Source: Candidatus Woesearchaeota archaeon (GTDB taxonomy: Archaea; Nanobdellota; Nanobdellia; Woesearchaeales; ARS49). Taken from it: a stretch of DNA of 48,954 nucleotides. Both the position numbers and the translations under genes were made by a program. Where the stretch lies: positions 1 through 48,954 of the forward strand of contig NYZT01000026.1 in the NCBI GenBank assembly GCA_002687275.1. The letters are read 5' to 3'. How positions within the stretch are numbered: the stretch's first letter is position 1; the number at the start of each line of letters is the position of its first letter. Below the pieces are notes generated by a model, which worked only from the letters and a program-made list of their open reading frames with translations, searched no databases and was not told the DNA's origin. This document shows positions 1-48,954 of the stretch, piece after piece.

Positions 1-305
1 ACCGGGCTGAAGATGAAAACAGGTTTTTTGGTGACCATGGCTACCTTGATGGGGTGGAACTGCCCTGTTCCAACATACAAGAAGCAGTCTACCCTGTCTT
101 GTTTTGCCTCGGCGTTCTCTGCCCTGCATCCTAGCACTTGGCCAAGGAACAAGCTTCCTGGCAATTGTTTTTTTACTTCGGGTAGCTTGTGCAGGTGTTG
201 GATGTTGCTCACCAGGCCCACCTTCTTGCCCTTCAATGTCTCTAACGCCTTTTTTGGCAGCGTGACGTCGTGGTCCAGCTTGGCGTGGACAAACATGGCT
301 TTCAT
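1..305 (-). CDS. dph2: Diphthamide synthase Dph2-like protein, central/C-terminal part only (runs off the window)
   Basis: Reverse-strand translation MKAMFVHAKLDHDVTLPKKALETLKGKKVGLVSNIQHLHKLPEVKKQLPGSLFLGQVLGCRAENAEAKQDRVDCFLYVGTGQFHPIKVAMVTKKPVFIFSPV matches the Dph2 second-domain pattern (QH.H.L.E, GQVLGC, FLYVG.G.FHP). Stop codon in frame just upstream of the ATG. Confidence 0.75.
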   Translation of the reverse strand, partial: MKAMFVHAKLDHDVTLPKKALETLKGKKVGLVSNIQHLHKLPEVKKQLPGSLFLGQVLGCRAENAEAKQDRVDCFLYVGTGQFHPIKVAMVTKKPVFIFSP

Positions 306-312
306 AGCCTTC

Positions 313-1092
313 CTAGTGGGTGGGGGTTTTTAAATCAAGCGTTGGGACCTTGCCAAATCGTGTCTTTGAGGTAAGTTGCGGGATTACCTTTTGCGCTAAG
401 GTTTCTAGGTTTAGAACATCTTCTTCGTTGTACATCACCAAGCGGTCTAGCCATTCCTTGTCTCCGGATGCCTGCCACATGTTCCACAACTGGTCTGCGT
501 GCCCGCCTCTGAGGTTCTCCACCTCTTTCCTTCTCGTGATGCCCAACCTTTTTTCTATCTCTTTCAGGCCGCCTTTTAGTCCGACACGTCCGCACACGGT
601 GCGCAGGTCGATGTGCGGGTGGGTTAGTGTGATGCCAAAATAGCGTTGCAGGACAGGAATGTCAAAGCTGGTTCCGTTAAAGCTAACCAAGACTGCGTAC
701 TTGTTGAGCTCTGCAAGCAAGGTTTTCTTGTCTAAGGTCTGCCCTCTGATGAACGTTTTGCAATCCCTGCCGTCGTATAATCCTACGACGGTGATGCCCT
801 CTCGCTCACCGGTCTCGATGTCCAAAAAAACGGCTTCGTCCTTGCAGTGTTCCCACAGCCTCCAGTGTTCTGCTAGGGGTAGCTTGTCAAAGAAATAGTC
901 CATGTTGCCTGCCCAGAGCTTGTCTTTTGCTTGCTGCAGCTGGACATCAAATGCCTGTTTTCTCGTCGGGTGCAGCCCTTGTATGCTTGGCGCGTCCATG
1001 AAATCATTCCATTCGTGGATGCCCTGCTGCCACAGCTTTCGTTCTTTTTCTCTTCCAATACCTTCCAAAAAGAGAAACGTGTTCTTTATCAC
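313..1092 (-). CDS. YprB-like RNase H-fold 3'-5' exonuclease
   Basis: FLFLEGIGREKERKLW N-terminus, AVFLDIETG, LVSFNGTSFDIPVL, MYNEEDVLNLETLA exonuclease motifs; GTG start chosen at 1092 to avoid overlap with the upstream gene. Confidence 0.75.
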   Translation of the reverse strand: MIKNTFLFLEGIGREKERKLWQQGIHEWNDFMDAPSIQGLHPTRKQAFDVQLQQAKDKLWAGNMDYFFDKLPLAEHWRLWEHCKDEAVFLDIETGEREGITVVGLYDGRDCKTFIRGQTLDKKTLLAELNKYAVLVSFNGTSFDIPVLQRYFGITLTHPHIDLRTVCGRVGLKGGLKEIEKRLGITRRKEVENLRGGHADQLWNMWQASGDKEWLDRLVMYNEEDVLNLETLAQKVIPQLTSKTRFGKVPTLDLKTPTH

Positions 1093-1127
1093 GCATTTTT
1101 GCAGGACGTTGGGGTTTTTATGCGTTT

Positions 1128-2204
1128 CTAAAATGCGCCTCCGCCACGCACATACTCCATGAAGTGGCGAGTTCCAACACAACTGGTGTTTTCTGGCTTG
1201 ACAAAATGTATGCCGTCGAGGCCTTGAAGGTCAGACACGTGTAGGGAGTAGGTGGAGATGACTCTTTCTCCTTCTTTGTAGCTGCGTACGCGGGTGAGCT
1301 GGCGAGGTATGCGTTCGTCGGACTCTCTCACTCGTAGCGGGAGCCGCCATGCGTTGATAGGTTCTAATGACCTGCCCCTTTCGTTGAAGAGCCGGATTGC
1401 CGTGGCATCCTCAAACACACCGTTTGGGGCTGGGACGCGTTCTAGCTGTCCGCTTCCGTTCACTCCGATTAATAGCTGTCCTCCTGCGTCTATATGGTAG
1501 GGCAGACATTCGACGTGGGGGTGGCCCTCGATGACTGCGTCTTGGTGGTCGTGGGCAAACCTCAAGCGGTCGGTGATGCCTCCCACCTCGCGCAACACTT
1601 CTAGCACTGCGTAGGGTACGAGTGGTTTGAATGCTGAGGATCCTGCCCGTATGAGTTCTCTGATGTGCGAGGCAGAGAGTTTTTCGGAGGTCGTTCTGTA
1701 CTGGTCGAGAATCGCAGGAGGAACGACTGTGGTCACGTTGAGGTACGCCATGCCTTGCTGTAAGCAGGGCTTCTCCACTTCGGGGTTGCCGCTTATGAGG
1801 TAGTTTGGGTGTCGGGCGATTCTGGCTAGCTCGGACATCCATTCTGCCTCTTGCTCGTCTGTCCAGGAATCGCCTCCTGGATTGGCATCATACAACGGAA
1901 GCACATCTGGAGGGCTGCTGAGCATTTTTGCATGGAGTTCCTCGTCGTTCTGGGCTTCGTCATACAGTGCGCGATTGATGCAATTCCTTCTCTCAACAGC
2001 GTTGCAAGGGTTTCTCCTGCTGTGGGTGATGTTTGCGCTTCCCAGAAGGATGGCTGTTTGGGCGGTCTTTTTGATCATATCCACGAGCACGCTTAGGTGT
2101 CCGTTGTGGAGGAGGTTGTAGCGGCCGGCAAGCGCCACACGTTTATCTGCTAGTGAAGCAACTATCTCTGGATCGTAGGGGGCGCTACCGTCTAATTCGT
2201 GCAT
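1128..2204 (-). CDS. Nucleotidyltransferase (NMNAT/cytidylyltransferase-like N-terminal domain) with an uncharacterised C-terminal domain
   Basis: VALAGRYNLLHNGHLSVL (HxGH motif) and SASHIRELI (SxxxIR motif); ~150 aa C-terminal region not recognised. Confidence 0.65.
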   Translation of the reverse strand: MHELDGSAPYDPEIVASLADKRVALAGRYNLLHNGHLSVLVDMIKKTAQTAILLGSANITHSRRNPCNAVERRNCINRALYDEAQNDEELHAKMLSSPPDVLPLYDANPGGDSWTDEQEAEWMSELARIARHPNYLISGNPEVEKPCLQQGMAYLNVTTVVPPAILDQYRTTSEKLSASHIRELIRAGSSAFKPLVPYAVLEVLREVGGITDRLRFAHDHQDAVIEGHPHVECLPYHIDAGGQLLIGVNGSGQLERVPAPNGVFEDATAIRLFNERGRSLEPINAWRLPLRVRESDERIPRQLTRVRSYKEGERVISTYSLHVSDLQGLDGIHFVKPENTSCVGTRHFMEYVRGGGAF

Positions 2205-2278
2205 GGATGGTAAGGTGAAACTTAGCTTAAAAGGTTTCCTCCGAAACGCTTTTATACTTTCTAGGGGTGGGGGAGGTT

Positions 2279-2770
2279 ATGCGTTGGGGGGCCTTCGTGT
2301 TATTGTTCGTGCTCGCGTCGAGTGTGGTTGCTGCCACTTGCGACGAGCGTCCTACCCTGCATAAGAGAGTTTCCTGCCGTCAAGAGACGCCCAGCCCAGA
2401 GCTTGTCCCTGAAGCGTGTATGGTGCCTGGCAAGCAGGATGCCTGTGTTGATCTGTACCGGAGGAGCTGGCAGTGCTACACCATGAGTGGTCTTACAAAG
2501 AACACGTGCTTTCGGGAGCAGGCAAGGTTCACCTCGGTAAAAAATGCCGATGACATAAGCAAGTGTGACTATCTTATCTTGTTGTTGCGAGACTTGCAAG
2601 AACGAGTTGAGGACGCGCATGACGATGGCAGCATCACTCTCGAGCAGGCCGCTGACCTGATCACGTCTATCGCCCAAATACAACGGCAGGTGTTGCGGGG
2701 AGAGCCTGCAAGCTCTATCAAAAGCACGATCTCGGGGTTCAAACAAAACTATAGGGGGATAATGCGATGA
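2279..2770 (+). CDS. Secreted hypothetical protein (signal peptide, Cys-containing)
   Basis: ORF with MRWGAFVLLFVLASSVVAA signal peptide, GGAGGT upstream, 4-nt overlap with the next ORF. Confidence 0.55.
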   Translation: MRWGAFVLLFVLASSVVAATCDERPTLHKRVSCRQETPSPELVPEACMVPGKQDACVDLYRRSWQCYTMSGLTKNTCFREQARFTSVKNADDISKCDYLILLLRDLQERVEDAHDDGSITLEQAADLITSIAQIQRQVLRGEPASSIKSTISGFKQNYRGIMR

Positions 2771-2994
2771 GGCGTTTGTTTTTGCTTCTATTGCTTATGG
2801 CTGCCTGCGCTAGCGAGGAGTTTGTCATTCCTTTGCAGCCAGAGTATGCCCCTGAGCCAGCACGGTCGGCGGCACCTGTGCGGCCTGTCCACGTTCCTGG
2901 ACCCTCGCCTACCGATCCAACAAAGCTGTCCTTAGACGCTGCCGATGACGTTTTCCTAGCCCTAGAGCTGACGTTGGACGTTTTTGAACGTTAG
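2767..2994 (+). CDS. Small predicted lipoprotein
   Basis: MRRLFLLLLLMAAC lipobox; ATGA overlap with preceding ORF. Confidence 0.55.
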   Translation: MRRLFLLLLLMAACASEEFVIPLQPEYAPEPARSAAPVRPVHVPGPSPTDPTKLSLDAADDVFLALELTLDVFER

Positions 2995-3027
2995 TTTTAA
3001 AAGGGGTTGTGGTGTTTGTATGCTTGT

Positions 3028-3159
3028 CCCAGCGTAGCTCAACGGCAGAGCGGTCGGCTGTAGAAGATGTCACTCACAGACTATGCGTTAGCTAAGGATG
3101 AAAGTGAGGGTAGCCCTGCCGTTCCCGACAGGTTGGCGGTTCAAATCCGCCCGCTGGGA
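3028..3159 (+). tRNA. tRNA-Tyr(GTA) with a ~60-nt intron at about position 37/38 (approx. 3064-3123)
   Basis: Acceptor CCCAGCG/CGCTGGG (C1-G72, as in archaeal Tyr), D-arm GCTC..GAGC, anticodon stem GTCGG/CCGAC interrupted after CTGTAG, T-arm GGCGGTTCAAATCCGCC. Confidence 0.85.
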
Positions 3160-3171
3160 TACTTTTTACTT

Positions 3172-4503
3172 CTAGAAGATCGTGTTGAGCCAGTCAAACA
3201 ACTGTTGGAGTAACCCTCGTGTCTCTTCTACTTCGCCGGCGATGTCATAGCACTGTCCTTTGCTGCAAAAGTTGGATTTGCACTCAAAGTTGTTCTGGCA
3301 TGCGGCGTTGTCTTCTTTTTGCTCCTCTTGTTCTCCGTCAATGCAGTACGTTGGCCGACCGTTGACGTTCTTTCGTATCCCTTCCTCGCATGGATAGGGC
3401 ATGTTCGTTCTTGGTATGATGCCAATAGGTGGTTTGGTTTGTTGGATGATTTCTGCAACGTCTTCTAGGCCTACACAGCTTCCTGGGATCTCTGCGCATA
3501 CTGTTGGGCAGATGTCCCCTGGCTCGCATCCTTCAGGCGGAAGGCAAACTCTTGTGCATGTACTCGGACAGGTGCTGAACGTGTGCTGGCTGCAGCTGAA
3601 AGGATTCTTTATTGGTGTGACACAACTGCCTCGTCCATCACAGTCTGCTGTGCAGATTACGTTACCGTTCTCATCAGGCTCTGAACACACGCTTGGCGTG
3701 CACTCTGCTTGGCAGCCCCGTGGACAGGTTGAGTACGTGTGATCCTCACACCGCTCGGTGGGGCAAGTGATGGTGCCTTCGCCACACGTGCACCCTATCG
3801 GGCAGGTCGTGCTAGGAACTTCCTCTGCAAATCGTAGTCGTACGACGTACTCGTCAGGCGTTGTTTTCGTTGAGGGATAGGGCATGACTTCGACCAAGGT
3901 TAGGGTGTAGCCACCAATCTCTAGGCTTTCTCCTAGTGCTAGGACTGCGTTGGCAGGGTCTGGGTCACTAGAAAATATGTCTAGCGCGACCATGACTCTT
4001 CCTTCCCATATGCAACGTGCGTTCATAGGACATCTTGAGTCCTCAACGACGTCGGTGAATTCTATGGTAAGATCCTTGTATTTTTTCATCTCCCCAAAAG
4101 GAATGAGCAACTCGTTCTCCAGCAAGGCTGGTCTGGTGATAGGTGTGATTATTTCTTTGATTCCGTGATTGAAGCAAAAGGTAGCGTACGTTTTTGGTTC
4201 GGGAAAGTCTGCCGGAGGTGCTCTGGTGGTATGGATGCCATCGAGGGAAACCGGCACGCCGTTTGCCAGTGTGTATGTGGAAAAGGTTGGAAGAGAAAAT
4301 TCTTCTCCGTTGATCCTGAATTTGGCAATCCGTCCTATAGCGGACAGCAGGCTGACGTCGTAGTCTCGGCCATTTCTTGAGTATGTTTGAGACTCGCCCT
4401 CTGCTAACGCTTGTGCGCTTTCGCATACTAGCGGAGGAGACAGGGCGGTTGTCGTCGTTGCGAGCAACGCGACCAGCATTATTATTGCGGCTGTTTTGTA
4501 CAT
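3172..4503 (-). CDS. Secreted Cys-rich protein with duplicated Cys modules
   Basis: Signal peptide MYKTAAIIMLVALLATTTTALS; repeated HTYSTCPRGCQAECTPSVC / HTFSTCPSTCTRVCLPPEGC modules; full-length ORF. Confidence 0.7.
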   Translation of the reverse strand: MYKTAAIIMLVALLATTTTALSPPLVCESAQALAEGESQTYSRNGRDYDVSLLSAIGRIAKFRINGEEFSLPTFSTYTLANGVPVSLDGIHTTRAPPADFPEPKTYATFCFNHGIKEIITPITRPALLENELLIPFGEMKKYKDLTIEFTDVVEDSRCPMNARCIWEGRVMVALDIFSSDPDPANAVLALGESLEIGGYTLTLVEVMPYPSTKTTPDEYVVRLRFAEEVPSTTCPIGCTCGEGTITCPTERCEDHTYSTCPRGCQAECTPSVCSEPDENGNVICTADCDGRGSCVTPIKNPFSCSQHTFSTCPSTCTRVCLPPEGCEPGDICPTVCAEIPGSCVGLEDVAEIIQQTKPPIGIIPRTNMPYPCEEGIRKNVNGRPTYCIDGEQEEQKEDNAACQNNFECKSNFCSKGQCYDIAGEVEETRGLLQQLFDWLNTIF

Positions 4504-4521
4504 AATAGTGTAGGTAGACGC

Positions 4522-4550
4522 TTGTTATATTAATAACTACAGATTTAGTA
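4522..4550 (-). promoter_or_regulatory. Candidate shared promoter/operator element, copy 1
   Basis: TTGTTATATTAATAACT-N5-TTTAGTA upstream of the minus-strand gene starting at 4503. Confidence 0.5.
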
Positions 4551-4570
4551 AGGTGCTTCCCTAAGTATGC

Positions 4571-4900
4571 TCAAGGATGGAGTTCTTCCACTAACTCAAC
4601 GAATTCTTCGAGGGCGTCCAGGGCGGTGTTCTTTTCTCCTTCTTTTTTTCTAAGCACTGCGTGAGCTTCTTCTGCTTTTCCTCTGCCTTCTGGGGGATGG
4701 AATGGCCAGCCTAGGGCTCGAGTTTGTTCTGCAACGCATTTTGGGGATGGATTGCCTTGGATTGTTTTGTACATCCTCCACGCATGCCTGCACGCTCGTT
4801 GATACGCTGCTGCTGGACCGCCGTGGTATTCTTCGGCGGGGGTTTCTTGGGATTCTAGATCATCAAGTTTCCTTTGTTGTCTGGCGGTGTACTGCATCAT
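4571..4900 (-). CDS. Hypothetical protein
   Basis: 109-aa ORF between two same-strand genes. Confidence 0.45.
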   Translation of the reverse strand: MMQYTARQQRKLDDLESQETPAEEYHGGPAAAYQRACRHAWRMYKTIQGNPSPKCVAEQTRALGWPFHPPEGRGKAEEAHAVLRKKEGEKNTALDALEEFVELVEELHP

Positions 4901-4930
4901 GATACTTGTCGTGAGGCGTGTTTTAAAAAG

Positions 4931-6334
4931 TTATAGCGAAATGACTGCAACGTTGCTGTTTGTGGTTCGTTCGTGTCCGGGTAGGTGTTCGAACCTGCTG
5001 CTGGCGATGGGTAGTCTTACCCCGCCAATGATGGCGAACTTGGCTTTGATTCGGTAAACGATGATGCGTTCTTCGCCTGGCTCTAGCTGGTTGACCTTCC
5101 ATTTGATGATGGCTCCTTTTTGTTCGTGCTTCACCACGCTGTAGGGTTCGATGCTTCCTGGATCGCTCCTGGTGAGGTACTCTGCTATTTTGGGTACGAG
5201 GTCTATGAGGCGGATGTGCTTGATGGGCTTTTTGCCTCTGTTGTACGCGCTTAGCAGGATCTTGAGCTCAGAAATGCCGCCTTCTTTGGTGGAGACCACC
5301 CTTGCGGTTTTGGTGATCACTATGGGGCTCCTGAACGCGAAGTAGCCGACAGAGCCTAGGAGAAGGATGACTATGAGCACGAATATGCTCCAGTAGTTTG
5401 TGACGACGACGATTTGCTTGCTCTCTCCGACCTCTAGCGGAACGTCAAAACGTATGCTTCCTAGCTCTCTCACTCCTTTTGGTTGGGATTTTGTGAAGAA
5501 GCTCTCAAAGAATCCTACTTTGTATTCGTAGTCCTCGACACGGCCCACGTTGCCTCTGTTGCTTAGCGTGATGGTCTTGTACGTTTTCATGAAGCTCTTT
5601 TCTATCTTGATCATGGGTTCTACGCTGCCGTAGGGTACCACGCTGAACTCTATGGGGTTTGTCTCAAAGCTGTAGCTCTTGCCGCTGTTGTCCACGGCAA
5701 CCACGGTGGTTCTTAGTATGTCGTCTTGTGGCGCTGTTTTGGGATCGAGCTTGACGTTGAACGTGATGGTTTTTTTCTCTCCAGGTTCTAGCGTGGTGGT
5801 GTGGTCGGCGTTTATCGTGTGAGATCTGGCTTTGATCACGAGTTGGGGTATGGGTACGTTGTTTCGGCTTTCTACCTCCACGGTTACCTGGGCAGGGTTT
5901 GCTGGATTTACCCCTCGCTCAAAGCTGGTCTTGGCTTTGATGCTGGGCAGGTAGGTCTGTACTGGGTCTCCAACACTTTGGAGTTCAACAGTGATGGTGT
6001 GCTTCTTGACCTCTCCGGTCTTCAGCCTGCGTAGGGTTAGCGTGATGCCGTACACGCCTGACTTGTCAAATAAGGGTCTTAGCGTGACCGTGGTGTTGAG
6101 CCCGGTGGGTGGCACGATGAGCGCTTGTGCGGTTCTTATATCCCATTGGACGTCGCTAGAGAACAGGTCGAACGGTTCTGACTGGTCTCCTTGGTGGGTT
6201 ATTCTTAGCTTTAACTCGGCGGTTTCGTCGGTTTTTATGACTGCCTCTTGTGGCGCAATGTTAAACGTGAAGGCCTCCTGTGCCGCTACGGGTAGGGCCA
6301 AGAGTAACGCCATGAGTATCCAAACCCGTTTCAT
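4931..6334 (-). CDS. Exported membrane-anchored protein with beta-sandwich/S-layer-like repeats
   Basis: Signal peptide, Ig/NEW3-like stretches (ITLSNRGN, LEPGEKKTITF), C-terminal TM YWSIFVLIVILLLGSVGYFAF followed by a further domain. Confidence 0.65.
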   Translation of the reverse strand: MKRVWILMALLLALPVAAQEAFTFNIAPQEAVIKTDETAELKLRITHQGDQSEPFDLFSSDVQWDIRTAQALIVPPTGLNTTVTLRPLFDKSGVYGITLTLRRLKTGEVKKHTITVELQSVGDPVQTYLPSIKAKTSFERGVNPANPAQVTVEVESRNNVPIPQLVIKARSHTINADHTTTLEPGEKKTITFNVKLDPKTAPQDDILRTTVVAVDNSGKSYSFETNPIEFSVVPYGSVEPMIKIEKSFMKTYKTITLSNRGNVGRVEDYEYKVGFFESFFTKSQPKGVRELGSIRFDVPLEVGESKQIVVVTNYWSIFVLIVILLLGSVGYFAFRSPIVITKTARVVSTKEGGISELKILLSAYNRGKKPIKHIRLIDLVPKIAEYLTRSDPGSIEPYSVVKHEQKGAIIKWKVNQLEPGEERIIVYRIKAKFAIIGGVRLPIASSRFEHLPGHERTTNSNVAVISL

Positions 6335-6443
6335 AGCGTATTGCCGGGCATTCTGTTATTTAAAACTATCGGCCAGTCTCGTGGAGGTGTAACGCAGGAG
6401 TAGGTACGTGAATGTTTATATATTGTGGTGGAATCCTTGCAGT

Positions 6444-7049
6444 ATGTCTAACGCAACGCGCGAGATGCCAGATGTCTATATGCTTGATAAGCATCGTGCC
6501 CAAGGTGACTGGGAACAGTTGGTCGTGGGTGGCAATTTTGTGGTGACGCACTGTTGTTCTGAGGGCACTCCTGGAGGGATGGCGACCAAATATCATATCC
6601 AGGTGCGGCCCGATCTCCGGGAGGGAAAAATGTTTCCTGAATTTGTGGGTGACATTAGTTTTCGGGATAGGGACGCTTTTGCAGAGTATTTTTCCACCAC
6701 CGACATTGCGAATGATAGGCTGCGTATTGCGTTGAAGAGCTATGTGGGAGTTCATGAATCTGACGAGTCTGCCATCCGCCACCAATTGCGCTATGAACGC
6801 CGTGAGGTGCACGTTCCGCATTACGAGTTTGACGGCGAGTTCGTTCATTGTCGGGTCGAGCCTGCGAAGGAGCCTGAGCCTGCTGTGTGGACAAATCCTG
6901 TCATGCGTCTGTCGTTCATCGCCACGCCTGACGTCCTTGGTGACGTTCGAGACTTTTTTGCTCTTTTCGACCAGTATGGGCATGCGCGTGATTCGCCCAG
7001 GCCATTCTTTGCACTAGATTACCTGGGTCCGGTCAACCCACTGCCGTAA
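6444..7049 (+). CDS. Hypothetical protein
   Basis: ORF with TATA-like TTTATATATT about 25-30 nt upstream of ATG at 6444. Confidence 0.5.
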   Translation: MSNATREMPDVYMLDKHRAQGDWEQLVVGGNFVVTHCCSEGTPGGMATKYHIQVRPDLREGKMFPEFVGDISFRDRDAFAEYFSTTDIANDRLRIALKSYVGVHESDESAIRHQLRYERREVHVPHYEFDGEFVHCRVEPAKEPEPAVWTNPVMRLSFIATPDVLGDVRDFFALFDQYGHARDSPRPFFALDYLGPVNPLP

Positions 7050-9060
7050 CATGATCGTTCTTTTGCAAGCTGATAACTGCATCTACGTAGCTTTCCATGG
7101 TCTGTTCGTGGCTGACGATCAAGACTTGTCTTGCCTCGATGTCGCTCAACACTTGGCCTAGGCGTTCTAGCTGTGCCCTGCTAAACCCATCGGTGGGCTC
7201 GTCTAGGATCAAGAGGTCTTTTGTTCGTATGGTGTGGATGACGTCGTTGATGACTCGGTTCAGGGCTAGTCGGTAGGCTAGCGCGCACGCGGTTTTCTCT
7301 CCCCCACTTAGGTGGTCGACGCTGATCTCGTACCCGTTCTGTATGATGGTGGGGGTGAAGCTGTCGTCTAGCTGCGCTTGGATGGTGTCTTCTATTAACA
7401 ACCCGAACCATTGCTGGAACAGATCGTTGAACTGTGCGTGCAGTCTGGCCATGGTGTGCTGTTCAATGAGGTCTACCAACCCCACAAACTCGTTCTTGAG
7501 CCAGGCTTGTTGGATGTTTAGTTTTTCTAGTGTTTGCTTGCTTTTTTTCTTCTCTTCGAGTTCTGCTTCTAATTCGGTAATCATGCGTCGGAGCATGTCT
7601 TGTTTGGTGCGTAGCTCTTGTTCTTTGAGAGAATGTTCTTGGACGCGCTGTCGTGCTGTTTGCAACGCTTGCCTTGCTTGCTCAAACCCTTCGACGTTTT
7701 GGTTTAGTAGTTCTTTGAGTTCTTCTTGTTTTTGTCGTGCGGCAACCACGTCCTTGTCGAGTTGTGCTTGTTCTTGGAGTATGGTTTTTGTGCGTTGGCT
7801 TAGTCGCTCTGCCCGTTGTTGCAGGCCTGCCTGTTGAAGAGCTCGTTCTTGGAGTCGTTGGAGTTGGTCTACTTGGTTGCGTGTTGTCTCTGCTGTTTCT
7901 TTTAGTTGTGTTTGTTCTTGTTGCAGGCCTTCTATCTTTTGCTGGATGGCTTGCTGCTTGTTTTGCTGCTCTACGGTCACGGTGTGCTTGTGCGTGTCGG
8001 TTACGGGTTGTTGGCATACGGGGCAGTTGTCTAGCTGCGTGATTTTGTTTTTGGTCTCTTCGCAAACGCGATGGATGGCTTCTTGCTCTCCTAGTTCTTT
8101 GCCGAGCTTGTAGAGGTCGCTTTCTGCTTGCTGCAACACCGTTCGTTGTTGGGGTAGCTGAGAGACGTCGATGGGTGTGAGTTCTTTTGAGATCTGCTGT
8201 TGTTCTTGCACGGCCTCGTCGTGTTCTTGCTGTAGTTTTGCTTTTGTGGTTGCAGAATTATCTAGGGTGTTTTGGGCTAGTGCGTGTTGGGTCTTTGCCT
8301 GGGCTACCTGTTCTGCTTGTGCCTCTAGACGTTCGACATTATCTTCGGCTTTTCTTGCTTCTGTTTTGCTTACCTCAAGATATTGCTGTGCCTGGACTGT
8401 GTGTTCTTGGATTATGGTTGATTCGTTCTTGTGATTTTCGTAGAGTTCTTGCTTTGCCGCTAGGTCTGCCGTCCGGCCTTCTAGCTCTTTGCTTTGTAGT
8501 CTTAAATCTTTCAACACGACGTTGGCGTTTTCTTTGACGCGCTTGAACTTGTCTATGTCAAACACCTGGCGTAGGACGTTCATTCGGTCTTCTGGTCTAT
8601 CCGTAAGTACTGCTTTCATCTGTTCTTGTGGTGTGTACACGGTGTACCTGTAGACGAGCTTGCTTTTGGTGACCATGCTCTGGGGATAGCCGAAGAGTTC
8701 TAGGATTGCTGCCTTGAGTTCTGAGGCGGTGAGCTCCTTCTTTTCTTCGTCTACCGTCAGGCTTCCTGCGTCTTGGCTTACGGTGTCTCCGTTGCGCTTC
8801 AACACCCTTCTTATCTTGATGTTTTTTTCGTCAATCTTGAAGGCTAGCTCTACCTCGCCAACATGCCTTCCATTCCTTAGCAGGGCGTTGCCTGATAGCT
8901 CCCCTCGTAATAACCCGAATAGCGCAAACTCTATGGCTAACAGCACAGTTGTCTTGCCGCATCCGATATCGCCTGCGAGCAGAAGATAATTTTCTGGGAA
9001 CTCTATGGCTGCCTCGACGTAGCTACGAATGTTTTTGAGTTTTAAGGACTGAAGCAGCAT
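7033..9060 (-). CDS. rad50: Rad50/SMC-like ATPase
   Basis: Walker A GDIGCGKTTVLLAIEFALFG, long coiled coil with CPVC zinc-hook motif, signature LSGGEKTACALAYRLAL, Walker B DLLILDEPTDG. Confidence 0.9.
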   Translation of the reverse strand: MLLQSLKLKNIRSYVEAAIEFPENYLLLAGDIGCGKTTVLLAIEFALFGLLRGELSGNALLRNGRHVGEVELAFKIDEKNIKIRRVLKRNGDTVSQDAGSLTVDEEKKELTASELKAAILELFGYPQSMVTKSKLVYRYTVYTPQEQMKAVLTDRPEDRMNVLRQVFDIDKFKRVKENANVVLKDLRLQSKELEGRTADLAAKQELYENHKNESTIIQEHTVQAQQYLEVSKTEARKAEDNVERLEAQAEQVAQAKTQHALAQNTLDNSATTKAKLQQEHDEAVQEQQQISKELTPIDVSQLPQQRTVLQQAESDLYKLGKELGEQEAIHRVCEETKNKITQLDNCPVCQQPVTDTHKHTVTVEQQNKQQAIQQKIEGLQQEQTQLKETAETTRNQVDQLQRLQERALQQAGLQQRAERLSQRTKTILQEQAQLDKDVVAARQKQEELKELLNQNVEGFEQARQALQTARQRVQEHSLKEQELRTKQDMLRRMITELEAELEEKKKSKQTLEKLNIQQAWLKNEFVGLVDLIEQHTMARLHAQFNDLFQQWFGLLIEDTIQAQLDDSFTPTIIQNGYEISVDHLSGGEKTACALAYRLALNRVINDVIHTIRTKDLLILDEPTDGFSRAQLERLGQVLSDIEARQVLIVSHEQTMESYVDAVISLQKNDHVTAVG

Positions 9061-9122
9061 GGCTGCTAGCACGTGAAAGGTCGTTATAAGGATTTATGAG
9101 GAAGAATGTATGGGTTGGAGTT

Positions 9123-9809
9123 TCAGCCATGCACTCTTCTGACCATGCTCTTCATCTCTTCGTTGGAGACCGCGCAACCGTTTAGTTTCAGGCCCCAGAG
9201 CAGGCTATCCAGTAGTTCCTTGCGGGCGTTGGGTATCTTGATCAGCACGTCGTTGAACAATCCTTGCTCGAACGCGACGGTGGCTAGCTCCACGCTTCTG
9301 ATGATGTCTAGCTTGCCGACCTTGTCCTTGAAATCGCTAAGATTGCTCTTCACCGTGTGGACAGGGAAGTGGAAGCGTTTTTCTAGCCTTTTACAAAGTT
9401 TTTCGGGTTCCTCGACGAGCATTCTGGTGATGCGCTCGTCCATGACGATGGTGCGATCGTGATGTAGGGCGTAGGCGATGCTTTCCATCTCGCCTGCCTG
9501 GACTATCTGTAAGGGATTTCCCTTTGCCTGGAAGCAGCTATTGCCTAGATTGCTCAGCTTTTTTCCTAGAGAGATAACCTCTGCATCCTTGACCACGTCA
9601 AACACGCCCTGCTCGACCAGGCTTTGGACTTGGAAGGCTTCGTACTTGAACTTCTTACCCTTTAGGGGTCTGTCAACGAGTTCTTTGTGGACTGCATCGG
9701 GTAGGATAAAGCTGCCTTTGTAGCGTTCTTTTAGTGGTTTGAGCACCCAAAGAATGTTGTTTAGGGTCAGGCTTATGATGGGTCCAGCGTCGAAAACAAG
9801 CGTGTCCAC
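9123..9809 (-). CDS. PIN-like predicted nuclease
   Basis: MDTLVFDAGPIISLTLNN N-terminus and AGEMESIAYALHHDRTIVMDERITR acidic motifs; GTG start. Confidence 0.55.
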   Translation of the reverse strand: MDTLVFDAGPIISLTLNNILWVLKPLKERYKGSFILPDAVHKELVDRPLKGKKFKYEAFQVQSLVEQGVFDVVKDAEVISLGKKLSNLGNSCFQAKGNPLQIVQAGEMESIAYALHHDRTIVMDERITRMLVEEPEKLCKRLEKRFHFPVHTVKSNLSDFKDKVGKLDIIRSVELATVAFEQGLFNDVLIKIPNARKELLDSLLWGLKLNGCAVSNEEMKSMVRRVHG

Positions 9810-9826
9810 GCTGCTTTTCGGGATGT

Positions 9827-9842
9827 ACGTTTATATAAACGT
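9827..9842. promoter_or_regulatory. Perfectly palindromic TATA element serving divergent genes
   Basis: ACGTTTATATAAACGT; centre is ~25 nt from both the GTG at 9809 (-) and the ATG at 9859 (+). Confidence 0.6.
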
Positions 9843-9858
9843 TTGGGCTCTGAACTCT

Positions 9859-10143
9859 ATGACTGATTTTTTGGAGGAGTTAGCAAAAGATCCAGAGAAG
9901 CTTCACGGCCAACCCTTCATCGCTAGCAGGGAGGGGGATGAGGAGCGCACGTGCTACACTTGCAAGCATCGCGAATTGCACAGGGATTGCAAGCTTGAGA
10001 GACCGCACATATTGTTTCACGGTGCGTTTGTGCCGACAGAACTGTACACCTTCCAGGTGGGGAACTACTGTCCTTTGTGGAAGACTCAGAATATGGAAGA
10101 GAACTCAGGAGGGTCCATGGCGGCGTACTCGTCGGGAGAGTAA
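9859..10143 (+). CDS. Hypothetical small Cys-containing protein
   Basis: 94-aa ORF with TATA 25 nt upstream; CYTCKHRELHRDC motif. Confidence 0.5.
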   Translation: MTDFLEELAKDPEKLHGQPFIASREGDEERTCYTCKHRELHRDCKLERPHILFHGAFVPTELYTFQVGNYCPLWKTQNMEENSGGSMAAYSSGE

Positions 10144-10613
10144 ATCTCTGGTGGGTACAGGTGTCTCCGCGCGTCGTCAACACTCTTCATCAAGCTGCAT
10201 TTTTTCCTCAAGCATTCTATGGTCCTTAGGCCCATCTCTTGCATTTCGTGACCCTCTTCTACAACCTTGGACAATCGTTTTATGTTCCTGTTTCTATTTC
10301 GGAGTCCCTGATAGTATATTTCAGGAAAGTCCTCAGCATACATAAAATCATCTTCATTCTTTGGCACGTAGGCGAGAATTTTCTCTTGCTGGAACAAGGA
10401 TGCCACGGCAAAGGTGTTGTGGCCGTCGACGATCCAGGAATGCCTGCCGATCTTGCGCACTACCGGCGGGCCTAGCGTGGCCCCAAGACCTCTGTCGAAA
10501 TGCCAGAACAGCCATTCTAGGCTGCCCAGCTGAAGTTCGTCCTGGGTGACGTACGCTGTTTCGACGGTTACAGGGATGATTCGGCCCATAGGGTGGTGAG
10601 AAAAAGACGTCAT
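10086..10613 (-). CDS. ParB/sulfiredoxin-fold-like hypothetical protein
   Basis: SWIVDGHNTFAVASLFQQEKILAYVP resembles the DGH-containing ParB-like fold; 3' end overlaps the convergent ORF. Confidence 0.4.
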   Translation of the reverse strand: MTSFSHHPMGRIIPVTVETAYVTQDELQLGSLEWLFWHFDRGLGATLGPPVVRKIGRHSWIVDGHNTFAVASLFQQEKILAYVPKNEDDFMYAEDFPEIYYQGLRNRNRNIKRLSKVVEEGHEMQEMGLRTIECLRKKCSLMKSVDDARRHLYPPEIYSPDEYAAMDPPEFSSIF

Positions 10614-10779
10614 AAAAATGTGCTGTTGCCCTTTTTTTACCGTAAAAAACACCAAAAAACAGTAACCTTTATAAACGGACTGCGTGCTGTGTATTTATTC
10701 CTTTCCGAACCATGACTAGGGTATGCTCTCTTCACTGTTGTTCACCACCTGTTATTAGTATATACAGCGGGGTGAATGT

Positions 10780-10877
10780 GGGGCGGTAGCTCAACCTGGC
10801 AGAGCATCGGACTTTTAGCATAAGAAATCCGACGGTTGCGGGTTCGAAATCGAAAGACGAACATCCCGTCCGCCCCG
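10780..10877 (+). tRNA. tRNA-Lys(TTT) with two short introns (about 10818-10826 in the anticodon loop; about 15 nt within 10848-10863 in the T-loop)
   Basis: Acceptor GGGGCGG/CCGCCCC, anticodon stem TCGGA/TCCGA, T-stem GCGGG/CCCGT; both loops oversized (16 and 22 nt instead of 7). Confidence 0.8.
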
Positions 10878-10891
10878 CTCATGATCGAACA

Positions 10892-11122
10892 ATGGACCCA
10901 ACAAAGCACGCGCTTGTTCCCAAGCACACAAAAGTGAGTGAGAAGGAAAAGCAGGACCTACTAGACACCTACGGCATCACGCTACGCGAGTTACCCAGAA
11001 TTCTCATAAAAGACCCAGGTCTTGGCAAGCTAGACGTCAAGGAAGGCGACGTGGTCAAAGTCATACGTTCTTCCCCGACAGCAGGAGAGACCGTCTTTTT
11101 CAGAAGGGTGGTGGCCGCATGA
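10892..11122 (+). CDS. rpoH: DNA-directed RNA polymerase subunit H
   Basis: LVPKHTKVSEKEKQDLLDTYGITLRELPRILIKDP..GDVVKVIRSSPTAGETVFFRRVV. Confidence 0.95.
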   Translation: MDPTKHALVPKHTKVSEKEKQDLLDTYGITLRELPRILIKDPGLGKLDVKEGDVVKVIRSSPTAGETVFFRRVVAA

Positions 11123-14100
11123 ACGCCGCAAACCTGTTGATCAACAAGCACTTTGCTGAGAACAGTTTTGTAAAGAGCGACATCGAAAGTTTTAACAATT
11201 TTGTTGAAAAAGAATTACCCGCTATTTTTGAAGAAAACAAAGAAATCATTCCCACCATCATCCCGCCCAACGTCGAAAGTTTCAAAATCAAAATTGACAA
11301 GGTCTGGGTGACAAAGCCAGAAATTACTGAAGCAGACGGTTCTAAGCGTCCGGTCTACCCGCAAGAGGCCAGACTACGACAGCTAAGCTATGCCGCACCC
11401 GTCTTCATCGAGATTTCTTCGCATATTAACGACGTCCAGCGAGAGACATTCCAAACCCAGATTGGTTCATTGCCAGTCATGCTCAAGAGCAAGTACTGCA
11501 GACTGTCGCCAATGACCGAGGACGAGTTGATAGAGAAAGGAGAGGACGTCCACGACGCTGGTGGCTACTTCATCATTAACGGAACAGAACGAGTGCTCGT
11601 CTCTATCGAAGACTTAGCGCCAAACAAGTTCTTGGTTGAGGAAGCAAGAGGCATCTCAAAGTACGTAGGAAAGCTGTTCTCCGAGCAAGGACCCTACAAA
11701 ATCCCGCACACCATCGAACGCCTGAAGGACGGTGGATTCTACCTGTCCTTCACAAGAGTGTCAAGAGTTCCTGTCATCGCCATCATAAAAGCTCTTGGTA
11801 TGATAAACGACGAGGACATCGTACGCTCGGTAAGCAAAGACAAGCAATACGACGAGTTGTTAATCAACCTCTTCGAGCATGTTAACCTGAAGGACCCAGA
11901 ACAAGCCATGGACTACGTGGCCAAGAAGATGGGCATAACCCAGGCAAAAGAAATCAGGATAGAACGCATGAACGAGCTCCTAGACCGCTACTTACTGCCC
12001 CACGTAGGCACCAAGGAAGAAAACAGGAACGCCAAGGCAGTCAGTCTATGCAAGTACTTGAGAAAGTATATAGAGTGCTACAGAGGCACGATAGAACCTG
12101 ACGACAAGGACCACTACATGAACAAGCGTGTCAAGATGAGCGGAGACCTCCTGGCAGACCTGTTCAGGATGAACCTAAAGGTCTTCATCAATGACATGCT
12201 ATACAACTTCCAGCGAATAGTCAAGCGAGGAAAGTTCCCCTCCATCAAAGTCATCATCAGAGAAAAACTACTAACCAGCCGAATCTACAGTAGCATGGCA
12301 ACGGGCAACTGGGTAGGCGGAAGAAAAGGAGTCTCGCAGAGAATCCAACGCCTAAACTATCTGAACGCCCTGAGCAACCTCCAAAGAGTTGTCTCGCCCC
12401 TATCAGCATCCCAAGAAAACTTCAAGGCAAGAGAGCTCCACGCCACACATCTAGGAAGGCTATGTCCTTCTGAGACACCCGAAGGAACCAACATCGGCCT
12501 GAGAAAAAACCTCGCACTACTCGCTTCTGTATCCGAAACCATGGACGTGGCCGAAGTAACCAAACAACTCCAGGGAATAGGCGTTGGTGAGGAAGGTAAC
12601 TCAGAAGTCTACGTTAACGGACTATACTCAGGCATGGTCCAAGACGCCAAGAGCTTTGCCAACGCCCTAAGAGAAGAACGAGCCAAAGGCGCTCTAAGCA
12701 CCAACATAAACGTCCACATAGACCCCGTACTAAACCAAGTACACGTAGAGTGTGGCAAGGGAAGGACAAGGAGACCCTTGATCGTGGTCAGAGACGGCAT
12801 GCCATTGCTAACAGACAAGCACATCAAGCAACTCCAGAAAAACGAAACCACCTGGGGAGAGCTAGTCAAACAAGGCGTGCTAGAATACGTCGACGCAGGA
12901 GAAGAAGAAAACATGCTCATCGCATTCGACGAAAAAGAGCTATCTCCCGATCACACCCATCTAGAAATCAGTCCCCTGACCATGTTGGGAGTCGTAACGG
13001 CCTTGGTGCCCTATGGCAACTACACCCAGAGCGCACGATTGAGCATCGGCGCAAAGAACCAAAAACAGGGCATTGGCTTCTACGCAGCAAACTTCCCCGT
13101 CCGAATGGACATGGACGTCAACCTCCTGCACTCACCACAGAGCCCAATAGTAAGAACCGTGGCACACGATCTTGCAGAATACGACCGACACCCTGCCGGC
13201 CAAAATGTGGTTGTTGCGGTCATGAGCTACAAAGGCTACAACATAGAAGACGCAATCATTCTCAACAAAGGAAGCCTAGACCGAGGTCTAGGTCGAAGCA
13301 CCTACTTCCGACCTGCATCAGCAGAAGAACTTCGCTACAGCGGAGGACTGATGGACAAGGTTGCCGTTCCAGACAAAGACGTCAAAGGCTACAAGAGCGA
13401 GCGAGACTATAGATTGTTAGAAGACGACGGCGTAGTGTTTGTAGAAGCCAAAGTAAAAGAAGAAGACGTCGTCATCGGTAAGGTAAGCCCGCCACGATTC
13501 CTCTCAAGTCTAGAAGAGTACAGCCTCGCAAGCAACGTCACCCGTGAGAGTAGCGTGTCGTTGAAACACGGCGAAGAAGGCATAGTTGACTTTGTCATGG
13601 TCTCAGAAAACGACGAAGGAAACAAGATAGTCCAAGTAAGAATTAGAGATCAAAGAATACCCGAAATCGGAGACAAGTTTGTCTCGCGACACGGACAGAA
13701 AGGCATCGTAGGACTTATCGTGCCTGAACAAGACATGCCCTTTACTGCAAATGGCGTACGCCCAGACATAATCTTCAGCCCACACAGCATTCCATCCCGA
13801 ATGACCGTGTCCCACTTACTAGAAAGCATTGGTGCAAAGACCGGTGCTCTCGCAGGACGATTTGTTGACGCAACCACCTTTGAGAGTGAACCCGAAGACG
13901 TCATCAGAAACGAACTACTCGCTCTAGGCTTTGCAGAGAACGGCACAGAAACCATGTATGACGGACTAACCGGAAAGCGCATGGACGCCAGAATCTTTGT
14001 CGGAAGCATGTACTATCTCAAGCTCAAACACATGGTGGCAAACAAAATCCACTCCAGAGCAAGAGGGCCAATCCAGCTACTCACTCGACAGCCAACAGAA

Positions 14101-14400
14101 GGTCGCGCCAAAGAAGGTGGCCTACGACTTGGAGAGATGGAAAAAGACACCTTTGTGGCGCATGGCTCGGCCTTGCTGCTCAAAGAACGCTTTGACTCAG
14201 ACAAGACCGTCGTACCTGTGTGTGAAGAGTGTGGCATGATTGCCATCTACGACGCCTTCAAAGAAAAGAGTGTTTGTCCGGTATGCGGCGACAACGCCAT
14301 CATCCACGACGTAGAAATGAGCTACGCATTCAAGCTTATCTTAGACGAGTTCAAGAGTCTTGGAGTGTATCCAAAACTAGAACTGGGAAACAAGTACTAA
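11119..14400 (+). CDS. rpoB: DNA-directed RNA polymerase subunit B (unsplit)
   Basis: 1093 aa; GYFIINGTERVLVS, GDKFVSRHGQKGI, PEGTNIGLRKNLA motifs. Confidence 0.97.
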   Translation: MNAANLLINKHFAENSFVKSDIESFNNFVEKELPAIFEENKEIIPTIIPPNVESFKIKIDKVWVTKPEITEADGSKRPVYPQEARLRQLSYAAPVFIEISSHINDVQRETFQTQIGSLPVMLKSKYCRLSPMTEDELIEKGEDVHDAGGYFIINGTERVLVSIEDLAPNKFLVEEARGISKYVGKLFSEQGPYKIPHTIERLKDGGFYLSFTRVSRVPVIAIIKALGMINDEDIVRSVSKDKQYDELLINLFEHVNLKDPEQAMDYVAKKMGITQAKEIRIERMNELLDRYLLPHVGTKEENRNAKAVSLCKYLRKYIECYRGTIEPDDKDHYMNKRVKMSGDLLADLFRMNLKVFINDMLYNFQRIVKRGKFPSIKVIIREKLLTSRIYSSMATGNWVGGRKGVSQRIQRLNYLNALSNLQRVVSPLSASQENFKARELHATHLGRLCPSETPEGTNIGLRKNLALLASVSETMDVAEVTKQLQGIGVGEEGNSEVYVNGLYSGMVQDAKSFANALREERAKGALSTNINVHIDPVLNQVHVECGKGRTRRPLIVVRDGMPLLTDKHIKQLQKNETTWGELVKQGVLEYVDAGEEENMLIAFDEKELSPDHTHLEISPLTMLGVVTALVPYGNYTQSARLSIGAKNQKQGIGFYAANFPVRMDMDVNLLHSPQSPIVRTVAHDLAEYDRHPAGQNVVVAVMSYKGYNIEDAIILNKGSLDRGLGRSTYFRPASAEELRYSGGLMDKVAVPDKDVKGYKSERDYRLLEDDGVVFVEAKVKEEDVVIGKVSPPRFLSSLEEYSLASNVTRESSVSLKHGEEGIVDFVMVSENDEGNKIVQVRIRDQRIPEIGDKFVSRHGQKGIVGLIVPEQDMPFTANGVRPDIIFSPHSIPSRMTVSHLLESIGAKTGALAGRFVDATTFESEPEDVIRNELLALGFAENGTETMYDGLTGKRMDARIFVGSMYYLKLKHMVANKIHSRARGPIQLLTRQPTEGRAKEGGLRLGEMEKDTFVAHGSALLLKERFDSDKTVVPVCEECGMIAIYDAFKEKSVCPVCGDNAIIHDVEMSYAFKLILDEFKSLGVYPKLELGNKY

Positions 14401-17154
14401 ATGGCAGAAGAAAAACCCGAAGAGGCACCTGAATCTGAGACAGCACCGGAAGCTACTGAAGCGGCGCCTGAATCTGGAGCAGCACCTGAAGCTACCGAAG
14501 GCGAACCTACGCTTGGCGAAGTAGTCGAGCCTCGCGTTCCGCTAACACCCGAAGAAGAGCGCGCTCTCAGAGAAAAGTTCGAAGCCAGCACCCGCTACGT
14601 GAACAAAAAAGTAGGCAGCATATTCTTCGGCTTGCTAGGCCCAAAAATGATAAAGAAGATGGCCCGATCCAAAATAGTGACCCCTGAACTATACGACAAG
14701 GAAGGCTACCCTGTAGACGGTGGCCTCATGGACGTACGACTAGGAGTTATAGATCCAGGACTAAGATGCAAGACTTGCGGCAGCAAGCTCAAAGAATGTA
14801 TCGGCCACTTTGGCTACATCGAAATCGCCAGACCAGTCATCCACATCAACTTTGTCAAAATCATCCATACCATGCTACAGTGCAGTTGCAAAGAATGCGG
14901 CCGCGTGCTCATTGAAGATCAGAACATCCAAAAAACAAGAGAACAACTAGAACAAATAGAGACTGATGAGGGTGTCGAGGCACGCAGAGATGCTGTCAAG
15001 AACTTTGTGTCTAGCACGAAAAAAATGAACAAGTGCCCACACTGCAACGCCAAACAAGAAAAGATCACGCTAGAAAAACCAACCACGTTCATGGCAGATG
15101 CTGAGAGAAGAATAACACCCATCGAAATCAGGTCACGCCTAGAAAAAATTCCTGATGACGATTGCTGGGTGTTCGGCGTCAACCCAGAAAGCGCCAGACC
15201 AGAATGGATGGTGCTCACCGTGCTTGCTATCCCGCCAGTAACCGTAAGGCCAAGCATTACGTTGGAGAGCGGCGAACGAAGCGAAGACGACCTAACCCAC
15301 AAGCTGGGAGACATCGTCCGAATCAACCAACGATTATTCGAGAACATAAATGCAGGAGCGCCAGAAATCATTGTTGAGGACTTATGGGACTTGCTCCAGT
15401 ATCACGTTACAACATTCTTTGACAACGAGGTAGCCCAGCTACCTCCTGCCAGACACCGATCAGGCCAACCCCTGAAAACAATCTCAGAACGTATCAAAAG
15501 CAAAGAAGGACGTATCAGGCACAACTTAGCAGGCAAGCGCACCAATTTCTGCGCGCGTACGGTCATCAGTCCAGACACTATGTTGGCCATCAACGAAGTG
15601 GGAGTTCCAAACTCTGTAGCCATGAAGCTCTCTGTTCCTGAGATAATTAACGAATGGAACCGAGAATATCTCAAAAAATTCGTAGAGAACGGGCCCACAA
15701 AGTATCCTGGCGCAAACTATCTCGTCAGACCAGACGGAAAAAAGAAGAAAATCACAGAAGAGACAAAAGAAGCCATACTAGAAGAGTTACAACCTGGCTA
15801 CGTAGTAGAACGTCACCTCATTGACGGAGACATCAGCGTCTTCAACAGACAACCCAGTCTTCACAGAATGAGCATGATGTGTCACAGAGTTCGTGTGCTA
15901 CCTGGCAGAACTCTGCGCTTGAATCCTGCGGTATGTGCGCCCTACAACGCAGACTTTGATGGGGACGAGATGAACCTCCACATTCCGCAAACAGAAGAAT
16001 CCAGAGCCGAAGCAGAGATACTATTAGACGTCCAAACCCAGCTTATCAGCCCAGGCTATGGGGGAAGCGCCATTGGTTGTATCCATGACGGCATTTCTGG
16101 CAATTTCGTACTCACCAAATTCTTAGAGCTTGAGAGACAACCTGCAATCGATCTCTTGTGTGCGGTAGGAATATTTGATGTTAGCAAACTTCCAAACAAA
16201 AAGCTCATCACTGGCAAAGAAATTTTCAGCACGCTCCTACCTGACGACTTTACCTTCCATGGAAAATCCAAAAACGGAGAGGAAGTAGTCGTAGAAAAAG
16301 GACAGCTCATAAAGGGAGTTATCGACCAAAAAACCGTTGGCGGAGAGGGCGCAGGCGAGATGATCCGTGCACTGCAAAAAGATTACGGAAGCCAGCAAAC
16401 CATTGACATCATTCACTCAATCTTCAAGCTAGGCATAGAAGTGTTGCTATACACAGGCATAAGTGCACCAGTCTCAGATATTGACCTTCCACGAGCTGCC
16501 AACAAAAAAATCCAAGAGTTACTCGTCCAGGCAGAAGAAGAGGTCGCCCAGATCATCCAGGATTTCGATGCAGGACAACTCGAGGCCCATCCTGGAAGAA
16601 CGGTCAAAGAAACCGTAGAACTTCGCATACTAGAAATCCTGAATAAAGCAAGAAATTCTTGTGGAGACACCATCCGAGATCACTTTACTGAAGGATTGAA
16701 CAGCACCAGCATTATCAGCTCGGGTGCTAGGGGAAACATACTAAACATTGTACAGATGGCTGCCTGTGTGGGTCAGCAAGCCCTAAGAGGCAAGCGCATC
16801 GACAAGGGCTACAAGGGTAGAACCCTAAGCTGCTTCAAACACGGCGATCTTAAGCCCGAGGCTCGAGGTTTTGTGCGCAACAGTTTCCGAAAAGGACTCA
16901 ACCCAAAAGAGTTCTTCTTCCACGCCATCACAGGCAGAGACAGTCTGATGGACACCGCCCTACGCACGCCAAAGAGCGGCTACCTCTACCGAAGACTAGC
17001 TAACGCAATGCAGGACCTAAAAGTTGAGCATGATAAAACCGTGCGAGACGCAAACGGTCGAATCATCCAGTTTATCTACGGAGAGGACGGCATAGACGTC
17101 TCCCGTTCAGAAAAAGGAGTCATTAATGTTGACAGGATAACGAGGCAAGCATGA
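14401..17154 (+). CDS. rpoA1: DNA-directed RNA polymerase subunit A' with acidic N-terminal extension
   Basis: 917 aa; YNADFDGDEMNLHIPQ catalytic motif; starts immediately after rpoB stop. Confidence 0.97.
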   Translation: MAEEKPEEAPESETAPEATEAAPESGAAPEATEGEPTLGEVVEPRVPLTPEEERALREKFEASTRYVNKKVGSIFFGLLGPKMIKKMARSKIVTPELYDKEGYPVDGGLMDVRLGVIDPGLRCKTCGSKLKECIGHFGYIEIARPVIHINFVKIIHTMLQCSCKECGRVLIEDQNIQKTREQLEQIETDEGVEARRDAVKNFVSSTKKMNKCPHCNAKQEKITLEKPTTFMADAERRITPIEIRSRLEKIPDDDCWVFGVNPESARPEWMVLTVLAIPPVTVRPSITLESGERSEDDLTHKLGDIVRINQRLFENINAGAPEIIVEDLWDLLQYHVTTFFDNEVAQLPPARHRSGQPLKTISERIKSKEGRIRHNLAGKRTNFCARTVISPDTMLAINEVGVPNSVAMKLSVPEIINEWNREYLKKFVENGPTKYPGANYLVRPDGKKKKITEETKEAILEELQPGYVVERHLIDGDISVFNRQPSLHRMSMMCHRVRVLPGRTLRLNPAVCAPYNADFDGDEMNLHIPQTEESRAEAEILLDVQTQLISPGYGGSAIGCIHDGISGNFVLTKFLELERQPAIDLLCAVGIFDVSKLPNKKLITGKEIFSTLLPDDFTFHGKSKNGEEVVVEKGQLIKGVIDQKTVGGEGAGEMIRALQKDYGSQQTIDIIHSIFKLGIEVLLYTGISAPVSDIDLPRAANKKIQELLVQAEEEVAQIIQDFDAGQLEAHPGRTVKETVELRILEILNKARNSCGDTIRDHFTEGLNSTSIISSGARGNILNIVQMAACVGQQALRGKRIDKGYKGRTLSCFKHGDLKPEARGFVRNSFRKGLNPKEFFFHAITGRDSLMDTALRTPKSGYLYRRLANAMQDLKVEHDKTVRDANGRIIQFIYGEDGIDVSRSEKGVINVDRITRQA

Positions 17155-18260
17155 AACCAGAACTCAAACAATACGCGGACAAGCTCAACAAGAAACTCTT
17201 AGATCAGTTAGAGGAAGTGCCCTCCTCAAAGCTTAGCAAAGTAGCCAAGACTATCGTGGAAGAGTTTGAATCTGCACAAGTAGACGCAGGCGAAGCAGTA
17301 GGCCTTATCTGTGCAGAAAGCATAGGCGAACAAGGCACACAGATGACCTTAGACACCTTCCACTTTGCAGGTGTGGCAGAAATGAACGTCACCATGGGGT
17401 TGCCGCGACTTATCGAAATCCTAGACGGAAGAAAGCTTATCAAGACACCTATGATGGAGATCTTCCTCAAAAGCCCTTACAACAAAGGCAAGGACGTGCG
17501 AGATCTCGCACGCAAGCTCAAAGCCACAAAAGTTGGCGACCTGGTAAAAGAATACAGCATGAACATTGCAGAACTCAAGCTCCAGCTAACCATGGATGAA
17601 GAAAAGATGAAAATCTGGGGGGTCACCCCTGCCGGACTGAGCAAAGCCATAAGTAAAGGGGTTAAGGCCAAGGTTAAGATGGAAGGCAACGTGGTTGACG
17701 TAAAGCTAAAGGACGATAGCGATCTTAGCGCTCTCTACTCCCTTCGAGGCACAATCAACGAACTCCAAGCCGCAGGCATCAAAGGAATATCTCAGGTGCT
17801 CACGGTAGAAAGAGGAGAAGAGTTCATCATCATTACTAGTGGCACCAACCTAAAGAAAGTGTTGGAGCTAGACTTTGTGGATGGCGAACGAACAACCACA
17901 AACGATCTGTACGAAATTGCAAAAGTTCTTGGCATTGAGGCTGCACGCCAAGCAATAATCAACGAGGTTGACCGTGTTATTGATGCACAAGGATTGAGCA
18001 TTGACACGCGACACGTATTGCTTGTTGCCGACACAATGACGGTGAGCGGAAGCATCAAGGGAATCACCCGGTACGGCGTCGTTAGTGAGAAGAGCAGCGT
18101 GCTCGCCCGAGCAAGTTTCGAAACCCCTATAAAACATTTGATTAACGCAACCCTTGCTGGTGAACGTGACCCGCTCAACAGCGTGGTTGAGAATGTCATG
18201 CTGAACCAGCTCATCCCTGTCGGCACAGGGTTGCCAAAGCTCAACATGGAGAAGAAATAA
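17151..18260 (+). CDS. rpoA2: DNA-directed RNA polymerase subunit A''
   Basis: GLICAESIGEQGTQMTLDTFHFAGVAEMNVTMGLPRLIEILDGRK. Confidence 0.97.
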   Translation: MKPELKQYADKLNKKLLDQLEEVPSSKLSKVAKTIVEEFESAQVDAGEAVGLICAESIGEQGTQMTLDTFHFAGVAEMNVTMGLPRLIEILDGRKLIKTPMMEIFLKSPYNKGKDVRDLARKLKATKVGDLVKEYSMNIAELKLQLTMDEEKMKIWGVTPAGLSKAISKGVKAKVKMEGNVVDVKLKDDSDLSALYSLRGTINELQAAGIKGISQVLTVERGEEFIIITSGTNLKKVLELDFVDGERTTTNDLYEIAKVLGIEAARQAIINEVDRVIDAQGLSIDTRHVLLVADTMTVSGSIKGITRYGVVSEKSSVLARASFETPIKHLINATLAGERDPLNSVVENVMLNQLIPVGTGLPKLNMEKK

Positions 18261-18508
18261 TGGATATTCGCAAGCTAGTAGAAGCAGACAAAACCGTTAT
18301 CGGTTCTGACAGAGTTCTTAAGGGAATGGCAAAAGAAACCATTAAGGAAGTGTTGCTCAGCAAAAACCTTGCTCTCCACACTCGGCAAAAAGTGGAACAC
18401 TACGCCAAACTCCACGACATTAAGATAACCGAGCTTGAACAAAATTCTGAAGAACTCGGCGTTTTATGCAAGAAACCTTTTAACATTTCTATCATAGGAG
18501 TAATATGA
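18260..18508 (+). CDS. rpl30e: L30e-like ribosomal protein
   Basis: Position in RNAP operon and L7Ae/L30e-fold-like sequence. Confidence 0.8.
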   Translation: MDIRKLVEADKTVIGSDRVLKGMAKETIKEVLLSKNLALHTRQKVEHYAKLHDIKITELEQNSEELGVLCKKPFNISIIGVI

Positions 18509-18915
18509 CTCGAACCTTAAATGAGGACGACCTAAAACTTATGGGTCTTTTTGAGAAACGCACAGGAGCGGTGCTCAAAGACTGCATCAAGACGGGTGAG
18601 ATTATAGCCTTTATCGTACTCCAAGGTCTAGAAAAAGCAATAGGGCCTGGCGGTAAGAACATAAAATCGTTAGAAAAGGCCATGAACAAGCGAATCCGAG
18701 TCATCCAATGGGATGAGGACAAAGATCAGTTCATCAAGAATACCTTCTCCCCCTACCAAATATCTAACATTATTGAGAAAGACGGCAAGATCACCCTAGA
18801 GGCTTCTGATTACAAGACTCGAGGCATGCTTATCGGTCGCAACGCCTCCACGCTGAGAACAAACGAAACCATAATCAGGCGCTACTTCCCTATCGGTGAG
18901 CTGCGCGTCGCTTGA
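18505..18915 (+). CDS. nusA: NusA-like KH-domain transcription factor
   Basis: 136 aa; KAIGPGGKNIKSLEKAMNKRIRVI and MLIGRNASTLRTNETIIRRYF KH motifs; downstream of L30e gene. Confidence 0.88.
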   Translation: MTRTLNEDDLKLMGLFEKRTGAVLKDCIKTGEIIAFIVLQGLEKAIGPGGKNIKSLEKAMNKRIRVIQWDEDKDQFIKNTFSPYQISNIIEKDGKITLEASDYKTRGMLIGRNASTLRTNETIIRRYFPIGELRVA

Positions 18916-19452
18916 CTACTTCCACTTAATGCTACAACCCATCGTGTTTGTCACAGGTTCTTCAACTTCCTTTCCTTCTTGTAATGCCACGATGGCGTCC
19001 TTGAGGTCTTCCTTTGTCACGTTGTTTGGCTCTTGCCAGTTGTCGTCAAACCGCCCTTGGTAACGTAACTTTCTTTCCTTGTCAAAGATGAAGAAGTGTG
19101 GGGTGCACTGGCCGCCAAATTCCTTTGCCACCAACTGGCTTTCGTCATGTAGGTACAGGAAGTGTAGTTGCTTTTCTTTTACTCTTTTAACCATCCCCTC
19201 AAAAGAATCTTCAGGGTAGGAGGATGAGTCATTGCTGTTGATGCCCACCACGCTGATGTTGGTGAAGTTCTTTGCCACATTGTTGATCCGTGGCTCAACG
19301 GCTATCGCGTACGGGCAGTGATTGCACGTGAAGAACACCACAAGAATGTCTGCATGGAAGTCCTCTAGTTTGTACATCTTCCCATCTGTCCCTGGCAGGT
19401 CAAAGCCAGGACATGTGTCGCCAATTTTTAGTTTGTAGTCTACGCTTTCCAT
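18916..19452 (-). CDS. Thioredoxin-fold redoxin (AhpC/TSA-like)
   Basis: KIGDTCPGFDLPGTDGKMYKLEDF, VVFFTCNHCPYA, GQCTPHFFIFD. Confidence 0.85.
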   Translation of the reverse strand: MESVDYKLKIGDTCPGFDLPGTDGKMYKLEDFHADILVVFFTCNHCPYAIAVEPRINNVAKNFTNISVVGINSNDSSSYPEDSFEGMVKRVKEKQLHFLYLHDESQLVAKEFGGQCTPHFFIFDKERKLRYQGRFDDNWQEPNNVTKEDLKDAIVALQEGKEVEEPVTNTMGCSIKWK

Positions 19453-19477
19453 GGTGCCTCTCTAGCGTGTTCACTTA

Positions 19478-19897
19478 TTAACCTTGCTGTAGTTCAACGA
19501 CAACTTCTGCCATTTCTGTGGTATGAAACACGCGAAGCTTGCTTTGATGATCTAACATCCTATCGTTTGTCCATAAGGGTCTATCAAAAGCCAGCGCTAG
19601 AGCAAAGAACGCTACGTCATCTGGATCAGGGCACAGACGTTTGGCGGGTTCCATAAATTCTGCATACTCCTCTTCGTCCACTATGAACACTTTCTCCGGA
19701 AGCCTCTTGAGTGTCTCTAAGAACTGTTTAGGAGTAATATTGGCCTTTTTGCAAATCGCTGATTTGTACCGGCGTAGTTCGATAAGAGCGATCTTAGGTG
19801 CAGCCAAACTAAGTACGTTTTTTTCTACGAGTGTGCGAACGCCTGATCGTTTCCAAAAAAATCCAAACAAGATGTTGGTGTCTAGCACCACTCTCAT
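19478..19897 (-). CDS. PIN-domain toxin (VapC-like)
   Basis: MRVVLDTNILFGFFWK ... DPDDVAFFALALAFDRPLWTNDRML. Confidence 0.8.
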   Translation of the reverse strand: MRVVLDTNILFGFFWKRSGVRTLVEKNVLSLAAPKIALIELRRYKSAICKKANITPKQFLETLKRLPEKVFIVDEEEYAEFMEPAKRLCPDPDDVAFFALALAFDRPLWTNDRMLDHQSKLRVFHTTEMAEVVVELQQG

Positions 19898-20136
19898 CGC
19901 GAACCTTTCTTTCTTCGTTTTTCTGCGCGTTCCTTCCTGCCTCTGCGAACGAGAGTTACTGCCCAATCCATAATCTCTCTATCCTTCTCTACTTGACGGT
20001 GCAGGCTTGCAATCTCGTCAAGCCTGCCCGCTTTTTCCTCAATTGCCTTTCTCACAAAGCCGGACCAGTTTATCTCGTCATGCTCTTTCATGGTCTTCCG
20101 AGTTTCCTCTGGCACTGACAATGTTATACTTACCAT
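19894..20136 (-). CDS. RHH antitoxin (VapB-like)
   Basis: MVSITLSVPEETRKTMKEHDEINWSGFVRKAIEEKA; overlaps PIN gene. Confidence 0.75.
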   Translation of the reverse strand: MVSITLSVPEETRKTMKEHDEINWSGFVRKAIEEKAGRLDEIASLHRQVEKDREIMDWAVTLVRRGRKERAEKRRKKGSR

Positions 20137-20171
20137 AAAAAACGTAAATACGTTAGAATATTTAAAGGTTG

Positions 20172-22220
20172 CTATTCAAACGGTATAGGTTGGTCGCCGC
20201 CTGCCCAGGGACGGTACTCGCCAAATGGCGGGGCGACGCTTGCCACCATGTATTGTGGGCTGTAGCTTCCACCAACATATGAGTTGTGGATGCTGCTGAA
20301 GGGTACGCCTGGCTGGCCGTATTGTGTTCTTAGCTTGGGATCGAAGTGTTGCCAGGCCTTCATGAGGATGCGGCCCTGGCCGAACTTTTCTTCCTCGTGA
20401 CCCTCACTCACTACCGGGCCGGTGAATCCTTTGTCTTTGAGTATCTTTACGGCATCCTTGATTGGGAGTATGCCCTGGCCTGGTGGCAGGTGTGCGTGCG
20501 CTCCTGTTGCTGTGTCTACGGCCTGGACGCCAGAGATAAGATCGTTGTCTGCAAGCTTTTGCACTTGCTCTAGATACCAGGAGTTGAACTCTTTGACTCG
20601 TTTTTCCCAGGGAAGGTCTGTTTTGAAGTGCTCGAGCCACATGCCTAGGTGTCCTGTGTCAAATATTCCTTTGATGTGCTGTGCGGCTGATTTTTTGGCC
20701 TCCACGGGGTTGACGCCTTCTTGGACAAGATCATGTTCCATCTCTCTTCTGGAGTTGGTGATGATGTCGATGAACTCGTCTGGGTGGCCGCCGAAGTATT
20801 GTGGCCAGCCAATCTCTGGTCCGATCATTAGATCATGCTTGAGTGTTTTGCCGCGCGCCTTTTGTTCTTCATACGCAATCATGCCTGCTTTTTTGTATCC
20901 CTTGATGGCCATGTCCCTTGCATGCGTCTCAAAGAACTGCGCGTTGTTCTTTCTTCGCTCGTTCTCTGCCACTGACTGCTGCTGTTGCTGGATCTCTTTT
21001 AGGTAGTCTTTGACGTTGGTGTCAAACTGTTTGATTTTGATCTCGTTATCTTTTTGCTTTTCAGGACTTGCTAGTAATTCTTCAAATATTTCTAGTCTCT
21101 GTTCGTTAACTGCGGTTTCTCTGGGGTTGTTTGCCGCTCGTGCATCATTGATTTCTCGCTGTATCTTAATTCTTGTTTCTTCAGGATTTTCCAAGCCCTT
21201 CTTGTTCTCCTCTAAGTGGCTAAGGCGCTCTCTGTCTCCTTCCAGGAAACTTCGGGTTCTTGCTATATTACTTCTAGCTGAGCTTAGTTCGCGTGCAAAT
21301 ATCTCTTCGCGAATGAGTTTGAAGGCTGCCTCTCTTACTTTGAGATCGTTTCCTCTGTCCTTTGGGTTTAGATAGGCGGGGTTCTCCTTGTTTGTCTGCG
21401 AATCGATTTTATTCTTGAACATTTCTTTTTCTTTGAACTCTTTCAAGAAATCTTCCCAGGTGATGTATCTTTTGAGGTTGAGCTTTGCGACCTCTTCCTC
21501 GGTCATGTTTAGAGTGTCCTGCTCGAATTTTCTTTCGTCATCTCGGTACGCAAAGAACGGATTGGGTAGTCTTCGCCTGGGGAGTTCTTGCATGGCGCCG
21601 GTCTCTACGTCTATCAATCGTAGGGCGTCCCTGACTGCTTCGTCTGGGATTTCGAACATTTTCTTGTCCACTGTTTTTCCATCCTTGTTCTTTGTCTCGC
21701 CTATGGTGTGATTCCAGGATTGTTCGAATAGTGCGCGGGGGAATTCAAAACTAACAAGGTCTACCTCGCCGCCGCCTAGGTCGGCAGCAAACTGTAGTGC
21801 CTCTCGTATCTCGTCAAGGTTTTCTTTTTGTGCTTGCTCGTCTATTCTTCGTTGTTGCATGTCAAAGCCAGATAGGTTGGTTACCGCTCCTGTTGGGAGT
21901 TCGAAACCTATAAGATTGGTTTGGTTTGCTAGAGCGACTTCCTTGAGTGCCTCGCGTACTTCTTTTCCTGTTGCCTTGCTTCCGCCACCCATGGGCTGTT
22001 TTCTGCTCGTTGAAAGAACGATTTGGATGTTGCCTGCTCCGCCTCTGATGGCTGCCTGGACGTTCTGCAACATATTTTTCCCCGATATGGGGTCTGTCTC
22101 TACCACGGTCTGTCCTATCTGGTTGAGGGTGAGCACGGGTTCTTCGAGGGCTTCCTGTGGCTTGATGTCAGCCACGGGGGTGTAGCCTCGGTCCATGCTG
22201 TTTGTTGGCTCGTACGCCAT
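20172..22220 (-). CDS. Large protein with TIM-barrel (xylose isomerase-like) segments and a long coiled-coil region
   Basis: C-terminal IFDTGHLGMWLEHF ... HAHLPPGQGILPIKDAVKILKDKGFTGPVVSEGHEEE; charged helical middle region. Confidence 0.6.
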   Translation of the reverse strand: MAYEPTNSMDRGYTPVADIKPQEALEEPVLTLNQIGQTVVETDPISGKNMLQNVQAAIRGGAGNIQIVLSTSRKQPMGGGSKATGKEVREALKEVALANQTNLIGFELPTGAVTNLSGFDMQQRRIDEQAQKENLDEIREALQFAADLGGGEVDLVSFEFPRALFEQSWNHTIGETKNKDGKTVDKKMFEIPDEAVRDALRLIDVETGAMQELPRRRLPNPFFAYRDDERKFEQDTLNMTEEEVAKLNLKRYITWEDFLKEFKEKEMFKNKIDSQTNKENPAYLNPKDRGNDLKVREAAFKLIREEIFARELSSARSNIARTRSFLEGDRERLSHLEENKKGLENPEETRIKIQREINDARAANNPRETAVNEQRLEIFEELLASPEKQKDNEIKIKQFDTNVKDYLKEIQQQQQSVAENERRKNNAQFFETHARDMAIKGYKKAGMIAYEEQKARGKTLKHDLMIGPEIGWPQYFGGHPDEFIDIITNSRREMEHDLVQEGVNPVEAKKSAAQHIKGIFDTGHLGMWLEHFKTDLPWEKRVKEFNSWYLEQVQKLADNDLISGVQAVDTATGAHAHLPPGQGILPIKDAVKILKDKGFTGPVVSEGHEEEKFGQGRILMKAWQHFDPKLRTQYGQPGVPFSSIHNSYVGGSYSPQYMVASVAPPFGEYRPWAGGDQPIPFE

Positions 22221-22254
22221 GGGTTGAGAATAGACTGCGGGTATATAAATACTA

Positions 22255-22830
22255 TTAGTTGTAGCTGCGGGTGTTGTCTTGGCGTATGTAGCCTTGTTCT
22301 TGCTCGCGCATGTTGTCTGCGAGGCTTTGGGCGTATTTTTTCACGTTACCTGCGCGTTCTTCAATGGCCTCAAACTGTGCCTTGCTTGCTTCGGTGTCTT
22401 GGTAGCCTCGACTGCGTTTGAGCTCTTCTGCCGCGGTTATTTCGTAGAGTTCCTTTTCTTGGGAGTATGTTCTGTCAGCAACTTGGTTGAGCGCGCTTGC
22501 TCGTTGGTAGTTTTCTTCCGTGCTTCTTTGGGCAAATCGGTTGACTTCTTCACGGACCTCTTCTTGGTGGGTTCGTTCTTCTAGGTTTTCCTGTTCGGGT
22601 TCTTCTTCTTTGAACAGGTCTTCGAGCTTGGTGGCTTTTTGTTGCTCCATGAACTGATGGATGGCCTCTCGCTCTACCTCTGCCTCCTCGATCATGCCTG
22701 TGGTGGCTGCGTTTTGTTGTTTGGATCGTTCTTCACGTTTCTTGAGAAATTCTTTTAGCTGTTGCAGCGCTTTGACTCGTTGCTCGGGGGGTAGTTGCTT
22801 TATCTTTTCTATTAGGTCTTTAAGTTTCAC
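22255..22830 (-). CDS. Coiled-coil hypothetical protein
   Basis: 191 aa, E/Q/K-rich; same strand and close spacing with neighbours. Confidence 0.5.
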   Translation of the reverse strand: MKLKDLIEKIKQLPPEQRVKALQQLKEFLKKREERSKQQNAATTGMIEEAEVEREAIHQFMEQQKATKLEDLFKEEEPEQENLEERTHQEEVREEVNRFAQRSTEENYQRASALNQVADRTYSQEKELYEITAAEELKRSRGYQDTEASKAQFEAIEERAGNVKKYAQSLADNMREQEQGYIRQDNTRSYN

Positions 22831-22861
22831 GGTAGATAGAGTCCTTCTCGCTATATAATGG

Positions 22862-24496
22862 TTACCATGCGGGCATTTTGTTTGCTTTTTTGAACAATTT
22901 GTAGTTGAGGAAGGTGAGGATGCGCCCGATGAATTTTGCTCCTTTGATTTCTGGGCCGGTTGCTTTTGAGGGTTTGTCTTCTGCTCCGAAGAGTTTTTTG
23001 ATCTCTTCCCAGCTGAAGGGCTTGAACATGTCTTTGGCTTCGTTGTGCCAATCTTTGAATGGTCCTAGGAGGTCTCCTTTGGGTCTGACAAAGTCATCTA
23101 TGATGTCTAGGGGAACCTCTGCTTCTTTCATCTTCTCTCTTGCTTTTTTTGGCTGTTCTTTGTATTGTTTGTACAGGTCTTTTGCTGTTTTGTAGTGTTG
23201 TGAGAGCTTCACGTTGCCAACGTCTTCTCCTGCTTCGGCTAAGAATATTTCTAGGTCCTCGCCGATGGCGTCCATGGTCTCGGCTACGGTGCTGTCAATC
23301 TGGCTGAGGATGCCTATGTCTTCTTGCATGCGCATTTTTTTGTAGTTGTCTACCTGGTCGCGTGTCCATGGGTACATGCGCCAGGTTATTTTGCTCTCTC
23401 CTACGTGGATGGGTCCGCGGTGGAAGCCTTCTTGTTGGAAGCTCATCTGGGGTCTTGTTCGATATTCGATGGTTACCAAGAGGCAGTTGAACACGTCTTT
23501 GTTTTTCTCTGGCATGTTCATGCCAAGAACTTCTATTTCGGCTAGGTTTCCCTCAAACGCGGTCACCATGTGTGGGCTGTCCATCATTCCTTCGTTGCTC
23601 TGTAGGCGTTCTATGTGGCGCAGGTAGGGTCTTACCCAGGACATGTACATTTTTAGAATGTTGTAGTGCTGTCGTAGGTATTTTAGTTCGAATCCTTTGC
23701 GTACCTTGAGTTCTTCGTAGTTTACCTCTCGCCAGGTCATGTACTGTAGTAATTTCCTCTTGAGCGTGTTTTTGAGCGTGGTGTTGACGTCTAGCTCGCC
23801 CACGAGCTTGTCGACCTCTTCTTTGTTCTTTGGCTTGATGCTGAAGAAGAAGTCTGGCAAGGATGCAAACTGGAGTTGGGTGGCCATCTGGAAGAGGTTT
23901 GCTGCCGTGCGCTGTCCTTGGAACACGCCGTCAACTAGGTCTACCCATAATCCTTTGAGTGTGACCTCGGCATCATCACCTCCTTTGCGTGCCATCTCGT
24001 GGTAGGTTAGTCTTTCTTGGATCCATCGGATGTCTCGCACTAGCTGGAAGAGGTCTCTCCTGATGAACTGGCCTACCTGTGCTAGGTACTGACTGACCTT
24101 GTCCTGGGCGAGGCCTATTCTCTGGGCGCCTGCGCCGTAAAAGCTGGACTGTTCTGAGGCAGTAAAAAGGTCTCGGATTTTTTCTATGTGCCCGTATCCG
24201 GTATCGCTGAGAAGGTGGAGGATGATTTGGTATAGGGGTTCGATGCTTAGGTTGGGTGTTTCGTAGGTTACTTGGTATCTAAGCTCGGCCTTGGGCCAGG
24301 GCATTTGCTGGAGTTGGTCTCTGACGGTTTCTACCTCCTCTAACTCTACATACTCGTCTATCTTGCCGTTTTCTTCTAGCTCTTCCAGAATCTGGTTCTT
24401 TTTGGGCGGGCTCCACTCCTTAAAATCGGGGTAGTCTTTTGCAAATTTGTCCTTGGCAAAGCCGTTTTCTATAAACAAGCGCGCGGTGCTGACCAT
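22862..24496 (-). CDS. Large conserved-looking hypothetical protein
   Basis: 544-aa uninterrupted ORF; no recognised domain. Confidence 0.55.
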   Translation of the reverse strand: MVSTARLFIENGFAKDKFAKDYPDFKEWSPPKKNQILEELEENGKIDEYVELEEVETVRDQLQQMPWPKAELRYQVTYETPNLSIEPLYQIILHLLSDTGYGHIEKIRDLFTASEQSSFYGAGAQRIGLAQDKVSQYLAQVGQFIRRDLFQLVRDIRWIQERLTYHEMARKGGDDAEVTLKGLWVDLVDGVFQGQRTAANLFQMATQLQFASLPDFFFSIKPKNKEEVDKLVGELDVNTTLKNTLKRKLLQYMTWREVNYEELKVRKGFELKYLRQHYNILKMYMSWVRPYLRHIERLQSNEGMMDSPHMVTAFEGNLAEIEVLGMNMPEKNKDVFNCLLVTIEYRTRPQMSFQQEGFHRGPIHVGESKITWRMYPWTRDQVDNYKKMRMQEDIGILSQIDSTVAETMDAIGEDLEIFLAEAGEDVGNVKLSQHYKTAKDLYKQYKEQPKKAREKMKEAEVPLDIIDDFVRPKGDLLGPFKDWHNEAKDMFKPFSWEEIKKLFGAEDKPSKATGPEIKGAKFIGRILTFLNYKLFKKANKMPAW

Positions 24497-24521
24497 ACGT
24501 CGAGGTTCTTCTTTTTAGTAT

Positions 24522-24938
24522 TTAAGCTTTGTTGGCAAGGGCTTGTTTGTACGACAGTCTTGTCACGCTCTTTATCTTATCAAAGTCCTTGTCCTCTGAG
24601 ATTATTGGGGCGCCCATCATGACTGCGGTGGCTGCGTGGATGGCGTCTCTTGGCTCTACATGGTAGTGTTCGAATGTTTTTTGGGCCTCTTGTAGAATTT
24701 CTTTGTCAGGCTCGATAAGGGTTAGCTTAGGAAATTGCAAGAATCGTTCCCCTTCTCGTGCTGCTAGTTTTCTGTCTCGCTCCCGCTTGAGCACTTTGGT
24801 GACCTCATCCCAGGTGAGTGTGCTTGTGCATGCTGTCTGTCCACTCACCACTCGACCAAGGATTTTTCTGCAAGAATCACCGCGTGCGGTGTCGTAAAGA
24901 ATAGCATTGACAAAAACATTTGCGTCTATGTACTTCAT
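24522..24938 (-). CDS. PIN-domain toxin (VapC-like)
   Basis: MKYIDANVFVNAILYD ... PRDAIHAATAVMMGAPIISEDKDFD. Confidence 0.85.
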   Translation of the reverse strand: MKYIDANVFVNAILYDTARGDSCRKILGRVVSGQTACTSTLTWDEVTKVLKRERDRKLAAREGERFLQFPKLTLIEPDKEILQEAQKTFEHYHVEPRDAIHAATAVMMGAPIISEDKDFDKIKSVTRLSYKQALANKA

Positions 24939-25168
24939 CTTCCCTCCAGTATTGCTTTTTTCATCTGCTTTGGGGTGAGTGCTTTTTTGGTTCTTGGAAC
25001 GTCAAGAAATTCTTCCAGCCACGCTTGTGGGTCAACCTCTGGCTTAATCAGCACCCCCTCTGATTGGGATACAAAGACAACGCTAGTGCCTTTGTGTAGC
25101 CCTAGTCTGTCGCGCTCCTTTTTCGGTAGCACGATCTGACCTCTTTCTCCTACTGCGCGGGTGATCAT
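24935..25168 (-). CDS. AbrB-family antitoxin
   Basis: MITRAVGERGQIVLPKKERDRLGLHKGTSVVFV; overlaps PIN gene; TATA (TTTATAAATTTA) upstream. Confidence 0.85.
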   Translation of the reverse strand: MITRAVGERGQIVLPKKERDRLGLHKGTSVVFVSQSEGVLIKPEVDPQAWLEEFLDVPRTKKALTPKQMKKAILEGR

Positions 25169-25222
25169 GCTCTTGGCTAATACTTCAGAGTTTATAAATT
25201 TATTCATACTTGGTGGTATGAA

Positions 25223-25936
25223 TTACGCCTTCTTGGCGTGTTCCCATAGCACGTCGAAATAGCTTTTGTAGGCTTTGGCTGCGGCGGCGTTTTCGATGAT
25301 GATGCCTTCTGGCTCGTCCGTCCAGATGACTATGCCGATCTTGTTGCCATAAATGTTGGTGACTGCAGGGCTCTCGGTTACCTTGTCTAGGTGTCTGTAC
25401 TCGGTGGTCTGGTCGTCTAGCTCTTTTCTTCCCTTTCTGATGATGAGCTTTGTTCTGATGCCGTTCTCCTTCTTGAGACGATCAAACTGGAGGGCGAACT
25501 CTGGCATGCGTTCTGAGAACTGGCCTTCGCTTCCAAACACGAAGTTGTCCTTTCCCGTTCTGGCGATGTCTGTAAAGATGCTCTTGACGCCTTTTATCCC
25601 TTTGAATAACCGAACCTGGCCTTCGATTTTGGCTGCTTTGTGTCTCTTTTGGAGTTCGGGAAGCACGCTTTTGACGTCTTCTTCTTGTTCTTTGATGTAG
25701 TCTAGCAATCGCTTGGGTCCTGCTGCCTGGAACCATTTGATCTGGCCGATTATGACGTAGCTGACCAGGCCTTTCTCAGTCAATGTTTTGAGTGCGTTGT
25801 AACAACTACTTCGGTCTATCTTCGCGAACCGGGCTATTTTGCCGGCTTTTGTTGATCCGTGGTCGTTAAGCGTTAGATAGACTTTTATCTCGTTCGGGCT
25901 GAACCCTAAGTTTTCCAACACTGTTTCTACGTTCAT
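25223..25936 (-). CDS. TrmB-family transcriptional regulator
   Basis: VLENLGFSPNEIKVYLTLNDHGSTKAGKIARFAKIDRSSCYNALKTLTEKGLVSYV. Confidence 0.88.
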   Translation of the reverse strand: MNVETVLENLGFSPNEIKVYLTLNDHGSTKAGKIARFAKIDRSSCYNALKTLTEKGLVSYVIIGQIKWFQAAGPKRLLDYIKEQEEDVKSVLPELQKRHKAAKIEGQVRLFKGIKGVKSIFTDIARTGKDNFVFGSEGQFSERMPEFALQFDRLKKENGIRTKLIIRKGRKELDDQTTEYRHLDKVTESPAVTNIYGNKIGIVIWTDEPEGIIIENAAAAKAYKSYFDVLWEHAKKA

Positions 25937-25945
25937 GCACTCCCC

Positions 25946-26620
25946 CTACTGTGCTCTATGTTCTGCAAGAACCTCTTGCCAGGGGCGGCGTCGTTCTTGC
26001 GTTTGCGCAGGTTTCTGGCGCTCATACACTAAGCATGGTGCCGCTCCTATATAATTGTTGTCCATTCCTCCACAACGAGGTGTTATTGGCCAGGCGAGGA
26101 TTCTGTCGAGCACGAGCTTGGCTCTCAGGTGGCGGCTCATGGCGGGTATGGGTATTGGGGTGTAGCCTAGCTCGGTGTAGACCTCTCTGACGGCTCTGTG
26201 GAGCTCTAGCTGCTTTTCTGGGTCCTCCCTGCGGACCTCGTTGTTTTCTAGTTCTGGTAGGGGATCCACCAAGAACACGCCTGAGTAGTTTGTGCGTTTG
26301 GCCGCTTCGGTTAGCTCAGGAGGGGTTTCTATCCCGCCCACTCTGCAGTAGGCGATGCCGTCTGGCACCCCTCTGTCTTGGAGCACGAAGTGAGACTCGT
26401 CATTCATATAGCCTTCCCACTCTAGCTGGAGTTCCAGCACTCTTTTTTGGAATGCTAGGACGTTCTTCCAGGGTAGAACGTCGCCATCCCTTATCATCTC
26501 TCCGTTGATGACAAATTCGGCTACCTCGCCTACAGAACCCATCCCTTTGCCGTTGAGATCATCCAACAAAGTGCTCTTGCCGGTTCCTGGCCCGCCTGTT
26601 AGCACGTAGCGTGGTATCAT
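25946..26620 (-). CDS. NadR/AAA_28-like P-loop ATPase
   Basis: MIPRYVLTGGPGTGKSTLLDDL ... FVLQDRGVPDGIAYCR. Confidence 0.7.
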   Translation of the reverse strand: MIPRYVLTGGPGTGKSTLLDDLNGKGMGSVGEVAEFVINGEMIRDGDVLPWKNVLAFQKRVLELQLEWEGYMNDESHFVLQDRGVPDGIAYCRVGGIETPPELTEAAKRTNYSGVFLVDPLPELENNEVRREDPEKQLELHRAVREVYTELGYTPIPIPAMSRHLRAKLVLDRILAWPITPRCGGMDNNYIGAAPCLVYERQKPAQTQERRRPWQEVLAEHRAQ

Positions 26621-26717
26621 CTCATTATCATTAGAACGCACAGGAGTATATCAAAGTGTGTTGTAGCACGTGCTACACCTAGCAATTAATTTATACTAGT
26701 GATTTACCCAATCGTGC

Positions 26718-27224
26718 ATGGTGCTAACCCGGCCAGAACTCTTGAAAGCCATCAAACAAAAGAAGATCATAATCGCACCTTTTGACAAGGGGGCGGTGGG
26801 GCCTGGAAGCATTGATCTCACCCTAGATCGCCACTTTCGCGTCTTCACCAACAGTAGAAAAAACTATGTTGCTGACGAAAATGCCAACTATCATGACGTC
26901 ACCAAGGCAAAAACGGCTGATTCTATAATAATAAAACCTGGCGAGATGGTGCTGGGCATAACCCAAGAAAAGGTTACTCTGGGGTCTGGTCTTAGCGGCT
27001 GGCTCGAGGGTAGGTCACGCTTTGCACGGCTAGGCTTGCTGGTGCATGTCTCTGCGAGCTTTATGCAGCCAGGCATTGACAACAAGCAAGTCCTAGAGAT
27101 GGTGAACTTAGGAAAGGTACCCCTGAGGCTTAAGTCCGGAACAAAAGTTTGCCAGTTGATTGTCGCAGAGACAAAGGGAAGGGCAAAATACGAAGGAACG
27201 TTTTCTAGCCAACAAAAGCCCTAG
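26718..27224 (+). CDS. dcd: dCTP deaminase family protein
   Basis: GPGSIDLTLDRHFRVF, GWLEGRSRFARLGLLVHVSASFMQPGI. Confidence 0.88.
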   Translation: MVLTRPELLKAIKQKKIIIAPFDKGAVGPGSIDLTLDRHFRVFTNSRKNYVADENANYHDVTKAKTADSIIIKPGEMVLGITQEKVTLGSGLSGWLEGRSRFARLGLLVHVSASFMQPGIDNKQVLEMVNLGKVPLRLKSGTKVCQLIVAETKGRAKYEGTFSSQQKP

Positions 27225-28847
27225 CTACTGATACAAAGTGTACAGATGTTTTTTGTACCTGTCTTTGGGCAGATTCTTCTTTTTGATGAGCTTGGATAGG
27301 TGTAGAGCGCCCATAAGGTGTGGGATTATGACGTGCTCTGCTCCTGCTTTGTAGAGCATCAGTGCATCTCTTGGTTGCTCAGCCGTGACAATTATCTTCG
27401 TCTTTTTGCTGCCGTGGCTTAACAACAACAGGCTTGCTTTTGGATCGGTAACGGTGGAAACCACCATCTTGGCATGCTTTAGGGGCACTGCGTCAATAAC
27501 CTCTGCATCTGAGACGTCCCCAAGAATGACCGAAATTTTGTCCTTCTGTAATTCTTTCACCGTAGAAGGATTGTACTCCACCACGAGCATGTTCTTGTGC
27601 TTTTTCTTGAGCTGGTCAATTACCACCCTCCCAATCCTGTTAGCACCAAAGATGATAACGTCGTACTTGCTATTTCGTTCTCTGAAGAACCTTGTCTGCT
27701 TGCTCAGACTCAGGTGCTCAAAGGGTTTCAAGAACCTTTCAAAACGCTTGTAGATGTCGTGGCTTCGAGAGATGTAGTAGGTGCTGACCATGAAGGTTAG
27801 GCCTACCAAAAGGGCTATCGCTGACAGGGTCTCAGCCCCCACTAACCCATTGTTGTATGCTAGCGCAACGAGCAGTAGCCCGAACTCTCCTACCTGGGCG
27901 ATGCTCAGCCCGGTGACAAAGCTCGTGTGGGATTTGAAGCCTGCAATCACCATGAACAAGAACACGATTAGTGGGTTGCCGATGAGTACAAAGGCCGCTA
28001 GGGCTAACAAACTCAAGATCGCGCTGGACTGCAACACCACTTGTGAACCAACGCTAATAAAGAACAACGTGGCAAAAAAGTCTCGTAGGGCTTTTACTCT
28101 GCTGCTGATCTCCACTGCATAGGCAGTTGATGCCAGACTCACGCCTGCAAGAAAGCCACCGATGGCGATAGAAAACTCTAGGCGTGCTGCTCCTGCGCTG
28201 AGTAAGAAACACCAGGCAATGGATAACATGAAAATTGTTTCCTGGCTTTTGGCTCTGGCGAAGATGGGCTTGATGACATAGGCGCCACCGATTATTCCTG
28301 TTGCCAACAACAGAACGCCTTTTAGCACGGCCATCATAGGTGTGGAGGTGCTGCCAAGAACTCCTAGTGCTAACACAGCAATGACGTCTTGGACTAACAA
28401 TATTCCCAAGGCGATCCTGCCGTGTAAGGAGTGCAGCTCCCGTTTATCACTCAACAATTTGATGACAAGAACTGTGCTGCTCAAAGTCAGGGCTAAACTT
28501 AAGTACAGGCTGGTCTGCGCGGAGTAGGAAAGCATGCGGAGAAAGTAGTAGCCCGCGCCAAACGTGAACGCGACCTGGGCGATACCTGCCAGCACCGAAA
28601 TCTTTCCTACTTCCTTCAGCTTTCTTACGTCTAACTCTAGGCCTACCATGAACAACAAGAACGCAATGCCTATCTCGGACAGTATGACTATTAGTTGCTG
28701 GTCTTGCAACACTCCCAAAAACGAGGGCCCTAACAGGAGACCTGCGAGGATGTAGCCCATGATTGGTGGTTGCTTGAGACGGTCTGCAAGCACTGCCATG
28801 ACTGCGGCTATGACCAGAATGATGGTTAGCTCGTTCAGCACAGTCAT
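27225..28847 (-). CDS. CPA2-family cation/proton antiporter with TrkA-N domain
   Basis: Multiple TMs, GYILAGLLLGPSFLG, C-terminal VIIFGANRIGRVVIDQLKKKHKNMLVVEYNP. Confidence 0.88.
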   Translation of the reverse strand: MTVLNELTIILVIAAVMAVLADRLKQPPIMGYILAGLLLGPSFLGVLQDQQLIVILSEIGIAFLLFMVGLELDVRKLKEVGKISVLAGIAQVAFTFGAGYYFLRMLSYSAQTSLYLSLALTLSSTVLVIKLLSDKRELHSLHGRIALGILLVQDVIAVLALGVLGSTSTPMMAVLKGVLLLATGIIGGAYVIKPIFARAKSQETIFMLSIAWCFLLSAGAARLEFSIAIGGFLAGVSLASTAYAVEISSRVKALRDFFATLFFISVGSQVVLQSSAILSLLALAAFVLIGNPLIVFLFMVIAGFKSHTSFVTGLSIAQVGEFGLLLVALAYNNGLVGAETLSAIALLVGLTFMVSTYYISRSHDIYKRFERFLKPFEHLSLSKQTRFFRERNSKYDVIIFGANRIGRVVIDQLKKKHKNMLVVEYNPSTVKELQKDKISVILGDVSDAEVIDAVPLKHAKMVVSTVTDPKASLLLLSHGSKKTKIIVTAEQPRDALMLYKAGAEHVIIPHLMGALHLSKLIKKKNLPKDRYKKHLYTLYQ

Positions 28848-29575
28848 GCAAAGCCTCCTGAGGGTAGCACTTGGTACACCTGTTGGACCTCAACTGCGAG
28901 ATCGCCTGCCACTCTTTTTGCTGTGTCTTCTTTGCTTACCGCCCCCAGACCTAGCTCAACAATTTTTTTGGAGTTTTTCTTCATGGCAGCGACAGGACCG
29001 CAGGTTATTTTTTGGTTGACGACGCCAACAGCGCACTTAAGCTCAACCTTCATGGTTTCCCTGCTTCCATCCACGTAGAAAGAGCCTTTTTTCAGGCTCT
29101 CTCCGTGAGGGCCTGCCTTTTTGAGCTGTTTACCTTTCATGATATGGACCTCTGCGAACGCCATGCCAAGTTTCCATCCCCTGCTGAAGACGCCGGTGGC
29201 GATGCCGGCCTCCTCGATGTTTGTTTTGGTTGCTTCCCCTTTGATGACAAAGAATGGAGAGCCTGCGAACACCGTGTGACAGACTGTCTCTTCTGGCTCT
29301 ACGTGTGCCTTGACGATGGCATCGTTAGATTCTGCGTTCCTTCCACCAACGCAAAGGACTCCGTCGCTGCTGACAAACCAGTGAAAGCGGTCATACCACT
29401 CCTTCTTCACTCTTTCCGTCTTAGCTTTTGGTATGGCCGTGGCTGCTTTGTTCTTGAGGCGTTCCATGGCCAGTATGGCCCGCTCTCGCTTCTTTCGCGC
29501 TTTCTTAGCACCCTCGTAATACCTTGCCGCGTTGACTTCTAGCGACTTGGTAAAGTCCAGCTTGATTTCCATCAT
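28844..29575 (-). CDS. NFACT-R (DUF814) domain protein
   Basis: WYDRFHWFVSSDGVLCVGGRNAESNDAIVKAHVEPEETVCHTVFAGSPFFVIKG. Confidence 0.8.
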   Translation of the reverse strand: MMEIKLDFTKSLEVNAARYYEGAKKARKKRERAILAMERLKNKAATAIPKAKTERVKKEWYDRFHWFVSSDGVLCVGGRNAESNDAIVKAHVEPEETVCHTVFAGSPFFVIKGEATKTNIEEAGIATGVFSRGWKLGMAFAEVHIMKGKQLKKAGPHGESLKKGSFYVDGSRETMKVELKCAVGVVNQKITCGPVAAMKKNSKKIVELGLGAVSKEDTAKRVAGDLAVEVQQVYQVLPSGGFA

Positions 29576-30063
29576 GTCCAGGAGCAGTCAAAAGTTTTGA
29601 CAACCGTGTTCTTGTCTGCGCAGAATACGACTTTGCCATTCACGTCTATCTTAGGCGTGAACTTGACCTGTCGTGGTCTGCCAACGTCTGGATGGGAGAA
29701 CGAGACTTGCTGAACCGCCGTCGGGTCCATGGGTTGGGCGAGCGTGCTTTCTGCGGTGTGGACGTTTTTCGTACCAATTAACTTTATCTGGACGTCCTTG
29801 ACAGCCATATCCGGACCATTTTCTAGTATGGCTTGGAACTCACCACCCTGGTCACAAACTTGGTCTATGCCGTCAATGGAGTACGCACCCACTTTGACTG
29901 CGTCGCAACCCTCGCTAACTCTCTGGGCACCTTCAACAAATTCTGCTCTGTCTTCAATGTACTTTTCCCCCCATGCCATAACTACTGTACCTATAAGGAA
30001 TGAGAATGCGATTAGGATGACGGTGGCAACAATAGGCGTGATCCCCTTTTTTGAGCCTAACAT
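29572..30063 (-). CDS. Archaeal pilin/archaellin-like protein
   Basis: MLGSKKGITPIVATVILIAFSFLIGTVVMAWG class III signal peptide-like N-terminus. Confidence 0.75.
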   Translation of the reverse strand: MLGSKKGITPIVATVILIAFSFLIGTVVMAWGEKYIEDRAEFVEGAQRVSEGCDAVKVGAYSIDGIDQVCDQGGEFQAILENGPDMAVKDVQIKLIGTKNVHTAESTLAQPMDPTAVQQVSFSHPDVGRPRQVKFTPKIDVNGKVVFCADKNTVVKTFDCSWT

Positions 30064-30125
30064 AGTGTCCTCTTTTCTTCGTTTCAACCATTCGTATTTA
30101 TAAATCTTGAGGTTCTGCAAGAGCC

Positions 30126-31127
30126 ATGCTTACGGTGTTGTGCACAGATATGGGGGCTGCCCAAGCTTTGATTCCTGTGATTACCCAAGTGAAGAACGTT
30201 CTCGTTCTAGCAGACAGTAGAGGACAGGCCAAGGTAGCCCTGAAAAAAGCAGACATTCCCTTCAGGTTACTAACCAAAAAACAAGCCATACCTCTGGGGG
30301 ATGCGTTACTAACCTCCACCACGCCCATCCAGAAAGAAAACGGAAAGATCGTTCATTACGGTCGGGAGGCAGAGGCCTGGCATCTTGCCAAGCACAAAAA
30401 AATACCTGCCATCGCCGTCATGGATAAGTACACCAAGACAGAAGTGTTTGATCTGTTCACAGAGGTAGCTACAGGCGGAAAATCGTTCCCAGACAAGGTG
30501 TGCCTGCCCCACGACTTTGCCCTAAAAGAGATGCGCAAGCTAGGCTTTCCCAGAAAGCATCTTACGGTGACGGGCAATCCCCATTTTGACAACGTCAAAA
30601 GAAAGGCAAAACGAAAGTACAAAAAACGAGTAATCCCTGTCTTCCTAAGCAGCCAACGCTACATGCTCCAGGCAGGCATGGACAACCTACCCCTGCTGAA
30701 AGTCGTCGTGGACACGGTGAAAGACGCAGATGTTGTTGTCAAACCGCACCCAAAAGACTCTGCCGCCACCATAAAACAATACCAAAAGTGCGGCGCAATC
30801 ATTGACAAAACTTCCGACACCGAAGAATGGGTTTTGAGCATGAGAGAGGACGAGTTCTGTACTGGCAGTGCGAGCACGGTGCTAGAATTTGCCACCTTTG
30901 CAGACAAGCTAGCACTAAGCATACAACTGGGCGCAACCCAGGAAGACATGATCACCAACGTCATGGGCATCACGCCCCACGCATACTCTGCCCACGCCGC
31001 AAAAACGCTCATCAAGCAAGCCCTCCACGACCAGAAGTTCCGCAATCGCTGGAAGCAACGCAGGAAGAAGCTGAAGCAAAAGAACGCCACAAAGGCCGTG
31101 ATGGAGATTTTGCAGAAATACTTATAA
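30126..31127 (+). CDS. GT-B-like predicted glycosyltransferase, paralogue 1
   Basis: VVVKPHPKD, LTVTGNPHFDNVK, STTPIQ...HYGREAEAWHLAK. Confidence 0.55.
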   Translation: MLTVLCTDMGAAQALIPVITQVKNVLVLADSRGQAKVALKKADIPFRLLTKKQAIPLGDALLTSTTPIQKENGKIVHYGREAEAWHLAKHKKIPAIAVMDKYTKTEVFDLFTEVATGGKSFPDKVCLPHDFALKEMRKLGFPRKHLTVTGNPHFDNVKRKAKRKYKKRVIPVFLSSQRYMLQAGMDNLPLLKVVVDTVKDADVVVKPHPKDSAATIKQYQKCGAIIDKTSDTEEWVLSMREDEFCTGSASTVLEFATFADKLALSIQLGATQEDMITNVMGITPHAYSAHAAKTLIKQALHDQKFRNRWKQRRKKLKQKNATKAVMEILQKYL

Positions 31128-31245
31128 TCTCAGGAGGCTTTCTACACTAGCTTCTCCCAGGGTTGATGGGTGCCCTGCAAGGATGTCTAGCCGACCCACG
31201 CCTGGGCTTGCTAACCTTTATATGTGCCTCTTTCCTTTTTCTACA

Positions 31246-32328
31246 ATGGATGATTTGTCTAAAACCACGGCAGCTTTTTACATAACCGACGTGGGTAGTT
31301 TAGAGGCATTACAGCCCTTATTTGAGCATTTCAACGCCATTATTTTTGCAGATCCTCATGGTCAGGCCTACAAAAGAATGGACAGGGAGCAAACCACCCC
31401 ACTCTCCCGCGCGGATGGTCTGAGCCAAATATTCACGGACTTGCCTCCGGACATTCTCGTGACAGGCACCACGCCACACCAGCTAGCCAACGGTCATTAC
31501 GGTCGAGAGGCATCATTGTGGGATCTTGCACGAGCGTATGATGTGCCCTCTGTGGCCTTGTGGGACAAGTGGGACCCTACAGAAGTGAATTCCCGCCTGG
31601 AAATAGTGGCTGGATCCACTCCAACACCCGAAGCCACTGGAAATTATACGGCTCCTGATGTACTGTTAATGCCGAGCAACCATGCAACAGTAGAACTTAC
31701 AGGGCTCATAACCGAACTTTCACTATCTGAATTCCCTAAGTTAGTGTCAACAGGCAATCCACGCCATGACCTGCTTAAGGCAAGAAAGGAAACCGAGCTG
31801 TTCAGCCTCCCTGTGAACAACATCCCTGTGCTGTTAAGCTCAGAAAACTACATGGTCGAGCACGGTACCTCCAACGTTACGCTTTTATCCTGGCTGACAG
31901 CCGAGTCCCTCAACGTCTTCCACTGGTTGGTGTGCTACCATCCAAAAGATACCGCAGAAACCGTAGACGCGTACAGGGAAACCTTGGGAGATCGTGGCGA
32001 GATAGTGGACAGGGACCGGTATGACACCTCGCATATTGTTCGATGCACACCACGCTTTGTGGTGGGCACGAACAGCACACTACTAGAAGACGCCATCATC
32101 CAAGGCATTCCTGCATTAAGCATCCAGCCAGGTTTTGATGGGGACGTGTGCGATCTCAGCAGGCAAGGAGTCATTCCACGCGCGACAACCCCTGCCCATA
32201 TGGGTGCTGCGTTAGAACTGTACTCGCAAGGCTCGAAGTTTGTTCCATCCATGGAAAAGTATAGAGAAGATATAGATGGTGGGGCAACCGCGCGCGTGCT
32301 GGACGAGATCTCTTGCCTAAACACTTAA
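31246..32328 (+). CDS. GT-B-like predicted glycosyltransferase, paralogue 2
   Basis: VTGTTPHQLANGHYGREASLWDLA, VSTGNPRHDLLKA, PVLLSSENYM, VCYHPKDTAE; colinear with paralogue 1. Confidence 0.55.
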   Translation: MDDLSKTTAAFYITDVGSLEALQPLFEHFNAIIFADPHGQAYKRMDREQTTPLSRADGLSQIFTDLPPDILVTGTTPHQLANGHYGREASLWDLARAYDVPSVALWDKWDPTEVNSRLEIVAGSTPTPEATGNYTAPDVLLMPSNHATVELTGLITELSLSEFPKLVSTGNPRHDLLKARKETELFSLPVNNIPVLLSSENYMVEHGTSNVTLLSWLTAESLNVFHWLVCYHPKDTAETVDAYRETLGDRGEIVDRDRYDTSHIVRCTPRFVVGTNSTLLEDAIIQGIPALSIQPGFDGDVCDLSRQGVIPRATTPAHMGAALELYSQGSKFVPSMEKYREDIDGGATARVLDEISCLNT

Positions 32329-32353
32329 ATACGTCGAGATAAGCATTCCTCTT

Positions 32354-32884
32354 ATGGCTGAAGAAGGACAAGACTGCATTTTTTGTCAGATAGCCAACGG
32401 CCAAGTGCCCGCCAAGAAGGTGTACGAGGATGCGAGCTTCATGGCTGTGTTGGACATCAACCCTGCCAATCCTGGCCATGTCTTGTTGCTGCCAAAAACC
32501 CACACCTCTGTCTACCCGCAACTCAGCGAGTCCGACTCTTCTGGAGCAGGAATGCTGTGCAAGAAAATTTCTCTCGCCATGATCCAAGGATTGGGCGTCC
32601 AAGGAACAACCATCTTTGTGGCCAACGGCGGCGTTGCCGGCCAGCGAGCCCCCCACCTAATCATCCACGTCATCCCCCGCATGCAAGGAGATAATCTCTT
32701 CCAACCACACCCTGTCAAGCCCGTAGATGGCATGCCCACTCCCGCTGATGTGCCGGAGGGAAAGAAAGAAGATAAGGGGGAAGACGAGGGCGAAGAAGAA
32801 AAGAAAGACCCTCCCTCAGACAAGCAAGCTGCGCCAGCAAAAGAGATAGATCTTGACGCGATCGCGGAGGTGCTCGGTGGCTGA
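32354..32884 (+). CDS. HIT-superfamily protein with altered catalytic triad
   Basis: DCIFCQIANGQVPAKKVYEDASFMAVLDINPANPGHVLLLPKTH; triad reads PHLIIHVIPR. Confidence 0.85.
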   Translation: MAEEGQDCIFCQIANGQVPAKKVYEDASFMAVLDINPANPGHVLLLPKTHTSVYPQLSESDSSGAGMLCKKISLAMIQGLGVQGTTIFVANGGVAGQRAPHLIIHVIPRMQGDNLFQPHPVKPVDGMPTPADVPEGKKEDKGEDEGEEEKKDPPSDKQAAPAKEIDLDAIAEVLGG

Positions 32885-33362
32885 CTGTCCTGTATGCCTT
32901 GCGAAGAAAGAGGACGAGGACACGCTCGTCTCCACGATCAAAACAGAAGACGGCATGGTGGTGGTTCCCAAAGAACACGTCGCCATACTAGAACAGACAC
33001 CTGACGATGTGGTGGGAGCCATGTTTGTCAAGGCAAACCTGGCCCTGCTCCAGATGTTCGAGACAGGCATCCAAGGAGCTAATCTTATTTTGAACAACGG
33101 CGTCACCGCAGGCCAAGCCCTACCCCATGTCGCCCTGCAGTTAGTAGAAAGAAAAGAAAACGACGGATTATTTCCCTTGTGGCAGCCCAAGCAATTGCCA
33201 GAGGACGCCATGAACCAGATACAAGAAAAGATGACCGAGGCCATCCAGAACACGGACGCGCCAGCAGAGGACAAGCCAAAGACAGAAAGCAAACCCCAAA
33301 CAAAGAACGAAGAAAAGAAAGAGAACGCGTTTATCCGCCGCGTTTTCCGCCGTGTGCCTTAG
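32877..33362 (+). CDS. HIT-like protein, degenerate
   Basis: ADCPVCLAKKEDEDTLVSTIKTEDGMVVVPKEHV; triad region PHVALQLVER; GTG start overlaps upstream stop. Confidence 0.75.
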   Translation: MADCPVCLAKKEDEDTLVSTIKTEDGMVVVPKEHVAILEQTPDDVVGAMFVKANLALLQMFETGIQGANLILNNGVTAGQALPHVALQLVERKENDGLFPLWQPKQLPEDAMNQIQEKMTEAIQNTDAPAEDKPKTESKPQTKNEEKKENAFIRRVFRRVP

Positions 33363-33491
33363 CCATCTCGGCATGTAATGAAGAGAGAACGATTTTTGCG
33401 ATAATGACTACTGCAACAATGCCTGCCATGATCACAAAATCGCGAACATCCATGCACTCCGTCCAGCCCTAACAGTATATAAAAATATCGT

Positions 33492-34337
33492 TCATATCAC
33501 GGCCTGTAGGAATATTGTTAGCAGAGAGCCGTGCCATAACGTCACCACAAAAGCAATCAAGAAGCTAGGGATAAAAGGAATGCCGGTTCTGACAAGCACC
33601 TTGTCTACCTTGCCTTGCTTGCCCAGGGCTTGCAGGTGTGCGATCTCTTTTGCACTAAGACCTGTGGAGTCTCTGCCCACGATGGTCTTTCCTTGTACTT
33701 TGATGTCTTCGCCAATCCAGTCCCCCAAGGTTAGCCTGTCAGGCTTGGCATAGTACTGCAGGCAGGACAGCTGGACTGCGTGAGAGAAAGGAAGCAAGTA
33801 GAACAGTGCCGGAAACAGCAACGCTATGAACAACATGGGCCAGTACGGCATTAGCACGTACAAGACCAAGGTCATCATGATGCCTGCCGCGCTGGCATAC
33901 CGCACCCAACTAAATAAGTTCATGCTCACGATGAACTGCTTTCTAAAATCGTGATAGTGGTGGACGGCTAGCCATGCAAGCCAAGCCATGCTGTACAGAG
34001 CCCCGCACAACAACAGGTTGATCAAAAAGGCAAGCCAGATGCCATCTAGAGAGAGCTGGATGCCGATGAAACTTCCCATGACTGCCAGCATGCCCACGTC
34101 TCCGCCGCCCCACTGTCTCGTGTAGAATAATGAAGCGCCAAGAGCAAAGAACGCCAGACAACCCATCAGTCGGGAAACTATAGGGGCCCAGTTGTCTGTG
34201 TACGCTCCGGTGAGCGCTGCTAGTCCTAGACCTGCAAACACGCTCGCATAGCACAGCCAGTCTGAGACCTCCCTCGTCTGGAGATCGGTGACGCTAGCAA
34301 TGGTCAGTATGGCTAACAACACAATCCAATCAAGCAT
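33492..34337 (-). CDS. Class A24 prepilin/preflagellin peptidase
   Basis: ASVTDLQTREVSDWLCYA and GGGDVGMLAVMGSFIG motifs; multiple TMs. Confidence 0.88.
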   Translation of the reverse strand: MLDWIVLLAILTIASVTDLQTREVSDWLCYASVFAGLGLAALTGAYTDNWAPIVSRLMGCLAFFALGASLFYTRQWGGGDVGMLAVMGSFIGIQLSLDGIWLAFLINLLLCGALYSMAWLAWLAVHHYHDFRKQFIVSMNLFSWVRYASAAGIMMTLVLYVLMPYWPMLFIALLFPALFYLLPFSHAVQLSCLQYYAKPDRLTLGDWIGEDIKVQGKTIVGRDSTGLSAKEIAHLQALGKQGKVDKVLVRTGIPFIPSFLIAFVVTLWHGSLLTIFLQAVI

Positions 34338-34374
34338 GAGGGGAAGGGAGATGCACAGTTTAAAGCTCTTTGGG

Positions 34375-35109
34375 TTACGGCTTTGCTTGCTTGTACAACT
34401 CGTAGAAAAACTGGCGGAACTGAGCGGTAATCGTGTGGCTGGTGATGACTATCGTGGTGGGCTTGTCCTTCCAGTTCACCACGACAAGTTTGTTTCCCAC
34501 GATGACGATACCTTGGGGATACACAAATTTGGTAAACCTCACCTTGATACGTCTTACGATGTCTTTTCCGTACCGGAATAGGATGTGGCGGGGGGGGTCG
34601 TTGGACAACACGCGCATCTTTAGTCCTTGCTCTACCCTGCGCCAGGTGAGATTAGCGTAAAAGCGGTTGATGTCAGGATCTTCATGCTCCTCGCCAAAGC
34701 TAAAACTAAGGTACTCGTCCCCTTTTTTGGCTTGACGAACGAGGTTGTAGATGGAGTTAAAGACTGCTTGCTTTCCCTCGTACAGCTCAACGGTTTGCCT
34801 GTCCTCTGCTTGCTTGCTTTTTTCCTTCAACCCTGGTAGTATCTCTAAGAACTGCGCCTTTCGTTCATCATAATAATGAATTATCTGTTCTGGCTCTGCA
34901 GCCTGGAAGTGTTTGGTGTGTTTGATGGTGACGTAGCTTACCAAGGATTTTTCCATTAATCTGTCTAAGACCTCGTAAATCTTAGAGCTGGGAATGCCTG
35001 TTTTTTTCACGATGCTACCTACGGTGCTCGTGCCTAACTCTAAGAGTGCAAGATATGCTTTTGCCTCTCTTTTGGACAATCCTAGCTGTTCTAACGTCGT
35101 GGTGTCCAT
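34375..35109 (-). CDS. TrmB-family transcriptional regulator
   Basis: LEQLGLSKREAKAYLALLELGTSTVGSIVKKTGIPSSKIYEVLDRLMEKSLVSYV. Confidence 0.9.
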   Translation of the reverse strand: MDTTTLEQLGLSKREAKAYLALLELGTSTVGSIVKKTGIPSSKIYEVLDRLMEKSLVSYVTIKHTKHFQAAEPEQIIHYYDERKAQFLEILPGLKEKSKQAEDRQTVELYEGKQAVFNSIYNLVRQAKKGDEYLSFSFGEEHEDPDINRFYANLTWRRVEQGLKMRVLSNDPPRHILFRYGKDIVRRIKVRFTKFVYPQGIVIVGNKLVVVNWKDKPTTIVITSHTITAQFRQFFYELYKQAKP

Positions 35110-35218
35110 ACTGTACCGTACAAAACAGGAGCATATAAAGATTGCTGTTAAACCACTCCCTTTGGGGGTAGATTCTATTTACATAGGTGGCACGCCTCTA
35201 TGGTCATAGGTGAAACTA

Positions 35219-36334
35219 ATGAATAAACTACTACCTATCCTATTGCTAGTGCTGGCTGCCTGTGGCACGCCAGAGGCTGTCCGTATTGGCGTGGTTGCCC
35301 CTCTCACAGGGCCTGCTGCCAGCTACGGAGAGCCAAGCGCGCTCGCACTCCAGGTGGGCGCAGACATCATAAACGAACGAGGCGGAATCCTCGGCAGACC
35401 CGTAGAACTCGTGCTCCAAGACGGTGAGTGCAATCCCGCAAAAGCGGTCACAGCAGCCAAACACCTCATCGAAGTGGAGGGCCTGTCCGTCCTTTTAGCA
35501 GGCAGCTGCAGTTCAGAAAGCCTGGCCATAGCGCCTGTTGCTAACGACAACAAAGTGCTACAAGTGGCCACCATCACCTCTGCTGACAGCTACTCTGATG
35601 CTGGAAAGTACAGCTTTCGTGTGTTTCCGACATCTGCTTTCTACATTGGAAAGCAGGCACAGCTAGCCCTGCAAGATGGCATCACAAGCATCGTGATCAT
35701 CTATGAGCAGAAGGCCTACCCGCAGTCTGTCTTCACAGCTTTCAAAAACGGCTTTGAAGCACAAGGAGGTATGGTGGTGCAAGAGCATGCCTTCCCTTCA
35801 GAGGAGACGGACTTTAGATCCTATCTGCTAAAGGCGAAGGAGTCTGGCGCCCAAGCCATACTCTTCTCAGCCCAGGGAACCTCCAGCGCAGTAAACTTTC
35901 TGAAACACTTCCACGAGCTCAACCTGCAAGACAGGTTCAAGCTCATCGGCAACAACGTGGTTGTGGCTAAGAAAGTGTTTGATGAGAGCCAAGGGCTGAA
36001 TGCCTTTGTAACTGCTGTGGATGCCTACGCAGACCGGAGCACGCCCCAGGCACAAGAGCTATTATCACGCTATGCCGCCAAGTACGGACAAGAGCCACAG
36101 ACCAACTTTGGCTACGTGGCCGCCTCGTACGATCGCTTGTTCCTTGTTGCAGAGGCCATGGAAGCCTGTGGCACCACCGACACGGACTGCATGAGCAGCC
36201 ATCTTAGCGCTGTCAAGGGCTACCGAGGCGTGTATGGTTCTCTGAGCTTTGACGACAAGGGGGATGTGACCTCTTCGATAGCAATCCACCATCTGGACGC
36301 CGAGGGAAACCATGTCTGGCAACCCATCGTCTAG
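35219..36334 (+). CDS. LivJ-like periplasmic binding lipoprotein
   Basis: MNKLLPILLLVLAACGTPEAVRIGVVAPLTGPAASYGEPSALALQVGADIINERGGILGR. Confidence 0.88.
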   Translation: MNKLLPILLLVLAACGTPEAVRIGVVAPLTGPAASYGEPSALALQVGADIINERGGILGRPVELVLQDGECNPAKAVTAAKHLIEVEGLSVLLAGSCSSESLAIAPVANDNKVLQVATITSADSYSDAGKYSFRVFPTSAFYIGKQAQLALQDGITSIVIIYEQKAYPQSVFTAFKNGFEAQGGMVVQEHAFPSEETDFRSYLLKAKESGAQAILFSAQGTSSAVNFLKHFHELNLQDRFKLIGNNVVVAKKVFDESQGLNAFVTAVDAYADRSTPQAQELLSRYAAKYGQEPQTNFGYVAASYDRLFLVAEAMEACGTTDTDCMSSHLSAVKGYRGVYGSLSFDDKGDVTSSIAIHHLDAEGNHVWQPIV

Positions 36335-36376
36335 TTCAGGGATTCGTAAACTTTATTAACCACCTGACCTGCCAAA

Positions 36377-36550
36377 ATGGCAGTGTCAAGTGGGATGAAA
36401 AAGGTTGAGGACATTTTGAAAGAGATCGATCGCTTAGAGAAGAATCACTACTTCATGTATTTTGTTGAGCCTATGCAAAGAAAAGAAAGCGCCAAGCACC
36501 TACAAGAGGAGCGAATCAGGACGCTGAAGTGGGTGCTAGGCGATCATTAA
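36377..36550 (+). CDS. Small hypothetical protein (57 aa)
   Basis: MAVSSGMKKVEDILKEIDRLEKNHYFMYFVEPMQRKESAKHLQEERIRTLKWVLGDH; TATA-like TTTATTAA upstream. Confidence 0.4.
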   Translation: MAVSSGMKKVEDILKEIDRLEKNHYFMYFVEPMQRKESAKHLQEERIRTLKWVLGDH

Positions 36551-36575
36551 TATATGAGCGATCACTAACAAGTCC

Positions 36576-37163
36576 ATGCGCAAACTGTTATGGTTCCTCA
36601 TTTTTGTCCAAGCATTAATTCTCGTACGCAACTCAGTTTTTAACGACTGGGGGGCGTTCTACTGGTTCTGTGATTCTGCTGCGCTAGTGTTTGCCATAGC
36701 GGTATACTACAAAAACACAGACGCCATCAAAGGCGTGTTGAACGTGGGATTGGTGGCCCAAATCATCTGGCTCGTGGACTTTGCCAGCGGGCTCACCGGC
36801 CATTTTGTTCTTGGTGTTACTGAATATGCGTTTTCGTACCTAAACACACCATGGATTCTGGTGCCGTTGCTCATGCACGTCGCCACGCCTGCCATCATGC
36901 TCTGGCAGACGCGCAAGCACAAACCCAATCGTAAGGCACTAGCCTGGTCGTTTGGCTACCTCATCTTGCTGTTCGTCTTAGCACTTGCCGCGCCTGTTGA
37001 GGAGAACGCGAGCTGTGTCAGAGAGATCTGCGGCCTGGAGACCATACGATTACCCGCGTACACCTTGCTCTGGCCGGTATACTCTTTCATAATCATGGTG
37101 CTGCCTGCCCACCTCTTGCAATGGCTGGCCTACCTAGCCTCGCATCATGATGGTGTTGCCTGA
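36576..37163 (+). CDS. Multi-pass membrane protein
   Basis: 195 aa, several hydrophobic segments. Confidence 0.55.
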   Translation: MRKLLWFLIFVQALILVRNSVFNDWGAFYWFCDSAALVFAIAVYYKNTDAIKGVLNVGLVAQIIWLVDFASGLTGHFVLGVTEYAFSYLNTPWILVPLLMHVATPAIMLWQTRKHKPNRKALAWSFGYLILLFVLALAAPVEENASCVREICGLETIRLPAYTLLWPVYSFIIMVLPAHLLQWLAYLASHHDGVA

Positions 37164-37916
37164 CTCGTAACGCTTCAATCCTGCGTAAAACATGCCAATA
37201 GCTAGCAAGAAGAAGCCTAGCGTGACCCCAACCATGTATCCCATCCACACCCAACTAAAGTCTCGCATTAAGGCCACAGGAACGCCTGAGACCATGCCTG
37301 CCGGGAAGATGAAAATAATGAAAAACTTGGTGAGGCCTCCAAAGATGGATAGTGGATAGCTGGAGATGATCAAAAAGCAATCTCTAGAGGCAGACGCTGC
37401 TTCCTTAAACCTGCCAAACCAAAAGCCCAACGAGTTAACCACTATGCCAAAGCTGATCAGCATCAGTGCGCCAAGGAGAGAGCTGACGACGAACAACCAT
37501 GCGTGCTGTGCAGGAACAAAAAAGAAGGCCACACAAATACCAAACGCAAGGTCTCCGATGGCAGGATAGTTAAACCTAGAAATCACGTGGAGTAGAACGT
37601 TCTTGGGCAGCGTGAGATAATAATCCAGCTTGCCCTCCTCGATGTGCCTTGCTATCTTGCCCGAAGAGTTGAAGAACCCTGAGCACAGCCCAAACGAGGT
37701 GGTGGTTATCGCCCAGAGAATGGCCACCTCGTTAAATCCCCAACCGTTCAGGTTCCCAAACCGTTGGAAGAACAGCCACCAGAAGAAAACCCAGAACACG
37801 TCGTTGAAGAACATGCCAACACTTTGTATCAAAAAGTTTGCTTTGTACTCCATGGCGGCTGCTAGCTCGAGCTGGAAGTACTTAACGATGAACGCAAAGT
37901 TAGACCTAACCCCCAT
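37134..37916 (-). CDS. ABC-2 type transporter permease
   Basis: 260 aa; EYKANFLIQSVGMFFNDVFWVFFWWLFFQRFGNLNGWG. Confidence 0.8.
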   Translation of the reverse strand: MGVRSNFAFIVKYFQLELAAAMEYKANFLIQSVGMFFNDVFWVFFWWLFFQRFGNLNGWGFNEVAILWAITTTSFGLCSGFFNSSGKIARHIEEGKLDYYLTLPKNVLLHVISRFNYPAIGDLAFGICVAFFFVPAQHAWLFVVSSLLGALMLISFGIVVNSLGFWFGRFKEAASASRDCFLIISSYPLSIFGGLTKFFIIFIFPAGMVSGVPVALMRDFSWVWMGYMVGVTLGFFLLAIGMFYAGLKRYESGNTIMMRG

Positions 37917-38697
37917 TTATGGAAACCTCCCTAACTCCTCTCTTGTACACCATCAACGCAATACCGAGAAGTGCCACGATCCAGAGGGCCTGGCCGAGCA
38001 AAATGCGGAAAAACTCTGCCACAGAAAAGTGCACGAAGAGCTTTGCAGGACCGTACATCGCGAACGCAAACGGCAGCTTGTGGAGTATGGGCTGGATCCA
38101 GGCAGGATACATCTCAAAGGGCATGAACATGCCTCCCAAGATGAACATGAACTTGGTGTGGATCCACGCCAACGCGTGCGTTTGCTCTAGCCATAGTGCA
38201 GACAGGCCGTAGATGATCACGAACAAGAAGTTCAGGGCTAGCGCGCCGGCGAAAATGACTAAGAGAAACGGAATGCTCGCGAAGCTGAAAGGTATGGGTC
38301 CTACAAACAGGTAGGCAAGGACTACGGCAAACGCGCCAAAGAAGAGCGTGACAAAGGTTGCGTAGCCAAACAACTTAGACATCCACATGGCAATAAAGTT
38401 GATAGGTTTAAGCAAGGACAGGCTAAAATTTCCAGACTGAATCTCTTTTTCCATGTCCTCAACGTTATGCGAACCGTTCGAAAAGGTGTTGAGCTCTGCT
38501 ATCGCAAGATACCAGATCATCTGGGCGATGGTAAATCCCTCTATCGTGTCCTTTGTTCCATAGACGGTCTTCCAGATTTGCAAGAACACAAAAATGATGA
38601 CAAAGAGTATGGTGGCCCAGACGATGGAGTTCGAACTATGGGTGAGTTCGTGGTGAAATTCCGCTTTGGCGACATGCCAATATTTGACCAGGCTCAT
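37906..38697 (-). CDS. ABC-2 type transporter permease
   Basis: MSLVKYWHVAKAEFHHELTHSSNSIVWATILFVIIFVFLQIW; operon with ATPase. Confidence 0.8.
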   Translation of the reverse strand: MSLVKYWHVAKAEFHHELTHSSNSIVWATILFVIIFVFLQIWKTVYGTKDTIEGFTIAQMIWYLAIAELNTFSNGSHNVEDMEKEIQSGNFSLSLLKPINFIAMWMSKLFGYATFVTLFFGAFAVVLAYLFVGPIPFSFASIPFLLVIFAGALALNFLFVIIYGLSALWLEQTHALAWIHTKFMFILGGMFMPFEMYPAWIQPILHKLPFAFAMYGPAKLFVHFSVAEFFRILLGQALWIVALLGIALMVYKRGVREVSINGG

Positions 38698-39665
38698 TGG
38701 TACAGCTTCTCGATGATCTCCTCGATGGGAGGTTCTTCGATGACGACGTCGGCAACTTTGCAAGCAGCCATGAACGCGCTCAAAACTTTGCGTACTGGCG
38801 CCCGCCTCTTGTTCACTTCTAGTTTTACTAGCGCGGGCGTGTGGGCTAGCACCTTGACGCCAGGGATGGTGGGTATCTTGTTTGCTTGCTCTGCAAGATG
38901 GAACTCCACGATCTTTGTCGTGATGCGTTTCCTCATCTTTTCCATGCTGCCATCATACAAAACTTTTCCTTTGTTGATGACGATGACTCTGGGGCAAAGT
39001 TCTTCGATGTCATCTAGATCGTGGCTGGTGAGGATGACGGTGAGGTTTTCTTCCTTGTTGAGCTTCTTTACTAGCTCCCGCACCCTTCGCTTTGCTATGA
39101 TGTCTAACCCTATCGTGGGTTCGTCCAAGAACAACACTTCTGGCTTGTGGAGTATGCTTGCCACAAACTCGCACCGCATTCTTTGTCCTAGTGATAGCTT
39201 TCTTACGGGCGTGTTGACAAGCTCGTCTATCTTGAAAATTTTGACTAGCTCTCCAACTCTCTTTCTGAAGTCCCCATCGTCCAGCTCGTAAACCTTTGCG
39301 AACAACTCAAACGTGTCCATTGCTGGCAGGTGGTAGAGGAGTTGCTGTCGCTGGCCAAAGATGGCACCTATGTGGAAGGCGAGATCCTGCCTCTGCTCTT
39401 GGGGGTTGTAGCCAAGGACCTTGATCTTTCCTCGGCTAGGATGGAGTATGCCGGTCATCATTTTGATGGCCGTGCTCTTTCCTGCTCCGTTGGGTCCGAT
39501 AAAACCTACCAACTCTCCTTGCTTGATCTGGATGTTGATGTTCTTGACTGCCCTGACGTTTTTGTACTGCGGTCTAGCCAGGCTCTTCAAACTATTCCAC
39601 AGCCCTGGCGGCTTCACCTTTGCGGTAAAGTCCTTGCTCACGCCACGTACGTCTATCGCGTTCAT
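38694..39665 (-). CDS. ABC transporter ATP-binding protein
   Basis: LVGFIGPNGAGKSTAIKMMTGIL, LSLGQRMRCEFVASILHKPEVLFLDEPTIGLD. Confidence 0.93.
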   Translation of the reverse strand: MNAIDVRGVSKDFTAKVKPPGLWNSLKSLARPQYKNVRAVKNINIQIKQGELVGFIGPNGAGKSTAIKMMTGILHPSRGKIKVLGYNPQEQRQDLAFHIGAIFGQRQQLLYHLPAMDTFELFAKVYELDDGDFRKRVGELVKIFKIDELVNTPVRKLSLGQRMRCEFVASILHKPEVLFLDEPTIGLDIIAKRRVRELVKKLNKEENLTVILTSHDLDDIEELCPRVIVINKGKVLYDGSMEKMRKRITTKIVEFHLAEQANKIPTIPGVKVLAHTPALVKLEVNKRRAPVRKVLSAFMAACKVADVVIEEPPIEEIIEKLYQ

Positions 39666-39703
39666 AAGGCGGTATGCAAGAATAAGAGTATTTAAGGGTT
39701 TAG

Positions 39704-39811
39704 CTAAGCTGACTCCCAACATTCGTCAGCCGTATTTTCCCACAATTCTTTCATTTTTTTCTTCTGAATTTCGAGGAGAAACTTATTGTGTGAATAATTC
39801 ACCTTGTGCAT
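39704..39811 (-). CDS. Possible 35-aa small protein
   Basis: MHKVNYSHNKFLLEIQKKKMKELWENTADECWESA; not in supplied ORF track; only weak support. Confidence 0.25.
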   Translation of the reverse strand: MHKVNYSHNKFLLEIQKKKMKELWENTADECWESA

Positions 39812-39888
39812 GCTACTATACTAAGGTCTTGGGTCACTTATATGTTTTTCGCATAGAGGGCCGGAAATCTTCCGGATTTTCTGGTCCA

Positions 39889-40968
39889 TCACGTCAAACG
39901 AATGGCCTGTCCGTTACGCACGCGGGTGATGTGGTATTCTTTGCCAGTGTCCCATGTTTCTGGGTTGAAGGTGATGGGGCCTGCCACGCTTTGGTAGTTT
40001 TTCAGATGGGTCATTTTTTCCACGGCGCATGATGTGTCTTCGCCGCCGCAGGCATTAAACAAGTGCGCCATGAGGTGTACGGAGTCGTAGGCGTCTCTTG
40101 CCCACATGGTTGGCTCTTCTTGGTGTCTTGCTTTCCATCTTGAGACAAACTCTGCGTCCGTGATCTTTTCTTCTTTTGCGCTTAGCACTCCTTCTGCGTT
40201 TTTTCCTGCTATCTCTAGCGTGTCCGGATTGTCAATCCCTTCGATGCCGAGTATTGTTGTGGCTGATCCGAGCTCTCGTATTTGGTTGATGACCTCGCCT
40301 GCGCTGCCCCAAACGATAAGGATGGCGTCTGCATCTTTCATCTTCGTTATCATGGTACGATAGTCTGGACCCTCCCAGGGAAGGAAAGCCTCGGCAGCCA
40401 CGATGCTACCTCCTTGTTTTGTGAAGTGGTGCGTGAAATGTTCTTTGTTCTTCACCCCGTATAGATTGTCGAAGTAGATTATGCCTGCAGTACGAATGCC
40501 TGTGTTGTATGCGTGCTCTGCTAGGGTTTGCATCTGCTTTTCTAGCAGGCTTTTCGTGCTGAAGTACGTATTTCCCAGCTTGCCGAAGTTTGTTTCAGGG
40601 GTTATTCCAATAAGGTGTTCTTGCTCAGCAAACGTTGCGGTTATCTCAATAGAGCTACCGCAAAAAGGGCCCAGAAAGGCAACCACGTCGTCCACGTGTC
40701 TTAGTTTGTTTAGCGCGGTTATCGTTGGCGTGATATCGCACTTTGTATCTTCGTATATGAGTTGCAACAACCTTCCGTTCACGCCGCCTTGCGCGTTGAT
40801 TTCTTCTGCAGCAAGATCAAACCCTTTCTGCATCTCTTCTCCAAAGTAGCTTAGCGAACCGGTAAGGGGCAATAAAGCACCTGCCCGTACTGGTTCGTTC
40901 ATGGGAACCGCGCCATGGATGGTGCAGGCTGCTAGCATTAAGAACAATAGGGTATACGCATTTTTCAT
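39889..40968 (-). CDS. LivJ-like periplasmic binding lipoprotein
   Basis: MKNAYTLLFLMLAACTIHGAV... RAGALLPLTGSLSYFGEEMQKGFDLAAEEINAQGGVNGR. Confidence 0.88.
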   Translation of the reverse strand: MKNAYTLLFLMLAACTIHGAVPMNEPVRAGALLPLTGSLSYFGEEMQKGFDLAAEEINAQGGVNGRLLQLIYEDTKCDITPTITALNKLRHVDDVVAFLGPFCGSSIEITATFAEQEHLIGITPETNFGKLGNTYFSTKSLLEKQMQTLAEHAYNTGIRTAGIIYFDNLYGVKNKEHFTHHFTKQGGSIVAAEAFLPWEGPDYRTMITKMKDADAILIVWGSAGEVINQIRELGSATTILGIEGIDNPDTLEIAGKNAEGVLSAKEEKITDAEFVSRWKARHQEEPTMWARDAYDSVHLMAHLFNACGGEDTSCAVEKMTHLKNYQSVAGPITFNPETWDTGKEYHITRVRNGQAIRLT

Positions 40969-41056
40969 GGGGATTTCTAGCCTAAGAACGCATAAATCAT
41001 AATGTAGTCCTAAAAAGGAGGACAACCTTTAAGTAGTCATTATTGATTATCTAGGT

Positions 41057-41794
41057 ATGGATACTTCAGTGCTCAAAGAAGCGGGTCTTACTGCGGGCGA
41101 GATTAAGGTGTACCTGGCCTTGCTGAAGCTTGGCAAGGTTAGTGCAGGACCGCTGACAGAAGATTCTGAGCTGCATCGCTCTCGCGTGTACGAGGCACTG
41201 ACTAGGCTGGTTAACAAGGGATTGGTTTCCTACACGAACAAGGCACAGACTAAGTACTTCCAAGCCAACAATCCAGAAGAGTTGCTGGATTATCTAGAAG
41301 AAAAGAAGCGCAACGTGCAATCCTTGCTACCACAGCTAAAGGCCCTGCAAGCCAAGCCTGAGGAGGCATACGAGACCGTGGTGTACGAAGGCTTTCGTGG
41401 TCTGAAAAGCATTTTTGAGAACGCAAAGCGAGACACACAAAAAGGTGGAGAGATCCTGGTGTTTGGCGCTCGGTCTGGTCACGACTTTCACAAAAAAACG
41501 TGGGAGGCGTATTTTCTGAATTACAACAAGCAGTTAGAGACCAAGAACATAGGTTTGCGTCTAATCTACAACGAGGACCTACGTGGGACGTCCGAGGCCA
41601 GGGCACACGAGAAGGGCAAGCACAACAAGATCCGATATCTTAACCACTACACGCCTGCTGGCGTCAACATCCACGGCAACAACGTCGCCGTGTTTGTCTG
41701 GAACAAGAACCTCGCCTATGTCCTCAAAGGCAAGGAAGTCGCAGATTCCTTCAGAGAATACTTCAAAGTGTTGTGGGGGGCAGCGAAGAAGTGA
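41057..41794 (+). CDS. TrmB-family transcriptional regulator
   Basis: LKEAGLTAGEIKVYLALLKLGKVSAGPLTEDSELHRSRVYEALTRLVNKGLVSYT. Confidence 0.9.
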   Translation: MDTSVLKEAGLTAGEIKVYLALLKLGKVSAGPLTEDSELHRSRVYEALTRLVNKGLVSYTNKAQTKYFQANNPEELLDYLEEKKRNVQSLLPQLKALQAKPEEAYETVVYEGFRGLKSIFENAKRDTQKGGEILVFGARSGHDFHKKTWEAYFLNYNKQLETKNIGLRLIYNEDLRGTSEARAHEKGKHNKIRYLNHYTPAGVNIHGNNVAVFVWNKNLAYVLKGKEVADSFREYFKVLWGAAKK

Positions 41795-41800
41795 CGCGTG

Positions 41801-42025
41801 TTATTTTCTCAACTTGAAGAATTCGTTTCTTTCCATGCCGATTTCGTCTAGAATGGCTCCGAGCAAGCCTCGACTGATATCTTTGTTTGTGTGAATTGGA
41901 ACCGTGGTTGCTCTGCCATCGTTGTGCTTGTAAAAGCGATGGCTGCCTTTTTGTCTATCGACAACAAAACCCTGCTTTTCCAAGAATTTGCACAGCTCCC
42001 GAGAAGATAGCAAGGGTAGCTTCAC
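41801..42025 (-). CDS. hicA: HicA-family toxin
   Basis: LPLLSSRELCKFLEKQGFVVDRQKGSHRFYKHNDGRATTVPIHTNKDISRGLLGAILDEIGM. Confidence 0.9.
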   Translation of the reverse strand: MKLPLLSSRELCKFLEKQGFVVDRQKGSHRFYKHNDGRATTVPIHTNKDISRGLLGAILDEIGMERNEFFKLRK

Positions 42026-42243
42026 GCCTCGACCTCAACGGTCTTAACGTCAACAAAGCGAGAAGTTGACTCGTCCGCTGCTTCCAGGCATACTGCAATA
42101 GCTTCTTTAATGTGATCCAAGAGCTCTTCAATAGTGTCCCCTTGGCTGAGGCAGCCCTTCAACTCAGGAACGCGACCTACAAATACTCCGTCCTCGTCCT
42201 GCTCAATAATGACGCTAAACTTTCGAGACATAGGTATTTCCAT
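42022..42243 (-). CDS. hicB: HicB-family antitoxin
   Basis: FSVIIEQDEDGVFVGRVPELKGCLSQGDTIEELLDHIKEAIAVCLE; overlaps hicA. Confidence 0.9.
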   Translation of the reverse strand: MEIPMSRKFSVIIEQDEDGVFVGRVPELKGCLSQGDTIEELLDHIKEAIAVCLEAADESTSRFVDVKTVEVEA

Positions 42244-42433
42244 GCTTTGACTGCTTAAATAACTTTCGTCGATGCCCCTGCTGGACTCCGGACAGATCTG
42301 TTCGGTTCTCCAAGAATGATGATGTCGAGGATGTGCTGAGCCAATCTGCCCAAAAGCAACGCAAGGTTGGTTTTAAGCATCCTTGAGTAAACCATCAGAT
42401 GGTTTTTTATACCTGTATTTTTTCTCCTCAGCA

Positions 42434-43570
42434 ATGACAGATACAACTTCCGAAATAACCTTGGCAGAGAAAGCAGAACAGCTTGAAGAGCGTTTTGCAC
42501 TTGAAGAATTAGAAGCCCTAGAGGCTGTTAAGGACGCAGCACAGGCTAAGAACCGAAAGGCTCTCCAAGCAGCGGTTAGCCAGGTAGGGGTGTTTGAGCA
42601 TAATTTGTTCAATGCACATGAGGAGATGCTCTCACATATTACTGTGGTCTGCGCGGCAATGCCCGATCATGCTGCCACCTTGACGAAATTGGAAAAACAG
42701 ATCGAGGTGCACGTCCAAACCGTGGTTGACGTTATCAGTGCCCAGGGTGGAAGTTTGTGGGGCTTTGCAATGGTTAGAGATGTATCCTGGCATTTGGTTC
42801 TGAGGGAGGTAACGCGTGTCGAGAATGCCCTGAAAGCATGGGTCGCTCTTGGCCTGCAGGTGCTGGAAGAATTCAAAGTCCAAAAAAAAGAATACTCCGC
42901 TTTGCTTACGTCTGCACAAGACCGAATCCTTGGATTGCTTCGCGGAGACCACTCACAAGAAAAACGTACCCGGGTGTGGAACCGTTGGTCGAGAGTTATT
43001 ACTGACCGAAAATTTGACAACCTTAACTTGAAGGGGGCCAATCTCGCAGGTTTTGATTTGCATGAATTCAAATTCTTTGGAAAGACTAATTTAAAAGATG
43101 CCAATCTGCAGCATGCCAACTTGACAGGTGTGCACTTGGCTAGAAATATCATCTCGTCTGCTGACCTGTCTGGAGTTAATTTGTCGGGTGCTGACCTGAC
43201 GGGTGCGGTAGTGTGGGGTGTTAATTTGACGGGTGCCAAATTGGTGGGGGCCCAGATGTCTAACTCTACATGGAAGGGTTCTAATTTAAAGGAGGCAGAT
43301 CTCAGGGGGGCTATGATGGAGCATGCCTCGTTTCAGGGCGTCAATTTTAGTGGAGCCAATCTTCAAAATGCTTACATGGTCCAAACCGCCCTATGGGATG
43401 CACTTCTAGAAGGGGCCGATCTGAAGGGTGCTAACCTTCGAGAAGTGCAGTTGTCTGGCGCAGACCTGAAAGGGGCAAAGAACTTGACCGTTGAGCAGTT
43501 TGAGAGTAGATACTCGCGTGATAGTCCACCCAAGAGTCTTCCCTCGCATCTTCAGCAAGAAACCCCGTGA
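42434..43570 (+). CDS. Pentapeptide-repeat protein with N-terminal helical domain
   Basis: Repeats such as NLKGANLAGFDL, ADLSGVNLSGADLTGAV, ADLKGANLREVQLSGADLKGA; TATA ~25 nt upstream of ATG. Confidence 0.88.
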   Translation: MTDTTSEITLAEKAEQLEERFALEELEALEAVKDAAQAKNRKALQAAVSQVGVFEHNLFNAHEEMLSHITVVCAAMPDHAATLTKLEKQIEVHVQTVVDVISAQGGSLWGFAMVRDVSWHLVLREVTRVENALKAWVALGLQVLEEFKVQKKEYSALLTSAQDRILGLLRGDHSQEKRTRVWNRWSRVITDRKFDNLNLKGANLAGFDLHEFKFFGKTNLKDANLQHANLTGVHLARNIISSADLSGVNLSGADLTGAVVWGVNLTGAKLVGAQMSNSTWKGSNLKEADLRGAMMEHASFQGVNFSGANLQNAYMVQTALWDALLEGADLKGANLREVQLSGADLKGAKNLTVEQFESRYSRDSPPKSLPSHLQQETP

Positions 43571-43637
43571 TTATTTGCTCGTTCACGGATCCCTCCTTGA
43601 GTGGTGGCGCCCGGGGGAACCGAGCATATGTGCTCGA

Positions 43638-43709
43638 TGCCCCTGCTGGGAGTCGAACCCAGATCTTACCGACCGCAACGGTACAGTCTATCCATTAGCC
43701 TACAGGGGC
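43638..43709 (-). tRNA. tRNA-Arg(GCG)
   Basis: Reverse complement GCCCCTGTAGGCTAATGGATAGACTGTACCGTTGCGGTCGGTAAGATCTGGGTTCGACTCCCAGCAGGGGCA folds as a cloverleaf; anticodon loop TTGCGGT. Confidence 0.9.
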
Positions 43710-43753
43710 GTAGGACGTAAGAACTGTCGTGGGTTTATAAAGCTTGTAGCCTT

Positions 43754-45223
43754 CTACTTTACCAGCCGGCTTTGGACAACGTTCTCGCCCATTTGCTTTT
43801 TGAGATCGCGAGCCACGGCCTGTCCTAGTAAGCGGTTGAGCATGTCAAACTTCGTACGCTTTACATCAACAGCCGTTTTAACACCGTTGTTGAACAGCGT
43901 TCTTGCTCTGACTCTTCCGATACCTTTGAAGCGGATTAGGTCGAGCAGTTCTTCTTTGACACCGTTTTGCAATCGTAGTTTTGTTTTGTACACTCTTTTG
44001 GAAAGCTCTCGTTGCCCGGATATTTTGGCGATTTCCATGGCTGCGTACGTCAACCATTTTGCTTTCTCAATTTTGTTGCGTAATTCTCCGGGTGTGATGT
44101 TTTTTGTTTCGAGTATGACTGCTTCATTTTTTTCGTCCATCCAATCTTTCAACACAGTTGCTGTTTTCAATGCAGGAAGGTAGTCTTCAGAAAAGACATC
44201 ATCCACGTCTTCTTCTAGAGCCACTTGTTGCAGGCTTTCGTATTCTGCCTGGCGTATGCCAAACAAGGGTTTCATTTCTACGCAATCGCAAAGCAGGTAC
44301 AACAGTCCTGTGTCGGTCATGTGCGTGTTTAGTTCTGTTCGTATCTTGTGTGCGGTTAATGGATCGATGTACAACTCTGCAACTCTTCTTCCTAATCGTG
44401 TTGCCTCTAGTGTTTTTCCTTTTTTGATCTGCTCGATTTCTTCTAAGAGGTTTACCATGCGTTCGATGATTTCTTCTATCTCGTGATGGTCTTCATACTG
44501 GTGGGCCCAGAAAGTTTTGGAAAAAAAGTCCCTGAGTTGTTCTTGTGTTCTTGCAATTCGGGTGACGATTAAACTTAACACATACGTTCTTAGGACGGGT
44601 TCTACGGCAAGTTTGGATAAAATATTTTCTGGTTCGCCGTTGATGTACTCGTCAACGATGTGCTCTGCGTCATCTTCGCTATTCGCGATGCATATTGCTT
44701 CGCCAAAGGTGTCGTATTTTGGTCGTCCTGCACGACCGGCCATCTGGTGGTATTCTAGCACGGGTATGAAATTCATGCCAAAACTGTCAAAGCGTTTCAA
44801 ATCTCGAATGATGGCTCTAAACGCGGGAAGGTCGAGGCCTGCTGCTAGGGTTGGCGTGCACGCGATTATTTTGATGGTGCCGTCGCGAAAGCCATCTTCC
44901 ACTAATGTTTTTTGTTTCGAGTGCAAGCCTGCATGATGGAAGGCCGTGCCTTTTTGTACGCAACGGTACAAGCGTTCGCATTGTTTGGTGGGCGTGGGAA
45001 GCACGTTTCTTACTTTTTCTGCTAGTGCCTCGCAGGAGAGATTGGTTTTCTTACTGATGCTTTCGGCTTCTTTTTCCGCACTTCTTTTTGTGTTCACAAA
45101 CACCAACGCTTGCTTGTCCTTTGCGATGGTGTCTAGAGCTAGATTTATGGTGTGCTCTTTGGCTATTTGCTTTATTTCCACGTGTTTTCCAAGGAGCGAA
45201 AGTTTATAAACCCTTGTCGGCAT
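43754..45223 (-). CDS. hel308: Hel308-type helicase, C-terminal half (RecA2 and downstream domains only)
   Basis: ALVFVNTKRSAE, FHHAGL, IIACTPTLAAGLDLPAFRAIIRD (motif V), EYHQMAGRAGRPKYD (motif VI), C-terminal GIGRVRARTLFNNGV HhH; no Walker A or DEAH present; stop codon directly before the ATG. Confidence 0.82.
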   Translation of the reverse strand: MPTRVYKLSLLGKHVEIKQIAKEHTINLALDTIAKDKQALVFVNTKRSAEKEAESISKKTNLSCEALAEKVRNVLPTPTKQCERLYRCVQKGTAFHHAGLHSKQKTLVEDGFRDGTIKIIACTPTLAAGLDLPAFRAIIRDLKRFDSFGMNFIPVLEYHQMAGRAGRPKYDTFGEAICIANSEDDAEHIVDEYINGEPENILSKLAVEPVLRTYVLSLIVTRIARTQEQLRDFFSKTFWAHQYEDHHEIEEIIERMVNLLEEIEQIKKGKTLEATRLGRRVAELYIDPLTAHKIRTELNTHMTDTGLLYLLCDCVEMKPLFGIRQAEYESLQQVALEEDVDDVFSEDYLPALKTATVLKDWMDEKNEAVILETKNITPGELRNKIEKAKWLTYAAMEIAKISGQRELSKRVYKTKLRLQNGVKEELLDLIRFKGIGRVRARTLFNNGVKTAVDVKRTKFDMLNRLLGQAVARDLKKQMGENVVQSRLVK

Positions 45224-45234
45224 TTAATAAGCAT

Positions 45235-45309
45235 GGTCCCGTAGCTCAGCCTGGTTAGAGCGCCGCTCTGATAAGGCGGAGGTCCGGTGTTCGAATCACC
45301 GCGGGACCA
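45235..45309 (+). tRNA. tRNA-Ile(GAT)
   Basis: GGTCCCGTAGCTCAGCCTGGTTAGAGCGCCGCTCTGATAAGGCGGAGGTCCGGTGTTCGAATCACCGCGGGACCA; TATA TTTATAAA about 30 nt upstream. Confidence 0.95.
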
Positions 45310-45315
45310 TTCATT
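45297..45315 (+). repeat. tRNA-Ile 3'-end repeat R1 (in the intact tRNA)
   Basis: CACCGCGGGACCATTCATT; identical to R2. Confidence 0.9.
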
Positions 45316-45337
45316 ATTTCTGCAAGTTGAGGTATTG

Positions 45338-45352
45338 CCGGAAAGTTTCCGG
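45338..45352. repeat. Perfect inverted repeat upstream of module A
   Basis: CCGGAAAGTTTCCGG; related CGGAAAGTTTCCG at 48007-48019 upstream of module B. Confidence 0.7.
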
Positions 45353-45363
45353 GATACAAATCG

Positions 45364-45389
45364 AAAGGTATATAAATGGTAATACCTTT
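45364..45389. promoter_or_regulatory. TATA box embedded in an inverted repeat (candidate autoregulatory operator)
   Basis: AAAGGTAT-ATAAATGGTA-ATACCTTT ending ~10 nt before the ATG at 45399; near-identical element at 48032-48057. Confidence 0.6.
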
Positions 45390-45398
45390 GTAATTCGT

Positions 45399-45803
45399 AT
45401 GGTTACAGAAATTATTCCAACGAAGTTTCCAGAGCAAGATGTGAAAGCAATGGATGCACTCATAAAAAAAGGAGTCTTTATTTCCCGAAGCGACCTGATT
45501 AGAGACGCTGCTCGAGAGAAAATTAGGGAAGTTAAGGCACCAAATGAGTTTGAGAAAGCCGTAAAGGTAATGGCTGCAAAAGGCGATTTTTCCAGCCTAG
45601 AAGGCAGGACCTTAGCATCTCTTTTCTTGAATCCGGAAAAACAGGGGTTTAATCCTGCTGAAAAAAAGACTATTGCCAAACTTCTTCGTCATCCATTTAA
45701 AATTCTAAAAAAACTTAGAACAAGAGTTGAATTGACAGATAATGGCCAGAAGATTGCCCGAGGTTATCTGAAGGGCTTGGCCTTTGCTCAAACACTTGCA
45801 TGA
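45399..45803 (+). CDS. RHH-wHTH DNA-binding protein, module A protein 1
   Basis: MVTEIIPTKFPEQDVKAMDALIKKGVFISRSDLIRDAAREKI (RHH) plus VELTDNGQKIARGYLKGLAFA (wHTH-like); 134 aa, ~92% identical to 48067..48471 by eye. Confidence 0.8.
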   Translation: MVTEIIPTKFPEQDVKAMDALIKKGVFISRSDLIRDAAREKIREVKAPNEFEKAVKVMAAKGDFSSLEGRTLASLFLNPEKQGFNPAEKKTIAKLLRHPFKILKKLRTRVELTDNGQKIARGYLKGLAFAQTLA

Positions 45804-46054
45804 CCTCATTGGAAGGGAAGGATCTAGAAATTTTTTGCAAAACCGCTAAAACTATTTTCAAAAAAGGCCATCTTAATTTCGATGCCATTTTACGTTTTAT
45901 CGGGTCAAGGAATCATAAGCAAGACCAGAAAACGTTAGAAAAGTTGTATAAACTTGGCTTAATAGTAAAGCATAGGTCTGATACTTATGAGCTTTCTAGT
46001 ATTGGGAGAATGCTTGCAATGGATCAGTGTGAGTGGTTTAAGGAGCGCCATTAA
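45800..46054 (+). CDS. Small wHTH-like protein, module A protein 2
   Basis: 84 aa; ATGA overlap with protein 1; close homologue at 48468..48722. Confidence 0.75.
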   Translation: MTSLEGKDLEIFCKTAKTIFKKGHLNFDAILRFIGSRNHKQDQKTLEKLYKLGLIVKHRSDTYELSSIGRMLAMDQCEWFKERH

Positions 46055-46056
46055 AA

Positions 46057-46075
46057 CACCGCGGGACCATTCATT
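46057..46075 (+). repeat. tRNA-Ile 3'-end repeat R2
   Basis: CACCGCGGGACCATTCATT, exact copy of 45297-45315. Confidence 0.9.
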
Positions 46076-46325
46076 CTATTAAGTCCTCAATATCCTCTCT
46101 CTTTTTCGGATTGAGACTAACTTCTAATCCGTAATGTGTTGGCTTGGAAAGCAGTAATTTATCTTTCAATAATTCTTCAATGGCTTTCTTAACCTCTTTT
46201 GACACTCTGAGAGTGTTGGAGAGCCCTTTTGGCAAGTTATTGATATTGGTATGCTTGTGCAGCCACATTCGTTTCCTGTACAATTTTCGCACGATAAATT
46301 TCTGTATGACTTGCTTCTCATCCAT
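46071..46325 (-). CDS. Small archaeal wHTH-like protein
   Basis: 84 aa; HKHTNINNLPKGLSNTLRVSKEVKKAIEELLKDKLLLSKPTHYGLEVSLNP; stop codon lies inside R2. Confidence 0.65.
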   Translation of the reverse strand: MDEKQVIQKFIVRKLYRKRMWLHKHTNINNLPKGLSNTLRVSKEVKKAIEELLKDKLLLSKPTHYGLEVSLNPKKREDIEDLIE

Positions 46326-46343
46326 GGATTCTCTAATAGGGAG

Positions 46344-46372
46344 TTGTTATATTAATAACTTCCGTTTTAGTA
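46344..46372 (-). promoter_or_regulatory. Candidate shared promoter/operator element, copy 2
   Basis: TTGTTATATTAATAACT-N5-TTTAGTA, same as 4522-4550. Confidence 0.5.
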
Positions 46373-46426
46373 TCTATGTTCTCTGAAATAGGAATGCTTA
46401 AATACTTGCCAGCCTTTCAAGTCTCT

Positions 46427-46747
46427 ATGGAAGAAAAGAGTGTGTTTGTGGAGTATTTTGGTGACTATCCGTTTATTAGGGTGCTGGACTTTTTGATCGA
46501 AAGTAGAGAAATGGACTATAGCATGACGGAAATAGCTAGGAATTCGAGGGTTGGCTGGACTTCTTTTTCTGAAATATGGCCCTCATTGATAAAAAAAGAG
46601 ATTGTCTCTCTGACAAGAAAGGTAGGAAATGCAAAATTGTTCAAACTCAACACCAAAAACTTGTGGGTAAGAGAGTTAATACGCATGGATAAAGTTATCA
46701 CTAAGCTGGAAACTGAGAAAATACTTCCAAGAAAGGTTGTTGCCTAG
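46427..46747 (+). CDS. Winged-helix DNA-binding protein (widespread archaeal type)
   Basis: VFVEYFGDYPFIRVLDFLIESREMDYSMTEIARNSRVGWTSFSEIWPSLIKKEIVSLTRKVGNAKLFKLN; TATA CTTAAATAC ~25 nt upstream. Confidence 0.75.
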   Translation: MEEKSVFVEYFGDYPFIRVLDFLIESREMDYSMTEIARNSRVGWTSFSEIWPSLIKKEIVSLTRKVGNAKLFKLNTKNLWVRELIRMDKVITKLETEKILPRKVVA

Positions 46748-46750
46748 TCA

Positions 46751-46777
46751 GGTGTTCGAATCACCGCGGGACCATTC
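46751..46777 (+). repeat. tRNA-Ile 3'-end repeat R3
   Basis: GGTGTTCGAATCACCGCGGGACCATTC, exact copy of 45286-45312. Confidence 0.92.
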
Positions 46778-46810
46778 CTATTTTTATACTAGTAAACTTT
46801 CCCTCGTCAT

Positions 46811-47944
46811 ATGAAAAAGAGGTTTGTTGAAACTGTTATAATTGGCGGAGGGATGGCCGGCATAGGATGCGCCCGGACGCTGCTAAAGAAAGGCCACAAG
46901 AACTTTAAATTGATCACTGAGGATATCGGTGGGAGGCTTCGAATGTCTGATGATGGACATGTCGCTTATGGGGCTTATTTTATTGGCGATGATTACCACC
47001 ATACCAAAAAATTCTTTAAGAAGGTGAGGGAGATTAACATTTTCAGGGTGAGATTTCATGACGCGTCAGGTTCTTACAAGACGGTGAGTTCCTTTTTGCA
47101 TCCTATTCAGGTCCTCAAATTCCTTTACTTAATCAACAAATTCCGAAGGCACTATGAGGGCTTGAAAAAAAGATGTGAAGCGGTAAGCCAACCTGTTGCG
47201 CTAAAGGAGGACGAATTCCTTTATGGTCTTTACAAAACAAGGGCAATTGATTTTGTTAAGAGTCAAGGCATACATGGAATTAGCAATAAGTTCATGTCGG
47301 AAACCATGTATGGGCTAATTTTCCTGGGACTTGAGGAATACTCTGCTTTTGAATTCTTTAGATGGATGCAGTACTTTAACCGGCCACTATTTGAATTTCA
47401 CTTTCTGAAGGAAAAATTCCTGTCAGGAATAAAACGAAAAATTATTTTTGGCAAAGTCGTGAGGATTTCCAAGAAGAGAGACTCTTATGAAGTTAAATTT
47501 AAAAAAGAGGTTTTGTCTTGCAAAAATTTGGTTGTAGCCACCCCCCCACACATTTCAAAGAGGCTTCTGGGTATTCAAAAGATAAAAAAACCCGCAAAGG
47601 CCTACATGTTTCACATAAGAGGAGTTATCCGACCCCCTTGGGCTGATGATTACGAATTATTTTCTCAACATTCCGAATTAATTGATATTGCTCATCAGCA
47701 TGATGGGTCTTACCTGCTGTATTGTTTGTCGCCTACCCCTAACTTAAGTAAGTACTTCTCTGAGCATGATTTGGTTAAGAAACTTCACTGGGACCCTGCT
47801 TTTAACGCCGCAGGCCATGTGCTGTGGGACTGCGAGGTTAAATCAAACCTTTTCTTGATCGGTGACCACAACATAATTGGCATGGAAGATGCCTTCATAA
47901 CTGGTATTTACGCAGCTAACCAAATTGTCAAAAAAATGCGGTGA
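46811..47944 (+). CDS. FAD-dependent oxidoreductase (amine oxidase/UGM-like Rossmann)
   Basis: TVIIGGGMAGIGCARTLLKKGHKNFKLITEDIGGRLRMS; C-terminal LFLIGDHNIIGMEDAFITGIYAANQIV; TATA directly after R3. Confidence 0.8.
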   Translation: MKKRFVETVIIGGGMAGIGCARTLLKKGHKNFKLITEDIGGRLRMSDDGHVAYGAYFIGDDYHHTKKFFKKVREINIFRVRFHDASGSYKTVSSFLHPIQVLKFLYLINKFRRHYEGLKKRCEAVSQPVALKEDEFLYGLYKTRAIDFVKSQGIHGISNKFMSETMYGLIFLGLEEYSAFEFFRWMQYFNRPLFEFHFLKEKFLSGIKRKIIFGKVVRISKKRDSYEVKFKKEVLSCKNLVVATPPHISKRLLGIQKIKKPAKAYMFHIRGVIRPPWADDYELFSQHSELIDIAHQHDGSYLLYCLSPTPNLSKYFSEHDLVKKLHWDPAFNAAGHVLWDCEVKSNLFLIGDHNIIGMEDAFITGIYAANQIVKKMR

Positions 47945-47985
47945 TTCGAACACCAACCTATTGTGGTCCGCGGGACCACCATTTT
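47938..47985. repeat. Composite tRNA-Ile end repeat R4 (inverted T-arm copy plus acceptor-end palindrome)
   Basis: GCGGTGATTCGAACACC (47938-47954) is the reverse complement of 45286-45302; followed by GTGGTCCGCGGGACCAC. Confidence 0.75.
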
Positions 47986-48066
47986 TTCTGAGTGTTGAGT
48001 CTTTCCCGGAAAGTTTCCGAACTATAAAACAAAAGGTATATAAATGGTAATACTTTTGTAACATGT

Positions 48067-48471
48067 ATGGGTACAGAAATTATTCCGACGAAGTTTCCAG
48101 AACAAGATGTTAAGGAGATGGACGCGCTTGTTAAGAAGGGAGTCTTTATTTCTAGAAGCGATCTAATTAGAGACGCCGCTCGGGAAAAAATGAGAGAAGT
48201 TGGGGCGCCAAATGAGTTTGAGCGTGCAGTAAAAGTAATGGCTGCAAAGGGCGATTTTTCTAGCCTAGAAGGCCGGACCTTGGCCTCGCTTTTCTTGAAT
48301 CCGGAAAAACAGAGGTTTAGCCCTGCGGAAAAAAAGGCCATTGCCAAACTCCTCCGTCATCCATTCAAAATTCTTAAAAAAATTAAAACGAGAGTTGAAT
48401 TGACAGATAACGGCCAAAAGATTGCCCGAGGTTACCTGAAAGGCTTGGCCTTTGCCCAAACACTTGCATGA
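48067..48471 (+). CDS. RHH-wHTH DNA-binding protein, module B protein 1
   Basis: MGTEIIPTKFPEQDVKEMDALVKKGVFISRSDLIRDAAREKM...; 11 differences from module A copy over 134 aa by eye. Confidence 0.8.
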   Translation: MGTEIIPTKFPEQDVKEMDALVKKGVFISRSDLIRDAAREKMREVGAPNEFERAVKVMAAKGDFSSLEGRTLASLFLNPEKQRFSPAEKKAIAKLLRHPFKILKKIKTRVELTDNGQKIARGYLKGLAFAQTLA

Positions 48472-48722
48472 CCTCCCTAGAAGGAAAGGATCTAGAACTT
48501 TTTTGCAAAACTGCTAAAACTATTTTCAAAAAGGGCCATCTTACTTTCGATGCCATTTTACGTTTTATCGGGTCAAAGAATCACAGGCAAGACAGGAAAA
48601 CGTTAGAAAAGTTGCACAAACTTGGCTTAATAGTCAAGCATAGAACGGATACTTACGAGCTTTCCAGCATTGGGAGAATGTTTTCAATGGATCAATGCGA
48701 ATGGTTCAAAGAACGTAAGTAA
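48468..48722 (+). CDS. Small wHTH-like protein, module B protein 2
   Basis: 84 aa; 10 differences from module A copy by eye. Confidence 0.75.
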   Translation: MTSLEGKDLELFCKTAKTIFKKGHLTFDAILRFIGSKNHRQDRKTLEKLHKLGLIVKHRTDTYELSSIGRMFSMDQCEWFKERK

Positions 48723-48727
48723 ATCGT

Positions 48728-48758
48728 TGTGGGCCGCTATTTTTTACAAGAGTGTTGC
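48728..48758 (+). repeat. Degenerate R4-like repeat (R5)
   Basis: TTGTGGGCCGC-TATTTTTTACAAGAGTGTTG aligns with TTGTGGTCCGC(GGGACCAC)CATTTTTTCTG-AGTGTTG at 47961-47997. Confidence 0.45.
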
Positions 48759-48769
48759 CGGGCTTAGAA

Positions 48770-48785
48770 ACGTTTATAAACGTTC
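48770..48785. promoter_or_regulatory. Palindromic TATA box of tRNA-Asn
   Basis: AACGTTTATAAACGTT upstream of tRNA-Asn. Confidence 0.55.
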
Positions 48786-48805
48786 TGCGCGCTTTTTAGG
48801 GTATG

Positions 48806-48877
48806 CCCCTGTAGCTCAGCCGGTAGAGCGAGTGACTGTTAATCACTAGGTCCGCAGTTCGAGTCTGCGCGGGGGCG
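48806..48877 (+). tRNA. tRNA-Asn(GTT)
   Basis: GCCCCTGTAGCTCAGCCGGTAGAGCGAGTGACTGTTAATCACTAGGTCCGCAGTTCGAGTCTGCGCGGGGGCG; anticodon loop CTGTTAA. Confidence 0.95.
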
Positions 48878-48954
48878 TTGGAATACAACCTAGAGCTTGA
48901 CAACGTGGCCAAACGTATCAAGGACGAGAAGGCCAAGACGGTCTGCATCCAACT
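48878..48954 (+). CDS. dph2: Dph2-like N-terminal part (runs off the window)
   Basis: TTG start directly after tRNA-Asn; (M)EYNLELDNVAKRIKDEKAKTVCIQ matches the Dph2 N-terminus pattern. Confidence 0.7.
   Translation, partial: MEYNLELDNVAKRIKDEKAKTVCIQ

Follow-up and report, generated by a model that had tools for sequence, protein, structure and literature searches.

Additive flexible genomic islands are known in bacteria, in which a conserved tRNA gene receives cassettes that vary by presence or absence (Alteromonas fGI1, PMC4119200; Methylophilaceae fGI-2, PMC10872708); in Methylophilaceae fGI-2 the last 20 nt of tRNA-Lys recur as direct copies (PMC10872708). These bacterial islands number one or a few per genome and are mostly large, up to 42–110 kb, and additive tRNA islands as small as 330 bp have also been reported (PMC4119200, PMC10872708). 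The DNA analyzed here (the window: contig NYZT01000026.1, positions 1–48,954, all 48,954 nucleotides, from the 1.09-Mb Woesearchaeota assembly GCA_002687275.1, hereafter G000) resembles them in two respects: direct tRNA-end copies border its cassettes (27 and 19 bp at tRNA-Ile, 16 bp at tRNA-Arg(gcg)), and cassettes vary by presence or absence at conserved tRNAs between G000 and the congener used for comparison, Woesearchaeota ETNP7_MAG_72 (G001). It differs from them in that the cassettes hold one or two genes, are spread over many tRNAs in an archaeal genome of 1.1 Mb, are rich in toxin-antitoxin pairs, and are accompanied by structured mini-units. Because additive tRNA islands are already known in bacteria, the Woesearchaeal arrays are a miniaturized, many-tRNA archaeal variant of such islands and not a new category; the first-pass annotation had not recognized the system as a described one, but bacterial islands with repeated tRNA-end copies are published (PMC4119200, PMC10872708). 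For DPANN archaea, literature searches turned up no description of cassette arrays at tRNAs.

Archaeal tyrosine integrases of the SSV/pNOB8 type target the 3' ends of tRNA genes, and short att repeats accompany the integrated elements. In Thaumarchaeota, iMGE integrated at tRNA 3' ends have att repeats with a median of 17 bp (PMC6563490). Elements of this kind, 8–14 kb long, integrase-bearing and directly downstream of tRNAs, are also found here, whereas the cassettes are integrase-less, carry one or two genes, and are piled up in arrays. The tycheposons of Prochlorococcus, as outlined in PMC10872708, are cargo elements of 4–200 kb that have their own resident recombinase. They share with the present arrays tRNA-linked integration and variable cargo, and their tyrosine recombinase (XerD) parallels the candidate enzyme here; the Woesearchaeal cassettes, by contrast, have no recombinase and are usually under 1.5 kb.

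The array is anchored at an intact tRNA-Ile(GAT) gene (45234–45310, + strand), the insertion target, which is the same gene in the congener. Cassette A (45313–46075, +), missing here in the congener, is an RHH/wHTH pair consisting of a 134-aa RHH protein (45399–45803, +; RHH_1 match, E 7e-6) and a small 84-aa protein (45800–46054, +) that reads as a wHTH from its sequence and has no Pfam match; its far end is a 19-bp exact copy of the tRNA-Ile 3' end (46057–46075, +, spanning −14 to +5). Cassette 2 (46076–46777, +), also missing in the congener, carries a divergent pair of small proteins, one of 84 aa (46071–46325, −) whose stop codon lies within the 19-bp copy, the other a wHTH-like protein of 123 aa (46376–46747, +) whose stop codon adjoins the 27-bp exact copy that forms the far end of the cassette (46751–46777, +, spanning −25 to +2 and matching 45286–45312). 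The units farther out are common to both genomes: an older FAD-dependent oxidoreductase cassette (46811–47944, +); a structured mini-unit (47938–47979, +) made up of an inverted tRNA-Ile T-arm (47938–47954, 17 bp) and an acceptor palindrome (GTGGTCC-GCG-GGACCAC, 47963–47979); and cassette B (47980–48722, +), an RHH/wHTH pair that is a paralogue of A (the DNA is about 83% identical over 300 nt, the proteins 92%). The stretch at about 48722–48737 (+) is a decayed tRNA-Ile end, because at the orthologous position (L017:7434–7448) the congener legibly reads ATCACCGCGGACCAT; tRNA-Asn (48804–48878) lies beyond the far end of the array. The first-pass annotation had placed the 19-bp, 27-bp and inverted 17-bp copies and the palindrome exactly and had described the gene units between them correctly, and the congener also backs the degenerate relative that it had put at 48728–48758. 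The AT-richness it had suspected is real (GC 0.37–0.43 in the array interval versus about 0.48 upstream), and the search it had proposed with the 27-mer (45286–45312) against the whole assembly returned only the two places in the array, allowing up to 3 mismatches.

Comparison with relatives, likewise proposed there, revealed an empty allele. In the congener tRNA-Ile runs directly into the FAD gene, and the flank directly after the tRNA is the same as that following the 46751–46777 copy in the window; therefore the two cassettes in 45313–46777 were inserted in one lineage, precisely from repeat to repeat at the tRNA 3' end. A mirror case is found at tRNA-Trp, empty in G000 and filled in G001, where the displaced tRNA copy precedes the same flank. 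Presence/absence alleles between the two genomes occur at the Ile, Arg(gcg), Trp and Ala(cgc) tRNAs, and of the 56 synteny breaks that involve a change in size, 17 fall at tRNA 3' ends, where 0.13 would be expected given that these ends make up 0.23% of the sequence; some insertions (Pro, Met) end without a tRNA copy. Each new unit adjoins the tRNA, which remains intact, and the far end of the unit is marked by a copy of the tRNA 3' end. The insertion history is legible, with the youngest unit closest to the tRNA, and both a signature at the junctions and a family of candidate enzymes can be named.

The window has a second array, anchored at tRNA-Arg(GCG) (43638–43709, −). Its first cassette contains a pentapeptide-repeat protein (42434–43570, +) and its second a HicB/HicA toxin-antitoxin pair (41801–42243, −); a 16-bp exact copy of the tRNA 3' end (spanning −12 to +4) lies at 42269–42284 (−), and synteny with the congener picks up again at 41797, past the HicB/HicA cassette. 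The discriminator base and flank of tRNA-Arg(gcg) differ from those in the congener, as if they had been supplied by the element. No recombinase is present among the ORFs of either window array.

The same arrangement extends over other tRNAs and genomes. Own-tRNA copies scoring at least 11 were detected in 9 of 36 variable intervals, compared with 1.1% when tRNAs were swapped, and about three quarters of variable intervals have no recognizable tRNA copy. Direct own-tRNA copies are found downstream rather than upstream (14 v 1 in G000 and G001 together; 24 v 0 in other genomes), and the family includes at least five genera that have own-3'-end copies downstream and almost none upstream. The usual copy comprises the 3' strands of the T-stem and of the acceptor (about −12/−18 to 0/+4); its length over loci is 11–27 bp, and at Arg(tcg) there are four tRNA-end copies. 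The cassettes hold one or two genes, usually in less than 1.5 kb, and their cargo includes HicAB, PemK/AbrB, YafQ/ParE-DUF2683, RHH/wHTH and divergent wHTH pairs. The idea that tight arrays characterize the whole phylum was rejected, with 1 downstream and 1 upstream copy among 42 tRNAs, mostly from other families; splitting of Hel308 by the array was also dropped, because the same split is common in the phylum.

Larger elements indicate how such small units could be inserted. The end repeats of integrase-bearing elements at Asp, Gly and Tyr are 13–14 bp long and span −13 to 0/+1, which is the cassette footprint, and cassette copies at Ala, Arg(tct) and Arg(cct), 13–16 bp long, occupy the same site as integrase-element repeats. 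Because integrase-bearing tRNA elements share this 13–14-nt footprint, integration in trans is plausible. A PF00589 profile search of G000 (89.5% complete) gave no match and no intact integrase; there are two tyrosine recombinase matches in G001, where an intact integrase lies at C1:97–1428, and a match is present in 19 of the 26 genomes of the family; the further genomes G016 and G012 have integrases as well. Neither the RHH protein nor the tRNA-Glu integrase has relatives in the viral contigs searched. The best explanation, with a probability of about 0.6, is that the window contains an accretion array of tiny integrase-less cassettes at the tRNA-Ile 3' end, one of many in this Woesearchaeal lineage, probably served in trans by a candidate XerA-like tyrosine recombinase. 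Judging from the sequences, cassette and tRNA 3' end would be joined through site-specific recombination, catalyzed by a putative XerA-like enzyme of about 430–470 aa that larger tRNA-targeting elements, gained and lost over time, would deliver; toxin-antitoxin pairs and small regulators may predominate because they resist loss. Against this explanation count the failure to find an intact integrase in G000, the many variable intervals and the Pro and Met insertions that lack a copy, the variable copy length, and the different tRNA ends of related cassettes. In part this is the proposal of the first-pass annotation: its small cassettes without their own integrase, accreting next to the tRNA, and its site-specific insertions, borne out by the empty allele, stand, while its integron-like membership (see below) and undescribed status do not. 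In uncultured DPANN archaea, whose genomes are very small, gene gain is poorly understood; here the turnover of genes clusters at the 3' ends of tRNAs, and such accretion would account for the spread of toxin-antitoxin and regulator genes in ~1 Mb genomes. For annotation of Woesearchaeota the corresponding rule is to seek short own-end copies downstream of every tRNA.

Cassette 2 has related divergent pairs at two other tRNAs, namely tRNA-Glu(ctc) in G000 and a third tRNA, in G001; one of the two is clearly bordered by own-tRNA repeats. The related cassettes at Ile and at Glu are each bordered by copies of their own tRNA, and plain attP identity does not account for related cassettes with different tRNA ends. 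Cassettes marked in this way by the end of the host tRNA bear on target switching by tRNA-targeting elements, and they leave room for a more far-reaching reading that we regard as tentative: a dedicated cassette-capture system of archaea, with tRNA genes jointly serving as platforms, a trans-acting XerA-like recombinase reading the shared T-arm/acceptor, and cassettes switching between tRNAs. A moving cassette would then take on the end of each target tRNA, the structured mini-units of 45–115 nt, whose bodies are constant and whose ends match the target, would be minimal mobile forms, and the system, if true, would be functionally equivalent to the integron while lacking IntI/attC. Confinement of the divergent wHTH family to tRNA loci was rejected, a tRNA lying within about 1.5 kb at only 5 of 26 loci.

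Alternatively, the units could be remnants of larger integrase-bearing viruses or plasmids, of which a streamlined genome kept only the addictive or useful genes. The sites and footprint shared with the 8–14 kb elements are consistent with such decay, as are the loss of the tRNA copy from many intervals and the one integrase match of G000, a diverged and truncated one of 347 residues at tRNA-Glu(ttc), too distant for the PF00589 profile to pick up, though on a probably chimeric contig. This explanation is unlikely, however, in view of cassette 2 and its two-gene relative at tRNA-Glu, whose boundaries are the same, both stop codons adjoining tRNA copies, and of arrays whose several toxin-antitoxin pairs are intact and complete, each fitting exactly between copies.

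Casposons insert at tRNA 3' ends with repeats of about 14 bp. A transposase, casposase-like or other, whose staggered cut duplicates the tRNA end would yield target-derived copies, in keeping with copies that are tRNA-specific even for related cassettes and with the 3'-end insertion, short duplications and polarity that recall casposons. We nevertheless consider transposition with target-site duplication improbable: Cas1 (PF01867) is absent from six family genomes, although an enzyme of outside origin may act; inspection of cassette ends showed no terminal inverted repeats; copy length is not constant; and plain duplication does not predict the changed discriminator base of tRNA-Arg(gcg).

That a genuine integron or attC array (CALIN) lies beside a tRNA by coincidence is very unlikely. 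Like integrons, the loci line up small cassettes that include toxin-antitoxin genes (in Alteromonas these make up 12% of integron genes; PMC4119200) and show polarized insertion at one end; G000 mini-units form long hairpins on folding, and archaeal integrons have been published, Nanoarchaeota included (PMC9668308). Unlike integrons, no IntI (judged by PF00589 in G000) or attI was found, the junction is a locus-specific tRNA 3' end, different at each tRNA, in place of an attC palindrome, the gene cassettes terminate in plain direct copies, and the G001 integrase, located at a tRNA end, scores 29.5 bits versus a XerA cut-off of 220. Misassembly or chance likeness to tRNA ends deserves even less weight: both genomes are metagenome assemblies and one G000 contig, C43, is probably chimeric, but the same array parts are found in these two independent assemblies, the tRNA-swap and upstream controls are near zero, and the pattern is seen in several genera.

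The mini-units themselves align poorly (MAFFT). A general rule that they carry an inverted copy of their own tRNA end holds in G000 (mean normalized rank 0.10) and in part of another genome, G012, and fails in a further one, G016 (0.52), and was dropped as a general rule. One hairpin pattern, hp2, is found at three places in G000, all just 3' of a tRNA, and at one in G012.

The tRNA-Ile(GAT) gene of the window, whose 3' end lies at 45310, is followed by exact copies of that end at 46057-46075 (19 bp) and 46751-46777 (27 bp), by a 17-bp inverted copy at 47938-47954, and by an acceptor palindrome at 47963-47979; every repeat on which the first-pass annotation had based its cassette array is present in the sequence, and the array interval is indeed richer in AT than the upstream sequence. 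The assembly holds no further copies of the 27-bp repeat when up to 3 mismatches are allowed. That annotation had proposed comparing relatives for an empty allele, and the one congener compared, Candidatus Woesearchaeota ETNP7_MAG_72, supplies it: at the counterpart locus (L017, contig JASMHM010000005.1) both cassette A (an RHH/wHTH gene pair) and the divergent pair of small wHTH-like proteins are absent, and tRNA-Ile leads to flank ATTCCTATTTTTATACTAG and an FAD oxidoreductase gene with nothing between. Given that the same flank and gene come after the 27-bp copy at 46751 in the window, positions 45313-46777, comprising cassette A and the divergent pair, are a precise insertion at the tRNA-Ile 3' end. 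Both genomes share the FAD gene, the inverted copy and its palindrome, and pair B (a paralogue of pair A), all of which are older than this insertion; 3' of pair B the congener has a legible tRNA end (ATCACCGCGGACCAT) and the window a decayed one. The order of units, with the youngest adjoining the tRNA, fits accretion.

Two further cassettes, both absent from the congener, form a second array of the window at tRNA-Arg(gcg) (43638-43709, minus strand). One encodes a pentapeptide-repeat protein and is closed by a 16-bp tRNA-Arg copy at 42269-42284; beyond it is a HicB/HicA pair, at whose far end a clear tRNA copy was not found and after which synteny with the congener returns at 41797. The discriminator base and adjoining flank are A and TCGA in the window versus G and TTAC in the congener, as expected if the tRNA end is supplied by the incoming element.

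Between the two genomes (metagenome assemblies of one genus that form the main comparison), alignments at orthologous tRNA loci usually cross the tRNA and end a few bases from its 3' end, as called by ARAGORN with a possible error of one or two bases in places. Seventeen of 56 size-changing breaks (difference of at least 100 nt) fall at -6 to +12 of a tRNA 3' end, where ~0.13 would be expected from the 0.23% of examined sequence that these positions occupy, a ratio that compares positions inside regions picked around tRNAs rather than genome-wide; tRNA 5' ends account for 3 of the same 56. A tRNA's own 3' end recurs as a direct copy 14 times downstream versus once upstream in this pair, and 24 times versus 0 in other Woesearchaeota, among them G012, G016 and G017, for which the upstream sequence searched was shorter than the downstream; G002 has such copies too. 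At score 11, own-tRNA copies occur in 25% of intervals versus 1.1% with swapped-tRNA controls. About three quarters of variable intervals contain no recognisable copy, owing to age or some other process. Because 42 tRNAs taken mainly from other families within the phylum yielded 1 downstream and 1 upstream copy (~1.5 kb searched), dense arrays seem to be a trait of this Woesearchaeota family.

Cassette content is rich in toxin-antitoxin genes: HicB/HicA, several DUF2683 genes with YafQ/ParE/HigB-type toxins, an MqsA/MazE-like antitoxin, and a PemK-like gene whose neighbor, a protein with no Pfam match, we read as AbrB-like. RHH/wHTH pairs, divergent wHTH pairs and single genes (e.g., SET and methyltransferase proteins) also occur. 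At tRNA-Leu(taa) the toxin gene's stop codon abuts the tRNA copy, and at tRNA-Gln(ctg) of the congener a ParE-type toxin and its partner occupy the exact span between two tRNA-Gln copies. The window's divergent pair has relatives (protein identity 54/46% and 48/40%) at two other tRNAs, namely tRNA-Glu(ctc) of the same genome, where Glu-specific copies bound it, and a third tRNA, in the congener, with a weaker copy downstream; the gene family overall is found outside tRNA loci as well. The pairs at tRNA-Ile and tRNA-Glu are bounded by copies of their own tRNA, with both flanking stop codons abutting them. This pattern favors movement of the compact two-gene unit itself over piecemeal decay of larger elements.

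The best-supported mechanism is site-specific recombination of cassettes at the tRNA end by XerA-like tyrosine recombinases that would act in trans; insertion site and footprint (the tRNA stretch copied) are observed, and we infer the action of the recombinase on cassettes. PF00589 had no match in the window's genome and is present in 19 of 26 family genomes; many of these recombinases are encoded directly behind a tRNA 3' end, co-oriented with it. Integrase elements with the cassette footprint are found at Asp (13.6 kb, 13-bp end repeats), Gly (10.0 kb, 14 bp) and Tyr (8.35 kb, 14 bp; L107, contig C7 of G012, 19781-28144), and at tRNA-Glu(ttc) of the window's genome (13 and 16 bp), on a probably chimeric contig. 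The Tyr element, possibly a helper virus or plasmid, has a 437-aa integrase as its first gene, and two other proteins scanned gave no Pfam matches. The congener's XerA-like integrase at tRNA-Glu(ttc) is 97% identical to the truncated copy in the window's genome, and a neighboring core protein (a Hel308 half) is ~91% identical. The truncation is made by a 4.2-kb stretch (contig C43, L049, 10126-14291) that is 99.9% identical to the congener, the genomes being otherwise ~80% identical, and that is probably a chimera or bin contamination. In the congener, the 4253-bp contig C1 (L100) opens with a complete tRNA-Glu(ttc), behind which a 444-aa XerA-like integrase is encoded, and on C14 tRNA-Glu(ttc) is followed by a DUF2683 toxin-antitoxin cassette; the two arrangements may be alternative alleles of a single site in the population sampled. 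Cas1 was not found in six family genomes.

The array was called integron-like, and on the features tested it is not an integron. It was also thought undescribed; however, additive genomic islands have been published for bacteria (PMC4119200, PMC10872708), where cassettes likewise enter at a tRNA and the tRNA's end recurs, and Thaumarchaeota usually have short att sites (PMC6563490), so that these arrays are a variant of known islands. What is new is the miniature form, here in a DPANN archaeon: toxin-antitoxin-rich cassettes of one or two genes, at many tRNAs per genome, together with structured mini-units.

These mini-units are gene-free, 45-115 nt long, lie between tRNAs and cassettes, and each terminate with a copy of the local tRNA's end; the window element at 47938-47979 is one of the hairpin kind, and at tRNA-Ala(cgc) the congener has the empty allele for a 48-nt unit. 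In the window's genome they fold as a small hairpin and then a long one in which the inverted tRNA end pairs with the direct one, some folding no better than shuffles often do. Exactly three matches to the hairpin core GGCCAG(N)GCGCTGCC exist there, each right after a tRNA. The inverted arm is specific to its own tRNA in this genome, partly so in G012 and not in G016. Tandem structured units of 45-115 nt follow several Leu, Thr, Glu and Ser tRNAs (L120, L121 and L128 of G016; L156 and L159 of G017). Their bodies are nearly constant (e.g., CTGGCTTTAGCCAGGTGGGAATC in G016) and their ends copy the local tRNA; such units may form a family of small RNAs or of minimal mobile elements.

Adjoining tRNA-Ile in the window is a Hel308-type helicase gene (43754-45223, minus strand) that comprises the C-terminal half only (Helicase_C to the HhH end) and lacks the N-terminal ATPase half. 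Among 23 relatives checked, the open frame is likewise short (~490-610 aa) in 21 and full-length in two (729 and 757 aa), so that Woesearchaeota seem commonly to have a split Hel308.

Follow-up and report, generated by a model that had tools for sequence, protein, structure and literature searches.

A protein gene of the Woesearchaeota, dph2-N, begins at the very nucleotide that follows a tRNA gene, and the same design is seen at other tRNAs of the family. We argue that this is tRNA punctuation like that of mitochondria, with tRNase Z making leaderless mRNAs at the ends of tRNAs. We consider this likely, with a probability of roughly 0.8. It is inferred from sequence alone, and there are no RNA or protein data. 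A bolder reading is that this family of Woesearchaeota uses tRNase Z cuts recurrently to make leaderless mRNAs, which is also likely in our view, again without RNA evidence. If it is true these archaea have a distinct class of messages that carry a 5' monophosphate, start with UUG or U-AUG and have their output tied to tRNA transcription.

The window is the whole stretch of DNA that was analysed, 48,954 nucleotides. It is contig C26 of a 1.09-Mb genome in 55 contigs (G000). The closest named relative is a congener, Candidatus Woesearchaeota archaeon ETNP7_MAG_72 (G001).

Table 1. Features of the window that bear on the junction between tRNA-Asn and dph2-N.
Feature	Position	Strand	Basis or remark
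TATA box TTTATAA, tRNA-Asn promoter	48773..48779	+	32 nt to tRNA G1
tRNA-Asn(GTT)	48805..48877	+	Rfam RF00005, 69 bits; acceptor pairing read directly
Predicted site of tRNase Z cleavage, after G48877	48877..48878	+	cut inferred
TTG start codon of dph2-N	48878..48880	+	first three bases past tRNA-Asn, zero gap to G48877
dph2-N, split-Dph2 N-terminal domain with the first Fe-S cysteine, cut off at contig end	48878..48954	+	continues on contig C37(-), join inferred
C-terminal part of split Dph2, cut by contig start	3..314	-	PF01866 positions 61-178, E 1.6e-15

The junction and its conservation

The acceptor stem of tRNA-Asn, GCCCCTG/CGGGGGC, pairs 48805-48811 with 48870-48876, and the discriminator is G48877. 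An initial annotation had the tRNA starting at 48806, which is wrong by one base. It also had the TTG right after the discriminator, and this held by both Rfam and the acceptor pairing. ARAGORN puts the tRNA at 48804-48878, a one-base misregister that the pairing check and Rfam rule out.

The TATA box of the tRNA lies 105 nt upstream of the TTG. Its spacing to G1 is the one most often seen among the genus's tRNAs (14 of 20), and transcription is predicted to start about 2-3 nt before G1. In promoter-made leaderless mRNAs of these archaea the ATG comes 29-30 nt after the start of the box. The initial annotation saw no TATA other than the tRNA's, which held, as TTTATAA is the sole box near. There is no TATA-like box between it and the dph2-N ORF. 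The hallmark of promoter-made archaeal leaderless mRNA, a TATA box about 26-31 nt before the start codon, is absent at dph2-N.

The congener has the same zero gap between tRNA-Asn and dph2-N, and the same TTG. This conservation and the roughly tenfold enrichment of gaps 0-1 over all tRNAs of both genomes, described below, show that the junction exceeds chance. In another genus (G023) dph2-N begins 1 nt after tRNA-Ile, with an ATG after a single T. In most other relatives where tRNA-Asn is close by, it is divergent or lies about 7-75 nt upstream of dph2-N. It must be noted that ARAGORN tRNA ends count one base more in some of these gap figures. In these relatives, with tRNA-Asn upstream or divergent, dph2-N often has a TATA-like box of its own before its ATG. 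The tight arrangement of a tRNA and dph2-N is confined to the window's family among 80 public loci. Conservation of the zero spacing had been proposed as a check on the initial annotation. It is met in the congener, but the zero gap at tRNA-Asn is not universal among relatives.

The gene and its start codon

The dph2-N ORF has 25 codons and then runs off the contig end. The minus strand of contig C37 opens with 11 bases that repeat the last 11 of the window with one mismatch, and we infer that C37 is the continuation of the gene. Joined across the two contigs it reads MEYNLELDNVAKRIKDEKAKTVCIQ-LPDGLKQRAGEIASHLEKATDSTVLIWLGSCFGACDLPDVEGLGVDLLVQWGHAEWNF. The window's own 25 aa are too short for Pfam, and the assignment rests on the complete congener protein, which has 84 aa and matches PF01866 positions 1-56 (1.7e-10). 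The first Fe-S cysteine motif of Dph2, GSCFGACD, is present in the congener and in the C37 continuation. The identification of the ORF as the N-terminus of Dph2 in the initial annotation held.

Across the order Dph2 is split, with 80-95 aa in the N-terminal protein and about 230 aa in the other part. Of the 57 genomes with matches, most have the two parts at separate loci, and two (G030 and G036) have them side by side. The two-locus layout of the window is also found on one contig in the congener. The split is not new, since split DPH2 was previously reported in the nanoarchaeon Nst1 (PMC3655853).

In about 47 relatives the ATG start, before MxYDLELD, aligns with the window's TTG or lies no more than a few codons from it. 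Codons 1-25 of dph2-N have 11 synonymous and 4 nonsynonymous differences between the window and the congener, and three of the synonymous ones (codons 4, 6 and 8) precede a GTG at 48905. We conclude from this pattern that the stretch is translated, and no common start codon other than TTG lies ahead of it.

One can imagine that the GTG is the real start, which would leave a 27-nt leader after cleavage. It is in frame, and the congener has GTG at the same codon. However, this start would lose the MxYDLELD segment, which is retained in nearly all of the 47 relatives. The relatives' ATG sits at the position of the TTG and not at the GTG, the synonymous codons lie upstream of it, and no Shine-Dalgarno motif is visible before it. 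We therefore consider this start very unlikely. A different, conserved start codon downstream had been named as a refutation of the initial annotation. The GTG is shared with the congener, but the ATG of the relatives favours the TTG position.

A census of tRNA ends

All 74 tRNAs of G000 and G001 were examined for ORFs of >=80 aa, with the truncated dph2-N added. An ORF starts at gap 0 after 5 tRNAs and at gap 1 after 4, or 9 of 74 in total. Gaps 2-60 hold 26 ORF starts, which is 0.44 per position, so about 0.9 would be expected at gaps 0-1 where 9 are observed (Poisson P ~4e-7). The nine ORFs include two ortholog pairs and represent 7 distinct genes, so some counts are not fully independent.

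The gap-0 genes are dph2-N twice, an ACT-domain protein, a 139-aa protein and a 119-aa protein behind tRNA-Ser. All five start with TTG. The genes for the ACT-domain and the 139-aa protein are unrelated and both are abutted by tRNA-Leu(TAG), each in one of the two congeners (loci L102 and L336), with zero gap and TTG in both. The 119-aa gene (L105) has its TTG at the tRNA-Ser boundary in G000, and its ortholog in G001 has an ATG 33 nt downstream of the tRNA and its own TTTTTTAAAC box. The initial annotation had a single junction in view. The finding is wider than that, as it recurs at other tRNAs.

Why the start codon is TTG

Of the 74 tRNAs, 61 have a T directly past the discriminator, 10 have a C, 2 a G and one an A. 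With T nearly always in this position an ATG at gap 0 is all but excluded. A start codon at the cut is therefore either TTG at gap 0 or a single T and then ATG.

Leaderless genes made by promoters look different. In the two genomes 102 ORFs have an ATG 28-31 nt after the start of a TATA box, while TTG and GTG show no peak there and stay at background level. The contrast between these 102 ATG starts and the 0 ATG to 5 TTG at tRNA gap 0 is significant (Fisher P ~5e-6). Sulfolobus genes that are fully leaderless likewise avoid UUG, and RNA polymerase is the probable cause (PMC7531240). Since promoter-made leaderless genes use ATG, a 5' UUG fits cleavage and not initiation by RNA polymerase. It is likely, by inference, that a 5' UUG can be made by a nuclease and apparently not by a promoter. 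UUG is usually a weak start codon. Since it is weak, and is avoided in the fully leaderless Sulfolobus genes, the output of dph2-N may be low.

An alternative is that the dph2-N mRNA is initiated directly, either from a promoter within the tRNA or at a cryptic transcription start at 48878. In its favour, promoter-made leaderless mRNAs dominate in this genus. However, no TATA-like box separates the ORF from the one that belongs to the tRNA, the start is TTG where promoter-made leaderless genes use ATG, and direct initiation does not explain why starts fall exactly at the tRNA boundary for many different tRNAs. We consider it very unlikely.

Another scenario is that the uncut transcript is itself the mRNA, with the tRNA as a structured 5' UTR. 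There is precedent for this, as tRNA-containing 5' UTRs are reported in archaea (PMC4247193, PMC3491384). However, an uncut mRNA would have no leader between its start codon and the closed GC acceptor stem. This scenario predicts neither the sharp peak at gaps 0-1 nor the alternation between TTG at gap 0 and T-ATG, so it too is very unlikely. Cleavage by tRNase Z remains our preferred reading.

Recurrence in the family

Nine further genomes of the family show a peak of ATG at gap 1 behind tRNA T-arms, with 17 sites where gaps 2-30 average 3.7, or about 4-5-fold. When 19 gap-1 sites were fetched, 14 led straight to substantial ORFs and 5 did not. The abutting genes are unrelated: TruD, PIG-L, HAD, DUF212, NT5C, GNAT, DsbB, a methyltransferase, an alpha/beta hydrolase (abhydrolase) and DUF488. 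Genes with TTG at gap 0 in other family genomes include TruD (G007) and a radical SAM protein (G008), the latter with an ATG also present two codons in. Matches to TTG at gap 0 without an ORF, about two thirds of all such matches, were discarded as chance.

TruD lies behind tRNA-Arg(CCT) in two genomes, with TTG at gap 0 in G007 and T-ATG in G010, and the two proteins are 41% identical. The pairing of this tRNA with TruD persists while the junction alternates between its two forms.

The rest of the order is different. Outside the family, tRNA-like sites with ATG at gaps 1, 4 and 10 number 38, 39 and about 63, compared with 17, 4 and 5 inside it (Fisher P 4e-4). In the order beyond the family gap 1 does not exceed the control gaps 4 and 10, so the gap-1 peak is specific to the family and not to the order. 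There are 1.8 gap-1 sites per genome in the family and 0.15 in other genomes of the phylum. A few genuine gap-1 genes are also found outside the family, such as HypA and a methyltransferase.

These distributions bear on whether genome compaction alone, without any role in processing, could have produced the small gaps. The genome is small (1.09 Mb), and the family often has dph2-N beside tRNA-Asn with a larger gap, both of which are compatible with compaction. However, compaction predicts a smooth distribution of gaps. Gaps 0-1 are instead about tenfold over gaps 2-60 in the two congeners, gap 1 stands out 4-5-fold over gaps 2-30 in the nine other family genomes, and no such excess over gaps 4 and 10 exists elsewhere in the order. 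Compaction alone is very unlikely.

Two further layouts were observed. Homologous genes of about 350 aa with no Pfam match (L234, L240 and L244) lie at gaps 1, 1 and 4 behind tRNA-Arg(CCT) or a similar tRNA in three genera. At two loci (L092 and L123) a gene resembling histidyl-tRNA synthetase begins 13 nt past an apparent tRNA-His. The spacer holds a GAGGTG Shine-Dalgarno, so this is a leadered variant of the layout in which a tRNA is paired with its own synthetase.

Other features of the window

Between tRNA-Ile and tRNA-Asn there are copies of the tRNA-Ile 3' end at 45282-45319, 46042-46079, 46747-46784 and about 47940-47985 (inverse strand). The segment 45312-45611 is repeated at 47980-48279 (83%). 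The ORFs 45800-46054 and 48468-48722 are nearly identical, and each repeat unit has a ribbon-helix-helix gene. In the congener an FAD-oxidoreductase gene comes directly after tRNA-Ile, which suggests that 45310-46784 of the window was inserted at the 3' end of tRNA-Ile. For the tRNA-gene junctions themselves we rejected an origin as integration sites, since this does not account for start codons in exact register at core genes, truD and dph2 among them. Rfam also gives a 132-nt tRNA match at 3028-3159 that default ARAGORN does not report. This tRNA probably has a long intron.

Proposed mechanism

We propose that tRNA-Asn and dph2-N would form one transcription unit from the TATA box at 48773. 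In maturing the tRNA 3' end, tRNase Z would cut after G48877; the enzyme's cut site lies just past the discriminator (PMC3433465). G000, at C44:11468-12349, and G001 both encode a canonical tRNase Z (TIGR02651, 338 bits, over cut-off). The cut would free a 5'-monophosphorylated mRNA with UUG at 48878 as its first codon. This mRNA would be translated as leaderless, the main mode for promoter-proximal genes in G000. The same design is predicted at several other tRNAs of the family, and the U after the discriminator would set its two forms, N73 followed by UUG or N73 followed by U-AUG.

With the tRNA box at its usual spacing, no other box and tRNase Z encoded, co-transcription, one cut and leaderless translation would explain all of the observations. 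The sequence establishes the junction, its conservation and recurrence, the T rule, the lack of another promoter, the restriction of promoter-made leaderless genes to ATG and the existence of a tRNase Z gene. It does not establish co-transcription, cleavage, the position of the 5' end or the translation of dph2-N mRNA, all of which are inferences. The tRNA-mRNA fusion matured by tRNase Z into a leaderless mRNA, the core of the initial annotation, is supported by every sequence-level prediction tested, with the cleavage itself inferred.

If this is correct, these junctions are a clean natural test of whether ribosomes accept leaderless mRNAs with a 5' monophosphate and a UUG start. tRNA transcription is suggested as the driver for genes such as truD and dph2. 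For annotation, the ends of tRNAs should be checked for TTG at gap 0 and T-ATG.

Comparison with known systems

There are archaeal precedents for parts of this scheme. In T. kodakarensis tRNA-Lys is within the 159-nt 5' UTR of TK0306 (PMC4247193), and in N. equitans a tRNA-His half is upstream of the valyl-tRNA synthetase gene (PMC3491384). As proposed for dph2-N, an archaeal tRNA or tRNA half is co-transcribed with a downstream protein gene. They differ in having a long or structured leader, and no exact 0-1 nt junction or leaderless product is proposed in the sections bearing on it. The tRNase Z of H. volcanii matures the 5' end of 5S rRNA (Hoelzle 2008, cited in PMC7714728). There too an RNA downstream obtains its 5' end from an archaeal tRNase Z, but this RNA is rRNA and not mRNA. 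Promoter-made archaeal leaderless mRNAs (PMC7531240) likewise have their 5' end at or <=1 nt from the start codon. However, theirs is a 5' triphosphate from RNA polymerase, with TATA about 29 nt before an ATG, while dph2-N has no such box and a 5' UUG. No prior archaeal report of exact tRNA junctions yielding leaderless mRNAs was found in the open-access literature searched. This is weak evidence, since subscription papers were outside its scope.

The closest comparison is with animal mitochondria, where tRNA punctuation was reportedly described by Ojala, Montoya and Attardi in 1981. The initial annotation knew of no case in which such processing is established as a regular way of making mRNA 5' ends; animal mitochondria are one, so this part failed. 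In both systems tRNAs adjoin ORFs at 0-1 nt. In mitochondria tRNA end processing gives leaderless mRNAs (PMC9881170) that begin at the start codon, and a processing-made 5' phosphate has been noted (PMC7531240). The mitochondrial criteria met in the Woesearchaeota are starts at 0-1 nt behind several tRNAs, no separate promoter (at dph2-N) and a 3'-end endonuclease. There are also differences. In animal mitochondria RNase P and tRNase Z both cut a long polycistron, whereas in this family one cellular tRNA gene carries the downstream gene and only the 3' cut matters. The junctions of this family also obey a U-first rule, giving UUG or U-AUG. tRNAs do not separate most genes of a genome-length polycistron in G000 and G001. 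Most of the 74 tRNAs are without an abutting gene and most have TATA boxes of their own, so the system is punctuation-like and not a member of the organellar one. Since mitochondria already use tRNA punctuation, only its recurring use in archaea is new. If our reading is true, mitochondrial tRNA punctuation has a separately arisen cellular counterpart in tiny uncultured archaea.
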